DNA of 64,000 bases. Origin: Hyphomicrobium sulfonivorans. GTDB lineage: Bacteria > Pseudomonadota > Alphaproteobacteria > Rhizobiales > Hyphomicrobiaceae. Below the pieces are notes generated by a model that saw nothing but the letters and a program-made list of their open reading frames with translations, ran no database searches and was not told the origin of the DNA. This document shows positions 1 to 64,000 of this stretch, one piece after another; position 1 is the stretch's first letter; every line of letters begins with the position of its first letter. The position numbers were made by a program, and so were the translations under genes. The stretch spans positions 558,001 to 622,000 of the forward strand of contig NZ_PZPO01000004.1 in the NCBI RefSeq assembly GCF_013306565.1. The letters run 5' to 3'.

Positions 1-227
1 GCCAGTTCCTCGGGCAGGATCTGTTGCGGCGGCTCTCGCGTCGTCTGGGTGAAGGTGCGTTCAACGGCGCGCTCACCGCCCGCGTCGGCGCCGCTGCGGT
101 GGAGGTGTGCCGGCCGCTGCCGTTCATTTCCGCGCCGCCCGTCCGCGCGCGTGACATGCTGGCCGAAGCGTTCCGCCGCAATACCACTGCGGCGCCATCC
201 GCAGATGACGCCGCCAGCAAGTCCTGA
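1..227 (+). CDS. C-terminal end of a YcjF-like (DUF697 / UPF0283) membrane protein, 5' truncated by the window edge
   Basis: The frame is open from the window edge and ends at TGA 225-227, giving about 74 residues of a C-terminus. It contains RRLGEGAFNGALTARVG and AAVEVCRPLPF, which match the conserved end of the YcjF/TIGR01620 family. That family consists of inner-membrane proteins usually encoded just after the ATPase-like gene ycjX; such a partner would lie outside the window. The family is associated with envelope stress but has no settled biochemical function. The gene converges on opgH, whose stop lies 57 bp away. The assignment rests on recall of the family tail and not on a full-length protein. 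Confidence 0.75.
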   Translation, partial: QFLGQDLLRRLSRRLGEGAFNGALTARVGAAAVEVCRPLPFISAPPVRARDMLAEAFRRNTTAAPSADDAASKS

Positions 228-284
228 ATTATCGATACCCGTCGGCTTGTCGTGGCAGCCGCCGCAACAGCGACGGCCCGCTTA

Positions 285-2261
285 TCAAGCCGCGCGAATG
301 ATCGGCACCACCTTGCCGTCAATGGCGCGGTTCGCGATCTGCATCGCCCACTCATCACCGGCGCGGCGCGCGCTTTCCACGATCGCCGGCTCTTTGCGGC
401 CGTCACGGGTCGACAGCAGCGAACGCAGTATCCGCGGGGCCTTGCGCGACGTCAGCCAGCTCACCGGCGCCGCCAGCACCAGACCTAAGATAACCGGCGA
501 CATCCACGCCAGCACCAGCGCCGAAGCCTCGTAGCACAGCACCGCCATCACAACGCCGATCGCCATGTGCCAGCGGTGATAACGCAGCGCCGACACAAAC
601 GAGAGCCCTTCACCATCACGGCTCTGCGGACGCCAGCCGGAGTCAAAGCCGAACAGCACCTGGAACACTGCAACAGTCTGCGTCACCATCAGAATGGGCG
701 AGATCAGGATCGAGAACAGCGTTTCCGTCACCACACCGGCCACGGCCCGCATCCGGCCCCGACGTTCGCGCGCCGCGTAAGCCCGCTTGATCTCCAGCGC
801 CAGCCCTAGAAACTTCGGCATCAGCACAATCGCCATCGTGGCAAAGAACAGCCGCAGCGCCGCGCCCGGGTCCGTGACTGGCCACACCGGGAATAGCGTC
901 TTCTCGTCGATGAAGTAGCTCGGGATCATCTGCTGACCCTGCAACGCCAGTACGATACCGACGACCAGCGACGACGCCCACACCAGCGACATCAGATAGG
1001 ATGTAGCGCCCATCAGCAGATGCAGGCGGCCCATCGTGGTGATGTTCGAGGTGAACACGATGCCAAGATGCTGCAGGTTGCCCTGCGCCCAGCGCCGGTC
1101 GCGCGCCACCACGTCGGGCAGCGTCGGCGGCTGGCCCTCGTAGCTGCCCTCGATGGTCGGCACCATGTGCACGCCCCAGTCGGCGCGGGCCAGCAGCACC
1201 GCCTCAACAAAGTCATGGCTCTGAATATCGCCGCCAAAAGGCGCCCGTCCCGGCAGCGTTGGCAGGCCCGCAGCCGAAGCGAAGGCCACCGTGCGGATTA
1301 TGGCGTTGTGGCCCCAGTAGTTGCCCTGGTCGCGATGCCAGAACGCCAGTCCGGCGGCCACCAGCGGCCCGTAAACATTAGAAGCAAACTGCGTCAGATA
1401 TTGCAGTAGCGTCGAGGCGCCGGTCAGGCGCGGCACGGTCTGGATCAGGCCAGCGGTCTGCTCGCGCTCCATCGCCAGCGCCAACCGCACCAGCGTCATG
1501 CCAGACATCACGCTGTCGCCGTCCAGCACCACGAAGTGCGCATAGCCACCGCCGAAACGGCGCACCCAGTCCTTGATGTTGCCGGCCTTGCGCGCGTGGT
1601 TGTCACGACGGCGGCGGTAATAAACCGGAATGATATCGCTCAGGCGATGGCGCAGCGCGCGATAGGCGCTCTCCTCGGCAGCGCCCGCGCCATTGCCGCT
1701 CTCATCGCGCGTATCCGAAACGATGAAAACGTCGAATGCCTTTGCCGCGCCCATCGCCTGCAGCTCAAGCGCGATGGCCTGAATGGTGCCGGCTATCCGG
1801 GCTGGATCTTCATGGTACACCGGGAACAGCAGCGCAGTTCGGGTCGTCATCTCCGGGCCCGGCTGCGGCAGATCCAGGGTGTCGGCTTTCTCGCCGCCAA
1901 ACAGCGGAATGAAGCCGAGCGCAGCATTCAGCGAGCCCAGCGCGATCCAGCCGAATGCAATTGTCGACAGCACCAGAAACAGCATCTGCAACGGCGTCGC
2001 CTGCTCAACCGCCAGCACGCCGTAGAGCTCATAGGCAAATGCCGCCGTCAGCAGTAGCGCGCCGGTGAACACAGCCGCCCGCGGGATCCAATAGCCGCGA
2101 CGCTGCCGAGGCTTCGCGCCGCGCGCCTTGAAATCCTGATCGGGCATGTCGAGCGGCACTTCCGGCGGCAGCAGCTCAGGGCTGCTGACATCAGGCAAGC
2201 GTCCAATTTTTTCGCCCGCCACAGTGATCTCGCTCATGAACTGGTCCATCGATAAAGCCAT
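285..2261 (-). CDS. opgH: OpgH/MdoH: membrane glucosyltransferase for osmoregulated periplasmic glucans
   Basis: 658 residues. A membrane-embedded family 2 glycosyltransferase that polymerises UDP-glucose into the beta-1,2-linked backbone of osmoregulated periplasmic glucans. Two membrane segments at about 62-82 and 92-120 precede the cytosolic GT2 domain (about 140-400). The GT2 residues are visible: D183 in VSDTRDES, the D247-G-D249 metal site, D350, and an (R/Q)xxRW motif at R387-W391. Further hydrophobic segments follow at about 410-440, 465-485, 510-535 and 570-605. The protein is shorter than E. coli OpgH (about 850 aa) because the long N-terminal extension is missing, which is common in alphaproteobacteria. 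Its start overlaps the end of opgG by 28 bp, indicating translational coupling. Confidence 0.95.
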   Translation of the reverse strand: MALSMDQFMSEITVAGEKIGRLPDVSSPELLPPEVPLDMPDQDFKARGAKPRQRRGYWIPRAAVFTGALLLTAAFAYELYGVLAVEQATPLQMLFLVLSTIAFGWIALGSLNAALGFIPLFGGEKADTLDLPQPGPEMTTRTALLFPVYHEDPARIAGTIQAIALELQAMGAAKAFDVFIVSDTRDESGNGAGAAEESAYRALRHRLSDIIPVYYRRRRDNHARKAGNIKDWVRRFGGGYAHFVVLDGDSVMSGMTLVRLALAMEREQTAGLIQTVPRLTGASTLLQYLTQFASNVYGPLVAAGLAFWHRDQGNYWGHNAIIRTVAFASAAGLPTLPGRAPFGGDIQSHDFVEAVLLARADWGVHMVPTIEGSYEGQPPTLPDVVARDRRWAQGNLQHLGIVFTSNITTMGRLHLLMGATSYLMSLVWASSLVVGIVLALQGQQMIPSYFIDEKTLFPVWPVTDPGAALRLFFATMAIVLMPKFLGLALEIKRAYAARERRGRMRAVAGVVTETLFSILISPILMVTQTVAVFQVLFGFDSGWRPQSRDGEGLSFVSALRYHRWHMAIGVVMAVLCYEASALVLAWMSPVILGLVLAAPVSWLTSRKAPRILRSLLSTRDGRKEPAIVESARRAGDEWAMQIANRAIDGKVVPIIRAA

Positions 2262-3784
2262 GTCTCAGAGATCTGCTGATCTCCGAGCTTTAGTGCCAAA
2301 CGAAGTTCACAAAGATCGGTTCCGGCCGGATCGAGTTCAAAACTCACCCGAAGGCCTTTAATTTCTGGGTTTTCGTGCACGGCCACATCCGAAATCGTGC
2401 CGGGATTCGCCGACACGACTGCGACAGGCATCTGCGAGCGGTTTTGCAGCGCCGGTCCGATGAAATCGACGATGAACTTCGTCGTGCCATCGGTCTTGCC
2501 GCGCCCCACTCGCGTGGCCGCCGTCAACGCACCGCTCCATGCCACCGGCAGCGAGTTCGTCCAGTGCATCCGGTAGCCGAATGTAAACGGCACGCCGGCT
2601 TCCAGTTCTTTGGTCGGCTTCCAGTAGGCCACGATGTTGTCGTGGATCTCTTCGCCGGTTGGAATTTCGATCAATTCAACATAACCCGAGCCCCAACGGC
2701 CTTTGGGTTCGATCCAGACGGTCGGGCGCTTCTCATACCGCGCTTCCAGATCCTCATAGGAATGGAACGAGCGTGCACGCTGGCACAGGCCGAAGCCCTT
2801 CACGTTCTTGTCCAGGAAGGCGCTGGTCTGCAAACGGCGCGGGTTGGTCAGCGGGCGCCAGATGCACTCATTGTTACCGTTGAAGATCGCCAGACCGTCG
2901 CTGTCGTGAACCGCAGGCCGGAAGTCATCGCGGATACGGTGGTGTCCGGGTCCATGCAGGAACATGCTCGTCAGCGGGCCAAGACCGACATGCTTCAGCG
3001 CGCGGCGCGGATAGAGCGTCGCTTCTACGTCCACAATCGTGGATTCGCCGGGCTCAGCCACGAAACGATAAGCCCCTGTCACGGACTCGCTGTCGAGCAA
3101 CGCGTGCACAATTATGGAGCGTTCACCCGGCTGCGGCTTCTCGATCCAGAAGGCGCGGAACAGCGGAAATTCTTCACCACCTGGGCGGGCGGTGTTGATC
3201 GCCAGACCGCGGGCCGAAAGACCATAGAGCTGCTCGCGTCCCACCGCGCGAAAATAGCTCGCGCCCTGGAACACCAGATACTCGTCGAAATAGTCGGGCC
3301 GATTGATGGGGCCATGCACCCGGAAGCCGGAGAAGCCGTAGGGCGCGCCCTCACCAGCGTCCTTCACTAGCGGCCCGATGGAAAACAGATTGCTGTCCGC
3401 CTTCAGGCGCCGGGCTGTGCCGCCGTCGACAAGCCAGAGCTCGACCGGCGTGTTGTAAAGCCAGCCCATCGGCAGCAGTTGCAGCTCAAAATCGATGGGG
3501 TCGCCCCGCCAGATCGCCTGATCGGTGCGGAAGCGAATATCGCGAAACTGATCATAAGAAAGTTGATTGAATGCTTCCGGCAGCGTCATGGCCGGACTTG
3601 CAAATTCGCTGGCTGCCAGTTCCTTCGCGATCGACTTCACCAGATCGCCGGTGAACGCCGTCGTAGCATCCGTCAGTGGTGCCGCCTCCACGTGGGAGAT
3701 CTCGCCCCGCAGTACCGCCCCGAGGACCGCGAAGGCGCCCGCCGACAACAGGACCGATCTCCGGTCCAACCGCGTCGCTTCCAT
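2234..3784 (-). CDS. opgG: OpgG/OpgD family periplasmic glucan biosynthesis protein with a Tat signal
   Basis: 516 residues from the chosen ATG. The longer frame to 3871 adds 29 residues that would bury the signal peptide. The N-terminus has a twin-arginine motif (DRRSVLL, R8-R9) followed by a hydrophobic core and an Ala-rich cleavage region near residue 35, so the protein is predicted to be a Tat-exported periplasmic protein. The remainder is the MdoG fold: beta-sandwich segments such as FRDIRFRTDQAIWRGD and WIEPKGRWGSGYVELIEIPT, and a C-terminal immunoglobulin-like domain. The family acts on the nascent glucan backbone released by OpgH. E. coli OpgG uses a Sec signal whereas OpgD uses Tat, so the subfamily could be OpgD. 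First gene of a two-gene operon with opgH. Confidence 0.93.
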   Translation of the reverse strand: MEATRLDRRSVLLSAGAFAVLGAVLRGEISHVEAAPLTDATTAFTGDLVKSIAKELAASEFASPAMTLPEAFNQLSYDQFRDIRFRTDQAIWRGDPIDFELQLLPMGWLYNTPVELWLVDGGTARRLKADSNLFSIGPLVKDAGEGAPYGFSGFRVHGPINRPDYFDEYLVFQGASYFRAVGREQLYGLSARGLAINTARPGGEEFPLFRAFWIEKPQPGERSIIVHALLDSESVTGAYRFVAEPGESTIVDVEATLYPRRALKHVGLGPLTSMFLHGPGHHRIRDDFRPAVHDSDGLAIFNGNNECIWRPLTNPRRLQTSAFLDKNVKGFGLCQRARSFHSYEDLEARYEKRPTVWIEPKGRWGSGYVELIEIPTGEEIHDNIVAYWKPTKELEAGVPFTFGYRMHWTNSLPVAWSGALTAATRVGRGKTDGTTKFIVDFIGPALQNRSQMPVAVVSANPGTISDVAVHENPEIKGLRVSFELDPAGTDLCELRLALKLGDQQISETWLYRWTSS

Positions 3785-4603
3785 TCTTCGTCTGCTTTCC
3801 GTGTCAGAATGCGCTCTCTCGGTCACAACGCACGTCGCACCGATCCCGTTGCCTCTGTTGGGAAAAAACACGCCAAAATTAAAGCGTGAGTTTTACCTAC
3901 AGCGACTTAACAGCCCCTATGCGTGTAAACGCGACTTAACATGCCGCAGTGTTTTGTGCCGATGAGTGTTCGCCTGCGTACCCTGCGAGCGGAATAGCCG
4001 GGCTTCGATCAAGGCCGTGCGATCGCAATATTCAGCAGTGCTTATCGCCGTGCTTCAACCCAAAGTGGCCGCGACTCCCGCAGGATAGCGCAATCCTCGG
4101 CGCTCTTTTTGCGCTGCATCAGGATAATGTAACCGCCGTATTTCGGCAAGCACGTGACACCTGCGAAGGGCTGCTTCCAAGTCACCTGGCATGCGACGCG
4201 TCGGCACAGGGCTTCTCACTTCGATCTGCTCCCCTCTTGCCGACAACATGAACGGCGTAATGACGTTGCCGGACGAACTGCAAATCCACAAACTTTGGCG
4301 CAACGACCGTTGCACAAAATAGCCACATTCCAGAAATGCACTAATATTTCAGCGCCTTAAGGCCACGAGCCGTGTCGTGGCCGCCGGGCCACATACCCAC
4401 CGGATTCCACGGCTTTTCGCGCTCAAGGCGTTTCATCTCGCGTAAATCTCTGATTAAGCTTCTGCCCCGAGCGGTGATTCGGTTTGTCGACCTCCACCGC
4501 GCGCAAAGAACGAAGTAAACGATAGGTTGCGTTGGGTTTCGTAGGGAGTAGGCGGCTTCTGTGTGTGGCGTCGCCGATAAAGTAAGCAGACGGGAGTAGG
4601 TCA
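3785..4603. other. Divergent intergenic region between opgG and the porin, no gene supported
   Basis: About 820 bp lie between the opgG start (minus) and the porin start (plus). Reading frames of 68-136 codons occur on both strands, but none has a Shine-Dalgarno sequence, a recognisable motif or codon use like the neighbours. The stretch just upstream of opgG (about 3860-3950) is more A+T-rich and probably holds the opg promoter. The long leader before the porin may carry regulatory elements or an untranslated leader, as is common for abundant porins. I see no convincing riboswitch or small-RNA structure. Confidence 0.5.
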
Positions 4604-5860
4604 ATGAGAAAGTCTAGTCTAGGTGCCCTCGTGGCAGCAGGCCTGCTGGCTGGTGGTCTTTCCACCGGTAGCGCCTCGGCCGCAGATCTTGGCGGCAATT
4701 GCTGCGCCGATCTTGAAGAACGTATCGCCGAACTCGAAGCGACGACCGCACGTAAGGGCAACCGCAAGGTTTCGCTGACCGTGTCCGGTTGGGTTGGCCA
4801 GCAGGTCATGTGGTGGGACGACGGTTACGAGTCCAACACCTACGTTGGCGACCTCGGCGCCACGCTGTCCTCGCACTTCAAGTTTACTGGCCAGGCCACG
4901 ATTTCTCCGGGCTGGTATGCCGGTTATGTGCTGCACGTCGAAGCGCGCAACAACAACTCGCTCGGCCTGTCGCAGGACTACGGCACTCCCGGCGCTGTTG
5001 CTGACGGCGTCCACCTGCTGCAGTCGTTCTGGTTCGTAAAGAGCGACCAGCTCGGTAAGCTCAGCGTCGGCCTGCAGTCGCAAGCTTCGGACAACACCGC
5101 CATTCTCGTTGACGGTTCGGGCTCGCTCGTTCCCGCCAACTGGGTCGCGTTCGACTACGCCAACTTCACCATCCGCAATTCAGCAGGCCCCGGAAACACC
5201 GGCGTGCGCTGGATCGGCGTAGGCGGCTGCGTCGGCGGCGGCGCCATCGGCGACTGCAACGGCGCAACTCAGAACGTTGTCCGTTACGACTCGCCAACAT
5301 TCGGCGGTTTCTCGGTCTCGGCCTCTTGGGGTGAGGACGATATGTGGGATGTGGCCGCCCGTTACGCGGGTGAACACGCCGGCTTCAAGGTTGCTGTAGC
5401 CGCTGCCTACAACGAGAACAGCACCGAGCTTTGGCTTGGCCCGACGGCAGGTGACACCTTCCAGTACTTCCAGATCGGTGGTTACATCGAGCACGTGCCG
5501 ACCGGCGTGTTCGTCTACGGTGCCTACGGCAATGCTCAGTACGATCTGGCTGCCGGTGAGTCTGAGACCTACTACGTCAAGGCTGGTCTGCGTGAGCGCT
5601 GGTCTGCTCTCGGCCACACCGTTCTGTACGGTGAGTACGAGAACAATAAGGCCGATGGTCTTGCATTCGTGCAGCAGCCGATCGGCGGCGCGGCAACCTC
5701 CAGTGACTTCGATCTCTGGGGTCTCGGTGTAGTCCAGGAAATCGACGCCGCTGCCATGTCGGTGTGGGTCTCCTACCGTCACGTCGAGTACAACGACAAC
5801 TCGGCCATCAACTACGAAGACTTCCAGTACGTGAAGGCCGGTGCGCTGATCAACTTCTGA
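4604..5860 (+). CDS. Alphaproteobacterial general porin (Porin_2 family)
   Basis: 418 residues. An outer-membrane trimeric beta-barrel porin for small hydrophilic solutes. A 26-residue Sec signal peptide ending in SASA is followed by the family's short N-terminal helix (CCADLEERIAELEATTARK) and the first strand (VSLTVSGWVGQQVMWWDDG). Alternating aromatic strands continue to a terminal Phe (AGALINF), the usual BAM-recognised end. The start is supported by GGGAG seven bases before the ATG. Codon use is strongly biased to C-ending codons, suggesting high expression. The gene stands alone, with a rho-independent terminator 36 bp downstream. Confidence 0.95.
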   Translation: MRKSSLGALVAAGLLAGGLSTGSASAADLGGNCCADLEERIAELEATTARKGNRKVSLTVSGWVGQQVMWWDDGYESNTYVGDLGATLSSHFKFTGQATISPGWYAGYVLHVEARNNNSLGLSQDYGTPGAVADGVHLLQSFWFVKSDQLGKLSVGLQSQASDNTAILVDGSGSLVPANWVAFDYANFTIRNSAGPGNTGVRWIGVGGCVGGGAIGDCNGATQNVVRYDSPTFGGFSVSASWGEDDMWDVAARYAGEHAGFKVAVAAAYNENSTELWLGPTAGDTFQYFQIGGYIEHVPTGVFVYGAYGNAQYDLAAGESETYYVKAGLRERWSALGHTVLYGEYENNKADGLAFVQQPIGGAATSSDFDLWGLGVVQEIDAAAMSVWVSYRHVEYNDNSAINYEDFQYVKAGALINF

Positions 5861-5895
5861 TCTGAGCACGGAGCCATCACCATCTGACTTAAGCG

Positions 5896-5929
5896 GAAGC
5901 CGCCCCTCACCGGGCGGCTTCTTGCTTTT
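5896..5929 (+). terminator. Rho-independent terminator of the porin gene
   Basis: A perfect 10-bp inverted repeat, GAAGCCGCCC/GGGCGGCTTC, with a 6-base loop is followed by TTGCTTTT. It sits 36 bp after the porin stop. Confidence 0.9.
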
Positions 5930-7172
5930 AAGTCGGCCCTGTTTTTAACACCGGCGCTGCTCACTTCAGCGAAAGCAGGCAATCGTCCGGTCGGCCGCGC
6001 ACCCACGTTGACACTCAACGCTTTCCGGGCAGCATCATCCGCGCACTCTAATCGCTTGCCGCCAACGATTGCTCACAGGAGCACGGCACTCACCACATCC
6101 AACCTGGCCCTCGGTCGATCGCCCCATGCCGGTGAGTGGCGGCTTTTGCTCGATGTCACCCACCCCGCGCATCAGCACCTGCGCTACGGGACACGCCGCT
6201 CTGCAGCCGGCGCTAGGACAACCGTCCGCTCCTTGAACAGGAGCGTTTGACGCCTGACGGGTTTCTCAATAGTGACCGGATCTCACCATCCGCCGCGAAT
6301 GCAGTATCACCCCGCAAGACCAGACTTCGTCCCGCCCGCCTGTCCGCCGTGCTGTGAAACTGCGCAATGCTAAGCGCTGTTTTCGAAGTTGCGGAATGAC
6401 ACCCGCTCTAAATCATCGGACTCCCGCGCCGGCAGGCGGGAGGTCTCAGTCACGCATCGAACAGCACTTACACAACTTCAGCTGGCGTCAGGATGCGCAT
6501 CCCTGCACCGAATGCCAGTGCGGTGTTCGAAAGCTGCCCTGCTCGTCGAGCTGAGGTTTTGAAGGTTGGCCGAAGATACAGAAACGGTGGATGCGCAATG
6601 TCCTTTGACGGATATAAGCCGACCGGCAGGGCCAAACTTCGTCCCATCGCTTCCGCTCAGCGCCTTCAGTCGCTTCGGCGCGAACTACATTCGCCCGCGG
6701 ACAACCTCGCAGAGAGCGTCTATAGCGCAGAACCACTTTGTCGGCTGCAGCTGCAAACGCGACACCGACTGTGAAGCTTGAAGCTTCAAGCCCTCTGAAG
6801 ACGCCCCTCAACCCCGTCAAAATCTATAACGCGCGTTTCGCGGCAGGCAGCACTCTCTCGCAGCACCGCTCCCGCTAAAATGCAGGTGGTCATGCGCTCC
6901 GCTCGTCAGCGGGAAGTTCTATTCAGCATGGCCACAGAGGTGAAACCGCAAGGGCATTTGCTTCAAAGGTGCAGCAAACGGTCCATGCAGCCGACGCGAG
7001 CTTCACCCCAACAAGCGCGCGCAAGCGTCTCGGACGGTGGCCTCAGCGGCGCTGCTAGCTGCGTTGGAGATGCCCGCGAGGTGGCTGTGATGGCGGCGGT
7101 CGCGCCTTTTATTGCGAACACTTCCAGCAGCGGGCCGGCCTCGCGCTCAAGAATTGCCGCCAACACAAAATG
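5930..7172. other. Gene-poor 1.2-kb region downstream of the porin
   Basis: No frame here shows a Shine-Dalgarno sequence plus a plausible protein. Candidate frames of 66-110 codons on both strands are rich in Arg, Ser, Pro and Cys, as expected for spurious translation of G+C-rich DNA. A perfect 14-bp palindrome (CTTGAAGCTTCAAG, 6777-6790) is the only clear structured motif. The tract could be a decayed gene or gene remnants between two terminators (5896-5929 and 7173-7209). I cannot name a parent gene. Confidence 0.5.
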
Positions 7173-7209
7173 AAAAGAGCTCCCGCGTGTAGCGAACACG
7201 CGAGAGCTC
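7173..7209 (-). terminator. Terminator of the small gene at 7259-7576, possibly bidirectional
   Basis: The inverted repeat 7177-7190 / 7196-7209 (GAGCTCCCGCGTGT and ACACGCGAGAGCTC, one mismatch) has a 5-base loop. Read on the minus strand it is followed by TTTTCATTTTG, a good U-tract. On the plus strand it is followed by the weaker ATCATTGTTTT. Confidence 0.85.
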
Positions 7210-7258
7210 ATCATTGTTTTCAACTCAACACGGCACGCCGGCCGAAGCCGTTCCGATG

Positions 7259-7576
7259 TCACGCCAGCGCAAGCGCGAAAGCGTCATGCCTGCCGCTGAG
7301 ATTGTGCTCGAGGTTGTGACTGGAGCTGCGCCCGCGGCTGCTGCGTTCGCGCTGCCGTGCATTGGATGCCGCGTGCACGCTGGCACGCGCCCGGCGCACG
7401 CCGTGCAAATCGTCGGCCGCCCGTTGCGCGGCGGAGGCCGTCGCAAAACGCTTGCCGTCAAGCGACTGGAAGGCGCCAATTGCGGAGTGGAAGCGGAAAG
7501 AGGCCTCGCCTTCTTCACGCACGACGATGCCAACGGCGTCGCTTCCGATCTCGATGATATAGGCTTGTGAGGACAT
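7259..7576 (-). CDS. Small uncharacterised protein, 105 aa
   Basis: The start is unusually well supported: AGGAG lies six bases before the ATG, and a strong terminator follows 50 bp after the stop. The N-terminal half is a compact, plausible domain (SSQAYIIEIGSDAVGIVVRE, then FRFHSAIGAFQSLDGKRF) with alternating beta-like hydrophobic residues. It ends in a short helix that begins TASAAQRAADDL. The C-terminal half is Arg/Ser/Ala-rich and probably disordered. No signal peptide or membrane segment. I recall similar short proteins annotated as hypothetical in Hyphomicrobiales but know of no function. It is the only convincing gene between the porin and ypfJ. Confidence 0.7.
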   Translation of the reverse strand: MSSQAYIIEIGSDAVGIVVREEGEASFRFHSAIGAFQSLDGKRFATASAAQRAADDLHGVRRARASVHAASNARQRERSSRGRSSSHNLEHNLSGRHDAFALALA

Positions 7577-8000
7577 AAGTACTCCTTGCGCCGGCCTATC
7601 TACCGGCGCTCCTTTTGCATGTTTTGATGTCAGTTATTTGTCGCTAGGCCGAATTTGCCCAAATGCCTCAGCAACACATGCAACAGGAGGAACCGGCCCA
7701 TACGTGAGCCAGCGGAGTGCGGTTATTTGACGAATGTGCGACACTTGCCATCGTTGTTCTCCTTCGAGCAGAGCCGTGCAGATCCTGCACAGCGTCTTAG
7801 CGTTTGGTTTCGCGGCGCAAACTTGCTCTGCAAATCACCGCGGCTGACCGAAGCGTTGGCCAACGCGTTCATAGATGGGTGCAGGCCCTTCAAAGGTCAA
7901 ATAGGAAGAACTGCAAAACATATGAGCCTCTGTCAGAGCATCCATATTTGGCGAGGAAACGGCCTGTGCCCCAAGCGGTTCCAAACATATATCAGCATCG
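7577..8000. other. Upstream region of the small gene, no gene supported
   Basis: About 420 bp, more A+T-rich than its surroundings. A 124-codon plus-strand frame (7655-8029) has no ribosome binding site and an unconvincing composition. The part nearest 7577 should contain the minus-strand promoter of the 105-aa protein gene. Confidence 0.4.
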
Positions 8001-8231
8001 TCAAAGGCCCGGATAATTGGGCTTTTTGAGCGCCACGTAAAAACGGCGAGCTAAAATAATTCCAAAACTGCGGTCACCGCTTTCTCTGCTGGTTGGCAGC
8101 CCGGTCAGTACCGGCGGACTGAGATTGACACAAAACCAGGCGAGTAATGCCGCGGCCAGACAAAAGCTCAGCAGCGATAAAAATCCCCAAGAACCGACCT
8201 GCGGCCCAAGGCGCGGCAAAACGAAAGCCAA
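8001..8231 (-). CDS. Possible small membrane peptide, 76 aa (weak candidate)
   Basis: A TTG-initiated frame preceded by GGGGAGG seven bases upstream. It has one convincing hydrophobic segment at about 16-42 (GFLSLLSFCLAAALLAWF), then a polar, basic tail. It follows ypfJ on the same strand after a hairpin. No family is recognised, and a chance frame remains possible because the downstream half has no distinguishing features. Confidence 0.3.
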   Translation of the reverse strand: MAFVLPRLGPQVGSWGFLSLLSFCLAAALLAWFCVNLSPPVLTGLPTSRESGDRSFGIILARRFYVALKKPNYPGL

Positions 8232-8255
8232 TGCTTCGCCTCCCCTGAATACGCA

Positions 8256-8286
8256 AACGGCGCAGCTCCCGAGGAACTACGCCGTT
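8256..8286 (-). terminator. Probable terminator of ypfJ
   Basis: A 14-bp stem with a 3-base loop. On the minus strand it pairs completely using two G-U pairs, whereas on the plus strand it would have two C-A mismatches; this orients it to ypfJ, 34 bp upstream. Only three Us follow, so it is a weak intrinsic terminator. Confidence 0.55.
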
Positions 8287-8320
8287 CGCTGAACGAAACC
8301 GTTCGGAACGCTGATTAAAA

Positions 8321-9301
8321 CTACAGCGCGTTGGTATTGAAAGTATCGCACTGGCTGATATCGCCAGCATCGAGGCCACGCTTAAACCAGCGCACGCGCT
8401 GCTCCGAGCTGCCGTGCGTGAAGGCATCGGGCACCACTGTACCCTGCGTGCGCCGCTGGATCATGTCATCACCAATCTGGCTCGCCGCATTGAGGCCCTC
8501 TTCCACGTCACCCGGCTGCAGCCGGTTCTTGACCTGATCGTTGAGGTTCGCCCACACGCCCGCAAGACAATCGGCCTGCAACTCCATGCGCACCTGAACG
8601 GCGTTGGCCTCGCGCTCGCTCATCGACATTTTCATCTCCTGCACCTTGTCCGCGATGCCGAGAAGCTTCTGCACGTGGTGACCCACCTCGTGCGCAATCA
8701 CATAGGCCTGCGCAAAGTCTCCGGGTGCGTTGAAGCGCTTTTTCATCATGTCGTAGAACGATAGGTCGATGTAGATCTTGCGATCCAGCGGACAGTAGAA
8801 CGGTCCCATCTGAGCCATACCCGTGCCGCACGCGGTTCGCGTGGCGCCGGAGAACAGCACCATCTGCGGCTCGGAGTAGTTACGGCCGAAGCTGGAGAAC
8901 ACCTGCTTCCACACATCCTCAGTGTCCGCCAGAACCTGCGACACGAAACGCTTCATGTCGTCCTGGCCGCTAACCTGCGTACCGCCGGGCAGACCCGGAA
9001 TATTCGGCCCGCGCTCGGCTTGTCGCGTGGGAACCTGACGGCTGGATTCTGGCATCTGCGGCACCTGCGGGAATTGCCCGCCGCCGCTGAGAAGATCGAG
9101 CGGATTGACGCCCAGCAGCATCAGGATGCCGCCGATGATCAGAATGGTCCAGATGCTGCCACCGCCTCCACCGCCAATCGGGATGCGGATGCGATTGCCG
9201 CCTGAGCCGCCGGGAAAGCCGCCAGGGAAACGAAAGCCCCCGCGCTCGCCGCGCCGGTCTTCAACGTTCCGGCTTTCGCGATCGTCGTCTCCGTAGCGCA
9301 T
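8321..9301 (-). CDS. ypfJ: YpfJ-like neutral zinc metallopeptidase, membrane anchored
   Basis: 326 residues. The chosen ATG has GGAGAAG three bases upstream and gives the family's usual N-terminus MRYGDDDRESRNVEDRRG; the frame extends 47 codons upstream without support. Layout: an acidic/basic N-terminal tail, a Gly-rich stretch (36-49), one transmembrane segment (about 50-66), a disordered Pro/Gly linker (70-110), then the peptidase domain. The HExxH zinc motif is H204-E205-V-G-H208. C-terminal motifs include MELQADCLAGVW, whose Glu-Asp context fits the third metal ligand, and the ending SEQRVRWFKRGLDAG. The family is widespread; the substrate is unknown. Confidence 0.92.
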   Translation of the reverse strand: MRYGDDDRESRNVEDRRGERGGFRFPGGFPGGSGGNRIRIPIGGGGGGSIWTILIIGGILMLLGVNPLDLLSGGGQFPQVPQMPESSRQVPTRQAERGPNIPGLPGGTQVSGQDDMKRFVSQVLADTEDVWKQVFSSFGRNYSEPQMVLFSGATRTACGTGMAQMGPFYCPLDRKIYIDLSFYDMMKKRFNAPGDFAQAYVIAHEVGHHVQKLLGIADKVQEMKMSMSEREANAVQVRMELQADCLAGVWANLNDQVKNRLQPGDVEEGLNAASQIGDDMIQRRTQGTVVPDAFTHGSSEQRVRWFKRGLDAGDISQCDTFNTNAL

Positions 9302-9551
9302 CGTCTTCTCCAGCCAAGTTGCAAATATCTCTGGCGTTAGTTGCGGCAGCCTCTCGGCCTTGCGGCGGTCCATTGTGCCCGCTGCGGCAGAGCGGTGACA
9401 AGGGCCGGTAGAACTACGGCCGACGCAATCCGCAGGTTGCATTGGCCGTTCTTAAGATTGCCTCCATGGCACACCGCTTCCGCACCACCTCCGCGCAGCG
9501 GTTCTGCCGCCGTATCTCGAGATTTGGCTAAATCCCAAAACATCTGCCAAT

Positions 9552-11027
9552 TTAAGGGACGGCCTTCTCAGACATTGCCGGCGCACGCCCATCCGAGGCA
9601 TTGCCCGCGCCCTCCGGAGCTGGCAGCGCGGGCTGTGCTCCAGCACCATCGGCGTGACCCAGCGGAACCTTTGGCTTCAGCTTCAGCATGGCGCGCACCG
9701 CCCGCGAGGCCGCAATCACACCGCCGTTGGCATAGTCCTCGTGATTGCGTTCGATCTCCTTGGGATCGTAGCGATAGTTGACCATGATCCCGAAGGCATC
9801 GCGCAGCCCCTTGTCGGAGGTGTCGGCCAGGTAGTTGATGCGGTCCAGCCGCGCGCCGTTGCCCAGATGGAAGCGCGCCACCGGGTCCACCGGCCGCCCG
9901 TCAACTCCCTTTGCGTTGAGATAATACTGCGCGGCCAGCGACAGCATCGAAGCCTCTATCGCTTCGGCTGCCTCAGTGTCGCCGTTGACGGTCGCCGGCC
10001 AGTCAGATGCACCAACCGCAGCCAGAAGCGCGCGCGCCTCGGCAGCAACGTCGCGTTCTTCATTGTCGCCCTGCTCGGCGGAGCGCGCAGCCGCCCGCAG
10101 CCACGACGCAAACTTCGGCGCCGGAGACAGCGTGACGAAATTTTTCAGGCTCGGCTGCTCGCGCATCAGCTCTTCAACCACCTGCTTCAGCAGGAAGCTG
10201 CCAAAGGTGATGCCCTTCAGCCCCTCCTGGCAGTTGGAGATCGAATAGAAAATCGCAGCCGTCGGCGCTTTGGAATCCGGCTCCGCGTGCGGCTCTTCAA
10301 GAACCTGCTCGATGGCATCGGGCACATCGCGCATCAGCGCCACCTCGACGAACACCAGCGGCTCATCGACCAGCGAGGGATGGAAGAACGCGAAGCAGCG
10401 GCGATCCGCCGGGTCGAGGCGTCGGCGCAGGTCGTCCCAACCCTGAATCTCGTGCACCGCCTCATAGCGGATGATCTTCTCCAGGATCACCGCGGGCGTA
10501 TTCCAGTCGATGCGACGCAGAACCAGAAAGCCGCGATTGAACCAGACATAAAACAGCCGCCGCAGATCGGCATCGACGCCCATCAGCTCTGGATCAGCGG
10601 GCAGAACGCGCAGCAGGTCGTGGCGCATGGCGACGATCTCAGGCGTCGCACCAGGGGCAAGATGCAGTCGACGGAAAAACTCAGTGCGCGGGCTTTCCAG
10701 TGCTTTCTGCAGGCGCGACAGCTCCAGCGGCGATGGCGCATCAAGATAAGCTCGGGCGGCATCTGCGACGCGTGCCGGGTTCGGTTGCATGCCGGACGCC
10801 AGGAACTTGAAAAAGCGCGTGCGACCCTCGCCGTCGAGTTCGGCATAGCGATCGAGCAATGCCCGGGCCACCGCAACACCGGAAGCTTCGCCACGCCCCG
10901 AAGTCAGCGCGCGCGCCAGCCCATTGATGTCAGCGTCACCCTCGACACCGAACAGCGACTTCGGCAGCAAACTGCGCCCCTGCTCGGCGATTGACCCAAA
11001 CAGCTCCTGCAGAAACGTGACGTTCAA
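9552..11027 (-). CDS. Malonyl-CoA decarboxylase
   Basis: 491 residues. Converts malonyl-CoA to acetyl-CoA and CO2, linking malonate use and fatty-acid metabolism. The N-terminal helical domain spans about 1-170. The C-terminal GNAT-like catalytic domain contains FYSISNCQEGLKGITFG and, further on, FHLGNGARLDRINYLAD, which bears the conserved catalytic His followed by N-G-A. Length and motif order match the bacterial MatA-type enzyme. The start is TTG, preceded by AAGGA at six bases. No malonyl-CoA synthetase (matB) or carrier gene adjoins, so the gene is alone or loosely grouped with the upstream ABM-fold gene on the same strand. Confidence 0.93.
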   Translation of the reverse strand: MNVTFLQELFGSIAEQGRSLLPKSLFGVEGDADINGLARALTSGRGEASGVAVARALLDRYAELDGEGRTRFFKFLASGMQPNPARVADAARAYLDAPSPLELSRLQKALESPRTEFFRRLHLAPGATPEIVAMRHDLLRVLPADPELMGVDADLRRLFYVWFNRGFLVLRRIDWNTPAVILEKIIRYEAVHEIQGWDDLRRRLDPADRRCFAFFHPSLVDEPLVFVEVALMRDVPDAIEQVLEEPHAEPDSKAPTAAIFYSISNCQEGLKGITFGSFLLKQVVEELMREQPSLKNFVTLSPAPKFASWLRAAARSAEQGDNEERDVAAEARALLAAVGASDWPATVNGDTEAAEAIEASMLSLAAQYYLNAKGVDGRPVDPVARFHLGNGARLDRINYLADTSDKGLRDAFGIMVNYRYDPKEIERNHEDYANGGVIAASRAVRAMLKLKPKVPLGHADGAGAQPALPAPEGAGNASDGRAPAMSEKAVP

Positions 11028-11150
11028 GGGAAGTCCTTCCTAGGTCATGTGTGCTCGGCAAACGCTCCCGAGACACCAATGCATACGGCTATCGTATGCC
11101 GCCGGCATCACAACGGTTTGAAACAGGAATGGGTTTCTGAGCGCCCGCCT

Positions 11151-11453
11151 TCAAGGTCCGCCCAGAATTGCGACACTTTCATAGGTCAGCACGCGCCGCG
11201 ACTTCACCCACGGGTCGCTGAGCAGCCTGAAGTCGGCGTAATGAGGCAATTCCCGATGGGCGCGATAGGCCGCCTCGTCCTCGTAGACCTGATAGAGCAG
11301 AAACGCGCTGCCCTCGATCGGATCGACACTGACGTCATACCGCCGGCACCCTTCCTCGCGCTCGATGCTCAGCTTGCCATGGCGACGCAAGGCATCCCGC
11401 AACTCTGTCTGCCGCCCAACATGGGCCTCTAGGAAAACGACAACCACATACAT
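11151..11453 (-). CDS. Antibiotic biosynthesis monooxygenase (ABM) fold protein, putative quinol monooxygenase
   Basis: 100 residues from an ATG with AGGAGGGG upstream; the longer frame to 11510 has no such support. The sequence fits a single ferredoxin-like ABM domain: a first strand YVVVVFLEAHVG, a helix ending in ALRRHGK, the family's EEGCRRYDVSVDP strand, then LLYQVYEDEAAYRAHRE and a final strand containing RRVLTYESV. Such proteins dimerise and oxidise quinols or act in unknown cofactor-free oxygenations. It lies 123 bp upstream of the malonyl-CoA decarboxylase start on the same strand, but a functional link is not evident. Confidence 0.85.
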   Translation of the reverse strand: MYVVVVFLEAHVGRQTELRDALRRHGKLSIEREEGCRRYDVSVDPIEGSAFLLYQVYEDEAAYRAHRELPHYADFRLLSDPWVKSRRVLTYESVAILGGP

Positions 11454-11542
11454 CCGGCACCCCCTCCTGAAGTTCGGACACCCGTTAACCATTCGTAAAC
11501 CTCTTAGCATGACATTTCGTTAACCAACCTCAAGAGGAATAC

Positions 11543-12037
11543 ATGGATACGCTGGCAGTCTTTGACCGGACGCCGACGGGGCTTTCCGAAGCGAAGAACG
11601 ATACCGGCCGCACAGCGTTCTGCGGCCCTTATGTTCTTTCGGCGATTACCGGTTATCCGATCTCGAAAATCGAAGACATTATCCGCACGCACCGGCTGCA
11701 CCCGGACGGCACGCCTGTGAAGGGCACCGGTTCGGAGGACGTCGCGGCCGCGCTCGCGCACTTCGGCTACGGCATGACGCTGAAAGAGACGTACATGACG
11801 AAGCCGCGCAAGGAGCGTCCAACGCTCTGGACGTGGATGCAGAAGCCGCGCAACGTCTGGAAGCACTACATCCTGGCCGTTCACAAGGGCAAGGAAGGGC
11901 ACTGGATTCTCGTGAAGGGTGTGAAGATGTGCGACACCTACACCGAAGGTCGGTGGACGTTCGTCGTCGACGGGCCTCATCGCGGTGCGCGCATCATGGA
12001 AGTGTTCGAGGTCGGGCGAAAGCACGACTACGCCTGA
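11543..12037 (+). CDS. Small protein with a C39/papain-like Cys-His arrangement, function unknown
   Basis: 164 residues, ATG preceded by AGAGGA at five bases. No signal peptide or membrane segment. A conserved-looking FCGPYVLSAITGYPI motif places Cys27 at the N-terminus of a helix. GHWILVKG places His120 at the start of a strand, followed by acidic residues (D131, D143). The order Cys - about 90 residues - His - Asp is that of C39/papain-like peptidase folds. Similar small proteins occur in alphaproteobacterial genomes and phages, as I recall, without a known role. An enzyme role is inference. The gene stands alone, with its own terminator 25 bp downstream. Confidence 0.75.
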   Translation: MDTLAVFDRTPTGLSEAKNDTGRTAFCGPYVLSAITGYPISKIEDIIRTHRLHPDGTPVKGTGSEDVAAALAHFGYGMTLKETYMTKPRKERPTLWTWMQKPRNVWKHYILAVHKGKEGHWILVKGVKMCDTYTEGRWTFVVDGPHRGARIMEVFEVGRKHDYA

Positions 12038-12062
12038 AGCCTGTTGCTATGATCGCATACGA

Positions 12063-12100
12063 AAAACGGCGCCATCCAAATGGACGGCGCCGTTTTCTTT
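12063..12100 (+). terminator. Bidirectional terminator between the convergent C39-like and outer-membrane genes
   Basis: A 15-bp stem with one mismatch (arms 12063-12077 and 12082-12096, loop AAAT), flanked by A and T runs on both sides (TTTTCTTT on plus, TTTTT on minus). It serves the gene ending at 12037 and the minus-strand gene ending at 12129. Confidence 0.9.
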
Positions 12101-12128
12101 AGCCGCGGATTGCCCGCACCGACTTATG

Positions 12129-13880
12129 TCAGTCGAAGCGGTAGGTCAGTTCGCCGAGAATACCGATCCGCTCTGAATCGAGTTTCGCATTCTGATGGCG
12201 CTGCGGAGCTGGAACAGGGTTCGGCGCGTCATAGGTTCTGCGGAAACTGCCTGCCTTCGTGAACGTGCCCCAGTAGCGGGCACCAACACCCAGGCTGATG
12301 TTCTCGGTCACATCGTAGGACAGCATCGCCTCGATCTGAGCGCCGGTACCGTAGCCGGTCAAAGGATTGATGCTGGCGATGGCGGGCGTGTTGCCGAAGT
12401 AATGGTGATCGCGTCCCGTCACATGCACATAGGGCAGATAGGCCGCTTCGGCGCTGACCTTCAGGCCGGGCACGAGATAAAACTCGCCCGCAGCGCCCAG
12501 GCGCATCGACTGCCAGCGCGCCTCCTGATCGATGATCGCGTGTCCGGTTCCTGCAACCGGTCCGCCCTCAGCCGCTGAGCACGGGCCAATCGCGTTGGCG
12601 GTCTGCCGGCAACCGTAGGCGCTGATCTCTTCTTTGTAGAAGTTGTATCCAACAAACGCGCCGAACCGATAATTCGCCGTGCGCCAGAAGTCGTAACCGA
12701 CGTCGATCGTACCGTAGAGCGGAACATCGCCGGATGCTGAGCTAAGCGTGTTCGTATAGGGCACCACACCGACGTTGCCCGGGCCCGGGATGCCGAAGTC
12801 CTCGTCGTTCATCTTGCCGCCGTGGATGCCACCGCCGCCAATGAAGCCCTTGGCGAACAGATTCCATGGCGCCGAAACACGGCCGAACGCTTCGCCGGTG
12901 CTGGCTTCAATGCCGCCGTAGGTCAGGCGCGAGATCGAGGTTGTCGGATCCGCTGTGCCCTTGAACAGACCGAGGTCGTACTTGTGCCGCCCCCAGCTGT
13001 ACCAGTAGCGGCCGCCGAGATCGAAGGTGAAGCCGTTCAGCGCCATCGTCGACTGGCGGACCGGTGCTTCCGCGACGCCATCGGCCAGAACGCCGTTGCC
13101 GAAGCGATAGTTGAGGCCGATCTTGAACAGATGCATTTCCTGGGAAACGCTGCCCTGCCGCGCCGGAACAGTGGCTGTAATCGCGCCAGCATTATCCACG
13201 AACGCGCTTGGCATCAGGGTAACGGAACTGGTGCCGAAGTTCAGGTAGTCATATTCGGCGGCGAGCGACCAGTTGCCGGTCAGCGCGTATTCGGTTCCTG
13301 CGCCCAGCGTCCAGCCCCAGCGCTGCAGGCTTTCCGTGCGCGAACCAATGGGGTTGCCGCCGGCGCCCAATGTGGCGTCATTGATTGCCGTGTGCAGTTC
13401 GCCGCTCATCCAGGCAGCGCCGGCTTTACCGTAGATCAGGCCACGGCCCGCCTCGCCCACCGTCACGCCAAGCTTGCCGGTCAGCGTTCCGAAGGCATCC
13501 GTTTCCACGCGGCAGGTGGAGTTCATGAAGGAGCCCGAGAGCGCCGAGCAGGTGCCGGTGCCAGCATCGTCGGGGAAGCTTACGTCCGCCTCCAGCCCAT
13601 AGACCATGTTGCCGGATTGAAAGCTGTAGCCGATCTGGACGCCGGCAAGCGGCGCCGGGCTGATCAGCGGATTACCGAACGTCGAGGGGCCGGCGGAATC
13701 GGAAACGTCCGTCAGGATCGCGCCACCGCCAAGGTGCGCACCGACATAAAGGCCGCTCCAGGTGAACGGCGCCCCGGCTCCGGCGGCAACCGCCATCTCG
13801 TCCGCCAACGCCGTGCCCGGTAGCGTGCAAGCTAAAATGCAGGCTGCCATATGCAGACGGGCCCGGCTCAGCGATGTCAT
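12129..13880 (-). CDS. Double-barrel outer membrane protein: Omp25-like barrel fused to an omptin/Pom-like barrel
   Basis: 583 residues. A Sec signal peptide (1-26, ending ALA) is followed by a domain starting FTWSGLYVGAHLGG and ending FKIGLNYRF (about 39-260), which is a complete Omp25/Omp31-type 8-strand barrel with its own terminal aromatic strand. A second domain (about 279-583) starts ALNGFTFDLGGRYWYSWGRH, continues with LTYGGIEASTGEAFGRV and ends GELTYRFD. It resembles barrels found in other Hyphomicrobiales and the omptin/Protochlamydia outer membrane protein type. GGAG precedes the ATG. No gene partner is visible: it is convergent with the C39-like gene and divergent from the lprI-like gene. 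The function is unknown; the domain split is inferred from motifs. Confidence 0.85.
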   Translation of the reverse strand: MTSLSRARLHMAACILACTLPGTALADEMAVAAGAGAPFTWSGLYVGAHLGGGAILTDVSDSAGPSTFGNPLISPAPLAGVQIGYSFQSGNMVYGLEADVSFPDDAGTGTCSALSGSFMNSTCRVETDAFGTLTGKLGVTVGEAGRGLIYGKAGAAWMSGELHTAINDATLGAGGNPIGSRTESLQRWGWTLGAGTEYALTGNWSLAAEYDYLNFGTSSVTLMPSAFVDNAGAITATVPARQGSVSQEMHLFKIGLNYRFGNGVLADGVAEAPVRQSTMALNGFTFDLGGRYWYSWGRHKYDLGLFKGTADPTTSISRLTYGGIEASTGEAFGRVSAPWNLFAKGFIGGGGIHGGKMNDEDFGIPGPGNVGVVPYTNTLSSASGDVPLYGTIDVGYDFWRTANYRFGAFVGYNFYKEEISAYGCRQTANAIGPCSAAEGGPVAGTGHAIIDQEARWQSMRLGAAGEFYLVPGLKVSAEAAYLPYVHVTGRDHHYFGNTPAIASINPLTGYGTGAQIEAMLSYDVTENISLGVGARYWGTFTKAGSFRRTYDAPNPVPAPQRHQNAKLDSERIGILGELTYRFD

Positions 13881-14009
13881 TGGTATCTCCGCGAATGATG
13901 AGAGCGGACGCCACTATGTGTTTATCTTCTCTTGCTAGATGATTCGCGGAATAGCTTTCAATCAGCCGCTGGCAGCCTGGCGGCGTGTACAGCGGAGAAT
14001 TGAACCGGC

Positions 14010-14489
14010 ATGTCATGGATCAAAGCGTTTTGCGTTGTAGGTGGCATCGCCCTTCTCTCGCCTGTTGCCAGCGCAGCCTCAGACGACGCCTCAACGATCA
14101 CGACCTGCTTGCGTGAGATGGAGCAGTCCCAGAAGGACGCGCACGCCTGCATCGGCCGCGTGTCTGACCCGTGCAGCGAGACGCCCGAGGGCCAGTCGAC
14201 GCCGGGCACGGTCGCGTGCACGATGCGCGAAACGGAAGTTTGGGATAAGCTGCTGAATGAAGAGTACAAGCGCCTGCTGGCGCTCGTCGGCGCTGAAACC
14301 GCCAACGATGTGCGCAAGGCGCAGCGCATCTGGCTGACGGCGCGCGACGCTGACTGCCGCGTGCCATATCAATTCTATAATGGCGGAACGATCGTGCAGA
14401 TACTGGGCGCTCAGTGCGAGCGCGACCACACCGCCAACCGCGCCATTCTCATCCAGTCATGGCGCGGTATGGCTGAGGGTAAAGAGTAG
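14010..14489 (+). CDS. LprI-family (DUF1311) exported protein
   Basis: 159 residues. A Sec signal peptide (about 1-22, SPVASA) is followed by a helical, Cys-bearing domain typical of the LprI family: ACTMRETEVWDKLLNEEYKRL and VRKAQRIWLTARDADC. Family members include lysozyme inhibitors of i-type/c-type lysozyme in mycobacteria, but most bacterial members are untested. Six cysteines are present after the signal (C33, C49, C56, C70, C116, C135), consistent with periplasmic disulfides. The gene converges on efp, with only 8 bp between the stops and no terminator seen between them. Confidence 0.85.
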   Translation: MSWIKAFCVVGGIALLSPVASAASDDASTITTCLREMEQSQKDAHACIGRVSDPCSETPEGQSTPGTVACTMRETEVWDKLLNEEYKRLLALVGAETANDVRKAQRIWLTARDADCRVPYQFYNGGTIVQILGAQCERDHTANRAILIQSWRGMAEGKE

Positions 14490-14497
14490 CGAAGGCG

Positions 14498-15067
14498 TCA
14501 GTCCTTCGCGCGCTCGACGTACGAGCCGTCGGCCGTCATGACGACAACGCGCGTGCCCGCTCCGATATGCGGCGGCACCATCACGCGTGCGCCATTGGAA
14601 AGCTTAGCCGGCTTATAGGAAGACGAGGCGGTCTGACCCTTCACCACCGGATCCGCTTCAACGATTTCGAACGTCACGCGCTGCGGCAGCTCGATCGCGA
14701 TCGGCACGCCCTCATGCAGCGACAGCGTGCAGGTCATGCCTTCCTGCAGCCACTGGGCCTGATCGCCTATCACGTCGCGCGAGACGGTGATCTGGTCGTA
14801 GGTTTCAGGGTGCATGAACGTGTAGCCGATCTCGTCTTCGTAGAGATAGTTGTAGTCCTTTTCCTCAAGGTAGGCGCGCTCGACCTGATCGGTGGTGCGA
14901 TAGCGCTCCGTTACCTTCACGCCATCGGCAATGCGGCGCATTTCAAGATGGGTGACCGGCGTGCCCTTGCCGGGATGAATATTCTCGGCATGGATGACGA
15001 CGGCGAGCTTGCCTTCGAGATCGAGCACGTTGCCCTTGCGCACCGAAGAGGCGATGACCTTAGCCAC
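14498..15067 (-). CDS. efp: Elongation factor P, GTG start
   Basis: 189 residues. Binds ribosomes stalled at polyproline motifs between the P and E sites. The GTG at 15067 is chosen because GGAG lies six bases upstream and the resulting N-terminus ([13 protein letters not shown]) places the conserved HPGKG lysine at K34, the residue modified in E. coli EF-P. The ATG at 15079 would move it to 38. The three OB-like domains are present: KOW-like 1-65, central about 70-130, C-terminal about 135-189. The epmA (+15260) and epmB (+18850) homologues nearby indicate that K34 is beta-lysylated. Divergent from epmA across about 190 bp. Confidence 0.95.
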
Positions 15068-15259
15068 AGAGTTCTCCATTAATTCAAAAGGGGCCGGACC
15101 GGCGCTCGGGGGTGCGCTTCCTGCGGCCAATAGCGGTAAGTTTCGGCGCTCTCATACCCTTTCCAGGGCCAAACGCCAAGGCGCACCCGGCGCCGGAAGC
15201 CGACATTACCGCACCATGCCCCCCTGCTCCCGGGCGCCGCAATGGATTATGCAGGCACC

Positions 15260-16318
15260 ATGAGCACTGACAGACCCTGGTGGAACGCCGAAGTCCACGC
15301 CGACCGCCGCCCGGCCCTGCTGGCCCGCGGGCGTATCAAGAGCGCCATGCGCGCCTGGTTCGATGAGCGCGGCTTCGTGGAGGTGGAAACCGCCATTCTC
15401 CAGACCTCCCCCGGCAATGAGGCGCATCTGCACGCCTACCGTACCGAACAGATCGGCACCGACCTGGAGCGGCGCGCCCTCTATCTGCACACCTCGCCGG
15501 AATTTGCCTGCAAGAAGCTGCTGGCCGCCGGCGAGAAGAAAATTTTTACCTTCGCGCCGGTGTTCCGCAACCGCGAGCGTGGCCCCCTGCACGCGCCCGA
15601 ATTCACCATGCTGGAATGGTATCGCGCCGATGAGCCATATACAGCCGTGATGGATGACTGCGGCGAACTGCTGAAGCTGGCGGTAAAGACTGCCGGTGCA
15701 TCGCTGGTGTCCTGGCGCGGCCACACCGCTGACGCTCGCGCTGCCCCCGAGCAGCTCTCGGTGGCTGAAGCATTCAGCCGTTATGCCGGCATAGACCTGA
15801 TGGCGACGATCAAGCCCGCAGGCAACGACCGGGAGGCACTGGCCACGGCTGCGACGGCCGCCGGCATCGCACCGCGTGCCGATGACGATTGGGCCGACAT
15901 CTTCGCCAAGGTGCTGACCGCACTCGTCGAGCCCAAGCTCGGACTGGGGCGCGCGACACTACTTACGCATTATCCAGCATCGGAAGCGCCTCTCGCCCGA
16001 GCCAGCGATGACGACGCGCGCCTGGCAGAGCGGTTCGAGATGTATTGCTGCGGTATCGAGCTGGCTAACGGCTTCGGTGAACTGACTGACCCGCAAGCCC
16101 AGCGCCGGTTGCTGACAGCGGAGATGGATCGCAAGCAAGAGCGTTACGGTGAGCGCTATCCGGTGGACGACGACTTCATCGCCGCGCTTGCGCATATGCC
16201 GGCCGCATCGGGGTGTGCGATGGGCTTCGACCGCGTGGTGATGCTGGCAACTGGCGCAACGCGTATCGATCAGATCCTATGGACGCCGCAAACCGCCGGA
16301 GAGGTGATTGCGTCCTAG
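15260..16318 (+). CDS. epmA: EpmA (GenX/PoxA): EF-P (R)-beta-lysine ligase
   Basis: 352 residues. A truncated class II lysyl-tRNA synthetase homologue without an anticodon-binding domain; it activates beta-lysine and ligates it to EF-P. Visible motifs: motif 1 region RGFVEVETAILQTSPGNEAH, motif 2 FAPVFRNRERGPLHAPEFTM, motif 3 GCAMGFDRVVML, and the lysine-pocket segment ANGFGELTDP. The start MSTDRPWW is preferred over the ATG at 15242, which adds six residues; neither has a strong Shine-Dalgarno. The TAG stop (16316-16318) lies inside the terminal CTAGAG of the downstream repeat. Divergently arranged with its substrate gene efp. Confidence 0.93.
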   Translation: MSTDRPWWNAEVHADRRPALLARGRIKSAMRAWFDERGFVEVETAILQTSPGNEAHLHAYRTEQIGTDLERRALYLHTSPEFACKKLLAAGEKKIFTFAPVFRNRERGPLHAPEFTMLEWYRADEPYTAVMDDCGELLKLAVKTAGASLVSWRGHTADARAAPEQLSVAEAFSRYAGIDLMATIKPAGNDREALATAATAAGIAPRADDDWADIFAKVLTALVEPKLGLGRATLLTHYPASEAPLARASDDDARLAERFEMYCCGIELANGFGELTDPQAQRRLLTAEMDRKQERYGERYPVDDDFIAALAHMPAASGCAMGFDRVVMLATGATRIDQILWTPQTAGEVIAS

Positions 16319-16420
16319 AGTGCTTCCGGAAAAGTGGGAACCGATTTTCCGACAAGAAGCACGACAAAACAAACAGCTAGAGCCGATCCGCAATTCAATG
16401 AAACGCTGAAAGGCTCTAGA
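16315..16420. repeat. CTAGAG-bounded alphaproteobacterial intergenic repeat, copy 1
   Basis: About 106 bp beginning CTAGAGTGCTTCCGG and ending GGCTCTAGA. The left half has a segment of the form AAGTGGGAACCGATTTTCCG, known to me as a frequent intergenic repeat in Hyphomicrobiales. The right half is an inverted repeat (CTAGAGCC ... GGCTCTAG, 16376-16419) able to fold into a hairpin. A diverged second copy is at 52437-52543. The left end donates the TAG stop of epmA. Confidence 0.8.
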
Positions 16421-16438
16421 GTTGGAGAAGCGCAGGCG

Positions 16439-16750
16439 ATGCGCCATATTCCATCCATGACTACTGAGCCCGAAGTCGAACTGACCGACAAGCAGGTTGC
16501 GCTGATCGCCCGCGCCCTGGCCGAGCCGCGGCGCCATCAAATTCTGGAGCAGATCGGCGCAGCTACGGACGGCCTGCCCTGCCTCGCGCTGGCGCAAAAG
16601 CACGACATCAGCGCGGCCACCATCTCCCATCATCTGAAGGAGCTGGAAACCGCTGGCCTCATCGACGTCACGCGCGTCGGCAAGGCGATGAGCATGACGG
16701 TGAACCGAGCCGTGCTGCGCGCGTATCTGTCCAAGCTCGCCAGCATCTGA
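16439..16750 (+). CDS. ArsR-family winged helix-turn-helix regulator
   Basis: 103 residues from the ATG preceded by GGAGAAG at eight bases; the longer frame runs through the repeat element and is not credible. A single winged-helix domain: ARALAEPRRHQILEQIGAA, the recognition region AQKHDISAATISHHLKELE, then a wing AGLIDVTRVGKAMSM. It lacks the CxC metal site of classic ArsR metal sensors, so it is probably a metabolite-responsive or non-metal member. The SDR gene 258 bp downstream on the same strand is a likely target or partner, a common arrangement for this family. Confidence 0.88.
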   Translation: MRHIPSMTTEPEVELTDKQVALIARALAEPRRHQILEQIGAATDGLPCLALAQKHDISAATISHHLKELETAGLIDVTRVGKAMSMTVNRAVLRAYLSKLASI

Positions 16751-17008
16751 CGCGGTTGCGGGTCGCCCCACACAGGGCCGCCGCCGTTTCAGGCAAACCA
16801 TTGCCAAAACCAGCATCGCCCCGCGCAAGGGCCTGCGCCTGAGGGCACACCAAGCGCGGACCAGGCGTCTGCGGCAGCGTGGCTTGGTACGCGATGCGGC
16901 CCCGCACCCCTAAGCGCAAAAATCCATCCGCCCCCCTTGATCAGCATGCTTCGATACTTAGATGATCGTCGAAGCGACGCCATCAGGCCACCGAAGTGGA
17001 GAACAATC

Positions 17009-17758
17009 GTGGGCAAACTCGACGAAAAAGTAGCAGTCGTGACCGGTGCTTCCAAAGGCATTGGCGCAGAGGTTGGGCGGGCACTGGCGGCTGAGGGCGC
17101 CTCGGTTGTCGTCAATTACGCATCCAGCCGGGAGGGTGCCGACCGCGTCGTAGCGGACATCACTGCGGCAGGCGGCAAAGCCATCGCCGTGGGCGGAGAC
17201 GTCTCCAAGAGCAATGACGTCACAGCGTTGTTCGATGCTGCGAAGCAGGCCTATGGCCGCGTCGACATCCTGATCAACAACGCCGGCGTCTTTGACTTCA
17301 AGCCCCTTGAAGAGATCACGGAATCCCACTTCGAGCGCCATTTCCGCATCAACGTGCTGGGGCCGATCCTGACGACACAGGCGGCCGTGAAGCACTTTCC
17401 CAGCAGCGGCGGCGTCATCATCAACGTGAGTTCGGTAGTTGCGTTCAGCCCCGTGCCGAATTCGTCCGTCTATTCGGCCACGAAGGGCGCGCTCGACACC
17501 CTCACCCGCACCTACGCGCAGGAACTCGGCCCGCGCAACATCCGCGTGGTGTCGCTCAATCCAGGCCTTGTTTCGACGGAAGGAGCGCAGTCCTTGGGCG
17601 TAATCGGCTCTCCGTTCGAGCAGCAGGTGATCGCGGAAACGCCTTTGCGCCGGATTGGCCTGCCGACCGACATCGCAAAAGTTGCGGTGTTCCTCGCCTC
17701 CGATGATGCCGGCTGGATCACCGGCGAAATCATCACCGCATCGGGCGGCCAATCATAG
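17009..17758 (+). CDS. Short-chain dehydrogenase/reductase (classical SDR)
   Basis: 249 residues from the GTG preceded by GGAG at seven bases; the upstream ATG at 16937 adds a 24-residue basic extension unlike the family. The Rossmann motif TGASKGIG binds NAD(P)H, NNAG is present, and the catalytic set is Ser (INVSS), Tyr and Lys (YSATK). The C-terminus IITASGGQS is typical of FabG-like reductases. The residue after the second beta strand (NYASSREGA) favours NADP(H). The substrate cannot be deduced. It probably forms a unit with the ArsR regulator upstream. Confidence 0.9.
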   Translation: MGKLDEKVAVVTGASKGIGAEVGRALAAEGASVVVNYASSREGADRVVADITAAGGKAIAVGGDVSKSNDVTALFDAAKQAYGRVDILINNAGVFDFKPLEEITESHFERHFRINVLGPILTTQAAVKHFPSSGGVIINVSSVVAFSPVPNSSVYSATKGALDTLTRTYAQELGPRNIRVVSLNPGLVSTEGAQSLGVIGSPFEQQVIAETPLRRIGLPTDIAKVAVFLASDDAGWITGEIITASGGQS

Positions 17759-17777
17759 CAAATGCGCCCAATACGAA

Positions 17778-17804
17778 AGCAACCGGCGTGGTGCGCCGGT
17801 TGCT
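17778..17804. terminator. Hairpin between the convergent SDR and Omp25-like genes
   Basis: A perfect 11-bp inverted repeat AGCAACCGGCG/CGCCGGTTGCT with a 5-base loop, 20 bp after the SDR stop and 49 bp after the omp stop on the other strand. The U-tracts are weak on both sides (TTCGTATT on minus). Confidence 0.65.
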
Positions 17805-17852
17805 CCAGAAGCCTTGCCCGCTAGGCGCGAAAGTTTTGACCTGATGGCGCGC

Positions 17853-18611
17853 TTAGTAGCCGAACTGGATCGAGTTGAAGCGATAGTTCAGACCAAACCG
17901 CACTAGGTTTCCGTCGGTCTCGACATGCCATGTGTTGGCGCCGATGCCGCCCCCCGCAGGCGTGGTCAGCGAAACGGTGCCCAGGTCGTAATAGAGATAT
18001 TCGACCTTCGCCGTCCAGCCGCCCTGCAGCATCGTTTCCAGACCACCACCCAGCGTCCAGCCGTTGCGGAAACCCGTTGATGAAGCACTGACCACCGGCG
18101 ATGCGCAGAACAGCGTGCAGGCTTCCAGCACCGACACCTGTGTATCGGCACCGAGGTAGCCGCCGGTCACATACCAGAGCCAGCCGTTCGCGACCACGCC
18201 AAGGCGGCCGCGCAAGCTGATGTAGAAGTCGGAATCCGTTGTGGTCGAAGCGTCATAGGCAAACGGCAGATAGTATCCGCCCGTGCCTGCGAGCCCGAGA
18301 TAGCCGATATCGCCTTCAACGCCGAACACCACCGGCCCGGTCTGCCAATTGTAGCCAAGCGTTGCACCGGCCACGACGCCGCTAGGCGAAAAGCTCCAGG
18401 AGTCGTAAAGGATGGTGGCTCCGCCGACGTCGCGGGCAGTTGAGCTGCCCCAGGTTCCGCCGATGTGGGCGCCGAAGTACAATCCAGCCCAGGATTTGGG
18501 ATCGGGCGGATAATAGTCGAAGCCCCCCGGTGTTCCCCCGGCCTGAGCCTCAACGGCGGCCCCGAAAATTCCTGCAAACGCAACGCACGCGGCAAACAAA
18601 TGACGACGCAT
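17853..18611 (-). CDS. Omp25/Omp31-like outer membrane beta-barrel protein
   Basis: 252 residues. Signal peptide 1-24 (VEAQA), a short linker, then an 8-strand barrel starting SWAGLYFGAHIGGTWG and including FGVEGDIGYLG, LRGRLGVVANGWLWYVTGG, GWTLGGGLE and the terminal strand NLVRFGLNYRF, followed by NSIQFGY. Family members are abundant surface proteins of Hyphomicrobiales. The domain resembles the first half of the 583-aa double-barrel protein at 12129. It separates the SDR gene from epmB. The upstream region 18612-18849 is shared with epmB divergently. Confidence 0.9.
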   Translation of the reverse strand: MRRHLFAACVAFAGIFGAAVEAQAGGTPGGFDYYPPDPKSWAGLYFGAHIGGTWGSSTARDVGGATILYDSWSFSPSGVVAGATLGYNWQTGPVVFGVEGDIGYLGLAGTGGYYLPFAYDASTTTDSDFYISLRGRLGVVANGWLWYVTGGYLGADTQVSVLEACTLFCASPVVSASSTGFRNGWTLGGGLETMLQGGWTAKVEYLYYDLGTVSLTTPAGGGIGANTWHVETDGNLVRFGLNYRFNSIQFGY

Positions 18612-18849
18612 AAACGCCTCCTCAACAACCCACTACGGAGTGACTTCAACTGACGGGACGCATGCACTGGTTGGCCTCATCCGTACGCGAAAAGCGGCGT
18701 CCTGTAGTGTGGTTGTTCAGGCGTTTCCCCGCTATCAACAACGGCCGCAGCAAACTTTTTGCGCCGTGGCGCATTCATCACGCGGGCCATCCGGGGCCAT
18801 TTTCGGAGGCGGCAACCGCAGCGTTTTCTGTTGAAGGCACAGGCAAAGC

Positions 18850-19908
18850 ATGACGGCATTTCGCAGAACGCTAACCTCCACCGACGATCTGGCCGATGCC
18901 GGCCTGATCCCGGCGCGGCGTGCTGACGAACTGGCGCCGGTCGGCAGCCGGTATGCGGTTGCCGTTACGCCTGCGATGGCGGCACTGATCGATACTTCGA
19001 ACCCTGACGATCCGATTGCGCGTCAGTTCATTCCCGATCCGCGCGAATTAGACATCCTGCCCGAAGAGAATGCCGATCCCATCGGTGACACACTGAAAAG
19101 CCCCGTGCCGGGCATCGTTCACCGTTACCCCGATCGCGTGCTGCTGAAGCTGGTGCATGTGTGCCCGGTCTATTGCCGCTTCTGCTTCCGGCGTGAGATG
19201 GTCGGCCCCGGCAAAAGCAACACGCTCGGCGAACATGAACTGCAGGCGGCGCTCGATTACATCCGCGCAACGCCGCAGATCTGGGAGGTCATTCTCACCG
19301 GTGGCGATCCGCTCATTCTGTCGCCGCGCCGCATTGCGGAAGTGACGGCTGCGCTTGACGCTATCGACCATGTGAAAATCATTCGCTGGCATTCGCGCGT
19401 GCCCGTGGTTGCACCCGAGCGCGTGACCGACGCAATGGTCAAAGCGCTGAAGGCGCCGCGCAAAACGGTATACGTCGCGCTGCACGCCAATCACCCGCGC
19501 GAGTTGACCGATGCGGCCCGCAACGCATGCTCACGCATGATCGACAGCGGCGTCGCCATGGTCAGCCAGACGGTGCTGTTGCGCGGCGTGAACGACAACG
19601 TCGAAACGCTGGCAGCATTGATGCGCGCCTTCGTCGAAAATCGCATCAAGCCCTATTACCTGCACCACGGCGACCTTGCGCCCGGCACAGCACATTTGCG
19701 CACGTCCATCGAAGAGGGGCAGGCGCTGATGCAGGCGCTCCGCTCCCGTATCTCCGGGCTCGCGATGCCGACCTACGTGCTGGATATTCCCGGCGCACAC
19801 GGCAAGGTTCCCATCGGCCCGAACTACGTTCATCGCGACGGCGACAGCCTGTGCGTCAGCGACCCTCGCGGCGAAACGCATGCCTACCCCGGCAGCAGTA
19901 CGCGCTGA
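18850..19908 (+). CDS. epmB: EpmB: EF-P lysine 2,3-aminomutase (radical SAM)
   Basis: 352 residues. Converts lysine to (R)-beta-lysine for EF-P modification, using S-adenosylmethionine, a [4Fe-4S] cluster and PLP. The radical-SAM cysteines are C105, C109 and C112 (CPVYCRFC). The GGDPL motif follows, and the fold continues with WHSRVPVVAPERVT and IKPYYLHHGDLAPGTAH. Length and the absence of a C-terminal zinc-binding extension match EpmB, not clostridial KamA. Its efp and epmA partners lie 3-4 kb upstream, separated by an ArsR gene, an SDR and an Omp gene. No epmC hydroxylase is seen. Confidence 0.92.
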   Translation: MTAFRRTLTSTDDLADAGLIPARRADELAPVGSRYAVAVTPAMAALIDTSNPDDPIARQFIPDPRELDILPEENADPIGDTLKSPVPGIVHRYPDRVLLKLVHVCPVYCRFCFRREMVGPGKSNTLGEHELQAALDYIRATPQIWEVILTGGDPLILSPRRIAEVTAALDAIDHVKIIRWHSRVPVVAPERVTDAMVKALKAPRKTVYVALHANHPRELTDAARNACSRMIDSGVAMVSQTVLLRGVNDNVETLAALMRAFVENRIKPYYLHHGDLAPGTAHLRTSIEEGQALMQALRSRISGLAMPTYVLDIPGAHGKVPIGPNYVHRDGDSLCVSDPRGETHAYPGSSTR

Positions 19909-20139
19909 GCCCGATTCGCGATCGCGCGGCGAGCCAATCTGAATTCGACCTGCATTTGGGTGACCTAACCGTTGCGCGCAACAACGCGTCCAACGCATCT
20001 GGGTGCGCTTCCCGGCCCCCGCTTGATCGACGTCAGCATCGATGCCAAAGTGCCGCATGACGCCCTCTATGGCGCGATAGAGCCATCCTATTGCTGCCGC
20101 TGAGTGCAATAACAAAAGACGTCGCTGGGGAGGCGCACA

Positions 20140-22287
20140 ATGGACGATCAGGCAAAGCAGGAAACCTATTTCGGTGCCTGCCCCCACGACTGCCCCGATA
20201 CCTGCTCGATGCACTACGAGGTTGAGGACGGTAAACTCGTCAACGTGCGCGGCAACAAGGATCATCCCATCACGCGCGGCACCCTGTGCGTGAAGCTAAA
20301 GGACTTCCACGATCACCACGCCAACCCGGAACGGCTGATGTATCCGCTGCGCCGCGTCGGGCCCAAGGGTTCCGGCCCCAACGGCGGCAACAATTTCGAG
20401 CGCATCACCTGGGACGAAGCGATCTCAGAGATTGGCCAGCGCTGGCGCGCGATCATCGATGAGCACGGCGCCCAGGCGATCATGCCCTACAGCTATCTCG
20501 GCAACATGGGGCTGGTGCAGGGCATCAACTCCGGCGATCCGTTCTTCAATCGCCTCGGCTCGACCGTCAACGAAAAGACCTTCTGCACATCGGGTTCATC
20601 GTCGGCTTGGCTGCTGACGAATGGCCCCACCGGCGGCGTCGATCCGGAAAGCTTCGTGCACGCGAAGTATATCGTCATCTGGGCGTGCAACACCATTTCC
20701 ACCAACCTGCATCACTGGCCGTTCGTGCTAGAAGCGCGCAAACGCGGCGCGAAGGTTGTTGTCATAGATGCGTTCCGCTCGCGCACCGCCAAGGGCGCCG
20801 ATTGGCATATCTGTCCGCGTCCGGGCACCGATGGCGCACTGGCAATGGGCATCATCAATTCCATGATCGAGCAGGGTCTCGTCGATCAGGAGTACGTCGA
20901 CAATTACACGGTGGGCTTCCCCGAGCTGAAGGAGCGCGCCAGGGAATTCACGCCGGAATATGTGCAGGCAATCACCGGCGTGAAGGCCGCCGACATTATG
21001 AAATTTGCGCGCGAATACGCGACCTCGCAGCCGGCTGCGATCCGTATCGGGGTTGCTATCGAGCGCTCCGCCGGCGGCGCACAGGCTTCGCGCGCCATCT
21101 ACTGCCTGCCTGCGCTAGCCGGTGCGTGGCGCCATGTCGGCGGCGGTGTGCTGCAATTGCCGCTGTGGGAGTTCCCGGTCGACTGGGCCAAGGCCGCACG
21201 GCCGGACTGGATCAAGCCCGGCACACGCGTGGTCAACAACCTGCGGCTGGGGCAAGCATTAACCGGCGAGATGCACCTCGATCCGCCAATCAAAAGCCTG
21301 TTCGTGTTCTGCACCAATCCGGTCAGTCAGGCTCCCGAGACAAACAAGATCTGCGCCGGATTGCAGCGCGAAGATCTTTTCACGGTCGTCGCCGAGCACT
21401 TCATCACCGACACGGCGAAGTACGCCGACATCATTCTGCCAGCGGCCATGGCGGCCGAAGCGGAAGACATGATGTGGTCGTGGGGGCACTTCTATCTCAC
21501 CTATAACCAGAAGGCCGTTGAGCCACCGGGCGAGTGCAAACCCACCAGCGAGATGTGGCGCCTGCTGGCAAAGGAGATGGAGTTTGACGATCCCATCTTC
21601 CAGATGACCGACAGTGAACTGTGCGAAGCCTATCTGCTGTGGGACGATCCGCGCATGAGCGGCATCGACATGGAGCACTTCCGCACGCACGGCTATTTCC
21701 GCGTCAATGTCGGCACCGCCGACAACCGCCTGCCCCACGCTGAAGGCAACTTCCCGACGCCATCCGGCAAAGTCGAGATGCTGCTGAACGACGCCCGCAA
21801 TTTTGTCGCTCCGCCGTTCCGCGCCATGTACGAGGGCGAACAGGACGGCGACCTGCTGGACCCGCTACCGGGCTACGTTCCCAATCGCGAATCACCACAA
21901 ACCAGTCCTGAACTGGCGCGGCAGTATCCGCTCAACATCATCTCGCCCAAGAGCCACGCGTTCCTCAACTCCTGCTATGCGAACGAACCGCACAAGGTGC
22001 GCATTCAGGGCGAGCAGTATGTGCTGATTTCGCCGCTGGATGCGAACGCGCGCAACATTCGCGAGGGCGATCCGGTACGGGTTTCCAATGCGCGCGGCAA
22101 TTTCGAAGGCGTTGCCCGCGTAACGGACGACGTGAACCCCGGCATCGTTGTCGCCACGCTCGGCTACTGGCGTTCGCGCAACCGCTCCGACGGTTCGGTC
22201 AATTCGATATCGTCTGACGCATGGTCGGGCATTGGCCGCGCGCCGACCTATTCCGACAATCTCGTCGAGGTCACACGCGTCAATTGA
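20140..22287 (+). CDS. Molybdopterin oxidoreductase of the DMSO reductase family, cytoplasmic
   Basis: 715 residues. The N-terminal Fe4S4 domain has C14, C18, C22 and C50 (ACPHDCPDTC and GTLC), so a cluster is expected. The molybdopterin-binding core (about 60-480) includes SGSSSAWLLTNGPTGGVDPE and WACNTISTNLHHWPF. The C-terminal dinucleotide-binding domain (about 590-715) carries ISPKSHAFLNSCY. There is no Tat or Sec signal and no adjacent electron-transfer or maturation subunit, so the protein is probably a single-subunit cytoplasmic enzyme like those often annotated only by family. The substrate cannot be predicted. A strong terminator follows. Confidence 0.9.
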   Translation: MDDQAKQETYFGACPHDCPDTCSMHYEVEDGKLVNVRGNKDHPITRGTLCVKLKDFHDHHANPERLMYPLRRVGPKGSGPNGGNNFERITWDEAISEIGQRWRAIIDEHGAQAIMPYSYLGNMGLVQGINSGDPFFNRLGSTVNEKTFCTSGSSSAWLLTNGPTGGVDPESFVHAKYIVIWACNTISTNLHHWPFVLEARKRGAKVVVIDAFRSRTAKGADWHICPRPGTDGALAMGIINSMIEQGLVDQEYVDNYTVGFPELKERAREFTPEYVQAITGVKAADIMKFAREYATSQPAAIRIGVAIERSAGGAQASRAIYCLPALAGAWRHVGGGVLQLPLWEFPVDWAKAARPDWIKPGTRVVNNLRLGQALTGEMHLDPPIKSLFVFCTNPVSQAPETNKICAGLQREDLFTVVAEHFITDTAKYADIILPAAMAAEAEDMMWSWGHFYLTYNQKAVEPPGECKPTSEMWRLLAKEMEFDDPIFQMTDSELCEAYLLWDDPRMSGIDMEHFRTHGYFRVNVGTADNRLPHAEGNFPTPSGKVEMLLNDARNFVAPPFRAMYEGEQDGDLLDPLPGYVPNRESPQTSPELARQYPLNIISPKSHAFLNSCYANEPHKVRIQGEQYVLISPLDANARNIREGDPVRVSNARGNFEGVARVTDDVNPGIVVATLGYWRSRNRSDGSVNSISSDAWSGIGRAPTYSDNLVEVTRVN

Positions 22288-22315
22288 TGTTCTGGCTTCT
22301 CGCTCATCCAACAAA

Positions 22316-22345
22316 GGGGCGCGGCATCCGCCGCCCCCTATTTTT
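22316..22345 (+). terminator. Rho-independent terminator after the molybdopterin oxidoreductase
   Basis: The stem GGGGCG ... CGCCCC, extendable inside the loop, is followed by TATTTTTG, 28 bp after the stop. Confidence 0.85.
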
Positions 22346-22586
22346 GTTGCCACACCCGGCGCCAAAACCGTCATCGGCCACGGTGGCGGCACGCCTCCAT
22401 CTCACGATGCCAATTGCGCGACGTCGCGAATCTCTAGAATTAACAATTGTGAATGCCGTCGTCTGATTATCACCACTCAATCGGTGTCATTGCAGCGGGC
22501 TTGGCGTCTCTATGCAGTTTGCCTGCGATTATGTTTCGTATTTCTGACATCTAACATTTGAACCCGCCAACACGCGGAGATCCTCC

Positions 22587-23513
22587 ATGCTGTTAAAACC
22601 AACGGTTTTAGCAAGTGTTCTGCTGTGTGCTCTGTTGTTGCCCGGAGCGGCGACAGCCGGCGAATTACCGGCTGTTTCCGGTCCAAACGGCAAACTCAGT
22701 GTGGAAGGCGGCACATTCGATGATGAAGCCGCCGGCCTGGCGCTCGGCAGCTTTTCGCTCCCCCTCGGACATAATCTTGGCGTGCAGTTTGACGGCGCGG
22801 TCGGCAACGTCGATGGTGACGTTTTGGGTGGCGGCGGCGTGCATCTGTTCACGCGAGATCCGTCCAGCTATCTGCTCGGCGTGTATGGCAGCTATCACAC
22901 TTGGGATTCCATCGACATCTGGCGCATCGCTGCCGAAGCCGAACTTTACCTCGGGCGATTCACAGTTTCCGCGCTGGCCGGATATGAGAACATCGACATG
23001 CCTTCGCTGGCGAGCGGCTTGCCGGTGCTGACGCAGGACGAAAAAAGCTTCTTCGGCATCGGCGACGTTGCCTATTACATCAACGATGATTTCAAGATCT
23101 ATGGCGGCTATCGCTACGTTGCCGAGACCAGCCTCGGTGCAGCGGGTGCTGAATACCTGCTGCGCGATCACGGTGTGCCCGTGTCGCTGTTCGCCCGCGG
23201 AGATTTTGGCAACAGCGACTTCAACAGCATCACCGGCGGTGTGAAGATCTATCTCAGCGACGACCGCAACAAATCGCTGATCGACCGCAACCGCCGCGAC
23301 GATCCTGAAATTTATGTGCCGGTGTTTCCGAAGGTGGTTACACAGACGGCAAAGCAGCAAGGATCCAACCAATGTGTTGTCGGTCCAAGCCCTGATTATA
23401 AGGTTGCGTCGAACTTCAGCTGTACGTGCCCTTCCGGCACGCCACTCTCCGGCCAGCAGCCGCAATTCATTCCAGCATTGGGCGGCTTCTATACGTGCGG
23501 AAATCCGGTCTAA
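22587..23513 (+). CDS. Exported beta-barrel-like protein with a Cys-bearing tail, tandem paralogue 1
   Basis: 308 residues. Signal peptide 1-25 (AATAG), then VSGPNGKLSVEGG, GSFSLPLGHNLGVQFDGAVG and LFTRDPSSYLLGVYGSYHTW. These alternating strands with Gly/aromatic turns fit a small outer-membrane barrel family that I recall as hypothetical in Hyphomicrobiales. After about residue 250 comes a linker (DDPEIYVPVFPKVV) and a distinct 40-50-residue tail with four Cys in the pattern C-x16-C-x-C-x23-C. GGAG lies upstream of the ATG. The downstream neighbour is a close paralogue. The function is unknown; the pair probably arose by duplication. Confidence 0.8.
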   Translation: MLLKPTVLASVLLCALLLPGAATAGELPAVSGPNGKLSVEGGTFDDEAAGLALGSFSLPLGHNLGVQFDGAVGNVDGDVLGGGGVHLFTRDPSSYLLGVYGSYHTWDSIDIWRIAAEAELYLGRFTVSALAGYENIDMPSLASGLPVLTQDEKSFFGIGDVAYYINDDFKIYGGYRYVAETSLGAAGAEYLLRDHGVPVSLFARGDFGNSDFNSITGGVKIYLSDDRNKSLIDRNRRDDPEIYVPVFPKVVTQTAKQQGSNQCVVGPSPDYKVASNFSCTCPSGTPLSGQQPQFIPALGGFYTCGNPV

Positions 23514-23669
23514 ATTGGCGATATCGTCAGCCGACGTACATTTGCCACTTAATCCGGCTATGTAAAAAGTGTTGGGATCTAAACGCGATTCACTCCATTA
23601 ACTTTTAACTGTTGATGGAATGTCGCGGGCGCTGGTGTCGAATTCCCGTCAAAAAAATAGAACGGGAAT

Positions 23670-24611
23670 ATGACCATGCTGGCAATGGCGAAGCCTGTCC
23701 TGTTGGCTCTCCTCGTGGGTAGCTCGATTGCAGTAGCCGCATCCGCAAATGACTTATCCGCCGTGTCTGGACCAAACGGAAAAGTCAGCGTTGAAGGTGG
23801 CTCGGTTGACGACAGCGGCGCAGGCATCGCCACCGGCAGTCTCTCATTACCGCTTGGCCATACGTTCGGCTTGCAGGCCGATGGCGCGGTTGGTTCCATC
23901 GACGGCCAGATCATGGGCGGCGGCGGGCTTCACCTCTTTACCCGCGATCCATCCAGCTATCTGCTAGGCGTGTTCGGCAGCTATCACACCTGGGATTCCA
24001 TCGGCATCTGGCGCGTTGCCGGCGAAGCCGAATTGTATCTCCAGCGCTTCACGCTGTCCGGCCTTGCCGGTTACGAATACATCGATTTTCCGCGGCTTTC
24101 CGATGGTCTGGCCGTACTCAACAAAGACGATGGAAACTTTTTCGGCCACGTCGATGCGGCCTACTACATCACCGACAATTTCAAGGTTTCGGCAGGCTAT
24201 CGCTATGTCAGCGAGATGAGCCTTGGTTCGGCGGGCGCCGAATATCTTCTATCGGGAACCGATGTGCCGGTTTCGCTGTTTGCACGCAGCGACTTCGGCC
24301 GCAGCGATTATGCAAGCATCACAGGCGGCCTGAAGATTTATCTCAGCGGCGACAACAACAAGTCGCTGATCGATCGCAACCGCCAAGACGATCCGGAAGC
24401 GTATCTGCCTGTGTTCCCGAAGATCGTGAAGGCGCAATCAACGCCTGCGCCTGCGGGTCCCACCTACTGCTCAGTCGATAGTTCGTACCACGCCATCGTG
24501 TTGTCTGGCGCACCCAATTGTCTCTGCCCGGCCGGATCGATGCTGGAAGATTTGACACCGTATGACGACACTGTCGACCATGGTGTCTTCCGCTGCGGCG
24601 CGCCCATCTAG
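23670..24611 (+). CDS. Exported beta-barrel-like protein with a Cys-bearing tail, tandem paralogue 2
   Basis: 313 residues, alignable along nearly the whole length with the product of the gene 156 bp upstream. Both share VSGPNGK, SLPLGH, LFTRDPSSYLLGV, GSYHTWDSI and YRYVSE/AE segments, and both have a tail introduced by DNNKSLIDRNRQDDPEAYLP (paralogue 1 carries the variant DRNKSLIDRNRRDDPEIYVP). The tail again has four Cys (C-x17-C-x-C-x27-C), implying that the Cys pattern is under constraint while its spacing varies. Signal peptide about 1-27 (AVAASAN). The start ATG at 23670 could instead be the ATG two codons later. Probably outer-membrane; role unknown. Confidence 0.8.
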   Translation: MTMLAMAKPVLLALLVGSSIAVAASANDLSAVSGPNGKVSVEGGSVDDSGAGIATGSLSLPLGHTFGLQADGAVGSIDGQIMGGGGLHLFTRDPSSYLLGVFGSYHTWDSIGIWRVAGEAELYLQRFTLSGLAGYEYIDFPRLSDGLAVLNKDDGNFFGHVDAAYYITDNFKVSAGYRYVSEMSLGSAGAEYLLSGTDVPVSLFARSDFGRSDYASITGGLKIYLSGDNNKSLIDRNRQDDPEAYLPVFPKIVKAQSTPAPAGPTYCSVDSSYHAIVLSGAPNCLCPAGSMLEDLTPYDDTVDHGVFRCGAPI

Positions 24612-24715
24612 AGCCGCTCCGTCGCTGACGCTCCATTCGCAAGGTGGTTATGTCGTCGACGCATTTTTCGCCGAGAAAGTTGCCGATCGCGCTTTGATCG
24701 CCCACATTGCTCTGC

Positions 24716-25690
24716 ATGACATCGCACCTGAGCGGACGACATCTGGTCGGCGACATCGGCGCCACGAATGCGCGTTTTGCATTAGCTGACGCCGATGGAA
24801 AGCTGTCGCATTTCGCAAGCTTCCTGTGCAGCAATCACTGTAACCTCGATGCGGCGATTGCAGCCTATCTCACCGACGTGCGCGCGCCTGCACCGAGACG
24901 CGCCGTTCTGGCAGTGGCGACAACACCCGACGGCGATCAGGTTCGTTTCACCAATAACCCCTGGTCGTTTTCAATCGTGCATCTGGCGCAGCGCACCGGC
25001 ATCGGCGACTTACACGTCATCAACGACTTTCACGCCAACGCGCTGGCGCTACCCTATCTGCAGAATGAAGATGTCTTGCAGATCGGCGGCGGCAATCCAG
25101 CAACCTATGCTCCCATGGCAGTGCTCGGCCCCGGCTCCGGCCTCGGTGTCAGCGCGTGCGTATGGTCGGGCGAGCGCTACATCGCGTTGCCGGGTGAAGG
25201 CGGCCACGTGACCATGGCCGCAGGTGACAGTCGCGAAGCTGCCGTGCTGGATATTCTGCGCGCTCGTTTCGGGCACGTCTCGGCCGAGCGGCTGCTGTCC
25301 GGGCCGGGCATCACCAACATCTATGCATCACTGTGCGTCATCGATGGGCTGGGTGAGGCTCAACTGACACCTGCCGCCATCTGCGAGTCCGCTCTCGCCA
25401 ACTCCGATGCACGCGCAGCCGAAGCGATCGCCATGTTCTGCGCAATGTTGGGTACTGTTGCGGGCGATGTCGCGCTGACAATCGGCTGCCGCGGCGGCAT
25501 CTATATCGCGGGCGGAATTGTGCCTCGGCTGGGCAGCCACTTCGCAGCATCGCCGTTTCGCCAGCGCTTTGAATCGAAGGGTCGCTTCAGCGACTATCTG
25601 GCGGCAATTCCAACCTATGTCATCACACGCCATGACGCAGCGCTGATCGGCGCTGCCGCCCTGATGCGCGCGCCTCGCACCGGATTGTAA
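24716..25690 (+). CDS. glk: Glucokinase (ROK-unrelated Glk family)
   Basis: 324 residues. Phosphorylates glucose with ATP in the cytoplasm. The N-terminal phosphate motif LVGDIGATNARFAL begins at residue 10. NDFHANALALPYL carries the catalytic Asp, and the LGPGSGLGV and LPGEGGHV motifs are typical of the E. coli-type Glk family. The C-terminal adenosine motif is GCRGGIYIAGGIVPRLG. The ATG at 24716 is preferred over a TTG at 24707; no strong Shine-Dalgarno is seen. It follows the two barrel paralogues by about 100 bp and may be read from the same transcript, but no functional link is evident. Confidence 0.93.
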   Translation: MTSHLSGRHLVGDIGATNARFALADADGKLSHFASFLCSNHCNLDAAIAAYLTDVRAPAPRRAVLAVATTPDGDQVRFTNNPWSFSIVHLAQRTGIGDLHVINDFHANALALPYLQNEDVLQIGGGNPATYAPMAVLGPGSGLGVSACVWSGERYIALPGEGGHVTMAAGDSREAAVLDILRARFGHVSAERLLSGPGITNIYASLCVIDGLGEAQLTPAAICESALANSDARAAEAIAMFCAMLGTVAGDVALTIGCRGGIYIAGGIVPRLGSHFAASPFRQRFESKGRFSDYLAAIPTYVITRHDAALIGAAALMRAPRTGL

Positions 25691-25695
25691 ACGAA

Positions 25696-25725
25696 AATGC
25701 CGCGCAACCGGAGCAGCGCGGCATT
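25696..25725. terminator. Hairpin between convergent glk and the NadE-like gene
   Basis: A perfect 10-bp inverted repeat AATGCCGCGC/GCGCGGCATT with a 10-base loop, 5 bp after the glk stop. The T-tract is poor on the plus strand (CACGTATTC); on the minus strand it is followed by TTCG. Confidence 0.6.
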
Positions 25726-25801
25726 CACGTATTCAAAGCGCTTGATTATATCGTCTGCCGATCAACCTAGCCGCGGCGACGTCACTGCGCCTTATTCAGC
25801 T

Positions 25802-26833
25802 TCAGGCCACTTGTCCAAAACTGCGATCGGCTTCGTCCTCATCAATCAACAGCGGCGGCTCATGCAGATAGCGCGTGGCCTTGCGCTTCGCCTCGATGTC
25901 CTGCCACACCAGCGTAACCTGCTCCTCCGTCAAGCCCGTTGCCTGCGCGACGGCTTCAGCGGTTAGCGCGTGCTCCAGCCCATAAAGGCACAGATCCATC
26001 TGCTCGTAGGGTAGCGCAAAATAGAATTCTTCCTGTGTCTGCGCCATCGACCAGGTGTCAGTCGTCGGCGGACGCTGGCGGATTTCAGCCGGGATGCCAA
26101 GTTCTTCAGCAAGCTGATAAACCTGCGACTTGTAGAGATGCGCGATCGGCTTGAAGTCGGCAGCGCCATCGCCGTTCTTCACGAAGAAGCCCTGATCGTA
26201 CTCCAGCCGGTTCGGCGTACCGGCCACGGCATAGTTCAACCGGTCGGCGTGGTAGTATTCAAGCTGCTTGCGGATGCGCTGCTTCATGTTGGTCGCTGCC
26301 ACCACCGCCTGATAAACGCCGATCGGCATCCGCGCCTCGCGGCGCTCACCGGCTGGCGTTTCAACCACAAGCTTGGTCAGGCTATAACGGTTGCCATGCA
26401 GCACGTTCGACAGAACAACCTTGCAGCTCCAATCGGAACCGAAATCCGGAAATAGCTCGCGGATGGCGCCATCGCGGCGCAGATAGCAGCCCGCGGCCGA
26501 AAGCGTCGGCGCGATATCCTCAACCACATGGCCAATGCCATAGGTCTCCGCAACCAGACGGCCGAGACGCAGGCTGTCGGGATCAGAATCCTTCTCCGGC
26601 ATCAGCACGGCCATCACGTTCTGAGGCCCGAGAGCAGCGGCGCACAGCGCTGCAGTCACGCTTGAATCGATGCCGCCGGAAAGGCCGATCACAGCACCGC
26701 GACGGCGCAAGCGACGCAGCACCTGGTTGGAAATGCCCTGCGTGATCGCGCGCACAGCCACCGCAGCATCAAGCTGCAACGTCTCACGCGAGAACTCACG
26801 ATCGACCACAGACGAAATATCAGAGCGCTGCAT
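25802..26833 (-). CDS. NadE-like ATP-dependent amide synthase (NH3-type NAD+ synthetase family)
   Basis: 343 residues. An N-type ATP pyrophosphatase domain is clear: the PP-loop GLSGGIDSSVTAAL (SGGIDSS at 52-58), VLMPEKDSDPDS, GTPNRLEYDQGFF and KNGDGAADFKPIAHLYKSQV match NAD+ synthetase. There is no glutaminase (CN-hydrolase) domain, so it would need free ammonia or an amidotransferase partner. It is about 70 residues longer than E. coli NadE, and its late motif TTDTWSMAQTQEEFYFALPY differs from the usual one. Its ATG overlaps the end of the ligase gene by 14 bp, making it the last gene of a GNAT-AsnB-ACP-ligase operon. It may be a housekeeping NadE, but the context suggests a dedicated amidation or adenylation role (inference). 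Confidence 0.85.
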   Translation of the reverse strand: MQRSDISSVVDREFSRETLQLDAAVAVRAITQGISNQVLRRLRRRGAVIGLSGGIDSSVTAALCAAALGPQNVMAVLMPEKDSDPDSLRLGRLVAETYGIGHVVEDIAPTLSAAGCYLRRDGAIRELFPDFGSDWSCKVVLSNVLHGNRYSLTKLVVETPAGERREARMPIGVYQAVVAATNMKQRIRKQLEYYHADRLNYAVAGTPNRLEYDQGFFVKNGDGAADFKPIAHLYKSQVYQLAEELGIPAEIRQRPPTTDTWSMAQTQEEFYFALPYEQMDLCLYGLEHALTAEAVAQATGLTEEQVTLVWQDIEAKRKATRYLHEPPLLIDEDEADRSFGQVA

Positions 26834-28382
26834 TCTGCCCTCTCTCGGCCTCACTGACGAGGCGACGGCTGATCTTTCCCGAGTCCGTCTTTGGCAGCGA
26901 CGGCCGGAATTCTACAAGTTTGGGAACCATGTAATCTTCAAGAAAGCGCGCGCAGTGGCGGATGACGTCCTGCGCGCCGATGTCCGTATCGGGCTCCAGT
27001 GCAACAACCGCCTTGATAGCGCTGCCCAGCACTGCATCCGGCACGCCGATGACGGCAACTTCGGCGACGCCCGGCAGCGCATAAATGACGTTCTCAACTT
27101 CCTTCGGCGGAACTTTCTCGCCGCGCGATTTGATGATGTCGTCCTTGCGACCGACAAAATAGAGGAAGCCGTCGCTGTCGGTGCGGAACAGATCGCCGGT
27201 GTAAAGCACGTGCTCCCACGGATATGGCCCCGGACGCAGCGCCTTGGCGGTTGCTTCCGGATTTTCCCAATATCCCTTCATCACGTGCGCGCCACGGATC
27301 ACCAGCTCGCCGACGACATCCGGCCCGACGCGCCGGCCCTCATCATCGACGACATAAGCTTCCGTGCCGGGAATGGCGACGCCGACAGACGAGATGCGGT
27401 TCTTAAGCTCGGTCGGCGGCAGCCACGTGCAGCGTTTGCATTCCGTCAGGCCATACATCGAATACAGCGCCACGTGTGGAAACAGCGCCTGCAGCTTTTC
27501 AATGTGCGTCGGCGGCAACGCCGCAGCGGTATTGGTGATGTAGCGCAGATGTGGCAACGCACCCGGTGCAAGGTTGCGCTGCCCTACGAGAATTGCCGCC
27601 ATCGTCGGAACGAGTGGCAGGCCCGTCACGCGCTCCTCTTCACAGCGCTTCAGAATGACTTGCGGGAACGCAAATGACTTTTCAAGTACCAGCGTGGCGC
27701 CGACCTTGATGGCCATCAGCACCTGATACAATCCGTAATCGAACGCAACCGGCAGCACGTTGAGAATGATGTCGTCGGCCGTGTTCTCAAGGTACGTCGT
27801 GATGGATGTGGCGGCTGCGACGACATTCTGATGTGTCATCATCACGCCCTTCGGGAACCCCGTCGAGCCCGACGTATAGATCAACATCGCCAGATCGACA
27901 TTGATGCCCGGTGCGCTCTGCAGCAGCGAAAACTCTGGTACTGCGAGCACATCATTCCAATGCAACGCGCCAAACCCGGCCGGCACCGATTCACCATCGG
28001 CGATCACACTGAACGCTACCGATGGCGCCGCTGCAATAGCATCCGCCGCAACAGATGCCGTCTTCTGCTGGGCAATGATCGCCTTCGCACGGCAGTTATT
28101 CAGGATGTAGCTGAGCTTATCGGTCTTGGTCGAAGGATTAACCGGACTGAAGACAGCACCGGCCTTCAAAACGGCAAAAATTGAAACAACCGCTTCAACG
28201 CTGTTGTCCAGAAACAGGACAACACGATCGCCCCTTTCGACGCCGCGATGGATCAACCCCTGCGCCAGCTCGTCAGAGATATCGTCGAGCTGGCTGTAGG
28301 TCAGGCGCCGATTGCCGGCAACGAGCGCCGTCTTATCGGGAAAGCGCATCGCACTTGCACGCAGAAACGATTCAAAGCGCAT
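26820..28382 (-). CDS. AMP-forming acyl-CoA/ACP ligase (class I adenylate-forming enzyme)
   Basis: 520 residues. The N-terminal domain contains the P-loop IYTSGSTGFPKGV (about 170-182), the YGLTE motif, and YTGDL with Asp for ribose binding. The C-terminal lid starts near GRKDDIIKSRGEKVPPKEVE and ends with the catalytic Lys region LPKTDSGKISRR. The enzyme should adenylate a carboxylic acid and load it onto CoA or, given the adjacent acyl carrier protein gene, onto its phosphopantetheine arm. The acid is unknown. The sequence resembles ligases in exosortase-A-associated and secondary-metabolite clusters. It lies 53 bp after the ACP gene and overlaps the NadE-like gene. Confidence 0.9.
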   Translation of the reverse strand: MRFESFLRASAMRFPDKTALVAGNRRLTYSQLDDISDELAQGLIHRGVERGDRVVLFLDNSVEAVVSIFAVLKAGAVFSPVNPSTKTDKLSYILNNCRAKAIIAQQKTASVAADAIAAAPSVAFSVIADGESVPAGFGALHWNDVLAVPEFSLLQSAPGINVDLAMLIYTSGSTGFPKGVMMTHQNVVAAATSITTYLENTADDIILNVLPVAFDYGLYQVLMAIKVGATLVLEKSFAFPQVILKRCEEERVTGLPLVPTMAAILVGQRNLAPGALPHLRYITNTAAALPPTHIEKLQALFPHVALYSMYGLTECKRCTWLPPTELKNRISSVGVAIPGTEAYVVDDEGRRVGPDVVGELVIRGAHVMKGYWENPEATAKALRPGPYPWEHVLYTGDLFRTDSDGFLYFVGRKDDIIKSRGEKVPPKEVENVIYALPGVAEVAVIGVPDAVLGSAIKAVVALEPDTDIGAQDVIRHCARFLEDYMVPKLVEFRPSLPKTDSGKISRRLVSEAERGQNAAL

Positions 28383-28435
28383 CGCCGTACCCCACCACCA
28401 GTTGACCGTATTTCAGAACGTGCGTTTGCGTCGGC

Positions 28436-28711
28436 TCAAACCGCAATGCCGGTAATCTTGGCGCCCTGCTTGCGAGCTACATATGCCGCAATCAGATCGA
28501 TGGAATCGAGGTTTTCCGGAACGATCTCGTCATCCTCGACGGTGATGCCGAAGTTGGTTTCAAGATGCTCCACGAGCTCCAGGATGCCGGTAGAGTCGAT
28601 GAGCCCGGCGGCGAGCAGCGATTCTTCGTTGGTCAGACCGTTTCGACCTTCGCGAAAAAGAAAGCTCGCTTCTACGAATTCGCGGATCGACGTTTTGAGT
28701 GCGTTTGACAT
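28436..28711 (-). CDS. Stand-alone acyl carrier protein
   Basis: 91 residues, from an ATG that gives a normal ACP N-terminus; the longer frame runs back into asnB. A four-helix ACP with the phosphopantetheine site at GLIDSTGILELVEHLE (D39-S40). The usual DSL is replaced by DST, as in several pathway-specific carriers, and the protein continues with NFGITVEDDEIVPENLDSI. It is not FabF-linked and is far from any fatty-acid synthesis gene, so it is probably dedicated to the product of this cluster. It sits 22 bp after asnB and 53 bp before the AMP ligase. Confidence 0.9.
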   Translation of the reverse strand: MSNALKTSIREFVEASFLFREGRNGLTNEESLLAAGLIDSTGILELVEHLETNFGITVEDDEIVPENLDSIDLIAAYVARKQGAKITGIAV

Positions 28712-28733
28712 GGTCTTGATACTCACCCGTACA

Positions 28734-30749
28734 TTACGAATTGACGGCAACCGGCGCGCGGCCGTTGCCATCAGAGTTAACTGGCTGGGACGAAGCAAGC
28801 GGCGTGCCAATGCCCGCAGATGCCTGCTGCACAAAGGTCTCGTGCCAAACCTGCGTCGACAGCACACCGACAAAAGCCAGGTTGTCCCTGAAGCCTGTCG
28901 ATGCAAATCGCGTGCACTTATTGACCAGCCGATCAACGAGCGCGCCGTCGAAATACCCCGCATCCGCAATGCTGGAGCGGCTCATACGCGTCAGCATCTC
29001 TGCTCCCGCCGCGGTGCCGACGAACGCGCGACTTTCCGGTGCGCGATAGGGCTGCTTGGGACGCCGCGCGATATCCGCCGGCAGAAGATCAGCAACGCTT
29101 TCACGCAGGATGTGCTTTTCACGCAGTCCCTTCAGCTTCAGGCGCGGCGGGATGCGCGCTGCAAATTCCATCAGGCGATGATCGAGGAACGGAAAGCGTC
29201 CTTCAACCGCGTTCGCCATAGCGACCCGATCGCCCTGCGATGACAGAATGTAGCCCGGCAACAGGTACGCACTTTCCAGATACTGCGCTTGTGAAAGCGG
29301 ATGCCAGCGCTGGAATTCAGCCGGCAACCGCTCGCGCAGATCATCCAACGCGTCGTAGTCGCCAAGTTCATCCCGCAGCTCCGCCGAGAAAAACGCCTTC
29401 GCGCCCTGGCTGGAGCGGAAGCGCGGCAGATGCGAATAGAGCGGATCGCTGATGCTGTCCTGATGGTTGCCGAAAAACGCTTCCAGATAGCGCTGCGACT
29501 GCGCATTCATGCGCGGCATATAAGGATAAAGGCGACGCAGAAGCAGCGGCCGCAAACGCGATCCCGGCTGCGCGGCACAGAAGCGGCGCACCTTGGCTTC
29601 CTTGAACACATCATAACCGGCGAACACTTCGTCAGCGCCCTCGCCCGTCATCACAACCTTGATGCCGTTTTCGTGCACCAGTCGCGACAGCATGTACATC
29701 GGCGCCGGCGCTGTACGCATCAGCGGGCGCTCGGTATGCCGGATGACATCGCCCATCACCGCCGCGATATCGTTTTCCTGGCACACCGTCACCGCGTGGT
29801 TGAGATCGAGCGCCGCAACCATCTCCTGCTGAAAGGCGCTCTCGTCGAACTCTGCGTTGGCAAACGCAACCGAGAACGAACGCAACGTGTCGGGGGTGAA
29901 TGTACGTATCGCAGCGGTGGTGATCGATGAATCCAGCCCGCCGCTGAGATACGCGCCGACCGGAACGTCAGCCCGCAACCGAATACGCACCGCGTCCAGC
30001 AGCAGCGCGCGCACTTCTTCCGTCAGGCGCGCTTCTTCCTTTGCTGATACCGGTCGGTCGTCCGCCGCATCGGGATAGTCGAAGCGCCAGTATTGATGCG
30101 TCCGCGCACCATCGTGATTGACGATCATCACGTGGCCCGGCGGCAGCTCGCTGATATTCTTGAATGGTGTGCGCGGCGCGAGCGGAAACCAGAACGTAAA
30201 CATCTGATCGAGTGCGATCGGATCAAGCTCAGCTCTGACGCCAGGCAGCGTCAACAGCGCCTTGACCTCGGACGCGAATGCGATGCCGCCGGCGCTTTCC
30301 GTATAGTAAAGCGGCCGTACACCAGCGCGATCGCGCGCCAGCACCATGCGTTGGCGTTTGCTATCCCAGATGGCGAATGCAAAGTCGCCGTTGAACATCT
30401 CGACACAGTCAGGCCCGCGCTCTTCATACAGATGCACGATCACTTCGGTGTCGGACGTTGTTTTGAAAACGTGCCCGCGCGCGATCAAGCCCTCGCGCAG
30501 TTCGACGTAGTTGAAAATTTCACCGTTGAACGAAACCCAAACCGTGCCGTCTTCGTTGCTCATCGGCTGACGGCCACCGTCGACATCGACGATGCTGAGA
30601 CGCGCATGGGCCAGCCCGGCATCGCCGTCGACATAAACGCCATCGCCGTCCGGCCCGCGATGGGCGAGCGTGCGGATCATGCGCTGCAGCTGACCGCGCT
30701 TGCGGTCAGGCGCAATCGGCAAACGATAAAAGCCGGCAATGCCGCACAT
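28734..30749 (-). CDS. AsnB-type glutamine-hydrolysing asparagine synthetase / amidotransferase
   Basis: 671 residues. Ntn glutaminase domain with the nucleophile Cys2 (MCGIAGFYR), RGPDG and FNGEIFNY. The synthetase domain has the PP-loop YLSGGLDSSITTAAI and GEGADEVFAGYDVF. The last 40 or so residues form a poorly conserved tail. Members range from true asparagine synthetases to enzymes that amidate sugars, peptides and polyketide carboxylates. The neighbours (ACP, AMP ligase, GNAT, NadE-like) argue for a pathway-specific amidotransferase, as in exosortase-A-associated clusters, though ordinary asparagine synthesis cannot be excluded. It starts 26 bp after the GNAT gene. Confidence 0.9.
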   Translation of the reverse strand: MCGIAGFYRLPIAPDRKRGQLQRMIRTLAHRGPDGDGVYVDGDAGLAHARLSIVDVDGGRQPMSNEDGTVWVSFNGEIFNYVELREGLIARGHVFKTTSDTEVIVHLYEERGPDCVEMFNGDFAFAIWDSKRQRMVLARDRAGVRPLYYTESAGGIAFASEVKALLTLPGVRAELDPIALDQMFTFWFPLAPRTPFKNISELPPGHVMIVNHDGARTHQYWRFDYPDAADDRPVSAKEEARLTEEVRALLLDAVRIRLRADVPVGAYLSGGLDSSITTAAIRTFTPDTLRSFSVAFANAEFDESAFQQEMVAALDLNHAVTVCQENDIAAVMGDVIRHTERPLMRTAPAPMYMLSRLVHENGIKVVMTGEGADEVFAGYDVFKEAKVRRFCAAQPGSRLRPLLLRRLYPYMPRMNAQSQRYLEAFFGNHQDSISDPLYSHLPRFRSSQGAKAFFSAELRDELGDYDALDDLRERLPAEFQRWHPLSQAQYLESAYLLPGYILSSQGDRVAMANAVEGRFPFLDHRLMEFAARIPPRLKLKGLREKHILRESVADLLPADIARRPKQPYRAPESRAFVGTAAGAEMLTRMSRSSIADAGYFDGALVDRLVNKCTRFASTGFRDNLAFVGVLSTQVWHETFVQQASAGIGTPLASSQPVNSDGNGRAPVAVNS

Positions 30750-30775
30750 CGTTACTCTCCCAGACGCCTGAAGCG

Positions 30776-31891
30776 TTACGCGAACTCGCCGCCGACCAAA
30801 CGAGTCCAGGACTCACCCGCGAGCCCCGTCAGCAGCGCCGGTCCACTACGTACCTCCCGCAGCAATTCCTTGTCGCGGGCATGCACCAATGTCGATGCGC
30901 CGTGGAACAACACACAGCGACGTGCAACCAGCGCATCGAGCAGGACGTCGTCCGCACGGCCACGGATGGCGACGCATCCCAGCTCCTGCGCACGGCGGAA
31001 CAGCGCATCAAGCGCGGTGCCGACGTGTTCGGGCAATGCCAACACCTGCAGAACGCGCGCGATCTGACCGCGGCGCGCATAAAACAGGTAGCAACCGACC
31101 GGCTTGCCGCTGCGGTCGAGAACGATACGACGCTGCAACACGCCATAGCGTTCTTTTGCTTCCGCATGGGTCAACAGCATTGACAGCGAAGGGGTGTGCC
31201 AGTCGGGATAGAGCGTATAGGTGCGGCTCAGCTCCGGGATCAGGCTTTCAATGTCCGCCGCCGTTGCTTCGACATCGTGCACGCCATCCTGCGCGGCGGG
31301 CAATGCAAGCGGATTACGATCCAGCCGCTGCAGCAGCATATCGAAACCCGATGCAAACGGCCGCATGAGCCCAGCCGGTCGGAACACATGCTGTGCCGCC
31401 GCAACCGCGGTTCCCGCAGGGCGCACAACGCGCAACCAGTCGAGGCTGCCGGCAGACAACTGCGAGCCACCCACCTTCTGCCACATGCGCTGCGAGATGC
31501 CGTTGGCGGTTTCGCTGAATGAAAGATCCTGCGGACCGGATAGAAAACTGCGCAACAGACGTGCGCCAGCGGTTGGGTGCAACTCTGGCTGATCGACCAT
31601 CATCGACCCAGCCACCGCTGCGCTGATGGGGCGTCCGTTGAGTTGCATCTGTCGCGACCAGATGCCTATGAAGCCGCGAACCTCGCCGGTGTTATCGGTG
31701 AACACGCGCGAACGTGGTTCTTCACCGGCACCCACGCCCGTGAAAACCACATCTTCGAAATAGCGCCGCAGCTCTGTGCTGCCGCTGCCTTTGCCGTCAC
31801 GGAACGAACGCGCAAACAGCCCCGCCAGTGCGTCGACATCGTCGCGACGGCACGGTCGGATCGCTTCCTGTTTGCCTGATGTGTAACTCAC
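30776..31891 (-). CDS. GNAT-fold acyltransferase, first gene of the AsnB-ACP-ligase operon
   Basis: 371 residues. The N-terminal GNAT-like half has AIRPCRRDDVDALAGLFARS, an early strand typical of acetyltransferases, and GFIGIWSRQMQLNGRPISAA. The C-terminal half repeats the fold more loosely: GVLQRRIVLDRSGKPVGCYL, then RVLQVLALPEHVGTALDALF. A double-GNAT arrangement is suggested, as in pathway acyltransferases that use acyl-ACP. The acetyl-CoA signature Q/RxxGxG/A is not obvious, so acyl-ACP use or a degenerate site is possible. It leads a tightly spaced operon of five genes. A roughly 480-bp upstream region should hold the promoter. Confidence 0.75.
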   Translation of the reverse strand: MSYTSGKQEAIRPCRRDDVDALAGLFARSFRDGKGSGSTELRRYFEDVVFTGVGAGEEPRSRVFTDNTGEVRGFIGIWSRQMQLNGRPISAAVAGSMMVDQPELHPTAGARLLRSFLSGPQDLSFSETANGISQRMWQKVGGSQLSAGSLDWLRVVRPAGTAVAAAQHVFRPAGLMRPFASGFDMLLQRLDRNPLALPAAQDGVHDVEATAADIESLIPELSRTYTLYPDWHTPSLSMLLTHAEAKERYGVLQRRIVLDRSGKPVGCYLFYARRGQIARVLQVLALPEHVGTALDALFRRAQELGCVAIRGRADDVLLDALVARRCVLFHGASTLVHARDKELLREVRSGPALLTGLAGESWTRLVGGEFA

Positions 31892-32375
31892 TTAACTACC
31901 TCTGCACGCGGACTGCGACAGCAGTTCCACGCCTAGCCCTGCATAGCCCGGACCAACCGTCGGTCAGCGCGACACAGACAAAGCGGCCCCTCTCGAAGGA
32001 CCGGACGGTGCGCCCAGAGTGTTGATAATTTGAATACGTCCGTTAACCGCTTCCATCGGACGAATTGACATCAATGTGGTCGCAACAAACTGATTTACAT
32101 TGATAATTCTGGATTTAGTCAGCGACTGGACTAATTGAGACCAAACGGCCCGTTTGGCTCAAATGGAACGGATTGTGAAAGCACCGTTAGGGAATCGTAA
32201 ATTCGACCGGCGGTTTTCCGCAGGAACATTTCCCAACTGCGGCAGCAACGCCGCAGGCCCTTCAGCCGGGACGCGGCATTATATCGTGGCGCGATAATAT
32301 GCGGGCGCCCACGCCAAGTTCGCGGCCGCCCGTCATCCACTCAACGCTGTTTCAAAATTGAATTGGGCGTCCCGG
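31892..32375. promoter_or_regulatory. Upstream region of the GNAT operon, A+T-rich with a 17-bp palindrome
   Basis: 484 bp without a supported gene. 32020-32140 is clearly more A+T-rich than its surroundings. At 32141-32157 lies a perfect palindrome CCAAACGG-C-CCGTTTGG, extendable by GAG...CTC with one bulged base, which looks like a dimeric regulator site. It is about 250 bp upstream of the GNAT start codon. No -35/-10 pair stands out. Confidence 0.4.
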
Positions 32376-33557
32376 TCAGGGATTGTTCCAGGCGCCCTGT
32401 GTCGGCCGCTCCTCGGCGAGGTAATAGCGGTTAACCCAGCCCTTCAGGCGGCCGTATTGCACCGGACACCAAAGGTTACGGCATGCGCCGACGATGCGGA
32501 CGCCGCGTCCATCCGGGCCGATGGCGCCAATGCGCGGATGATATTCGGATGGCCCCGTGCGCACGTTCAGGCGATCGCCAATCTGGACGTTGGATACGCG
32601 GAACGATGCCAGACGGCGGTTGCTGGCCTGCCGCGTATCTGTAGCCGGCTGCTGCCTGCGCACTTCTGGTGCGGCGGCTGGTTCAGATTCCGTATCAGCG
32701 ATGTCGTCATAGGGTCTTGTGACATTAGCCGCCGACGCCACCCTTTGCCGGGCGGCGTTCTGCTGTGCAGCCTCAGAGTTGAGGATCTGCGGCATCTCCG
32801 GCGATCCTTCAACGGCATCTGATGCACTTGCTTCGGCGCCCAGGCCGAGGCGATAGGGCTCGGGCTCCTTCGGTGTCAAAGCCGACTTCAGCCATTCGCC
32901 CAGCGCGGCGGTGGTGAAGCGCGGCGGGACTGCCAGATCGACAGGTTCATATCCATTGCGCGCAGCCGGAACATCAGTCGATGCGACGACAGTCTCTTCC
33001 TGGTTGTTCGCATCGCCAGCGGCAATCGTCGTCGGAGCAGGCTGCTTGGGTTCAGGCTGCGGTGCCGGTGCGGCAGCGGTCTGCTGCGGCGGTGCAATCG
33101 GCTGCTTTTCCGCCACCTGAGCGACGGGACGTGCCGGGGCTTGCTTTGGCTTGGCCGTCACGGCGGCAACCACGGGCTTGGCTTCGGTGATCGTAGCCGT
33201 GCCGCTTTCGCCGCTGGCTTCCGACCAGTGCACGCGATTGCCTTCACGGCGCAGAGCCATGCAGCGGGGCTTGGCGTCGAACCAGCGGAACCACTTCATG
33301 CAAAGCTTGTCGCCTTCGGTCCACCAGCGGCCGCGATCCTTGGTGGCACCGAGCGTCAGCCCCAGTGCGCCCGCTTCAGCGGACATCAGGCCGTTCGTGC
33401 CGACCTTGACCGGAATGGTCATGCGCAAAGGCGTGTCAATTTCCAGCAGCGCGCCGGGCATGGCTCGCTTGATCTCTTCGCCGGACATGCGCACCGGAGC
33501 AGCCATCGCGGCGCTCACACCTGCCAGCAAACCGACAACAGTAACCAAACGCAACAT
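32376..33557 (-). CDS. Exported SH3-domain protein
   Basis: 393 residues from the ATG after AGGGG; the frame upstream to 33629 is not credible. Signal peptide 1-19 (ends AMA). An N-terminal region has a Cys pair (GDKLCMKWFRWFDAKPRCM) and RWWTEGDKLCMKWFR, which resembles domains sensing or binding small ligands. A long low-complexity Pro/Ala/Gln linker (about 125-310) follows. A C-terminal bacterial SH3 domain (about 320-390) contains VQIGDRLNVRTGPSEYHPRI and NLWCPVQYGRLKGWVNRYYL. It is probably periplasmic and binds peptidoglycan or a protein partner. No operon partner; hrpB lies downstream of its promoter side on the same strand. Confidence 0.85.
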   Translation of the reverse strand: MLRLVTVVGLLAGVSAAMAAPVRMSGEEIKRAMPGALLEIDTPLRMTIPVKVGTNGLMSAEAGALGLTLGATKDRGRWWTEGDKLCMKWFRWFDAKPRCMALRREGNRVHWSEASGESGTATITEAKPVVAAVTAKPKQAPARPVAQVAEKQPIAPPQQTAAAPAPQPEPKQPAPTTIAAGDANNQEETVVASTDVPAARNGYEPVDLAVPPRFTTAALGEWLKSALTPKEPEPYRLGLGAEASASDAVEGSPEMPQILNSEAAQQNAARQRVASAANVTRPYDDIADTESEPAAAPEVRRQQPATDTRQASNRRLASFRVSNVQIGDRLNVRTGPSEYHPRIGAIGPDGRGVRIVGACRNLWCPVQYGRLKGWVNRYYLAEERPTQGAWNNP

Positions 33558-33934
33558 CACTACCCCTACCCGCTCCGCCCGGAGCCCCTTCATGGTCTCA
33601 GAAAGTGGCGAGAACCCGGTTGCAAGCACCGGATTTTTCGCCCCAGACCAGACGCTTGCGCCCCACTATGGCCGCTTTTTCAAATCGCGTGCCGAAGTGC
33701 GCATTGTTGCCGATGCAAGGGCACCGGATACATCAAACGCCTGCCAGTCGCGCCGCCGGGAGGCAGCCACGGACCACCAAACAGAATCGCTCCGAAGGCT
33801 TAAGAAGTGGTGGCAATCTGCCCGGCGGCATCGGGTTGCTGGAGCATTTCGAGGCAACGCTACGCCGAACTGACGGCCAGCCGGACCGGGCGGAGGATTT
33901 CAGAGCCTGCCGACGCCCCGCACAGAACAGGTTG
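33558..33934. other. Intergenic region between hrpB and the SH3 gene, nothing supported
   Basis: 377 bp on the 3' side of hrpB and the 5' side of the SH3-protein gene, both minus strand. Frames present are Arg/Pro-rich and lack ribosome binding sites. It should contain the SH3-gene promoter; no terminator hairpin with a U-tract was found for hrpB. Confidence 0.4.
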
Positions 33935-36418
33935 CTAAGTGCCGCGCGGCTTGGCGCGCGCCGTCGGCAACGCCGATGCCGGATCGTCGGGCCAGGGGTG
34001 GCGCGGGTAACGCCCTTTCATCTCCGCCTTCACCGCCGCCCACGAACCACGCCAGAAGCCCGGCAGGTCGCGCGTGATCTGAATGGGCCGGTGCGCGGGC
34101 GAAAGGAGATGCAGCGTCAACGGCAGCTTGCCGTTGGCCAGCGCCGGGTGTTGCTTCAACCCGAACAGCTCCTGCACCCGGATATGCAGCGCCGGTCCAC
34201 CCGCAGCGCCATAGTCGATGGCATGGCGGTTGCCGGTGGGCGCCTCGAAATGCGTCGGCGCTTCGTCGTCAATCCGGCGCCGCACGTTCCACGGCAGCAA
34301 CGCATCGAGCGCCGAGCCGAGATCATCAGCGCCGATATCCGCCAGCCGCGACTTGCCATTGAGAAACGGCGCCAGCCAATCCGCCACGCGCGCGGCCAGC
34401 GTATCGGTGCTCAGATCGGGCCAGCTGTCATCGCCGGTTGAACGCAGAAACGCCAACCGCTCGCGCAGTTGCTGCTGCGGCTTGCTCCACGGCAGGCGCT
34501 CGATGCCGTATCTGCCAAGCGCCTCGGCAAAAGCGCGGGCTGTGTCCGCTCCGTGTTCAATCGCACGCGGTTCGCTGGCCAGCACGATCGCATCGAGACG
34601 ACGCACATGGCGCGCGCGCAATGCCGACGACGCCGGATCAAAATCGACTTCCACAGCCTCATGCACACGCCCTTCAGCCGACGCCAGAACGTCCGCTTCA
34701 TTCGCGCCGGCGCAAAGCAGAATACGTGTCGCAGCGGCGGCACCGGAAAGCTCGGCCGCCACGATGAAGCCGGAACGCGCCAGCGGATGCAGCGCGTCCA
34801 TCACCGCGCCTCTGCCGTTGGCGAGCAGAAACTGCCCTCGTGCCCCGCGCGCCTTGCCCAGTCGGTCCGGATACGCCAGCGCCAGCAGCCGCGCGGTTGA
34901 CAGGTTCTCGGTTGAATTTTCGCCGCCCTGCGCACCGCTGCGCTTTTCCGCCGCGCGCGCCCAACCCGCCGCAAGCTTGCGCATGTCGGTTGCGCGCCGT
35001 CCACGATCGCGGCGAAAGTTCTCCAGCCGGATGTCGAGATCGACGTCGTTACCGCCAAGGCCGCGCTCAACCATAACGGCAGCGATGTCGGCCGCGTCCT
35101 GCGCACAGTCCTGCTCCGCCGCAGCAATGATCATCCGCGCCAGTCGTGGCGGCAGCGGCAGCGATCGCAATGCGCGCCCGCCCGGCGTTATCCGCCCTTC
35201 GCCATCAAGCGCGGCCAACGCCTGCAACTCTTCACGCGCGGCATCGATTGCCGCTTGCGAAGGTGTGTCCAGCCATCGCAGCGCGCGCGGATCGTTTGCA
35301 CCCCACTCGGCGCAATCCAGCAGCAGTGAAGCCAGATCCGCCGAACGAATTTCGGGCTCCGCAAATGCGGGCAGGCTCTGCGTTTGAGCCTCATCCCACA
35401 GGCGATAGCAGACGCCCGGTTCGGTGCGCCCAGCACGCCCGCGCCGCTGATCCGCCGACGCGCGTGATGTGCGCACGGTTTCAAGCCGCGTCACGCCAAC
35501 GTCAGGTTCAAAGCGCGGCACGCGCGCCAATCCGCTGTCGATAACGATGCGCACGCCCTCAATGGTGATCGACGTTTCCGCAATCGACGTCGCCAGCACC
35601 ACCTTGCGCGTTCCGTCAGCGGCCGGTTCCAGCGCCAGATCCTGCGCCCGCACGTCCATCGCACCATAGAGCGGCGCAAGTATCACCGACGCGTCGGTGA
35701 TGCGTTCGCGCAAACGCTCCTCAACGCGGCGGATCTCGCCCTGCCCCGGCAGAAAAGCCAGTATCGATCCGCGCTCCTCGCGCAATGCGCGCAACACCGC
35801 ATCAGTCATGCGATCTTCCATGCGCACATTGGCATCGCGCCCGACATAGCGCGTCTCGACGGGATAGGCGCGGCCCTCGCTGACGATTGCCGGCGCATCG
35901 CCCAGCATCTGCGCCACGCGGCCGCCATCCAGAGTTGCCGACATCGGCACTATGCGCAGATCCTCGCGCAGCGCGCTCTGACAATCGAGCGCCAGCGCTA
36001 AGCCCAGATCGGCATCCAGCGAGCGTTCGTGAAACTCGTCGAACAGCACCGCGCCAACGCCATGCAATTCCGGATCATCGAGAATCATGCGCGTGAAGAT
36101 GCCTTCGGTGACAACCTCTATGCGCGTCTGCGCGCTAACCTTTGTCATCAGACGCGTGCGCAGGCCAACGCGCTGCCCCACGGCTTCACCCAACGTGTGC
36201 GCCATGCGTTCGGCGGCGCCGCGCGCGGCAATGCGGCGTGGCTCCAGCACGAGAATTTTGCGCCCCGCAAGCCAGGCTTCGTCCATCAGCGCCAGCGGCA
36301 CGCGCGTGGTCTTGCCCGCACCCGGCGGCGCAATCAGCACGGCAGCGTTGCGCGCCACCAGCGCAGCGCGCAATTCTCCTAAAACCGTATCGATGGGCAG
36401 GGCTGCAGCGAATTCCAT
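33935..36418 (-). CDS. hrpB: HrpB: ATP-dependent DExH-box helicase
   Basis: 827 residues. RecA-like domain 1 has the Walker A motif GAGKTTRVPL, DEFHERSLD as the DExH motif and PMSATLDG as motif III. Domain 2 has ATSIAETSITIEGV and QRRGRAGR (motif VI). The helicase-associated HA2 and the HrpB-specific C-terminal domain (about 560-827) follow, ending GFWRGSWAAVKAEMKGRYPR. That last signature is diagnostic of HrpB as opposed to HrpA. It is probably an RNA helicase, but its bacterial role is poorly known. Divergent from tex over about 200 bp. Confidence 0.95.
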   Translation of the reverse strand: MEFAAALPIDTVLGELRAALVARNAAVLIAPPGAGKTTRVPLALMDEAWLAGRKILVLEPRRIAARGAAERMAHTLGEAVGQRVGLRTRLMTKVSAQTRIEVVTEGIFTRMILDDPELHGVGAVLFDEFHERSLDADLGLALALDCQSALREDLRIVPMSATLDGGRVAQMLGDAPAIVSEGRAYPVETRYVGRDANVRMEDRMTDAVLRALREERGSILAFLPGQGEIRRVEERLRERITDASVILAPLYGAMDVRAQDLALEPAADGTRKVVLATSIAETSITIEGVRIVIDSGLARVPRFEPDVGVTRLETVRTSRASADQRRGRAGRTEPGVCYRLWDEAQTQSLPAFAEPEIRSADLASLLLDCAEWGANDPRALRWLDTPSQAAIDAAREELQALAALDGEGRITPGGRALRSLPLPPRLARMIIAAAEQDCAQDAADIAAVMVERGLGGNDVDLDIRLENFRRDRGRRATDMRKLAAGWARAAEKRSGAQGGENSTENLSTARLLALAYPDRLGKARGARGQFLLANGRGAVMDALHPLARSGFIVAAELSGAAAATRILLCAGANEADVLASAEGRVHEAVEVDFDPASSALRARHVRRLDAIVLASEPRAIEHGADTARAFAEALGRYGIERLPWSKPQQQLRERLAFLRSTGDDSWPDLSTDTLAARVADWLAPFLNGKSRLADIGADDLGSALDALLPWNVRRRIDDEAPTHFEAPTGNRHAIDYGAAGGPALHIRVQELFGLKQHPALANGKLPLTLHLLSPAHRPIQITRDLPGFWRGSWAAVKAEMKGRYPRHPWPDDPASALPTARAKPRGT

Positions 36419-36618
36419 GGCGCTGTATCGGAGAATGACAGGCCGGGCGCAACTGCCTATGAGTCACGATTCTCTGGCCTGTGGGGCTCAACCTCCCCCT
36501 ATAAATGCCACTATTGAGCGAAAAGTCGCTTGCCGGCGCCGCAATCCACATACCATTTGCGCGCACTTGACCACCCTGCCCCAAGCATTGCATGAGGCCC
36601 GTTCCCAAGGAGCGCAGC

Positions 36619-38829
36619 ATGGACAAAATCAACAAACGCATCGCCGCCGAGCTGAACGTGGGCGCCAATCAGGTGCTGGCCGCAGTGGAGCTGCTGAATG
36701 AGGGCGCCACCGTCCCGTTCATCGCGCGTTACCGCAAGGAAAAGACCGGCGGCCTCGACGACACGCAGCTCCGCAAGCTGGAAGAACGGCTGGGCTATCT
36801 GCGCGAACTGGAAGACCGGCGCGGCACGGTGCTGAAAACCATCGAAGGCCTTGGCAAGCTCACACCGGAACTCGCGCGCCAGATCGACGGCGTCAGCACC
36901 AAGATCGAGCTTGAAGATCTTTATGCGCCTTACAAGCCCAAGCGGCGCACCCGTGCGCAGATTGCGCGCGAAGCCGGCCTTGAACCGCTGAGCGACGCGC
37001 TGCTGGCAAACCCGAATCTCGATCCGGTTGCCGAAGCGGCCAAGTACATCAACGCCGAAGGTGGCTTTGCCGATGCCGACACCGCGCTGGAAGGCGCGCG
37101 GCACATTCTCATCGAACGCATTGCGGAAAAGCCGGAAGTTGTCGGCACCCTGCGCGAATGGATGTGGGGCGAAGGCGAGTTGAAGTCCGCCGTGCGCAAG
37201 GGCAAATCTGGCGAGGGCGAGAAGTTCGCCGACTACTTCGCGTTCGGACAGCGCATTCAGGATATGCCATCCCACCGCGCGCTTGCCATGCTGCGCGGCG
37301 CAAATGAAGGCGTGCTCGATCTGGAACTCGACATCGCGCACGAGAAGGACAAGCCGCATCCGGCGGAAGGGCGCATCAAGAGCACGTTCGGCATCGCCGA
37401 GCGCGGCCGCCCCGCCGATGCCTGGCTGGGCGAAACGGTGCGCCGCGCGTGGAACGATAAACTTTCCGTATCGCTGCAGTCGGGCCTGCTTTCGCGCCTG
37501 AAAGAGCGCGCCGACGCCGAAGCGATCACGGTGTTCTCGCGCAACCTGAAGGATCTTCTGCTGGCCGCGCCTGCTGGCCCGCGCACGACGATGGGGCTCG
37601 ATCCGGGCATCCGCACCGGCGTCAAGGTTGCCGTGGTCGATGCCACCGGCAAGCTGCTCGACACCACTACAATCTATCCGCACGAGCCGCGCCGCGACTG
37701 GCAGGGTTCGCTCGCAGCGCTGGCCATGCTGTGCAAGAAGCACCGCGTTGAAATCATCAGCGTCGGCAACGGCACCGGCAGCCGCGAGACGGATAAACTG
37801 GTTGCCGAACTGATCGGCAAGATGCCGGACCTGAAGATCATCAAGGCGATCGTGTCGGAAGCGGGCGCGTCGGTCTATTCAGCCTCGGAACTGGCGGCCA
37901 ACGAATTTCCCGATCTCGACGTCAGCCTGCGCGGCGCCGTTTCCATCGCGCGCCGACTGCAGGATCCGCTGGCGGAGCTAGTCAAGATCGAGCCCAAGGC
38001 CATCGGCGTCGGCCAGTATCAGCACGACGTCGATCAATCCGGCCTCGCGCGCTCGCTCGATGCAGTTGTTGAGGACTGCGTGAACTCGGTCGGCGTTGAC
38101 GTGAACACCGCATCGGCGCCGTTGCTGGCGCGCGTGTCCGGTCTCAACCGCACGCTGGCTTCCAACATTGTTGCCTTCCGCGACGAGAACGGCGCGTTCA
38201 AAACTCGCACGGCGCTGAAGAAGGTGCCGCGTCTTGGCGCCAAGGCGTTCGAACAGGCGGCCGGCTTCCTGCGCATCATGGACGGCAAGAACCCGCTCGA
38301 TGCTTCTGCGGTGCACCCCGAAGCCTACATCGTGGTCGAGAAAATCGCCGACGTAACCAAGCGGCCGCTGAAGACGATGATCGGCGATCGTGCGTTTCTG
38401 AAGTCTGTCCGACCGGCCGATTTCGCCGATGACGCGTTCGGCATTCCCACCATCACCGACATTCTGGCCGAGCTTGAAAAGCCCGGTCGCGACCCGCGCC
38501 CTGAGTTCAAGACCGCCACGTTCCAGGATGGCGTCGAAACCATCGGCGACCTGGAACCCGGCATGCAGCTTGAAGGTGTCGTCACTAACGTCGCCGCGTT
38601 CGGCGCGTTCGTCGATATCGGCGTCCATCAGGACGGACTGGTGCACGTCTCCGAACTGGCCGACCGTTTTGTGAAAGATCCGCACGAAGTGGTGAAGGCT
38701 GGCGACGTGGTGAAGGTGCGCGTGAAGGAAGTCGATGTCGCCCGCAAGCGTATCGCGCTGACGATGCGTTCCGGTGCCGTTGACCGTTCCGCATCCGGCC
38801 GAAATGACCGGCAGGCTTCTCCGCCATAG
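36619..38829 (+). CDS. tex: Tex: S1-domain transcription accessory protein, frame cut by an in-frame TAG
   Basis: 736 residues from the ATG preceded by AAGGAG at six bases; the longer frame to 36592 adds nine residues. Layout: helical N-terminal region, YqgF/RuvX-like nuclease fold (about 320-450; [20 protein letters not shown]), helix-hairpin-helix motifs (about 485-555; [20 protein letters not shown]), then an S1 RNA-binding domain (about 645-715; [20 protein letters not shown]). Tex binds nucleic acid and affects transcription and ribosome quality control. The frame ends at TAG 38827-38829, but the same frame continues to TAA 38941-38943 and encodes a Gly-Gly/Ala-Leu tail of the kind usual at Tex C-termini. 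Confidence 0.95.
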
Positions 38830-38943
38830 TCCCAGCGCGGCAGTGGCGCGCCGATCCCGCGCCAGTCATCGCCATCGCAGTCAGGTGGTGAAAGTGCGCT
38901 GGCCGCCGCGCTCAAGCGCGCGCAGGAAAAGGGCCAGCACTAA
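38830..38943 (+). other. In-frame continuation of tex beyond the TAG, encoding a typical Tex tail
   Basis: Reading on in the tex frame past TAG 38827 gives 37 further codons, SQRGSGAPIPRQ..., ending SGGESALAAALKRAQEKGQH before TAA. A Gly-rich linker followed by an Ala/Leu helix is the usual end of Tex proteins. A terminator-like repeat begins 7 bp after this second stop. One base change (for example CAG to TAG) would explain the break; readthrough or a sequencing error are alternatives. Confidence 0.7.
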
Positions 38944-38949
38944 ACTCCT

Positions 38950-38984
38950 TTGACGCTTCGGGCGCTGTCAGTCCGAAGCGTCAA
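38950..38984 (+). terminator. Hairpin after tex
   Basis: A perfect 12-bp inverted repeat TTGACGCTTCGG/CCGAAGCGTCAA with an 11-base loop. The U-tract is absent (TCCGCC follows), so it could be a terminator assisted by Rho or an mRNA 3'-stabilising hairpin. Confidence 0.65.
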
Positions 38985-39147
38985 TCCGCCGGTTTCAGCA
39001 ATGCGAGTTGCATACATCGCACTACGATGCTGCCAACAATGTCGCCATCAGACACGCGACGCCCATGACGGCAGGCGGACAGGCGGGGGCGAAGCCCTAC
39101 CCGCCCCGCGCTCCATGAAGCAAAGCAGAAGTTGCCGTAGCTGCCTG

Positions 39148-39555
39148 CTATGACGTCGGCTGATCCGACTCGGGCAAAGGCTCCGGCCGTTCAGCCTCCT
39201 CCGGCAGACCGGGCGGCACCGGCACACTAGGATCACCGATAGCCCAGTCGCGGCGCAAAGCAGCGCTGACGAGCAGCATCAGCGTAACCGGCGTCGTTAT
39301 GGTGACGAAGATGGCAATCAGCACCTCGTGCACCACCAGTCGCTGCTTCACCACGGAAAAATAAAGCATCGACGCCAGCAGCACACAGCCAATACCCAGC
39401 GTGGTTCCCAACGTCGGCGGATGCACGCGCGAATAGAAGTTGTTCAGCCGCACCAGGCCGATGGTTCCGATCAGCGTCAATGCTGCGCCCAGCAGCACAA
39501 GAATGGACGTAACGATCGCCACCCAGGCGGGCAGAGTGGGAGAAACCTCCATCAT
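39148..39555 (-). CDS. mrpG: MrpG/PhaG: Na+(K+)/H+ antiporter subunit G
   Basis: 135 residues. Three membrane helices (about 10-35, 45-68, 75-100), the family segment GLVRLNNFYSRVHPPTLGTT, and a Pro/Glu-rich cytosolic tail. It is the last gene of the mrp operon. Its ATG overlaps the mrpF stop by 4 bp (ATGA). Subunit G is needed for assembly of the hetero-oligomeric antiporter. Confidence 0.93.
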   Translation of the reverse strand: MMEVSPTLPAWVAIVTSILVLLGAALTLIGTIGLVRLNNFYSRVHPPTLGTTLGIGCVLLASMLYFSVVKQRLVVHEVLIAIFVTITTPVTLMLLVSAALRRDWAIGDPSVPVPPGLPEEAERPEPLPESDQPTS

Positions 39556-39836
39556 TCGATTGGCTCCCCGCGCATAAGGAACTTGGCGAGCGCGGCCGTG
39601 GCGACAAAGCCCACCAGCGCAATCACCAGCACCGCTTCAAAATAGAAGATGTCCGACGTCTCGATGCCGAACGTGAGAATGAGGATCATGCCGCACACGT
39701 AAAACGCATCGAGCGCCAGCACGCGATCCTGCGCCCGCGGCCCCTTCAGCATGCGATACGCCGCGCACGCCATGGCCAGCACGATCATCATTTCGGCAGT
39801 CGCGACCGACCAAATCAGAATCGAATGCGCCATCAT
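39552..39836 (-). CDS. mrpF: MrpF/PhaF: antiporter subunit F
   Basis: 94 residues from the ATG preceded by AAGGAG at eight bases; the upstream extension to 39890 would cover most of the mrpE 3' end. Three helices and the family motif RMLKGPRAQDRVLALDAFYV are visible. Start and stop each overlap the neighbours by 4 bp, so it is translationally coupled to mrpE and mrpG. In related systems MrpF (PhaF) contributes to ion translocation or efflux of other solutes. Confidence 0.93.
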   Translation of the reverse strand: MMAHSILIWSVATAEMMIVLAMACAAYRMLKGPRAQDRVLALDAFYVCGMILILTFGIETSDIFYFEAVLVIALVGFVATAALAKFLMRGEPIE

Positions 39837-40330
39837 TCGAAGATCTCCTTCAGCAGTCGCTCGTATCGGTTCTTGATGAGATCCGTCCACTCGTCCTCAT
39901 CGACGAGATCCAGCACGTGCAGCAACAGCTCGCCCTTGGCGCTGTCGAAATTTACCCACACCGTTCCGGGCGTGGAAGTCACCACGCACGCCAGAATCGC
40001 AAGCGCATATTCGTTGCGAATATCCAGTTTGACGGTCAGGAAGCCCGACTTCGCCACCCGCCCCGGCGTCAGCACAATGCGCGACACCGCAATGTTGGAA
40101 CGGATGATGTCGTACAGCACGATAAACGCGAACTGTACCAGCAGGTGCAGGTTGCGCACCCGGCCGGAGGGAATCTGCAGCGACGAAGTTGCAAGACCGC
40201 CAGCAACGCCAATGATCGAGCCGAGGATCAGATGGCCGGGCGAAAGCGACTGGTTTAGCAGCAGCCACATGATCAGCAAAAACACCGACAGCAGCGGATA
40301 AGGCAGCACCCGACGGGTTATTGCGCTCAT
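39833..40330 (-). CDS. mrpE: MrpE/PhaE: antiporter subunit E
   Basis: 165 residues. N-terminal helices (about 10-30, 32-50, 60-80) precede a cytosolic domain with the conserved NEYALAILACVVTSTPGTVW segment. ATGA overlaps on both sides (mrpD and mrpF). Required for assembly and membrane targeting of the complex in characterised systems. Confidence 0.93.
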   Translation of the reverse strand: MSAITRRVLPYPLLSVFLLIMWLLLNQSLSPGHLILGSIIGVAGGLATSSLQIPSGRVRNLHLLVQFAFIVLYDIIRSNIAVSRIVLTPGRVAKSGFLTVKLDIRNEYALAILACVVTSTPGTVWVNFDSAKGELLLHVLDLVDEDEWTDLIKNRYERLLKEIFE

Positions 40331-42039
40331 GGGCTCACCTCCTGCGTAGTAGTGGGCGCTGTGGCAGGCTGGCCGTCAATCACCGGTTGCTCGGGCCGTT
40401 TGCGAGGCTTATCCAGCACACCGCGCACATAACCTTCCGGCGCGTGGATGCTCTTTGCCGTCGCGTCCATGAAGCGCGCCACCGGCCCCGCCTGCACCGT
40501 CAGCGTCGCACACAGCAGCAGCAGAGCAACGATCGGCACCACTTCCAGAAAGCGCACCTTTGGCACCGTGCTTTCCATCGGCACCCAGAACACGCGTACG
40601 CCGGCGCGCGCCATCGCCACCATGACTGCGAAGCCGGACATGAGCAGCACAGCCATCAGCGTCCAGCTCAATGCCCCGAGCGTCGGCGTCGTGCCGTTGA
40701 CCTCATGGGCACCGACCGCCACGCCATCGGGCAGAAACATTGCGTGCAGCATAAGGAACTTGGCAACGAAGCCGGTCAGCGGCGGCAGTCCGGCCAGCAG
40801 CAGCGCGCACGCGGCAAAGCCGATACCGAGAATGGCCATCGTCGCGGGAATGGCGATGCCAACCGGATCGGCAGCGTCCGGTTCCTCCTCGTCTTCCTCG
40901 CTCAGCGCTTCCATGGTGACGACGAGCACGTCAGCGCCCGGAATACGTCCACGCTCAATGAGATCGATCAGCAGGAAGAACGCACTGACAGCCAGCGTCG
41001 AACTGATGAGATAGAACAGCGCGCCGGCCGTTACGCCCGAACTGCCCGCAGCAATTGCCGCCAGCAGTGTGCCGGACGAAATGATCACGTTGTACGCGGC
41101 CATGCGCGGCAGATCCTGCGACGCCAGCAGGCCGATGACGCCGAACGCCACCGTCAGGATGCCGCCCACAAGCAGCCAGTTGCCGCCAAAGAACGCCGAA
41201 GCGCCCGCATCCACGCCGAACACCATCGGCCACAGGCGTAGGATCACATAGATGCCGACCTTCGTCATGATCGAGAAAATGGCTGCGACCGGTGGCACCG
41301 CCAGCGCATACGCCGATGGCAGCCAGAAGCACAGCGGCCACATGCCCGCCTTCACCAGGAACGCGACGCCGAGAATGGCGGCGCCCGCCTCCATCAGCAT
41401 GCGCTCATCATCCGGCAGGATCGGCACCCGCGCCGCCAGATCGGCCATGTTCAGCGTGCCCGCAGCGCCATAAATGAGGCTGGCGCCGATCAGGAACAGC
41501 GACGATGCAGCAAGGTTGACTGCGATGTAATGCAGACCCGCCTTCACGCGCGGCGCGCCCGATCCATGCAGCACCAGGCCGTAGGACGCCGCCAGCATAA
41601 CCTCAAAGAACACGAACAGATTGAACAGATCGCCGGTGAGGAAGGCGCCGTTCAGGCCCATCAGCAGCAGCTGCACCAAGGCATGGAAGAACATGCCGGC
41701 GCTGTGCCAGCGGGCAATTGAATAGAGCTGCCCCGCCAACACCACCGTACTGGCCAGCACCAGCATCAGCGAAGAAAGCCGATCGACCACCAGCACGATG
41801 CCGTAGGGCGCGGCCCAGTTGCCGACCAGATAAACGCTGATCGCCGCCGGCTCGCCTGCTGGCGCGCTATCGGCGAACAGCAGCAGCGACACCGCAATGC
41901 CGAGCGTCATCATCGTGGAGATGACACCAAGCACGGCCTTGATGGTTCTGCGCCGTTCCCCCAGCGCAACCATGATCGCCGCCGTTGCGAGCGGCAGCAG
42001 GATCGGCGCGATCGCGAGATGATTGATATTCAGCGTCAC
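40327..42039 (-). CDS. mrpD: MrpD/PhaD: proton-translocating antiporter subunit D
   Basis: 570 residues. About 14 membrane helices; homologous to NuoM/NuoN of complex I. The conserved channel residues lie in VFFEVMLAASYGL (Glu of helix 5) and VKAGMWPLCFWLP (Lys of helix 7). Two nucleotides separate it from mrpC, and it overlaps mrpE by 4 bp. The C-terminal Pro/Thr-rich tail is probably cytosolic. Works with MrpA as one of the two antiporter-like subunits. Confidence 0.95.
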   Translation of the reverse strand: MTLNINHLAIAPILLPLATAAIMVALGERRRTIKAVLGVISTMMTLGIAVSLLLFADSAPAGEPAAISVYLVGNWAAPYGIVLVVDRLSSLMLVLASTVVLAGQLYSIARWHSAGMFFHALVQLLLMGLNGAFLTGDLFNLFVFFEVMLAASYGLVLHGSGAPRVKAGLHYIAVNLAASSLFLIGASLIYGAAGTLNMADLAARVPILPDDERMLMEAGAAILGVAFLVKAGMWPLCFWLPSAYALAVPPVAAIFSIMTKVGIYVILRLWPMVFGVDAGASAFFGGNWLLVGGILTVAFGVIGLLASQDLPRMAAYNVIISSGTLLAAIAAGSSGVTAGALFYLISSTLAVSAFFLLIDLIERGRIPGADVLVVTMEALSEEDEEEPDAADPVGIAIPATMAILGIGFAACALLLAGLPPLTGFVAKFLMLHAMFLPDGVAVGAHEVNGTTPTLGALSWTLMAVLLMSGFAVMVAMARAGVRVFWVPMESTVPKVRFLEVVPIVALLLLCATLTVQAGPVARFMDATAKSIHAPEGYVRGVLDKPRKRPEQPVIDGQPATAPTTTQEVSP

Positions 42040-42041
42040 GG

Positions 42042-42380
42042 TCAGGATTCTCGCCCATCGACATGGTCGTTACGCGTCAGGCCGCGCGCAACCAACAGAA
42101 CAACCAGAAAAAGTGCGGTCATTGCGAAGGTGATGACGATGGCCGTCAGCACCAGCGCCTGCGGTACCGGATCGGTGTAGTGAGCCAGCGTATTGGGCAC
42201 CCCCTTCTCAAGGATCGGCGGCGCATCGGTGCGCAGCCGCCCCATCGAAAAGATGAACAGGTTGACCGCATAGGACAGCAGCGAAAGCCCGATCAGCACC
42301 TGATACGTGCGCGAGCGCAGGATCAGCCAGACGCCGGAACCGGCAAGCGCACCGATACTGAGAGCCAGAATGATTTCCAT
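42042..42380 (-). CDS. mrpC: MrpC/PhaC: antiporter subunit C (NuoK-like)
   Basis: 112 residues. Three helices with the NuoK-like motif GLSLLSYAVNLFIFSMG and LVLTAIVITFAMTALFLVVL. The start codon overlaps the mrpA stop by one base (TGATG). A short cytosolic C-terminus ends LTRNDHVDGRES. Confidence 0.93.
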   Translation of the reverse strand: MEIILALSIGALAGSGVWLILRSRTYQVLIGLSLLSYAVNLFIFSMGRLRTDAPPILEKGVPNTLAHYTDPVPQALVLTAIVITFAMTALFLVVLLVARGLTRNDHVDGRES

Positions 42381-45271
42381 CAGGCGGCCTCCTCGGCAGC
42401 AGTGGCTTTAGGCTTGCGGTGCGTTCGGATCGACTGGTGAGCGAGCGCGATGATGATCAGCACCGTAGCGCCGAGCACAATCGCCAGCACGCCGAGATCG
42501 AACAGCAGCACCGTCGAAAGATGCAGCGACCCAATGACCGGCAGATGCAGATCGTAGGCGAAGGCCGTCAGGAACGGATAGCCGAACGCCAGCGCGATGC
42601 CGCCGCCGGCCAGTGCGAACGCAAAGCCAACCGCCATCCAGCGCAGCGGGAACACGCGAATGCGGTCCTCCACCCAGGCCGCGCCGCCGCCCATGTATTG
42701 CAGGATGATGGCGATCGCCAGCGTCAGTCCCGCCACGAAGCCGCCACCGGGCAGATCATGGCCGCGCAGGAACAGATAAATTCCGAGCGTACCGATGACC
42801 GGGAACAGCAACCGCATGATGACCGACGGGATCAGCAGATAGTCGGCAATCGTCTCGCCCGGACGCCGGTCGGGATGGTCGACGTCGAACGCCTCCTGAA
42901 TACGCTTCTGCTCGGGCGAGCCGATGCTTTCCGGCGACGGCCGGAAGCGGCGTAGCAACGCGAACACCACCAGCGCGACGATGCATAGCACCGTGATTTC
43001 ACCCAGCGTATCGAAGCCGCGGAAGTCGACCAGAATGACGTTGACGACGTTTCGACCGCCGCCTTCAGCATAGGAGCGATGCAGGAAGAACTCGGCCAGA
43101 TTGTACTGCGGCGCCGGACGCGTCATGACCGCAAACGCCAGCATGGCAAGGCCAGTGCCGACAACCATCGCGATGGTCAGATCGACATAACGGCGCATCA
43201 GCATGGACGAGTCCGTCTTCAGCAGACGCTCGTCACGCTTGGGCAACCAGCGCAGACCGAGCAGGATCAGCACCGTCGTCACCACCTCGACAAGAAGCTG
43301 CGTCAGCGCAAGGTCCGGTGCCGACAGATAGATGAAGGTGAGGAAGGTGGCGATGCCGGCACCGCTCATGAAAATCAGCGCTGCAAGCCGGTGGAACTTC
43401 GCCTGATAGGCGGTCGCCAGCGCACACACAACGCCGATGATCCAGACCAGCGCGAACGCCGCATCGATCTTCGTCAGTTGCAGCGTTTCAGGAAACAGCG
43501 TCCGACCGACCAGCGGTGCCAGCCCGGCCACGAAGGCGAAACACACTACCGAACGCAGCTGCGGCTGCAGCGAACGCGTACCGATCCAGCGCATCACCGA
43601 GCGGGCCGTGGTGCCTGCGAAATCGGTAGGAATGTAATCTCCGATGGCTGGCCACGGGATCTTGCGGCTGTCAAAGTTGTAGAGCTTCAGGAACGCATAG
43701 ACCGCGATACCGCCCGCCATCGCCACGATGCTCATCACGAACGGCAGCGTGAAGCCATGCCAGATGGCAAGGTTGAACTTCGGTGCCGTGCCTCCCAGCA
43801 CCGAGGCCACCGCGACATTGAGGAACGGGCCGATCGTGTAGTTCGGGAACATGCCTACCAGCAGACAGACAACGACCAGCAGCTCGATGGGGAAACGCAT
43901 CCAGTGCGGCGGCTCGTGCGGCTCACGGGGCAGGTCAGTCGGCGGCGGTCCGAAGAACACATCGCGGATGAACCGCAGCGAATAGGCGACGCTGAACGCC
44001 GCCGCCACGGTGGCGAAGTATGGCAGCAGCGTATCCATCAGCGAGCCATCGTGCGTCTCAATGGTCTCGGCGAAGAACATCTCTTTCGACAGGAAGCCGT
44101 TGAGCAGCGGTACACCCGCCATTGCCGCGGCCGCCACTGTCGCCAGCGCGGTCGTCACCGGCATGTAGCGGTAAAGCCCACTGAGCTTGCGGATGTCGCG
44201 TGTGCCGGTTTCGTGGTCGATGACGCCCGCAGCCATGAACAGCGACGCCTTGAAGGTCGCGTGGTTCATCACATGGAAAATTGCCGCCACCGTCGCCAGC
44301 GGCGCATCCATGCCTAGCAGCAGCGTCGTCAACCCAAGATGGCTGATGGTCGAATAGGCCAGCACGCCCTTCAGGTCGTTCTGGAACATCGCCAGATACG
44401 CGCCAGTCACGAAGGTGATGAGGCCGGTCGTTGCCACTAGCCACAGCCAGGCTTCCGTTCCCGACAGCACCGGCCACAGGCGGATGAGCAGGAAGATGCC
44501 TGCCTTCACCATTGTCGCCGAATGCAGATAGGCGGAAACCGGTGTCGGCGCCGCCATCGCGCGCGGCAGCCAGACATGAAACGGGAACTGCGCGCTCTTG
44601 GTGAAAGCGCCGAGCAGGATCAGAACGAGCGCCGGCAGATATAGATCGTGCGAACGGATCAGCACGCCCGAGGCCAGCACTTCATCCAGATCGTAACTGC
44701 CGACGATCTCGCCCAGCACCAGCACGCCGCCAAACAGGCACAATCCGCCCGCCGCGGTGATCGTCAGCGCCAGACGGGCACCCGACCGCGCACCCGCATC
44801 GTGATGCCAATAGGCGATGAGCAGGAATGAGAAAACGCTCGTCAGCTCCCAGAAGAAAACGAGCTGGATCAGGTTACCGGAGAAAACGATGCCCAGCATG
44901 CTGCCCATGAAGGCGAGCAGAAACGAAAAGAACCGCGGCACCGGATCTTGCGGCGACATGTAATAGCGCGCGTAAAGGAACACGAGGCCGCCGATGCCGG
45001 CGATGAGCAGCGCAAAGATCCACGACAGACCATCGATGCGCAGGACAAAGTTCAGCCCCGCGGTGGGCATCCAGGCCCATTCGCTGCGAACGACCTGCCC
45101 ATCTGTGATTGCCGGATAGAGAACGCTGAAGATCCCAATTTCCGCAAGCGCGACAGTCCCGGCGAGCCAGGCTTCGAGGTTACGGGCATTGGTCGGAAGC
45201 AGCGCAGCGACGAGGCTGCCGAGGAAGGGAATCGCGATTGCGGCGAGAAGCAGCGACTCGTTCGATATCAT
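42380..45271 (-). CDS. mrpA: Fused MrpA-MrpB (PhaAB): largest antiporter subunit
   Basis: 963 residues. The NuoL-like MrpA part (about 1-600) contains FFWELTSVFSFLLIAYWHHD and the Lys-bearing channel segments TKSAQFPFHVWLPRAMAAPTP and SATMVKAGIF. The following region contains MrpA-specific C-terminal helices (IYLSAPDLALTQLLVEVVTT, NuoJ-like). From about 815 the chain is MrpB, with RPGETIADYLLIPSVIMRLL and GHDLPGGGFVAGL. Fusion of A with B marks the six-gene type Mrp operon typical of Rhizobia (pha). First gene of the operon. Exchanges cytoplasmic Na+ or K+ for protons for pH and salt homeostasis. Confidence 0.95.
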   Translation of the reverse strand: MISNESLLLAAIAIPFLGSLVAALLPTNARNLEAWLAGTVALAEIGIFSVLYPAITDGQVVRSEWAWMPTAGLNFVLRIDGLSWIFALLIAGIGGLVFLYARYYMSPQDPVPRFFSFLLAFMGSMLGIVFSGNLIQLVFFWELTSVFSFLLIAYWHHDAGARSGARLALTITAAGGLCLFGGVLVLGEIVGSYDLDEVLASGVLIRSHDLYLPALVLILLGAFTKSAQFPFHVWLPRAMAAPTPVSAYLHSATMVKAGIFLLIRLWPVLSGTEAWLWLVATTGLITFVTGAYLAMFQNDLKGVLAYSTISHLGLTTLLLGMDAPLATVAAIFHVMNHATFKASLFMAAGVIDHETGTRDIRKLSGLYRYMPVTTALATVAAAAMAGVPLLNGFLSKEMFFAETIETHDGSLMDTLLPYFATVAAAFSVAYSLRFIRDVFFGPPPTDLPREPHEPPHWMRFPIELLVVVCLLVGMFPNYTIGPFLNVAVASVLGGTAPKFNLAIWHGFTLPFVMSIVAMAGGIAVYAFLKLYNFDSRKIPWPAIGDYIPTDFAGTTARSVMRWIGTRSLQPQLRSVVCFAFVAGLAPLVGRTLFPETLQLTKIDAAFALVWIIGVVCALATAYQAKFHRLAALIFMSGAGIATFLTFIYLSAPDLALTQLLVEVVTTVLILLGLRWLPKRDERLLKTDSSMLMRRYVDLTIAMVVGTGLAMLAFAVMTRPAPQYNLAEFFLHRSYAEGGGRNVVNVILVDFRGFDTLGEITVLCIVALVVFALLRRFRPSPESIGSPEQKRIQEAFDVDHPDRRPGETIADYLLIPSVIMRLLFPVIGTLGIYLFLRGHDLPGGGFVAGLTLAIAIILQYMGGGAAWVEDRIRVFPLRWMAVGFAFALAGGGIALAFGYPFLTAFAYDLHLPVIGSLHLSTVLLFDLGVLAIVLGATVLIIIALAHQSIRTHRKPKATAAEEAA

Positions 45272-45600
45272 CGTTCAGCGAAAACCTTATCCCCTGGGAC
45301 CAATCGCACGTGAACACGACAAGTCGGCACACCAACCACACGCTGCGGCGTTATCCGCAGAACAAGAATATTGCGTGGCGATTCTGGATTGCCATCGATT
45401 CCCGGCCCAGCAGTGCCGATTTTTCGCACCACTGATGCCAAACGGCACCCTTAGATTCACAGCGGAGCAAACGACGTATCTCCGGTCAACCCGACTGTGG
45501 TCAAATCCCGGTGTACACATCCGCGCACCTGGCGCTTTTCAGCCGTGAAACTTCCGGTCTTCAGGTCAATGAATCCAGGTGCGCTTGTTGCTCGTGCGCC
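45272..45600. promoter_or_regulatory. Upstream region of the mrp operon
   Basis: About 330 bp without a supported gene, running from the mrpA start to the terminator of the gene at 45717. A 6-bp hairpin CTGCGG-CGTTAT-CCGCAG (45343-45360) and slightly A+T-richer DNA near 45380-45440 are the only visible features. Promoter elements are expected here. Confidence 0.4.
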
Positions 45601-45642
45601 GGCAAACAAAAAAGCGCCGCGGCGGATCGCTGCGGCGCTTTT
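45601..45642 (-). terminator. Strong terminator of the membrane protein gene at 45717
   Basis: The stem AAAAGCGCCGC/GCGGCGCTTTT (arms 45610-45620 and 45632-45642) is followed on the minus strand by TTTTTTGTTTG, a strong U-tract. On the plus strand the tail is TTTTGACAAAAA, so it may act in both directions. Confidence 0.88.
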
Positions 45643-45716
45643 GACAAAAATAAATTCTCGATCCCGCTGCGGGCAGCCCGCGGACGTGAGCTCCGCCGAC
45701 GGCAAACCACCGCTGC

Positions 45717-46151
45717 TCAACGATCCAGCCGCTCACAGTGCGGGTTGATATAATAGGTGAGCATCAGCATCGCCATCAGTATGGCCGAGAACAGAGCCGC
45801 GATGGCACCCAGCACCCCACTTGAAACGTAGGTCGCTGCAGTATCGAGCACCTCCTTGGCTGCAAGGCTGCCGGCAACGGATGCGATCAGCGCATAGACA
45901 ATCACTACCGAAGGGATGTTGAACTCGTTGAGACCAACTCCCGCAATGCGGTTGACGATCGTGTTGCGGGCGAACAGCGCCGCGAGCGTTCCGCACAGGC
46001 CTGCGATCAGCGCCAACCACGTAGGCGCGGCCGAAGCAGCACCGAGGATCGCACCGACAATCGCACCCACAACCACCGACACAAGCAGCATGACGATCAG
46101 GTTTGCGGACGTGCTTCGCTCCGGAACAATCGACTGTGTGATGTCTGCCAT
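45717..46151 (-). CDS. Small polytopic membrane protein, function unknown
   Basis: 144 residues from the ATG preceded by CGGAG at seven bases. After an N-terminal polar region (MADITQSIVPERS) there are four predicted helices: LIVMLLVSVVVGAIVGAILG, PTWLALIAGLCGTLAALFA, IPSVVIVYALIASVAGSLAA and SGVLGAIAALFSAILMAMLM. It ends TYYINPHCERLDR. Gly/Ala-rich small helices suggest tight packing, as in small transporters or assembly factors. No family is recognised. It lies downstream of pdxJ on the same strand and has its own promoter-size gap (219 bp). Confidence 0.72.
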   Translation of the reverse strand: MADITQSIVPERSTSANLIVMLLVSVVVGAIVGAILGAASAAPTWLALIAGLCGTLAALFARNTIVNRIAGVGLNEFNIPSVVIVYALIASVAGSLAAKEVLDTAATYVSSGVLGAIAALFSAILMAMLMLTYYINPHCERLDR

Positions 46152-46370
46152 GCAAGATCTCCGTTGGGATTGGGGCCAAGCCAGCTCTTGGCCTGCCATC
46201 CATGGAGATCATCGTGCGCCCCGAGTCATTGCCGGCCCGCGAATGCCAAGCATTCGACCTAGCTCAAATTCAAGCGAAAGAATGCCGATATTTTAGCTTG
46301 GCGCGGGAGCAGGAACGGGCGCGCCAAATGCATCGCGCTCCTGTTCACCACTAAGCAGGCATTTCAGCGC

Positions 46371-47126
46371 TCAGGCCCCGGAGCGGGCAGCGTCCATCAG
46401 CGCGCGCATGCGCGTCACCGAAGTATCGAGGCCGTCAAAGATGGCCTCGCCGATAAGGAAGTGCCCGATATTCAACTCGACCATCTCCGGCAGCGCTGCC
46501 ACCGCGCCCACCGTGTTATAGGTCAGCCCGTGCCCCGCATGCACCTCAAGCCCGGCGGCATGGGCCAGTCGGGCGGCTTCCGTGATGCGCTTCAATTCAT
46601 GCGCCACGGCGCCGGAATTTTCTTCCAGTGCCCGCTCGCAGTATGCCCCGGTATGCAGCTCAACGATGTCCGCGCCCATGCGGCTTGAGGCTTCGATCGC
46701 CGCAGCGTCCGGCTCGATGAACAGCGAAACGCGGATGCCCGCCTGCTTCAGCTCGCCGACCAGCCGTTCTAGCCGCGCGCCGCCGCCGACGACATCAAGG
46801 CCGCCCTCGGTGGTGCGCTCCTCGCGCCGCTCCGGCACGATGCAACAGGCGTTCGGACGGTGCTGCAAGGCAATGGCCAGCATTTCATCGGTCGCCGCCA
46901 TCTCCAGATTGAGCGGACGGGTCAGCTCCGCTTTCAGGCGCGCGATGTCCACGTCGCGGATGTGACGCCGGTCTTCGCGCAGGTGCGCCGTGATGCCATC
47001 GGCCCCGGCAGCGATCGCGATATTGGCCGCGTGCACTGGATCGGGATGCATACCACCGCGCGCGTTACGCACCGTTGCTACGTGATCGATGTTCACGCCA
47101 AGGCGCAGTTGGGCAGAGTTAGACAT
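46371..47126 (-). CDS. pdxJ: PdxJ: pyridoxine 5'-phosphate synthase
   Basis: 251 residues. Condenses 1-deoxy-D-xylulose 5-phosphate with 3-amino-1-hydroxyacetone 1-phosphate to form pyridoxine 5'-phosphate. The TIM barrel starts [19 protein letters not shown] and includes [52 protein letters not shown] and [11 protein letters not shown]. Length matches the family. It follows DUF2062 and rsh on the same strand, an arrangement common in alphaproteobacteria, where acpS-lepB-rnc usually follow; here they do not. Confidence 0.96.
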
Positions 47127-47171
47127 GTGATGAAAACCGGGATGAAAAACTTGAAACTGCTTTCCTGAGCA

Positions 47172-47753
47172 TCATTCCGACGCTGCAGTGCCGCTAGCCA
47201 TATGGCGGGAGCGCCAGGCGCGCACCGAATTGCGCGAAACATAGTAGACGACCGCCGCCGTCAACAGGCCAATCGGCAGACTGCCCGCCAGCATCGGCCA
47301 CAGCAGCGGCCAGAACAGCGCGGCGGTGGCATCCAGCAACTGCGGCGACGGGTCGAGCAGCGCATTGCCCAGCAACTCGATGTTGCGCTGCACCGCAGCG
47401 GCATCGAACGCGCCTTCGAGCCCAACCATCTGCAGGCCCATCAGATAGGTCGAAACCCAGATAAACGGCCAGCTCAGCGGGTTGCCGATGAATGTTCCGA
47501 CAATCGCGGCGGGCACGCTGGCGCGGAGCACAAACGCCATCACGATGGCCATCAGCGTCTGGACACCCAGCAGCGGCGTGATCGAAACGAACGCGCCCAG
47601 CGCGCATCCCAGCGCGATCTCGTGAGCCGTAGCGCGCTGTTGCAGCATCCGCCGGATGGAATCGCGCGCACCCTGCAACCAGCCCCATTCCTTGAATGGC
47701 GCCAGCAGAGCGCCAAAGCGCTCCGTCAGGTTATGCGGGCGGGATTTCTCCAT
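47172..47753 (-). CDS. DUF2062 membrane protein
   Basis: 193 residues. The hydrophobic family core is ALGCALGAFVSITPLLGVQT, AIVMAFVLRASVPAAIVGTF and GNPLSWPFIWVSTYLMG. The C-terminal helix LLTAAVVYYVSRNSV precedes a basic tail. The family occurs next to rsh/pdxJ in many alphaproteobacteria but has no known activity. It lies 75 bp downstream of rsh and 45 bp upstream of pdxJ; the three are probably co-transcribed. Confidence 0.9.
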   Translation of the reverse strand: MEKSRPHNLTERFGALLAPFKEWGWLQGARDSIRRMLQQRATAHEIALGCALGAFVSITPLLGVQTLMAIVMAFVLRASVPAAIVGTFIGNPLSWPFIWVSTYLMGLQMVGLEGAFDAAAVQRNIELLGNALLDPSPQLLDATAALFWPLLWPMLAGSLPIGLLTAAVVYYVSRNSVRAWRSRHMASGTAASE

Positions 47754-47828
47754 ACCTAAAATGCTACTCCAATCCCGGCAGGGACGTCCGGCCGAGCTTC
47801 ATACCCATCCGCCTGCCAGATTCTGGTA

Positions 47829-50093
47829 TCAATCGAATACCCGTTCAACCTTGTTGACCACTGCTTTCTCGCGAAGCCCCGCGATGATGTGGTTCAAATG
47901 CACCAGATCGAGCACTTCAAGTTCGATCCGCATCTCGGTGAAGTCGGAAGCCCGCCGCACCATGCGCACGTTGTCGATGTTGCCGCCGGCCTCTCCTATT
48001 ACTTTGGAAATCTGCGCCAAAGTTCCAGGTTCGTTCAATGCGGTAACGCTGATGCGGGCCGGAAACCGTTGCGGCGTATCGGGATCGACGTCCCAGGTCA
48101 CATCGATCCAGCCTTCATGCTCGTAGTCACGCAAATGCGGCGAATGGATCTGGAAGATGCGAATGCCCTCGCCCGGAATCATCACGCCGACGATGCGGTC
48201 GCCCGGCACGGCGCCGCCCGGCTCGAACGTCACCGGCAGGTCATCGCGCACGCCGCGAATGGCAAGGCCACTGCTGGCCCCGGCGACACTCTCGCCGTTC
48301 TCGTCGCCACCTTCGCGGAATTTCAGGCTCATCACCCGGTCGATGTTGAACCAGCCCTCCTGGCCGCTCGCACGACCGAAGCGCCGGGTGCGCCGGTAGC
48401 CTTCCTGCTTGTTGGCCGCCTGCTCCAGCGCTTCGGGGATGGCCGCCTTCAGCACGTTCTCGATATCGAGTTCGTCGCGCCCAACCGCAGCCAGCACGTC
48501 GTCCGCCGATTTGTAGCCCAGCCGCGGCAGCGCCTTTTTCAGCACGTCGTCGGTCAGCTCCTCGCCGAGGCGATCGAACTGTGCCGCGATCAGTCGACGG
48601 CCAAGCTCGGAATACTGACGCCGCACCGCATCGCGCGCAGCACGCCGGATCGCCGACCGGGCGCGTCCCGTAACAACCAGATTTTCCCAGGCCACCGGCG
48701 GCGTGTGATTCTTCGCCGTTTCGATCTCGACCTCGTCGCCGTTGCGCAACGTGCTGTCGATGGGAACGCGGCGACCATTGACGAATGCGCCCACCGCCGC
48801 GTTGCCAACGTCGGTGTGCACCGCATAGGCAAAGTCGAGCGGCGTCGCCCCGCGCGGCAGCGCGATAAGCCTGCCCTTCGGCGAAAAGCAGAATACCTGA
48901 TCCTGAAACAGCTCGAGCTTGGTGTGCTCCAGGAATTCTTCCGAATTGGAGCCTTCCAATAGCGTTTCGACCAGCCGACGCAGCCACACATAGGGGCCGC
49001 TGTCGCGCTGGAATTCATCCGACGACTGAACCTGCGACTGGGCCTGCCCGTTGAGCCGCGCCGCATCCTTGTAGATCGCATGCGCCGCCACACCGTATTC
49101 GGCGATCTCATGCATCATGCGGCTGCGGATCTGCAGCTCGACGCGCTGATGGCGGGGGCCGACAATCGTCGTGTGGATCGACTGATAGTTGTTCTGCTTC
49201 GGCGTCGAGATGTAGTCCTTGAAGCGCCCCGGCACCGTGCGCCAGGTCGTGTGCGCGACACCCAGCACACGATAGCAGTCATCGATCGACTTGGTGATGA
49301 CGCGGAAGGCGTAGATGTCGGACAGCTGCTCCAGGCTGATCTGCTTGTTCGCCATCTTGCGCCAGATGGCATAGGGCTTCTTTTCGCGCCCCGAAACCTC
49401 GGCATCGATCCCGACCTCGGCCAGCTTCGCGGCCAGCGCGGCGCGGATCTCCTCGACGAGGTTCTGGTTGGTCTTGCGCAGCTCGGCCAGCTTGGCAGTC
49501 ACCGCCGCATAGGCATCCGGATGCAGCCAGCGGAACGCGTGATCTTCAAGTTCTTCGCGTACCTGCTCCATGCCCATGCGGGCCGCCAGCGGAGCATAAA
49601 TATCGAGCGTTTCTTCCGAAATGCGTTTGCGCGATTCCGGCTTCATGTATTCCATCGTGCGCATGTTGTGCACACGGTCCGCCAGCTTCACCAGCAGCAC
49701 CCGGATATCGCTGGAGATGGCAACCAGCAGCTTGCGGAAGTTCTCCGCCTGCTCGGCCTTCTTGGTCACCAGATCGAGGCGCCGGATCTTGGTCAGCCCG
49801 TCCACCAGGCGGCCAATCTCGGGGCCGAACAACTGGTCGATCTCCGCCCGCGTAACCGGGGTGTCCTCGATGACGTCGTGCAGCAGAGCCGTGACGATGG
49901 TGGCGTCGTCAAGCTTCAGGTCGGTGAGGATCGCGGCAACTTCCAGCGGGTGCGAAAAATAAGGATCGCCCGACGCGCGCTTCTGGTTGCCGTGCGCCTT
50001 CATGGCGTAAACATAGGCGCGATTGAGTAGCGCCTCGTCCGCCTTCGGATCGTAGCTGAGAACCCGCTCGACGAGTTCGTACTGCCGCATCAT
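47829..50093 (-). CDS. rsh: Rsh: bifunctional (p)ppGpp synthetase/hydrolase
   Basis: 754 residues. HD hydrolase domain (about 25-180) with HPLEVAAILTDLKLDDATI, the intact catalytic pair LLHDVIEDT, and the substrate loop TKIRRLD. Synthetase domain (about 240-350) with YAIWRKMANKQISLEQLSDI. TGS domain (about 390-450) starts FSPKGRLIALPRGATPLDFA. The ACT domain at the end (about 675-754) has SVTALNEPGTLAQISKVI. Both catalytic halves look intact, as in alphaproteobacterial single Rsh proteins. It lies 103 bp downstream of rpoZ on the same strand. Confidence 0.96.
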   Translation of the reverse strand: MMRQYELVERVLSYDPKADEALLNRAYVYAMKAHGNQKRASGDPYFSHPLEVAAILTDLKLDDATIVTALLHDVIEDTPVTRAEIDQLFGPEIGRLVDGLTKIRRLDLVTKKAEQAENFRKLLVAISSDIRVLLVKLADRVHNMRTMEYMKPESRKRISEETLDIYAPLAARMGMEQVREELEDHAFRWLHPDAYAAVTAKLAELRKTNQNLVEEIRAALAAKLAEVGIDAEVSGREKKPYAIWRKMANKQISLEQLSDIYAFRVITKSIDDCYRVLGVAHTTWRTVPGRFKDYISTPKQNNYQSIHTTIVGPRHQRVELQIRSRMMHEIAEYGVAAHAIYKDAARLNGQAQSQVQSSDEFQRDSGPYVWLRRLVETLLEGSNSEEFLEHTKLELFQDQVFCFSPKGRLIALPRGATPLDFAYAVHTDVGNAAVGAFVNGRRVPIDSTLRNGDEVEIETAKNHTPPVAWENLVVTGRARSAIRRAARDAVRRQYSELGRRLIAAQFDRLGEELTDDVLKKALPRLGYKSADDVLAAVGRDELDIENVLKAAIPEALEQAANKQEGYRRTRRFGRASGQEGWFNIDRVMSLKFREGGDENGESVAGASSGLAIRGVRDDLPVTFEPGGAVPGDRIVGVMIPGEGIRIFQIHSPHLRDYEHEGWIDVTWDVDPDTPQRFPARISVTALNEPGTLAQISKVIGEAGGNIDNVRMVRRASDFTEMRIELEVLDLVHLNHIIAGLREKAVVNKVERVFD

Positions 50094-50196
50094 GGCCGCG
50101 GTTTCCTTGGAAGCCGCTGCCAGAACCTGCTCCCGCAGCGGATGTCAAAACCGCTGCAGGCGCCGTTCTAAATGTTCAACGGCTGGGCTTGAATGC

Positions 50197-50631
50197 TCAG
50201 CGACCGCGTTCGCGCGGGGCACCGGTGGGGCCGGTGTTGGCTGACGGCTCGGTCGGCGTCATGCTCTCAAGGCCACGCAGAAGCTGCTCTTCGGTCATCA
50301 CGTCGACAACCGTGTCGCTGGACTGGTCATCGCGGCCAAGAATCGGGCTGCTGCGGCGATCCGGCGGCAGAAGCGGCGCGGCGACGGCTTCAGGCTCATC
50401 AACCTCGACGTTCTTCTGGATCGAGTGGATCAGCGACTCGCGCATATCCTCAGTCGGGATCGTCCGCTCGGCGATCTCGCGGAGCGCAATAACGGGGTTC
50501 TTGTCGGCGTTGACTGGAACCGTGACCGCGCTGCCTTCCGCAATGGAGCGTGCGCGATGGGCCGCCAGCAGAACCAGCTCAAAGCGGTTCGGGACCTTAT
50601 CGACGCAATCTTCAACGGTAACGCGCGCCAT
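50197..50631 (-). CDS. rpoZ: RpoZ: RNA polymerase omega subunit
   Basis: 144 residues from the ATG preceded by AGGGG at eight bases; a GTG three codons upstream is possible. N-terminal omega fold [20 protein letters not shown], followed by [20 protein letters not shown] and a long acidic, Pro-rich C-terminal extension (about 75-144), which is typical of alphaproteobacterial omega. Functions in polymerase assembly and ppGpp response. First gene of the rpoZ-rsh block. Confidence 0.95.
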
Positions 50632-51059
50632 CAGCGACACCCCTTTTTGCGATTATCTCGGACGGTACAAAAGCGCACCCGTTCCGCCGCAAGGCAGAAC
50701 GCGCACTTTTGGACACTTCTAGTTGCATGAAAGATGCTGCAACGCAAGCTGCGAAGAAGCATTGGTGATGCTTCAATCTCTTGCTATGTCATTAATACGG
50801 TCGCTATGTGCGACAAGTTAAACTATGCCATTGAACGACCCCGTGCTCGGATCGATATCAATTTACTGCTGCTAAGTCTCTGAGATTTCTGGTGCTTCAC
50901 ATTGCCGCCAGATATGAAGACAATATAATGTTTTGCCAGCGATCGAAGATGATAAGAAACCGACAATTGGTAAGCGGCTCCTATTCAGAGCGACGCTTCC
51001 ATTCCAAATACATCTACTGCGAATGTGCTTGCCGGCACTAGCGGCCTAAGGGTGAACGA
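50632..51059. promoter_or_regulatory. Divergent region between rpoZ and the NYN gene
   Basis: 428 bp, more A+T-rich than average (50760-51000), with no supported gene. A 7-bp hairpin GAAGCAT-TGGTG-ATGCTTC lies at 50756-50774. It should contain promoters for rpoZ (minus) and the NYN gene (plus). Confidence 0.4.
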
Positions 51060-51704
51060 ATGCATTTCTATCAATCCGAACGCATCGCCCTGTTTATCGA
51101 CGGTGCCAATCTCTACGCGACAGCCAAGTCGCTAGGGTTCGATATCGACTACAAGCGTCTGCTAGGCCTGTTCCGACAGAAGGGTCAGCTCGTCAGGGCC
51201 CTTTACTATACGGCGCTGGCCGAAGATCAGGAATATTCATCCATCCGTCCGTTGATCGACTGGCTCGATTACAACGGCTTCACGATGGTGACCAAGCCCA
51301 CCAAGGAATTCACCGACGCCGCCGGTCGCCGCAAGGTGAAGGGCAACATGGACATCGAGCTCACGGTCGACGCCATGCGTCTGGCCACTTCGCTCGATCA
51401 CATCGTGATCTTCTCCGGCGATGGTGACTTCCGCAGCCTCGTTGGCGCGCTCCAGCAGATGGGCAAGCGCGTGTCCGTGGTGTCGACGCTGCAGACGCAG
51501 CCGCCGATGGTCGCCGATGAGTTGCGCCGTCAAGCCGATCAGTTCGTCGATCTGGCCGATCTCGAGCAGCAGATCTGCCGCGATCCCTCCACCCGCGTCG
51601 GTCGCGAAGACAACCGTCGTTCGGGCTTTGGCGGTCGCGCGCCGTCGTATTCTCGCGATCAGGCGGCCTATGAAGACAACGACGATCTGCCGGAAGAAGT
51701 CTGA
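51060..51704 (+). CDS. NYN-domain (LabA/DUF88-like) putative ribonuclease
   Basis: 214 residues. A PIN-like fold with the conserved acidic residues FIDGANLYATAKSLG, VKGNMDIELTVDAM and FSGDGDFRSLVGALQQMGK, that is, three clusters of Asp as in NYN nucleases. The C-terminal 50 residues are charged and Ser/Tyr/Arg-rich, probably disordered and possibly RNA-binding. The start lies after AGGG. The uracil-DNA glycosylase gene begins 12 bp after its stop, so the two are co-transcribed. The RNA target is unknown. Confidence 0.9.
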   Translation: MHFYQSERIALFIDGANLYATAKSLGFDIDYKRLLGLFRQKGQLVRALYYTALAEDQEYSSIRPLIDWLDYNGFTMVTKPTKEFTDAAGRRKVKGNMDIELTVDAMRLATSLDHIVIFSGDGDFRSLVGALQQMGKRVSVVSTLQTQPPMVADELRRQADQFVDLADLEQQICRDPSTRVGREDNRRSGFGGRAPSYSRDQAAYEDNDDLPEEV

Positions 51705-51716
51705 TAGGCTTCCGGT

Positions 51717-52418
51717 ATGATGGACGCGGAAGCGGCTCAATTCGCGCCTGAGGCGCCGAAGCTGTGCGGCCTGTGCCCGCGCCTCGTTGCCTACCGCGAC
51801 GAAAATCGCCTCAAGGCGCCCGATTGGTATAACGGGGCTGTTCCATCCTTCGGGGATGAAACGGCCCCTTTGCTTATCGTTGGCCTCGCGCCGGGCGTTC
51901 AGGGCGCCAACCGCACCGGGCGTCCCTTCACCGGCGATTATGCCGGCGATCTGCTTTATTCGACGCTGCTGCAGTTCGGCTTCGCTAAAGGCAAATTCGA
52001 TGCCCGCCCCGATGACGGCCTCAAGCTCGTCGGCTGCATGATCACCAATGCGGTGCGCTGTGTGCCGCCGCAGAACAAGCCTACGCCGAACGAAATCGCC
52101 ACCTGTTGCGATTACCTGCGCGCCCGCATGGCCGCACTGCCAAACCTGCACGCCATCGTTGCCCTCGGGCGCATCGCCCATGACAGCGTGCTGTCCGCAT
52201 TCTCATGCCGCAAGGCGTTGTTTCCCTTTGCGCATGGCGCGCAGCACGACATCGCAGCCGGCGTGCGGCTGTTCGATAGCTTCCATTGCTCGCGCTATAA
52301 TACGAACACGCGCCGGCTGACGCCTGAGATGTTCCACGACGTTTTCACGGCGGTGCGAGCGCACATAGACGGTCACCCCAGCGCGAAGCCCGTTCGATCC
52401 GGACGGCAGCGCTCCTGA
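51717..52418 (+). CDS. Family 4/5-type uracil-DNA glycosylase with [4Fe-4S] cluster
   Basis: 233 residues. Removes uracil (or other lesions) from DNA. Cluster-binding cysteines begin in LCGLCPRL; motif A is LIVGLAPGVQGANRTGRPF, where Ala replaces the Glu/Asp of UNG-type enzymes, favouring the family-5 (UdgB-like) class. Motif B is FHCSRYN with the catalytic His. MITNAVRCVPPQNKP carries another Cys of the cluster. A Met two codons later is an equal start candidate. Paired with the NYN gene; a copy of the CTAGAG repeat lies downstream. Confidence 0.9.
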   Translation: MMDAEAAQFAPEAPKLCGLCPRLVAYRDENRLKAPDWYNGAVPSFGDETAPLLIVGLAPGVQGANRTGRPFTGDYAGDLLYSTLLQFGFAKGKFDARPDDGLKLVGCMITNAVRCVPPQNKPTPNEIATCCDYLRARMAALPNLHAIVALGRIAHDSVLSAFSCRKALFPFAHGAQHDIAAGVRLFDSFHCSRYNTNTRRLTPEMFHDVFTAVRAHIDGHPSAKPVRSGRQRS

Positions 52419-52436
52419 GCCTGAGCCGGATGCTCC

Positions 52437-52543
52437 TCCTAGGGAATTTTCCGGCGAAGTGGAGCCAGGTTTTGTCGCAAGAAAGTGCGATCAATCAAAA
52501 GACGAGAGCGTGCGATCCGATGGAATCAGATCGAACACTCTAG
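52437..52543. repeat. CTAGAG-bounded intergenic repeat, copy 2 (diverged)
   Basis: About 107 bp, alignable with copy 1 along its length: TTCCGG-GAAGTGG, AGGTTTTGTCGCAAGAA, CGATCAATCAAAA, then the hairpin-forming right half ending CACTCTAG. The right end provides, on the minus strand, the TAG stop of the peroxiredoxin-like gene (52540-52542). In copy 1 the left end provides the epmA stop. Confidence 0.75.
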
Positions 52544-53106
52544 CCCGCGTCGAGAACGCGGCGCTTCTCATCCAGCCAGTCGAGAATTTCGCGCGCATGC
52601 TCGCCGGGGCGCTCAACCGGATAGAACGTATGCGCGATGATGCCGTCGCGGATGAATAGCGTCAGGCGGCGCAGGTACAGCTCATTGCCAGCCTGAAACG
52701 TCGGCAGCGCCAGTGCGCGCTGGAACGCGAACATCTCATCGCTCAAGAGCTGAAACGGCACCGCCAGCCGCGCAGCCAGCTCCTGCTGGTGTTCGTCGGA
52801 TTGGGTGCTGACGCCGAACACTTCGATCTTCTGGCTGCGGAACCTCAGGTAATGGTCGCGGAAGCCCTCGGTCTCCGGCGTTGAACCATGGGCGCCTGGA
52901 ATGTCATCCCAGCCCGGCGGATCGGAAACCCCAGGACGGCCGGTCCACGGATACACGTAGACAGCAGCAGCCCCGCGCCGCTTTGCCAGGTTCACGCCCT
53001 CACCGCGATGGGAAAGCAGCGTTATGTCCGGCAACTCGATTCCGGCAACGAGGTGGCGCACGGCACCGTCATCACCGATCCCCGTTCCGCTATCAGCATC
53101 ACTCAT
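52540..53106 (-). CDS. Cysteine-free peroxiredoxin-like protein (AhpC/TSA fold)
   Basis: 188 residues from the ATG that overlaps the upstream stop by 4 bp. Aligns with the preceding peroxiredoxin throughout: YVYPWTGRPGVSDPPGWDDI versus YIYPMTAKPGVALPDGWDDI, and both have FGVSTQ/FGLSTQ. The catalytic segment reads GAHGSTPETEGFRDHY, where the peroxidatic Cys is Ser and the resolving Cys is Glu; the protein has no Cys at all. It is therefore not expected to reduce peroxides by thiol chemistry. It may be a regulatory or scaffold partner of the first protein. The stop lies in the repeat element. Confidence 0.85.
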   Translation of the reverse strand: MSDADSGTGIGDDGAVRHLVAGIELPDITLLSHRGEGVNLAKRRGAAAVYVYPWTGRPGVSDPPGWDDIPGAHGSTPETEGFRDHYLRFRSQKIEVFGVSTQSDEHQQELAARLAVPFQLLSDEMFAFQRALALPTFQAGNELYLRRLTLFIRDGIIAHTFYPVERPGEHAREILDWLDEKRRVLDAG

Positions 53107-53684
53107 GTTCGATGTACTTTCAGCCATTCCAACACTTCAGCAGCATTCCGATCGGGCGGCCAGACCGGATAGAATACGTGTTCAACGCGCCCATCGAAAA
53201 TGATCAACGTCATACGGCGCAACAGCACCGCGTCGGCCACGGTCATGCTTGGCAGGCCCATGGCGGCCGCAAACCTGAGGTCCGCATCCGACAGCAGCGC
53301 AAACGGGAGATGCAGCCTGTTTGCTGCTTCGCGTTGATCGTCTGGCGTTTGCGTCGAAAGCCCAAACACCTGCGCCGCGCCAGCGTGCAGCAATTCCGCG
53401 TGATGATCCCTGAACGCACAGGACTGGGGCGTGCAACCGCGCGCGCCAGGAATATCATCCCAGCCATCGGGCAACGCGACGCCGGGTTTTGCCGTCATCG
53501 GATAGATGTAGAGGACCGTCCGGCCGGTCAGGCTCGCCAGCGAAACCGCTGAACCATCGGTAGCCGCCAACGCAATGTCCGCGACGGTGGCGCCGCGAAG
53601 ATGACCGGCGGCGCCATCGTTCTCCGGGCGCGGCAGGCGCGACCAGTCGACATTCTGCAGCTCGTGCACACCGGGGCCGGACAT
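53103..53684 (-). CDS. Peroxiredoxin (PrxQ/AhpC-TSA type) with two-Cys active site
   Basis: 193 residues. Thioredoxin-fold peroxidase. The active-site segment GARGCTPQSCAFRDHH has the peroxidatic Cys in the CTP turn and a resolving Cys five residues on, as in PrxQ. The fold continues with VFGLSTQTPDD, LPFALLSDADLRFAAAMGLP and LIIFDGRVEHVFYPVWPPDR. The PrxQ-like P-G-C/T turn is changed to G-C-T. It is expected to detoxify H2O2 or organic peroxides in the cytoplasm with thioredoxin. First gene of a coupled pair with the Cys-less paralogue. Confidence 0.9.
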   Translation of the reverse strand: MSGPGVHELQNVDWSRLPRPENDGAAGHLRGATVADIALAATDGSAVSLASLTGRTVLYIYPMTAKPGVALPDGWDDIPGARGCTPQSCAFRDHHAELLHAGAAQVFGLSTQTPDDQREAANRLHLPFALLSDADLRFAAAMGLPSMTVADAVLLRRMTLIIFDGRVEHVFYPVWPPDRNAAEVLEWLKVHRT

Positions 53685-53687
53685 CGA

Positions 53688-54164
53688 TCACCCCTTGTCG
53701 CGCATGATCCGCTGCTTTTCGCGATCCCAGTCGCGCTTCTTCGCCGTCTCGCGCTTGTCGTGCAGCTTCTTGCCTTCCGCCAGCGCGATCTTCAGCTTGG
53801 CGCGGCCGCGATCGTTGAAATAGAGCTCCAGCGGGATCATCGTCATGCCGCGCCGCTCAATCGCGATTGCCAGCTTATGGATTTCCTTGGCGTGCATGAG
53901 CAGCTTGCGCTTGCGCCGCGGCTCGTGCTGGTAAAACGGCCCAGCACCCTTGTACTCGGGGATGTACGAGTTGATCAGCCACACGCCGCCATCCTCAATC
54001 GAGGCATAGCTCTCGGCGATGTTCGCCTGGCCCTTGCGCAGCGACTTCACCTCGGTGCCCAGCAACTGCAGGCCCGCTTCCAGCGTCTCGTTGAGGAAGA
54101 ACTCGTGACGGGCCTGCCGATTTTCGGCAACGATGCGGCGGCCGTCCTTTTCCTTGGCCGCCAT
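53688..54164 (-). CDS. smpB: SmpB: tmRNA-binding protein
   Basis: 158 residues. Binds tmRNA to rescue stalled ribosomes. Beta-barrel core [20 protein letters not shown] and [20 protein letters not shown], with the C-terminal tail [18 protein letters not shown] that forms a helix in the mRNA channel. Length is normal. It lies 3 bp upstream of the first peroxiredoxin gene on the same strand and 81 bp downstream of dapA. No tmRNA gene is visible in this window. Confidence 0.96.
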
Positions 54165-54245
54165 GGCCGCTGTCCTTCTCGATTGAACGGGGCCGGCCGC
54201 GCATCATGCGTGCCGCCGCCCCGCTGCATATTGTTGTTCTGTCAG

Positions 54246-55136
54246 TTATTCAGCCGCGCGGGCCTGAACAAGACCGACCTGCGCCAGCGCCGCATCGACG
54301 ATGCGCTTGGAAGCTTCCGAAATCGGCACCAGCGGCAACCGCGTATCCGGCTCGCAAAGACCAAGACGGTAAGCGGCATATTTCACCGGCCCCGGATTGG
54401 CTTCGCAGAACATGGCGTCGAACAGCGGCATCAGGCGATCCTGAATCTCCAGCGCCTTCTTGAAGTCGCCAGCAAGACACGCATTCTGCAGCTCCGAGCA
54501 CAGACGCGGTGCCACGTTGGACGCCACCGAGATGCAGCCAACGCCGCCGTGCGCGACAAAGCCCAGCGCGGTTGCGTCTTCACCCGAAAGCTGGATGAAG
54601 TCACGGCCCAACGCCACCCGCTGCTGCGCCGGACGGGCCAGATTGGCGGTTGCATCCTTCAGGCCGACAACGTTCTTCAGCTCATAGCACCGGGCCATCG
54701 TCTCGATGCTCATATCGACGACTGAACGGCCTGGAATGTTGTAGATGAAGATCGGAATGTCGATGGCGTCGTTGATCGCCTTGAAGTGCTGATAGAGCCC
54801 TTCCTGCGTCGGCTTGTTATAATACGGCGTCACCACCAGCACCGCATCGGCACCGGCCTGCTGGGCATGCTTGGCGAAATCCACCGCCTCGCTGGTCGCG
54901 TTCGAGCCCGCGCCCGCCATCACCGGCACACGCTTTTTGGCCGCCGCGATCGTCACCTCGACAACCCGTTTATGCTCATCGTGCGACAGCGTCGGGCTTT
55001 CGCCCGTCGTGCCGACCGGAACCAAACCGTGCGTGCCTTCGCTGATCTGCCAGTCAACGAAGCGGGCAAGCGCCGCCTCATCCACCTGCCCGTTCTTGAA
55101 CGGTGTGATCAGCGCGGTGAAAGATCCCTTGAACAT
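54246..55136 (-). CDS. dapA: DapA: 4-hydroxy-tetrahydrodipicolinate synthase
   Basis: 296 residues from the ATG giving the usual [13 protein letters not shown]; the frame extends 91 codons further but is not credible. Catalyses pyruvate plus aspartate semialdehyde condensation in lysine/diaminopimelate synthesis. Schiff-base Lys in [15 protein letters not shown], substrate motifs [23 protein letters not shown] and YYNKPTQEG. It is read before smpB on the minus strand and divergently from the lytic transglycosylase gene. Confidence 0.97.
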
Positions 55137-55374
55137 GTCCCCGATACCTTGCGAGCTGAGAAGCCCATTCTTACGCGGTCTAAAAACCGAATGTGAGAGG
55201 AAAAAATACCTTAACGCCTTGCTATCGCCCAACAGGACAGCATGCTCAGCGCCTTGTCCCTTGGTGGGGGAGTTGGTATTTTTAATGGCGCGTTGGTGAT
55301 GGTGGAGTCGCAGCGCCCTGTCGAGCGGGACATTAGGGCCTTGCCATGGGGCCTGCAACCCGGACGGGCCCGCA

Positions 55375-57804
55375 GTGCCTGTGGAAGGACGGACATTGCC
55401 CCAACACAAGCCCCGATTGCAGAAAATTCCGGCTTATCGCCGGTTCGGGCGCCTTTTTACGGCTTCCCCGTCGCACCAACGGTGGGGCCGCATTTCGCTG
55501 TCCGCGGCCACACTTTGTCTGGCCCTCGGCGCAGCCACGGCTGAAGCTGATTCGAATCAGCACGAGCCCGACATCGTGCTCGCCCAGGCAGCCATTCCCG
55601 TTGCGCCCGCCCCCAAGGCCGCAGTGCGCGAACAACCGCCGCCGCCCCTGGCCAAGGCTCAGCCTCAGTCCAAGGCAGCCGCCAATGCCGCCGCACCGAC
55701 CGCCGGCAAAAACGCTGCCGTGAACGAGAAGGTCGCCGCCGCTGTCAAACGCGACAACGCGTATATGGGCAAGCTGGACGGTCTCGTTGCCCCGCTCTCG
55801 AACTACAAGATTTCCGACGCTGACATCGCCAACATCCAGGCCGCCTTCAAAGCGCTGGCCGCAGGAGACGTCGATCGCGCCAGCGAACTGCAGCGAGCCG
55901 TCGCCGATCCGGCCGGACAGCGACTGATCACATGGGAACGCCTGCGTCGCGGCAAGGGTGCGACCGCCAAGGACTACATGGCGTTCCTCACCGAAAATCC
56001 GGACTGGCCCAGCCGTGAGCTGCTGACCCGGCGCATGGAGGAGCAGCTCTTCACTGAAGGCGGCGACACCGACACCCTCTCCACCTTCTTCAAGGATGGC
56101 AACGCGCAGAGCGCCGCCGGCATGGCGGTTCTCGCTTCGATGCATCTGGCATATGGCGAACAGGCTCAGGCGAAAGAGCTCGCGGCTAAGATCTGGCGCG
56201 AAGAAGACCTGCCGGAGAAGCTGGAAAAAGGCTTCCTCGCGCGCTTCGGCAAGATGCTGACGGAAGCGGACCATAAATGGCGGCTCGATCGACTGCTGAT
56301 CGACGACCTGCGTTACAAGGCCAGCCGCGAGGAACGCGCAGCGCTTGCAAAGCGTGTCATCCCGCACCTGTCCGACAACGAGCAGAAGATCGCCGAAAAG
56401 CGGCTAGCCGTTTTCCTGCGCAACGACAAGACCAAGCTTGGCGATGTGAAGCCTGGTAAGGATGCCGACTGGGGCGTCATATTCCACAAGATCCAGAAGC
56501 TGCGCCGCGCCGGTGAAATTGACGAGGCTGCCAAGCTGATGCGCAGCGCACCGCGCGATCCGCAGCAGGTTGCGAATCTGGATGAATGGTGGACGGAACG
56601 GCGCAACCTCGCCTATCTGGCGCTGAAGGAAAACAAGCCGAAGCTTGCCTACGAACTTGTGCGCGATGCAGGCCCGCTGGGCGCAAACGCACTCAATGAT
56701 CAGACCTTCATGGCAGGCTGGCTGGCGCTGCGCTATCTGCGCGATCCTAAGGCGGCGGAAAAGCACTTCACCGATCTGATCGCCAACGCCGATGGCCCGC
56801 TGTCACGCGCCCGCGGCAATTACTGGCTCGGGCGCACAGCCGAGGCCAGAGGCGACAAAAAAACTGCGCGGGCCAGCTATGAGAAAGCAGCCAGCTTCAA
56901 CGATACGTTCCACGGATTGCTAGCGATCCAGAAGCTGAACCCCGGTTCCCGCGCGCTGCGTTACGATCCACCCGCAATGCCGTCGGCCGATATCGCCAAG
57001 CGTTTCACGTCCCATCCGGCCATGCGCGCCGCCGCAATTGCCGACAAGGCGAAACTGGGGCGTCACATAACGCGTGTATTCCTGCTCAGCGGAGCGCGGA
57101 TCGAAAACGATGAAGCATGGGCGGCGATGGCGGCGCATCTGGCGCGCGCAACCGATGACACACAAACCAGCGTACGCATCGGCAAGGCTGCCATCGCACG
57201 TGGTCACAACCTGATCTATTACAGCTATCCCATTCACGCGCTGCCGAAGTACGACCCGCTCAGGCCTCCACCGGAAACAGCTTATCTGCTGGGCCTTGCG
57301 CGACAGGAAACCGAATTCAACACATCAACGGTTTCAGGCGCAGGTGCGCAAGGAATTCTGCAGGTGATGAAGATCACCGCCAATCACGTCTGCAAGGACT
57401 ACAAGATCAAATGCAACCACGGGCGGCTGCTCAACGACGCTTCGTATAACACGATGATCGCATCTGCTTACGTTGCCGACCGGCTCGACGACTGGAAAGG
57501 CTCGTACGTTCTCGGCCTGCCCAGTTACAACGCCGGACCGGGACGCACGCGCCAGTGGGTGCGCGAGTTCGGCGATCCGCGCGAGGCCGGCATCGATCCC
57601 GTCGACTGGATTGAGCGTATCCCGATCGAAGAAACGCGCAGCTATGTTGCGAAGGTTCTGTCCAACATTCAGGTTTACCGTGCACGTCTCGGCGTCGCTT
57701 CCCCGCTGCGCATTGAGGACGATCTCTACCGTGCCGCCGCACACAAGCCACGCCGGCCTGTAACCGGCAGCAACACCGACACCGCCGATTCCACCAGCGA
57801 CTGA
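55375..57804 (+). CDS. slt: Soluble lytic murein transglycosylase (Slt70-like)
   Basis: 809 residues from a GTG; no strong Shine-Dalgarno, and the exact start is uncertain. A basic N-terminus, a signal-like segment ([17 protein letters not shown]) and an Ala/Pro/Gln-rich linker (about 70-120) precede superhelical repeats (about 130-600). The C-terminal SLT domain (about 625-770) has the catalytic Glu in [20 protein letters not shown], then GAQGILQVM and [16 protein letters not shown]. Cleaves peptidoglycan with formation of 1,6-anhydromuropeptides. Divergent from dapA. The tail [12 protein letters not shown] is polar. Confidence 0.93.
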
Positions 57805-57896
57805 TCATCCGGCCGCCGCTCGCCCACTTCGACGCGGGCACGGCAGCAACCGTAATTGTCTTCAATGTCCATCGGGACGGGTAGCCAGGTAAACCA

Positions 57897-58820
57897 ATGA
57901 CGTCGACGTCCGGCGAACTCTACGACGACATCTACTACACGTCGCGTGATGGGCTGCGGCTGCATGCGCGCAAGTATGCAGCGCCTTCCGGCGCGCCGCC
58001 CGCACGACCGGTGCTGTGCCTTGCGGGATTGACGCGCAACGGACGCGACTTCCACGATCTGGCCGTTTCACTGAGCCGCCATCCTGCATCACCGCGCACT
58101 GTCTACACGCTGGATTATCGCGGCCGTGGTCAGTCCGACTTCGACCCCGACTGGCGCAACTATTCACTGCCGGTTGAAATGCTCGACGTGCTCGATTTCG
58201 TCACCATGACCGGGCTGACCGATGCCGCGTTCATCGGCACGTCGCGCGGCGGGCTCATCACCATGCTGATCGCAGCCGCGCAGCCGACCGCCATCGGCGT
58301 CGCAGTGCTGAACGATATTGGCCCCGTGATCGAACACGAAGGGCTCACGCGCATCAGCAGCTATGTCGGGCGCATGCCGCTGCCTATATCGTGGGACGAT
58401 GCAGCACGCATGGCACGCGATCTCAATCGCCGGCAGTTTCCAGCTCTCAGCGATGATGTATGGGCCGAACTGGCGCGCCAGTGGTACAACGAAAAAACCC
58501 GCAAGCCTGCTGCGGGCTATGACCCCAACATCGGCAAGGCGCTGTCCATTCTCGATGGTCCGATGCCAACGCTGTGGCCGCAGTTTGAGGCGCTGAAGCG
58601 CGTGCCGCTGCTTGTGCTGCGCGGCGAGAACTCGGACATTCTGACCGCCGCTACGGTTGATGAAATGCGCCGCCGTCACCCGGCCATGGCAACAGCTACG
58701 GTCGAGCAGCAGGGCCATGCACCGCTGCTGAAGGACACGCCGACAATCGAGACCATCCGCCATTTTCTTTCGGCTACGGATGTCAGCGCCCAGTCCGCCG
58801 CCGCCGTATCAGCGTACTGA
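57897..58820 (+). CDS. Alpha/beta hydrolase
   Basis: 307 residues. The fold is clear: VLCLAGLTRNGRDFHDLAVS (oxyanion-strand region), TLDYRGRGQSDFDPDWRNYS, the nucleophile elbow FIGTSRGGLITML with Ser, PLLVLRGENSDILTAATVDE with Asp, and QGHAPLLKDTPTI with His. No signal peptide. AGG lies upstream of the ATG. The gene follows slt by 92 bp and converges with ydcF. Substrate unknown; ester or C-C hydrolases of this size are common. Confidence 0.9.
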   Translation: MTSTSGELYDDIYYTSRDGLRLHARKYAAPSGAPPARPVLCLAGLTRNGRDFHDLAVSLSRHPASPRTVYTLDYRGRGQSDFDPDWRNYSLPVEMLDVLDFVTMTGLTDAAFIGTSRGGLITMLIAAAQPTAIGVAVLNDIGPVIEHEGLTRISSYVGRMPLPISWDDAARMARDLNRRQFPALSDDVWAELARQWYNEKTRKPAAGYDPNIGKALSILDGPMPTLWPQFEALKRVPLLVLRGENSDILTAATVDEMRRRHPAMATATVEQQGHAPLLKDTPTIETIRHFLSATDVSAQSAAAVSAY

Positions 58821-58849
58821 CCGGCGGCGCAGCGCAGTGCGTTGCGTTA

Positions 58850-59677
58850 CTAGTCGTGTGCTGCGGTCGCCGAGCCAGCCGGCGCAGGAAACAGCGCGTC
58901 GGTGCGCCCGCTCAGCCAGTTGACCACCAGGCCGATCCACTCCTTGCCGGCGATATCAACCTGGTTCAGTCCTTTGACCGGATTGTCGATCAGGTACCAC
59001 ATGTCGTCCCAGCCAAGAGTGCGGTAGTCCACCGGCCATGGCTCAACGTCAAAACCGGCCTTGCGGAAATTGCCGATAGCGCGTGGCATATGCCACGCTG
59101 ACGTCACCACGACCCAGCGCTCACCGGGCTTTGGCTGCACCAGATCCCTCGTAAAACGAGCATTCTCCCAGGTGTTGCGCGAAGCATCTTCCAGTATCAG
59201 GCGATCATCGCCGATGCCCAGACCACGCAGCATTGCACCGCCCGCTGCTGCAATGCTCACAGGATGGCGCAGAATTTCTGTCACCCCGCCCGCATAGACA
59301 ACCTTTGCCGCCGGATAGCGGCGCGCCAGTTCCACAGCCTCCGTAATGCGCTCGCCTGATCCCGTCAGGCCGTGCACACCACGTCCGGCAGCACTTCGCG
59401 CATCCTCGCCGCCCCCCAGAATGATGATGCCGTCGATCGGCCGGTCTCCCAGCTCAGGCCGGTGAAAGCGCTCCTCAAGCGGAACGAGCATCCACGTGCT
59501 CAACGGCGATATTCCGCCGACAACCAGCAACGCCAGCGCTGCAATCAGCAGACCTTTGGCCGTGCGCTGGAAGCGCGTCGCCAGCAACAAAAGCCCGGCT
59601 GTCAGCAGCACAGCCAGCAGCATTCCCGGCCGCGACACGCCCCAGAACAGTTTCGAGATGTAGTACAAAGCCGTCAT
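58850..59677 (-). CDS. YdcF-like (DUF218/ElyC type) envelope protein
   Basis: 275 residues. Two N-terminal helices (about 18-35, MLLAVLLTAGLLLLA, and 40-58, LLIAALALLVVGGISP) anchor a periplasmic DUF218 domain: GDRPIDGIIILGGGEDARSA, LARRYPAAKVVYAGGVTEIL, SRNTWENARF, VVVTSAWHMPRAIGNFRKAG. The SA-H/N motif SAWHMPRA is characteristic. ElyC homologues act in peptidoglycan and enterobacterial antigen precursor metabolism, but for this subgroup the role is unproven. It converges on the alpha/beta hydrolase gene. Confidence 0.92.
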   Translation of the reverse strand: MTALYYISKLFWGVSRPGMLLAVLLTAGLLLLATRFQRTAKGLLIAALALLVVGGISPLSTWMLVPLEERFHRPELGDRPIDGIIILGGGEDARSAAGRGVHGLTGSGERITEAVELARRYPAAKVVYAGGVTEILRHPVSIAAAGGAMLRGLGIGDDRLILEDASRNTWENARFTRDLVQPKPGERWVVVTSAWHMPRAIGNFRKAGFDVEPWPVDYRTLGWDDMWYLIDNPVKGLNQVDIAGKEWIGLVVNWLSGRTDALFPAPAGSATAAHD

Positions 59678-59840
59678 CTCCCGCGATCATGCCCACGGTT
59701 TTGGTTGCCGCGATTTTGTGGCCCGGCACTCTTACCCGGCCCGTTACCGGTTCTGAAACCCCTGCCGGGTCAGTGTGGTTATCGGCAACCGCCACTGTCG
59801 ACACATGCAATCAGGACCATCGGTGAATTACGGGGCATCC

Positions 59841-60224
59841 ATGATCGAAATCGCCCGCGTTACGAGCGAGGCGCTCGATGTTGTAGCGTTTGTTGTCATT
59901 CTGCTGGCGGTCGCGGTATCGACGGCCGTGTTCCTCACCAAGGTGGTGCGCACCGGGTTCCTTGCGAACTATCGCGAGTATCGCGCCAACCTGGGACGCG
60001 GCATCCTTATCGGCCTGGAAATCCTGATCGCCGCCGACATCCTGAAATCCGTCGTGGTCGATCCCACGGTGGAAGGCATCATCGTGCTCGGTGGCATCGT
60101 TGCCATCCGCACCTTCCTGTCGATCTCGCTCGATGTTGAGATCAACGGCCACTGGCCGTGGCAGTCCACCCGGCTGTCACAGGAAAACAGTCCCCCCTAC
60201 CCGGAAAAGCAAGACGTCGCCTGA
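59841..60224 (+). CDS. DUF1622 membrane protein
   Basis: 127 residues from the ATG giving MIEIARVTSEALDVVAFVVI; the upstream frame to 59775 has no support. Three helices: about 11-33, about 54-73 (GRGILIGLEILIAADILKSV) and about 76-95 (GIIVLGGIVAIRTFLSISL). The C-terminus is short and polar. The GRGILIGLEILIAADI segment marks the family, whose function is unknown. It is divergent from ydcF. Confidence 0.88.
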   Translation: MIEIARVTSEALDVVAFVVILLAVAVSTAVFLTKVVRTGFLANYREYRANLGRGILIGLEILIAADILKSVVVDPTVEGIIVLGGIVAIRTFLSISLDVEINGHWPWQSTRLSQENSPPYPEKQDVA

Positions 60225-60330
60225 TCGATTTGGCCTGACGTCGTCGCCGCACCACGTCGACCGTTGCCCGTGACCGCACCGGAAAGCCGCAGCTCTCCGC
60301 CCGCTGTGAACAATTGCATGGACACCCCCG

Positions 60331-61392
60331 GTGATCCTAGGCGATCAATCGGGCTGCGGGCCCACCCACAAAACAGCTGTGCCCGGCAGCGCCATCCGCG
60401 GGGACACACATCAAGTGATCACGTCACGATACCAGACTGCCTCGCACGGGCCGGACAGCGGCTCGGACATCGCGTTCCAGTCGGCCACGGGATTGCATAT
60501 CCATGCGACCGACAGCCCGGATAGCCCAATCCTGGAAACGTTCTATGCCGGTTACGACCGCGCCTTCGTGCTCGCCAACGAGAAAGAGGAGCTCTCCGGC
60601 TTTCGCGAGTGTCTCGCCCTCAATCATGGTGCCGCTTATGAAAACCTGGCCCGACAGTATGGACCTTTCCGCGAGATCGTGGCGATCGCACTGGATCCGG
60701 AAAGCGGCCGCTGCATTGCTGGCGCCAATCTGATTGCCTTCCCCGCGCGGGCGCGCTCCGGCTCGCAAACTCTACGCGCAACCATCAATCTCAATTATGT
60801 GTTTGTCGCGCCTGAAGCCCGTGGCCAGGGACATTTGCGGCGCATGGCAACAGCTGTCAGCGAGATTGCGTCCGCGTGGCTTTTTAACGATGCCACAGGG
60901 GACCAGCCGCCAGCACACCACGACACGCTGGTGTTCATCGAACAGAATGATCCGCTGCGCATCAGCCGCGCGGATGCCGAGAAGGACACGGCCCATTCCG
61001 GTATCGGTCAGTTCGATCGCATCCGCATCTGGACCGCCCTCGGTGCCCGCATCATCGATTTTCCCTATGTTCAGCCGCCGCTTTCAGCGCAACAATCCGC
61101 CGACGACAGCCTGCTGCTGTCGGTCTACGGTGCATTGCCGCCACGGCTCGACGCTTGCGACTTTCAGCACCATCTGGAACGCTTTTTCGCCATATCGGTG
61201 CTCAAGGGGCGTGATCTGATGCAGGAACCGGTCGCAGCATCGCAGGTGCGGCTGCTCGAAGCTGCGTGTCAGGCTCAGCGCCCGTTCGCACTGTTCGATC
61301 CTTCGACTGCGCTGGACGAGGCAGAACATGCCTATGCCAAAAACAATGCTGCTATAGGTTCGTTGAGGGAATTTTTGCGCCCTGAAGTTTGA
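60331..61392 (+). CDS. GNAT-fold protein of unknown function, upstream of the two-TM protein
   Basis: 353 residues from a GTG; the start is uncertain (a GTG at 60415 is an alternative) because no Shine-Dalgarno is clear. The middle region has NLNYVFVAPEARGQGHLRRM, which fits the acetyl-CoA site of GNAT enzymes (R/Q-x-x-G-x-G), and GRCIAGANLIAFPARARSGS as a preceding strand. The rest is a larger helical domain (about 210-330) unlike standard acetyltransferases. The gene is followed 67 bp later by a 652-residue membrane protein of unknown function. Their close spacing suggests a pair. No family name is recognised. Confidence 0.75.
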   Translation: MILGDQSGCGPTHKTAVPGSAIRGDTHQVITSRYQTASHGPDSGSDIAFQSATGLHIHATDSPDSPILETFYAGYDRAFVLANEKEELSGFRECLALNHGAAYENLARQYGPFREIVAIALDPESGRCIAGANLIAFPARARSGSQTLRATINLNYVFVAPEARGQGHLRRMATAVSEIASAWLFNDATGDQPPAHHDTLVFIEQNDPLRISRADAEKDTAHSGIGQFDRIRIWTALGARIIDFPYVQPPLSAQQSADDSLLLSVYGALPPRLDACDFQHHLERFFAISVLKGRDLMQEPVAASQVRLLEAACQAQRPFALFDPSTALDEAEHAYAKNNAAIGSLREFLRPEV

Positions 61393-61459
61393 GGGCATCA
61401 CGCATACTAAGAATGCGAATGAAGCGCTGTCATCCCGCGCCGATTTCGGGGGACCAGTA

Positions 61460-63418
61460 ATGAACGAGTACATTGTTCACCACGGCGAGCGCTCATTCTC
61501 CGATAGCTCCAGCTGGGAGACGTGCGAAGACAAAACTCTTTATTGGACCCTCTCGCTTTATATCGATCCCGATCAGCTTCCAGCTACGCTGCGCGAAAGG
61601 CTGCATCCCACCAACAAGCTGCGCGTCCAGGCGAGCTATCTTGGCTCCATCGATCTGCGCGACACCATCGAACCTTTGTTCAACGACATCGCCGATCGCG
61701 AGCGGCTGTCACAGGTCGATGATTTTCTGCTCGACGTGCCCGGCCCGCGTCAGGGCGAACCGGTCATCATAACCGTTCCCGAAACGATCACCTGGTCCAC
61801 GGAAGGCACAACGTTCCAGGCCCAGTTTCGCGAACCGATATCGCGCACACTCCGTTGCCGGCGCTTCTGGTATGTCCATCTCAACGGCGCGCTCTCGTAT
61901 CACATATCGTTCGCATTCCGGTATCAGCACACGCCCGCCGACTTCTACTTCATCTCGATGTTGCAGAAGGTGGTTGCGCCGAAAGAGTTCACACTAGACG
62001 CGCCGCCAACGGGCGAATTTCTCACCGCAACTGAGCGACACCTGAAGCTGTTTCCGCTTGAGAAGATGACTGCGCGTTCGCCAAGCTCAGGCCCCGCTCC
62101 GCTCAAATTCTGGGACTTCATCCGGGCAACGTTCGATCAGCATGCCGACCACCTGTTCCGGCACATGCGCGTTTCGTTACATGCTCCGCGCGGCGATGAA
62201 CGTTTCGTCGATAAACTGAAGCGCCAGGTCGAAGCGTTGCTGCCAGCCGCGCCCCGCCAACACTCATACTTTGACCAGCTTATCGCCAACGACCCGTTCA
62301 TCGAGGTGCCCCGGCTGGCAATGCCCCGCGCGCGGTTCCTGTTTCTGTTTCAGGACCGCACCTTCTTCCAGGACCTGCTGCCGAAAACAGCCGACGGCGC
62401 GCCCCGGCCCCGACGCGAGCTGGTGACCGACGCCGACTATGACTGTTTCAAGGAATGGATTCAGGAGCGGATCAGCGAGGCCAAGCTTGCGTCTGCGCTC
62501 AACAAAACGAAACCTGTCGTTGTCATCTCGCACGAGTTTCTTGACTACCTGGCTGCGGAAACGCCGGATCGACTGCGCTACCTGTTTCTGGCCGGCTTCA
62601 ATCAGAACATCATCGATTTCATCAATCAGGAAGCGTCGGAAATTCTCGACAGCACCGACCCGATTTATCCCAGAACCAGCGAGCAGGAAGAAGAAAGCTT
62701 CTTTGTCCGTTATGCCAATCCGCGCGCGCTGATCCAGTTCGTTCGCGCCTCACGCAGCCTCGAGACCGGCAACGATTTTATCGGCACCTGCCCTTACGCA
62801 TTCCTGGTTCACACCATCGCTCTGCATAATGAGTTTCTGGTGCGCCAATACGAACAGCAGGTTGAGAAACTGACGCGCGATATCGGCGGGCTCAATGCCA
62901 AACGCCAGCTCAGCCATGCGGCGCGGCGCTTCTATAATTTCCGCACCCAGACTTACACGCAGTATCGCAAATTCCGTTACGCCAATATTTTCCGCTACGA
63001 CACGGAAGCCGATGTTTTCAAGGAAGTGGAGCGGCGGCGCGGCAGCCTCAGAAAAGATCAGTATCTTGAGCAGATCGTCATCAACCTGGAGGCGCAGACC
63101 CGCGACCTTGAAGGCCGCATCAGGTCCAACGAGGATCGCCAGCTCACCACCCTCGTTGCCGGCGTCGGCGCCTTCAGCATCCTGCAGGTCGTGCTGCAGA
63201 TCCTCGACTATTTCGAGAAGCACATCGACGATCCGCAGACCAGCAAGGTGTTCTTCGGCATCAACTTCGGCAACATCGCGAACATCAATTACATCGCGAG
63301 CCTGCTGATCCAGTTCACCGGCTTCGTGCTGGTGATGCTGGCCGCGCTGGTCGTGTTTTTCTACATCGTGAAGCCGCTGGGCGTGCGCATCATCCGCCTG
63401 TTCACCCGCACCCGGTAA
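61460..63418 (+). CDS. Large protein with long helical region and two C-terminal transmembrane segments, unknown function
   Basis: 652 residues. The ATG is preceded by GGGGGA at six bases. No signal peptide. The N-terminal 440 residues are a mixed alpha/beta soluble domain (HGERSFSDSSSWETCEDKTL, LRCRRFWYVHLNGALSYH, SYFDQLIANDPFIEVPRLAM). About 460-560 is rich in charged helix with coiled-coil character (EQQVEKLTRDIGGLNAKRQL, LEQIVINLEAQTRDLEGRIR). Two membrane segments follow, at about 562-583 and 611-637. The order helix bundle - TM - short loop - TM recalls CorA-like channels, but the GMN motif and CorA body are absent. Probably oligomeric; partner likely the GNAT-fold protein upstream. Confidence 0.82.
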   Translation: MNEYIVHHGERSFSDSSSWETCEDKTLYWTLSLYIDPDQLPATLRERLHPTNKLRVQASYLGSIDLRDTIEPLFNDIADRERLSQVDDFLLDVPGPRQGEPVIITVPETITWSTEGTTFQAQFREPISRTLRCRRFWYVHLNGALSYHISFAFRYQHTPADFYFISMLQKVVAPKEFTLDAPPTGEFLTATERHLKLFPLEKMTARSPSSGPAPLKFWDFIRATFDQHADHLFRHMRVSLHAPRGDERFVDKLKRQVEALLPAAPRQHSYFDQLIANDPFIEVPRLAMPRARFLFLFQDRTFFQDLLPKTADGAPRPRRELVTDADYDCFKEWIQERISEAKLASALNKTKPVVVISHEFLDYLAAETPDRLRYLFLAGFNQNIIDFINQEASEILDSTDPIYPRTSEQEEESFFVRYANPRALIQFVRASRSLETGNDFIGTCPYAFLVHTIALHNEFLVRQYEQQVEKLTRDIGGLNAKRQLSHAARRFYNFRTQTYTQYRKFRYANIFRYDTEADVFKEVERRRGSLRKDQYLEQIVINLEAQTRDLEGRIRSNEDRQLTTLVAGVGAFSILQVVLQILDYFEKHIDDPQTSKVFFGINFGNIANINYIASLLIQFTGFVLVMLAALVVFFYIVKPLGVRIIRLFTRTR

Positions 63419-63444
63419 CGGGCACATCCGGCGCCGGAAAAGGC

Positions 63445-63474
63445 AACGCCCCCGAAGATGGCTTCGGAGGCGTT
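63445..63474 (-). terminator. Terminator of tRNA-Leu, probably bidirectional
   Basis: A 13-bp stem (AACGCC plus CCCGAAG pairing with CTTCGG plus AGGCGTT, with one slip) and a tetraloop. On the minus strand TTTT follows after GCC. On the plus strand it lies 26 bp after the stop of the two-TM protein but without a T-run. Confidence 0.75.
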
Positions 63475-63497
63475 AGGTAACTGCCTGAACTGTTCAC

Positions 63498-63582
63498 TGG
63501 TGCGGACGAGAAGACTCGAACTTCCACGGGTTGCCCCGCTACCACCTCAAGGTAGTGCGTCTACCAATTCCGCCACGACCGC
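63498..63582 (-). tRNA. tRNA-Leu, anticodon GAG
   Basis: The 85-base minus-strand cloverleaf begins GCGGTCGTGGCGGAATTGG. It has the D-loop GGTAGACGCA, the anticodon arm CTACC-TTGAGGT-GGTAG (anticodon GAG), the long leucine-type variable arm CGGGGCAACCCG, a T-arm with TTCGAGT, and an encoded CCA. The acceptor stem has one U-U mismatch at 5:68 (GCGGTCG with CGTCCGC). Confidence 0.95.
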
Positions 63583-63858
63583 AAACCGGCGAACAGGAAG
63601 CGCTCATATAACCAAGTTACGCGCCGGGAACAAGATCACCCGAACACTATTCCCGGCCCCAAATGCGAGAAATTTCGCCCCATCGGGCGGCAAATCGCCT
63701 CCCACTGCCCGATCGGCCATCTGGCACTCGGCGCCACGTGGCCGTAGACCATGATTGCTTCGAGCTTCTATCCCTCCGAAGCGTGAATCACCGGCCCGAT
63801 CAAAAGGCTAGGCCACATCGCAATTCGCAGCGAAGCGATTGTGCTCTAGAATGTCACA

Positions 63859-64000
63859 ATGCCGCCCAGCGCACCCGACCTGCAGCCGACCAATCCCGAT
63901 GACGCCCCCAGCGCGCCGTCATCCGGCCTCTGCCGCCGGATGTCCGCCCTCGCCGCCGACTGGGCCAGCAGCAGCGCCCCCATCCCCTACCCGGAAGCCG
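63859..64000 (+). CDS. lipB: Probable LipB (octanoyltransferase) N-terminus, truncated by the window end
   Basis: 47 codons are visible and open at the window edge. After a Pro/Ala/Ser-rich leader (MPPSAPDLQPTNPDDAPSAP) comes ADWASSSAPIPYPEA. This matches the start of alphaproteobacterial octanoyl-ACP:protein transferases, in which W-x(n)-PVPYPEAV opens the domain. LipB transfers octanoate from ACP to lipoyl domains of dehydrogenases. The ATG has no clear Shine-Dalgarno; an upstream ATG at 63851 is in another frame. The short visible segment limits certainty. Confidence 0.6.
   Translation, partial: MPPSAPDLQPTNPDDAPSAPSSGLCRRMSALAADWASSSAPIPYPEA

Follow-up and report, generated by a model that had tools for sequence, protein, structure and literature searches.

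A five-gene operon around a carrier protein

The window is a stretch of 64,000 nucleotides from Hyphomicrobium sulfonivorans. Its minus strand carries five intact open reading frames, each with one terminal stop, that encode a GNAT-fold acyltransferase, an AsnB-type amidotransferase, an acyl carrier protein (ACP), an AMP-forming ligase, and a NadE-like protein. A recheck of the reading frames reproduced exactly the coordinates in an earlier note on this DNA, with its gaps of 26, 22, 53, and -14 bp. The upstream region, which the note put at about 480 bp, measures 484 bp to the next gene (31892..32375, minus strand). A single terminator-like hairpin (32003-31984) lies inside this intergenic region, and such hairpins were no more common in the scanned stretch than expected by chance. 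We found no sigma-70-like site across 25500-32500, where 2.1 are expected by chance.

The acyltransferase (30776..31891; 371 amino acids, GTG start) had no Pfam or NCBIfam matches at E ≤ 0.001. Its AlphaFold2 model has a pLDDT of 93.2, and the 50 matches listed by Foldseek were all to Eis-like or other GNATs or to N-myristoyltransferases, with Eis-like GNATs and N-myristoyltransferase on top. This confirms the GNAT fold that had been called from the sequence. Judging by the predicted structure, the protein is a tandem GNAT and belongs to the GNAT superfamily.

The AsnB protein (28734..30749; 671 amino acids) begins with MCGI and contains GATase_7 and Asn_synthase domains, that is, a glutaminase with Cys2 and a PP-loop synthetase. 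With an N-terminal cysteine and both domains, it belongs to the AsnB class of glutamine-dependent amidotransferases. It exceeds the cutoff of the equivalog TIGR01536 (530.6 bits; cutoff 267.1), as do three other proteins from this genome, and it falls below the cutoff of NF006949 (355.6 vs. 499 bits). Its best match in the PDB is the hydroxyamidotransferase 7ylz. In a phylogenetic tree, the AsnB proteins from the operon group together, distinct from every other AsnB copy in the comparison (SH-aLRT 98). The genome also encodes an AsnB relative of another type, which is present in 8/8 genus members examined, and the operon's AsnB falls outside of this genus-wide type.

The NadE-like ATP-pyrophosphatase (25802..26833; 343 amino acids) lacks a glutaminase domain; for this protein and for AsnB, the domain models agree with what had been noted from the sequence. 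It scores above the cutoffs for the NadE domain (TIGR00552; 155.9 bits, cutoff 63.65) and for the subfamily model NF002048/PRK00876, which is named NAD(+) synthase (505 bits, cutoff 313), and below those of the NadE equivalogs NF010587 (177.3 vs. 255 bits) and NF001979 (81.8 vs. 250 bits). It also belongs to a clade of its own, set on a long stem (SH-aLRT 99) and distinct from the housekeeping-type copies in the comparison; we took this tree as evidence of separateness only, because it has very long branches and the program gave warnings. Going by both the equivalogs and the known NadE clade, it is probably not a housekeeping NadE. Another NadE match is encoded elsewhere in the genome, in a 569-amino-acid frame of glutamine-dependent length (C7:412541). 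The separate clades in the two trees argue against a housekeeping identity for either the NadE-like protein or AsnB.

The AlphaFold2 model of the NadE-like protein (pLDDT 84.7) has the NadE fold with a beta insertion, and Foldseek matched it to NH3-dependent NadE. We checked positions that presumably contact ATP, Mg, and deamido-NAD, as taken from E. coli NadE. Those invariant in 23/23 rows are G, S, G, G, D, and S of the P-loop, followed by R, T, E, K, D, K, and T. His260 of NadE is lost, and Lys261 is kept in 22/23 rows.

The ACP (28436..28711; 91 amino acids) scores slightly under the Pfam cutoff for PP-binding (20.0 vs. 20.8 bits). A serine attachment site had been noted in this protein. 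The predicted phosphopantetheine serine is Ser40, within an IDSTG motif (codon at 28592..28594, by arithmetic from the alignment position), and it is conserved in 80/80 aligned rows (79 of the loci described below and the window).

The gene set recurs across many genera

We scanned genomes with the NadE-like protein and found at least 580 stretches that code for a relative; 80 loci were kept and examined. The ACP is present in 79 of these 80 loci, the ligase in 78, AsnB in 67, and the GNAT in 63. Judging by record titles, the loci span α- and β-Proteobacteria, Anaeromyxobacter, Sandaracinaceae, Pirellulales, and other MAGs. Because the gene set recurs across so many genera, the five-gene arrangement is not due to chance. 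An AsnB match above 150 bits is absent from 13 loci, of which 12 are rhizobial, with about 8 kb upstream of the ACP covered. The distribution is sparse: just 3 of 385 sampled genomes from the class, including H. sulfonivorans itself, gave a match at E ≤ 1e-60. In the annotated records that we inspected, the genes are labelled as primary metabolism (asparagine synthase or NAD(+) synthase).

The earlier note read the operon as a compact carrier-protein pathway. The conserved linkage over 80 loci, the separate clades of the AsnB and NadE-like proteins, and the second NadE in the genome support this well. We looked for scattered homologs, and for AsnB and NadE-like proteins that fall within housekeeping clades and lack another copy in the genome, and obtained neither.

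In Sinorhizobium meliloti 1021, the ACP of the orthologous operon is on pSymB at 1453176-1453415, between the ligase and AsnB. From the published description, we infer that the ligase and the ACP are SMb20650 and SMb20651. These two proteins are already in print: their genes are reported to be cotranscribed, and the ligase is reported to acylate its ACP in E. coli (PMC7232532). SMb20651 was listed in a 2017 paper as needing further investigation. We found no paper that describes the whole five-gene unit in the literature that we searched, which mostly excludes subscription journals.

The ligase pocket resembles that of VinN

The AMP-forming ligase (26820..28382; 520 amino acids, catalytic K503) has an AMP-binding domain and a C-terminal domain. 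Over the substrate-pocket segment, its best match in the PDB is VinN (3wv4/3wvn). In a search with the whole length, gramicidin synthase scores highest, partly because it has two adenylation domains. VinN is reported to charge the stand-alone ACP VinL with 3-methylaspartate (PMC11284099), and the roles of its pocket residues are described in PMC11253843. D230, F231, S299, K330, and R331 of VinN align with D215, Y216, T285, K316, and R317 of the ligase, where F→Y and S→T are conservative replacements and not identities. The alignment has no gap at the one-residue-shorter loop of VinN. What is new here is that, going by this alignment, the ligase pocket is VinN-like, with all five substrate residues kept or conservatively replaced. 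The acid that enters the operon's pathway is probably aspartate-like.

The S. meliloti ligase has pocket motifs identical to those of H. sulfonivorans. Across the loci, the pocket D, T, and K co-vary: 51 of 79 ligase rows have all three, 27 have none, and 1 has K only. The pocket R is present in 79/79. Because 27 of the ligases lack D, T, and K, the substrate of the ligase is not uniform across loci.

Both VinN/VinL (from vicenistatin biosynthesis) and this operon combine a stand-alone AMP ligase that has a D/aromatic/small-polar/K/R pocket with a stand-alone ACP. However, VinN and VinL are linked to the decarboxylase VinO and a polyketide synthase, neither of which we noticed beside the operon, while the partners here are AsnB, the NadE-like protein, and the GNAT; the likeness was assessed at the level of sequence. 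The exosortase-A gene set, which the earlier note had raised, is also similar in part: among NCBIfam models, the ligase fits TIGR03098 best, and TIGR03108 ranks second for AsnB. But both scores are below the cutoffs (471.7 vs. 592.35 bits and 459.3 vs. 816.9 bits), and the XrtA model TIGR03109, the sole exosortase model that we tried, had no match across the whole genome. We conclude that the exosortase-A association is not supported; by these scores, the operon does not qualify for that set.

A possible pathway and its alternatives

We give roughly even odds (about 0.5) that the five genes form an aspartate-type carrier-protein pathway, with loading of the ACP, amidation, and transfer to an amine by the GNAT. 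This retains the chemistry inferred originally, in which an acid is activated, carried on the ACP, amidated, and passed to an amine. The ligase would adenylate aspartate or a substituted aspartate and charge the phosphopantetheine arm of the ACP. We propose that the distal carboxylate would be activated, because the acid would be bound like a β-amino acid. AsnB, the NadE-like protein, or both would convert the free carboxylate to an amide, with glutamine as the nitrogen source for AsnB. In the predicted last step, the tandem GNAT would take the completed aminoacyl group off the ACP and attach it to an amine. This amine may belong to a polysaccharide; the most plausible candidate is an amino sugar within a surface polysaccharide. 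N-methylation of the amide may be added in some relatives by a short PrmC-like methyltransferase, which is encoded in trans in H. sulfonivorans. We note that there are two amidating enzymes, one beyond the obvious need of an aspartyl thioester, and that the NadE-like protein retains nearly all of the NAD-synthetase contacts checked; both points speak against the aspartate reading, as do the whole-length matches of the ligase and the loci without an AsnB match.

A fuller scheme, which would amount to a novel kind of amidation on a carrier protein, is more of a long shot. Aspartate would be attached to the ACP via its side-chain carboxyl, its α-carboxylate would be amidated on the carrier (and N-methylated in some relatives by a PrmC-like enzyme that no longer serves the ribosome), and the tandem GNAT would transfer isoasparaginyl groups to amino sugars of surface polysaccharides. 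The NadE-like protein would amidate another carboxylate, this one attached to a nucleotide, for example in a nucleotide-sugar uronate.

A short PrmC-like methyltransferase, with an NPPY motif, is near the operon in 15/80 loci, and H. sulfonivorans carries one away from the operon. Of 60 relatives, 7 carry the operon, and the 5 that have a close copy are all among these (Fisher p = 3.8e-6, with observations that are not independent because all five carriers belong to one genus). G005 and G049 have the operon but not the close methyltransferase.

Other neighbors were drawn with a GC-frame gene picker and clustered across 86 loci; the counts are rough because the picker missed or misdrew real genes at some loci, such as L135 (the ACP) and L034 and L117 (core genes). 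Wzz is the commonest non-core cluster (21/86 loci, or 20/80 by family count). Of seven polysaccharide-gene families, two or more occur in the flanks fetched for 22/80 loci, and such flanks accompany 20 of 50 loci with the D/K ligase pocket vs. 1 of 28 others. Clusters that look like ABC transporters are found in 14 and 7 loci. A 2-hydroxyacid dehydrogenase (7/80 loci) and an FAD oxidase (9/80) occur only at loci without the D/K pocket and may reflect plain rhizobial synteny.

The Wbp/Vim pathway (VimA, VimE, and WbpS) offers a precedent: an amino acid is reportedly placed on a deacetylated amino sugar, an AsnB-type enzyme makes a uronamide, and polysaccharide-type genes are nearby (PMC7468200). 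Unlike this operon, that pathway has no ACP, AMP ligase, or NadE-like protein named in the available part of its description (PMC7468200).

A surface acceptor is not the only candidate. The product could be a diffusible amide or amino-acid conjugate (a signal, an osmolyte, or an antibiotic) with no link to polysaccharides, which we consider somewhat unlikely. The sparse distribution and the transporter-like neighbors would fit this, as would the 58/80 loci with fewer than two polysaccharide families. In H. sulfonivorans itself, the three Wzz matches are all off the operon's contig, and we noticed no polysaccharide genes by eye among the open reading frames of 19000-40000. On the other side is the rank of Wzz among the non-core neighbors.

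It is distinctly less probable that the ligase loads a fatty acid onto the ACP for the GNAT to build into an N-acyl amine or aminolipid, which AsnB or the NadE-like protein then amidates. Fatty acyl-CoA ligase models score well on the ligase, yet (like TIGR03098) below their cutoffs; N-myristoyltransferases are among the Foldseek matches of the GNAT; and the ACP scores on the ornithine-lipid ACP model NF052616, far under the cutoff (55.7 vs. 130 bits). But the pocket has an amine-binding Asp and a Lys-Arg pair like VinN, and SMb20650 is reported not to replace FadD on oleate in either S. meliloti or E. coli (PMC7232532), which disfavors loading of long-chain fatty acids. We rejected a link to the ornithine-lipid proteins OlsH/OlsI from the weak ACP match, as the available part of PMC12493201 describes a GH3-type pathway instead.

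Finally, the NadE-like protein and AsnB are very unlikely to be mere second copies of NAD synthetase and asparagine synthetase beside an ACP-ligase pair: the NadE-like protein does have the NadE fold, the TIGR00552 match, and most of the contacts checked, but it forms a long-stemmed clade with a beta insertion and is repeatedly encoded next to this ACP and ligase, and the genome has its other NadE match and the genus-wide AsnB type.

If the aspartate-type pathway is correct, then the operon would represent an unrecognized route by which a surface structure receives an amidated amino acid from an acyl carrier protein, and SMb20651 of S. meliloti would be an ACP with an assigned function. Most of the 80 loci that we examined have the gene set; they come from many genera, and nitrogen-fixing symbionts are among them.

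Conservation of the operon

The operon comprises five minus-strand ORFs, which encode GNAT (30776-31891), AsnB (28734-30749), ACP (28436-28711), the AMP ligase (26820-28382), and the NadE-like protein (25802-26833), with intergenic spacings of 26, 22, 53, and -14 bp; this confirms the layout described in the earlier note. A convergent glucokinase gene lies downstream, and a gene for an SH3-domain protein lies 484 bp upstream. Judging by the look of the sequences, the operon is flanked by a glucokinase-like gene and a similar upstream gene in G002 and G006, two more genomes from the genus, so it appears to have been inherited in place. G002 has one extra ORF between NadE-like and glucokinase, and its ACP was missed by the gene picker. 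Also in the window, two adjacent and similar plus-strand ORFs (22587-23513 and 23670-24611) look by eye like secreted, beta-barrel-like proteins; they are an apparent tandem duplication with differing C-terminal tails.

Copies of the NadE-like protein with at least 70% identity are present in 7 of 60 relatives (counting the source genome). Six of the 7 are among the eight members of the genus, and the seventh belongs to another family. Both genus members with no such copy are draft assemblies, in 360 and 530 contigs. A second match, weak and housekeeping-like, occurs in each of the seven genomes with the NadE-like protein. Of 385 genomes sampled evenly across the class, again counting the source genome, 3 had the protein (E ≤ 1e-60; one is partial), so its distribution is patchy.

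We scanned the GTDB genome collection with the NadE-like protein, which gave at least 580 stretches confirmed by tblastn, and kept the best 80 loci. These loci were picked by that one protein, are biased towards close relatives, and are sometimes clipped by contig ends. Searching these best 80 for the other proteins, we found ACP in 79, the ligase in 78 and AsnB in 67 (both above 150 bits), and GNAT in 63 (E ≤ 1e-4), which marks the genes as a conserved unit. The commonest order in this set was AsnB-ACP-ligase-NadE with GNAT on the opposite strand (27 loci), followed by the window's order (19), AsnB-ACP-ligase-NadE with GNAT not found (12), and ACP-ligase-NadE with opposite-strand GNAT and no AsnB (12). 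The unit is also on plasmid records from Sinorhizobium, Mesorhizobium, Shinella, and an unverified Roseateles, and, in a different gene order, from Azospirillum. In an Azospirillum locus (L034, 12984-14090) and a Pirellulales locus (L110, 11222-12265), the NadE-like gene is followed by a different protein of 350-370 amino acids, with no match in an NCBIfam search; perhaps it is a second type of acyltransferase with the same role.

Enzyme clades and predicted substrates

The NadE-like proteins (23 rows) form one clade versus 19 other NadE rows (SH-aLRT 99, with several very long comparison branches). The operon AsnBs likewise group in a single clade (27 of the 52 rows, support 98), which neighbours, but is separate from, an AsnB type present in all eight genus members. 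In the source genome, that genus-wide copy adjoins an apparent argininosuccinate synthase gene, and three further AsnB relatives pass TIGR01536. By these trees, both operon enzymes fall outside the housekeeping-type copies compared.

The predicted structure of the NadE-like protein (AF2, pLDDT 84.7) groups in Foldseek with ammonia-dependent NadE, plus an extra beta insertion. The contact positions compared follow the E. coli numbering of database annotation. Thirteen are invariant in all 23 rows (P-loop 46, 48, 49, 50, 52, and 53; 140, 160, 165, 173, 180, 189, and 211). Position 260 is altered in all 23 (Ala in 16, Ser in 5, Arg and Gly in one each). Position 261 is Lys in 22 of 23. The substrate of this protein is the least certain part of the pathway; a nucleotide-linked carboxylate is possible.

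Over the pocket segment of the ligase, the best PDB matches are two sequences of VinN (1.1e-37), which loads 3-methylaspartate on a stand-alone ACP; the single other match under 1e-20 is at 3.5e-24. The alignment to VinN has no gaps across the pocket loop. According to a review (PMC11253843), VinN binds 3-methylaspartate as a beta-amino acid via K330, R331, F231, S299, and D230, with K330 and R331 on a loop that has one residue fewer than normal. These correspond to K316, R317, Y216, T285, and D215 of the window ligase.

Across 79 ligases (78 loci and the window), D, T, and K are all present in 51 and all missing in 27, with K alone in one. Every one of the 79 has R and the catalytic Lys. Given the substrate, R331 of VinN probably grips a carboxylate. 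D and K are both present in 50 of 64 rows with AsnB (above 300 bits) versus 1 of 15 without, of which three (L050, L108, and L116) are short contigs, two with AsnB fragments. We read this pattern as two putative substrate classes: an amino-dicarboxylate (the window type) and an acid without an amine.

In L048 (4959-8003), one of the 12 loci with ACP-ligase-NadE and opposite-strand GNAT but no AsnB, three genes are found upstream: a tandem GNAT, a 2-hydroxyacid dehydrogenase, and an oxidase of the DAO type. In rhizobial loci without AsnB, such a dehydrogenase (7 of the 80 loci) and such an oxidase (9 of the 80) neighbour the operon; these could possibly reflect an alternative substrate supply, or synteny.

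Polysaccharide genes and a PrmC-like protein, METHYLTRANSFERASE

Of the best 80 of at least 580 loci, 22 have genes from two or more of the seven polysaccharide families: 20 among the 50 with D/K ligases, 1 among the 28 others, and 1 without a scored ligase. Five of the family names come from Pfam matches of one representative each, and two glycosyltransferase clusters owe their names to visual inspection only. With three Wzz matches in the 3.55 Mb source genome, the chance of Wzz in a 21-kb stretch is about 2%; we observed it in 20 of 80 loci, many of them related. However, none of those three matches is on the operon's contig, which counts against the polysaccharide link. The Wbp/Vim pathway is a precedent (PMC7468200): there, a deacetylated amino sugar receives an amino acid, and a uronamide is formed by an enzyme of the AsnB type.

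The short PrmC-like protein is in 15 of the same best 80 of at least 580 loci, all 15 with D/K ligases. In the source genome, it is on a contig other than the operon's (C9:325249-325926; 11250-11930 in L137), beside apparent cobalamin genes. This copy scores above the cut-off of TIGR00536, the model of the HemK family (135.9 against 115.5), and its best-scoring model is PrmC (TIGR03534), under the cut-off (166.7 of 199.1) and starting at model position 51. It has the motif NPPY, which marks N-methylation of amides or bases. Copies at 59% identity or above are in 5 of the 60 relatives, all with the operon, and are missing from two operon genomes (Fisher p = 3.8e-6, ignoring relatedness). This co-occurrence suggests that the orphan methyltransferase belongs with the operon and not with the cobalamin genes. 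Elsewhere on C9 (L139, about 10675-16012), CRISPR-like repeats were read as ORFs, by eye beside apparent type I-E Cas genes.

Known parts in Sinorhizobium meliloti

On pSymB of S. meliloti 1021, an operon-type ACP is flanked by an operon-type ligase and AsnB. pSymB has just one further ACP-like match (E = 0.019), and the 1.5 kb on each side of it contain no ligase of this kind, so we equate the pair with SMb20651 (ACP) and SMb20650 (ligase). These genes are reported to be cotranscribed, the ACP to be acylated in E. coli, and the ligase to have failed to replace FadD (PMC7232532). In strain R11 (L030, 10150-13971), unlike strain KH35c, the match to AsnB is broken over two ORFs, as is that to the ligase, perhaps by sequencing errors.

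The earlier note had read the five genes as a compact pathway in which an acid is activated, carried on the ACP, amidated, and transferred to an amine. That chemistry is sharpened yet unproven; the carrier-protein unit stands, and the operon is a real, conserved, and little-characterised carrier-protein pathway.
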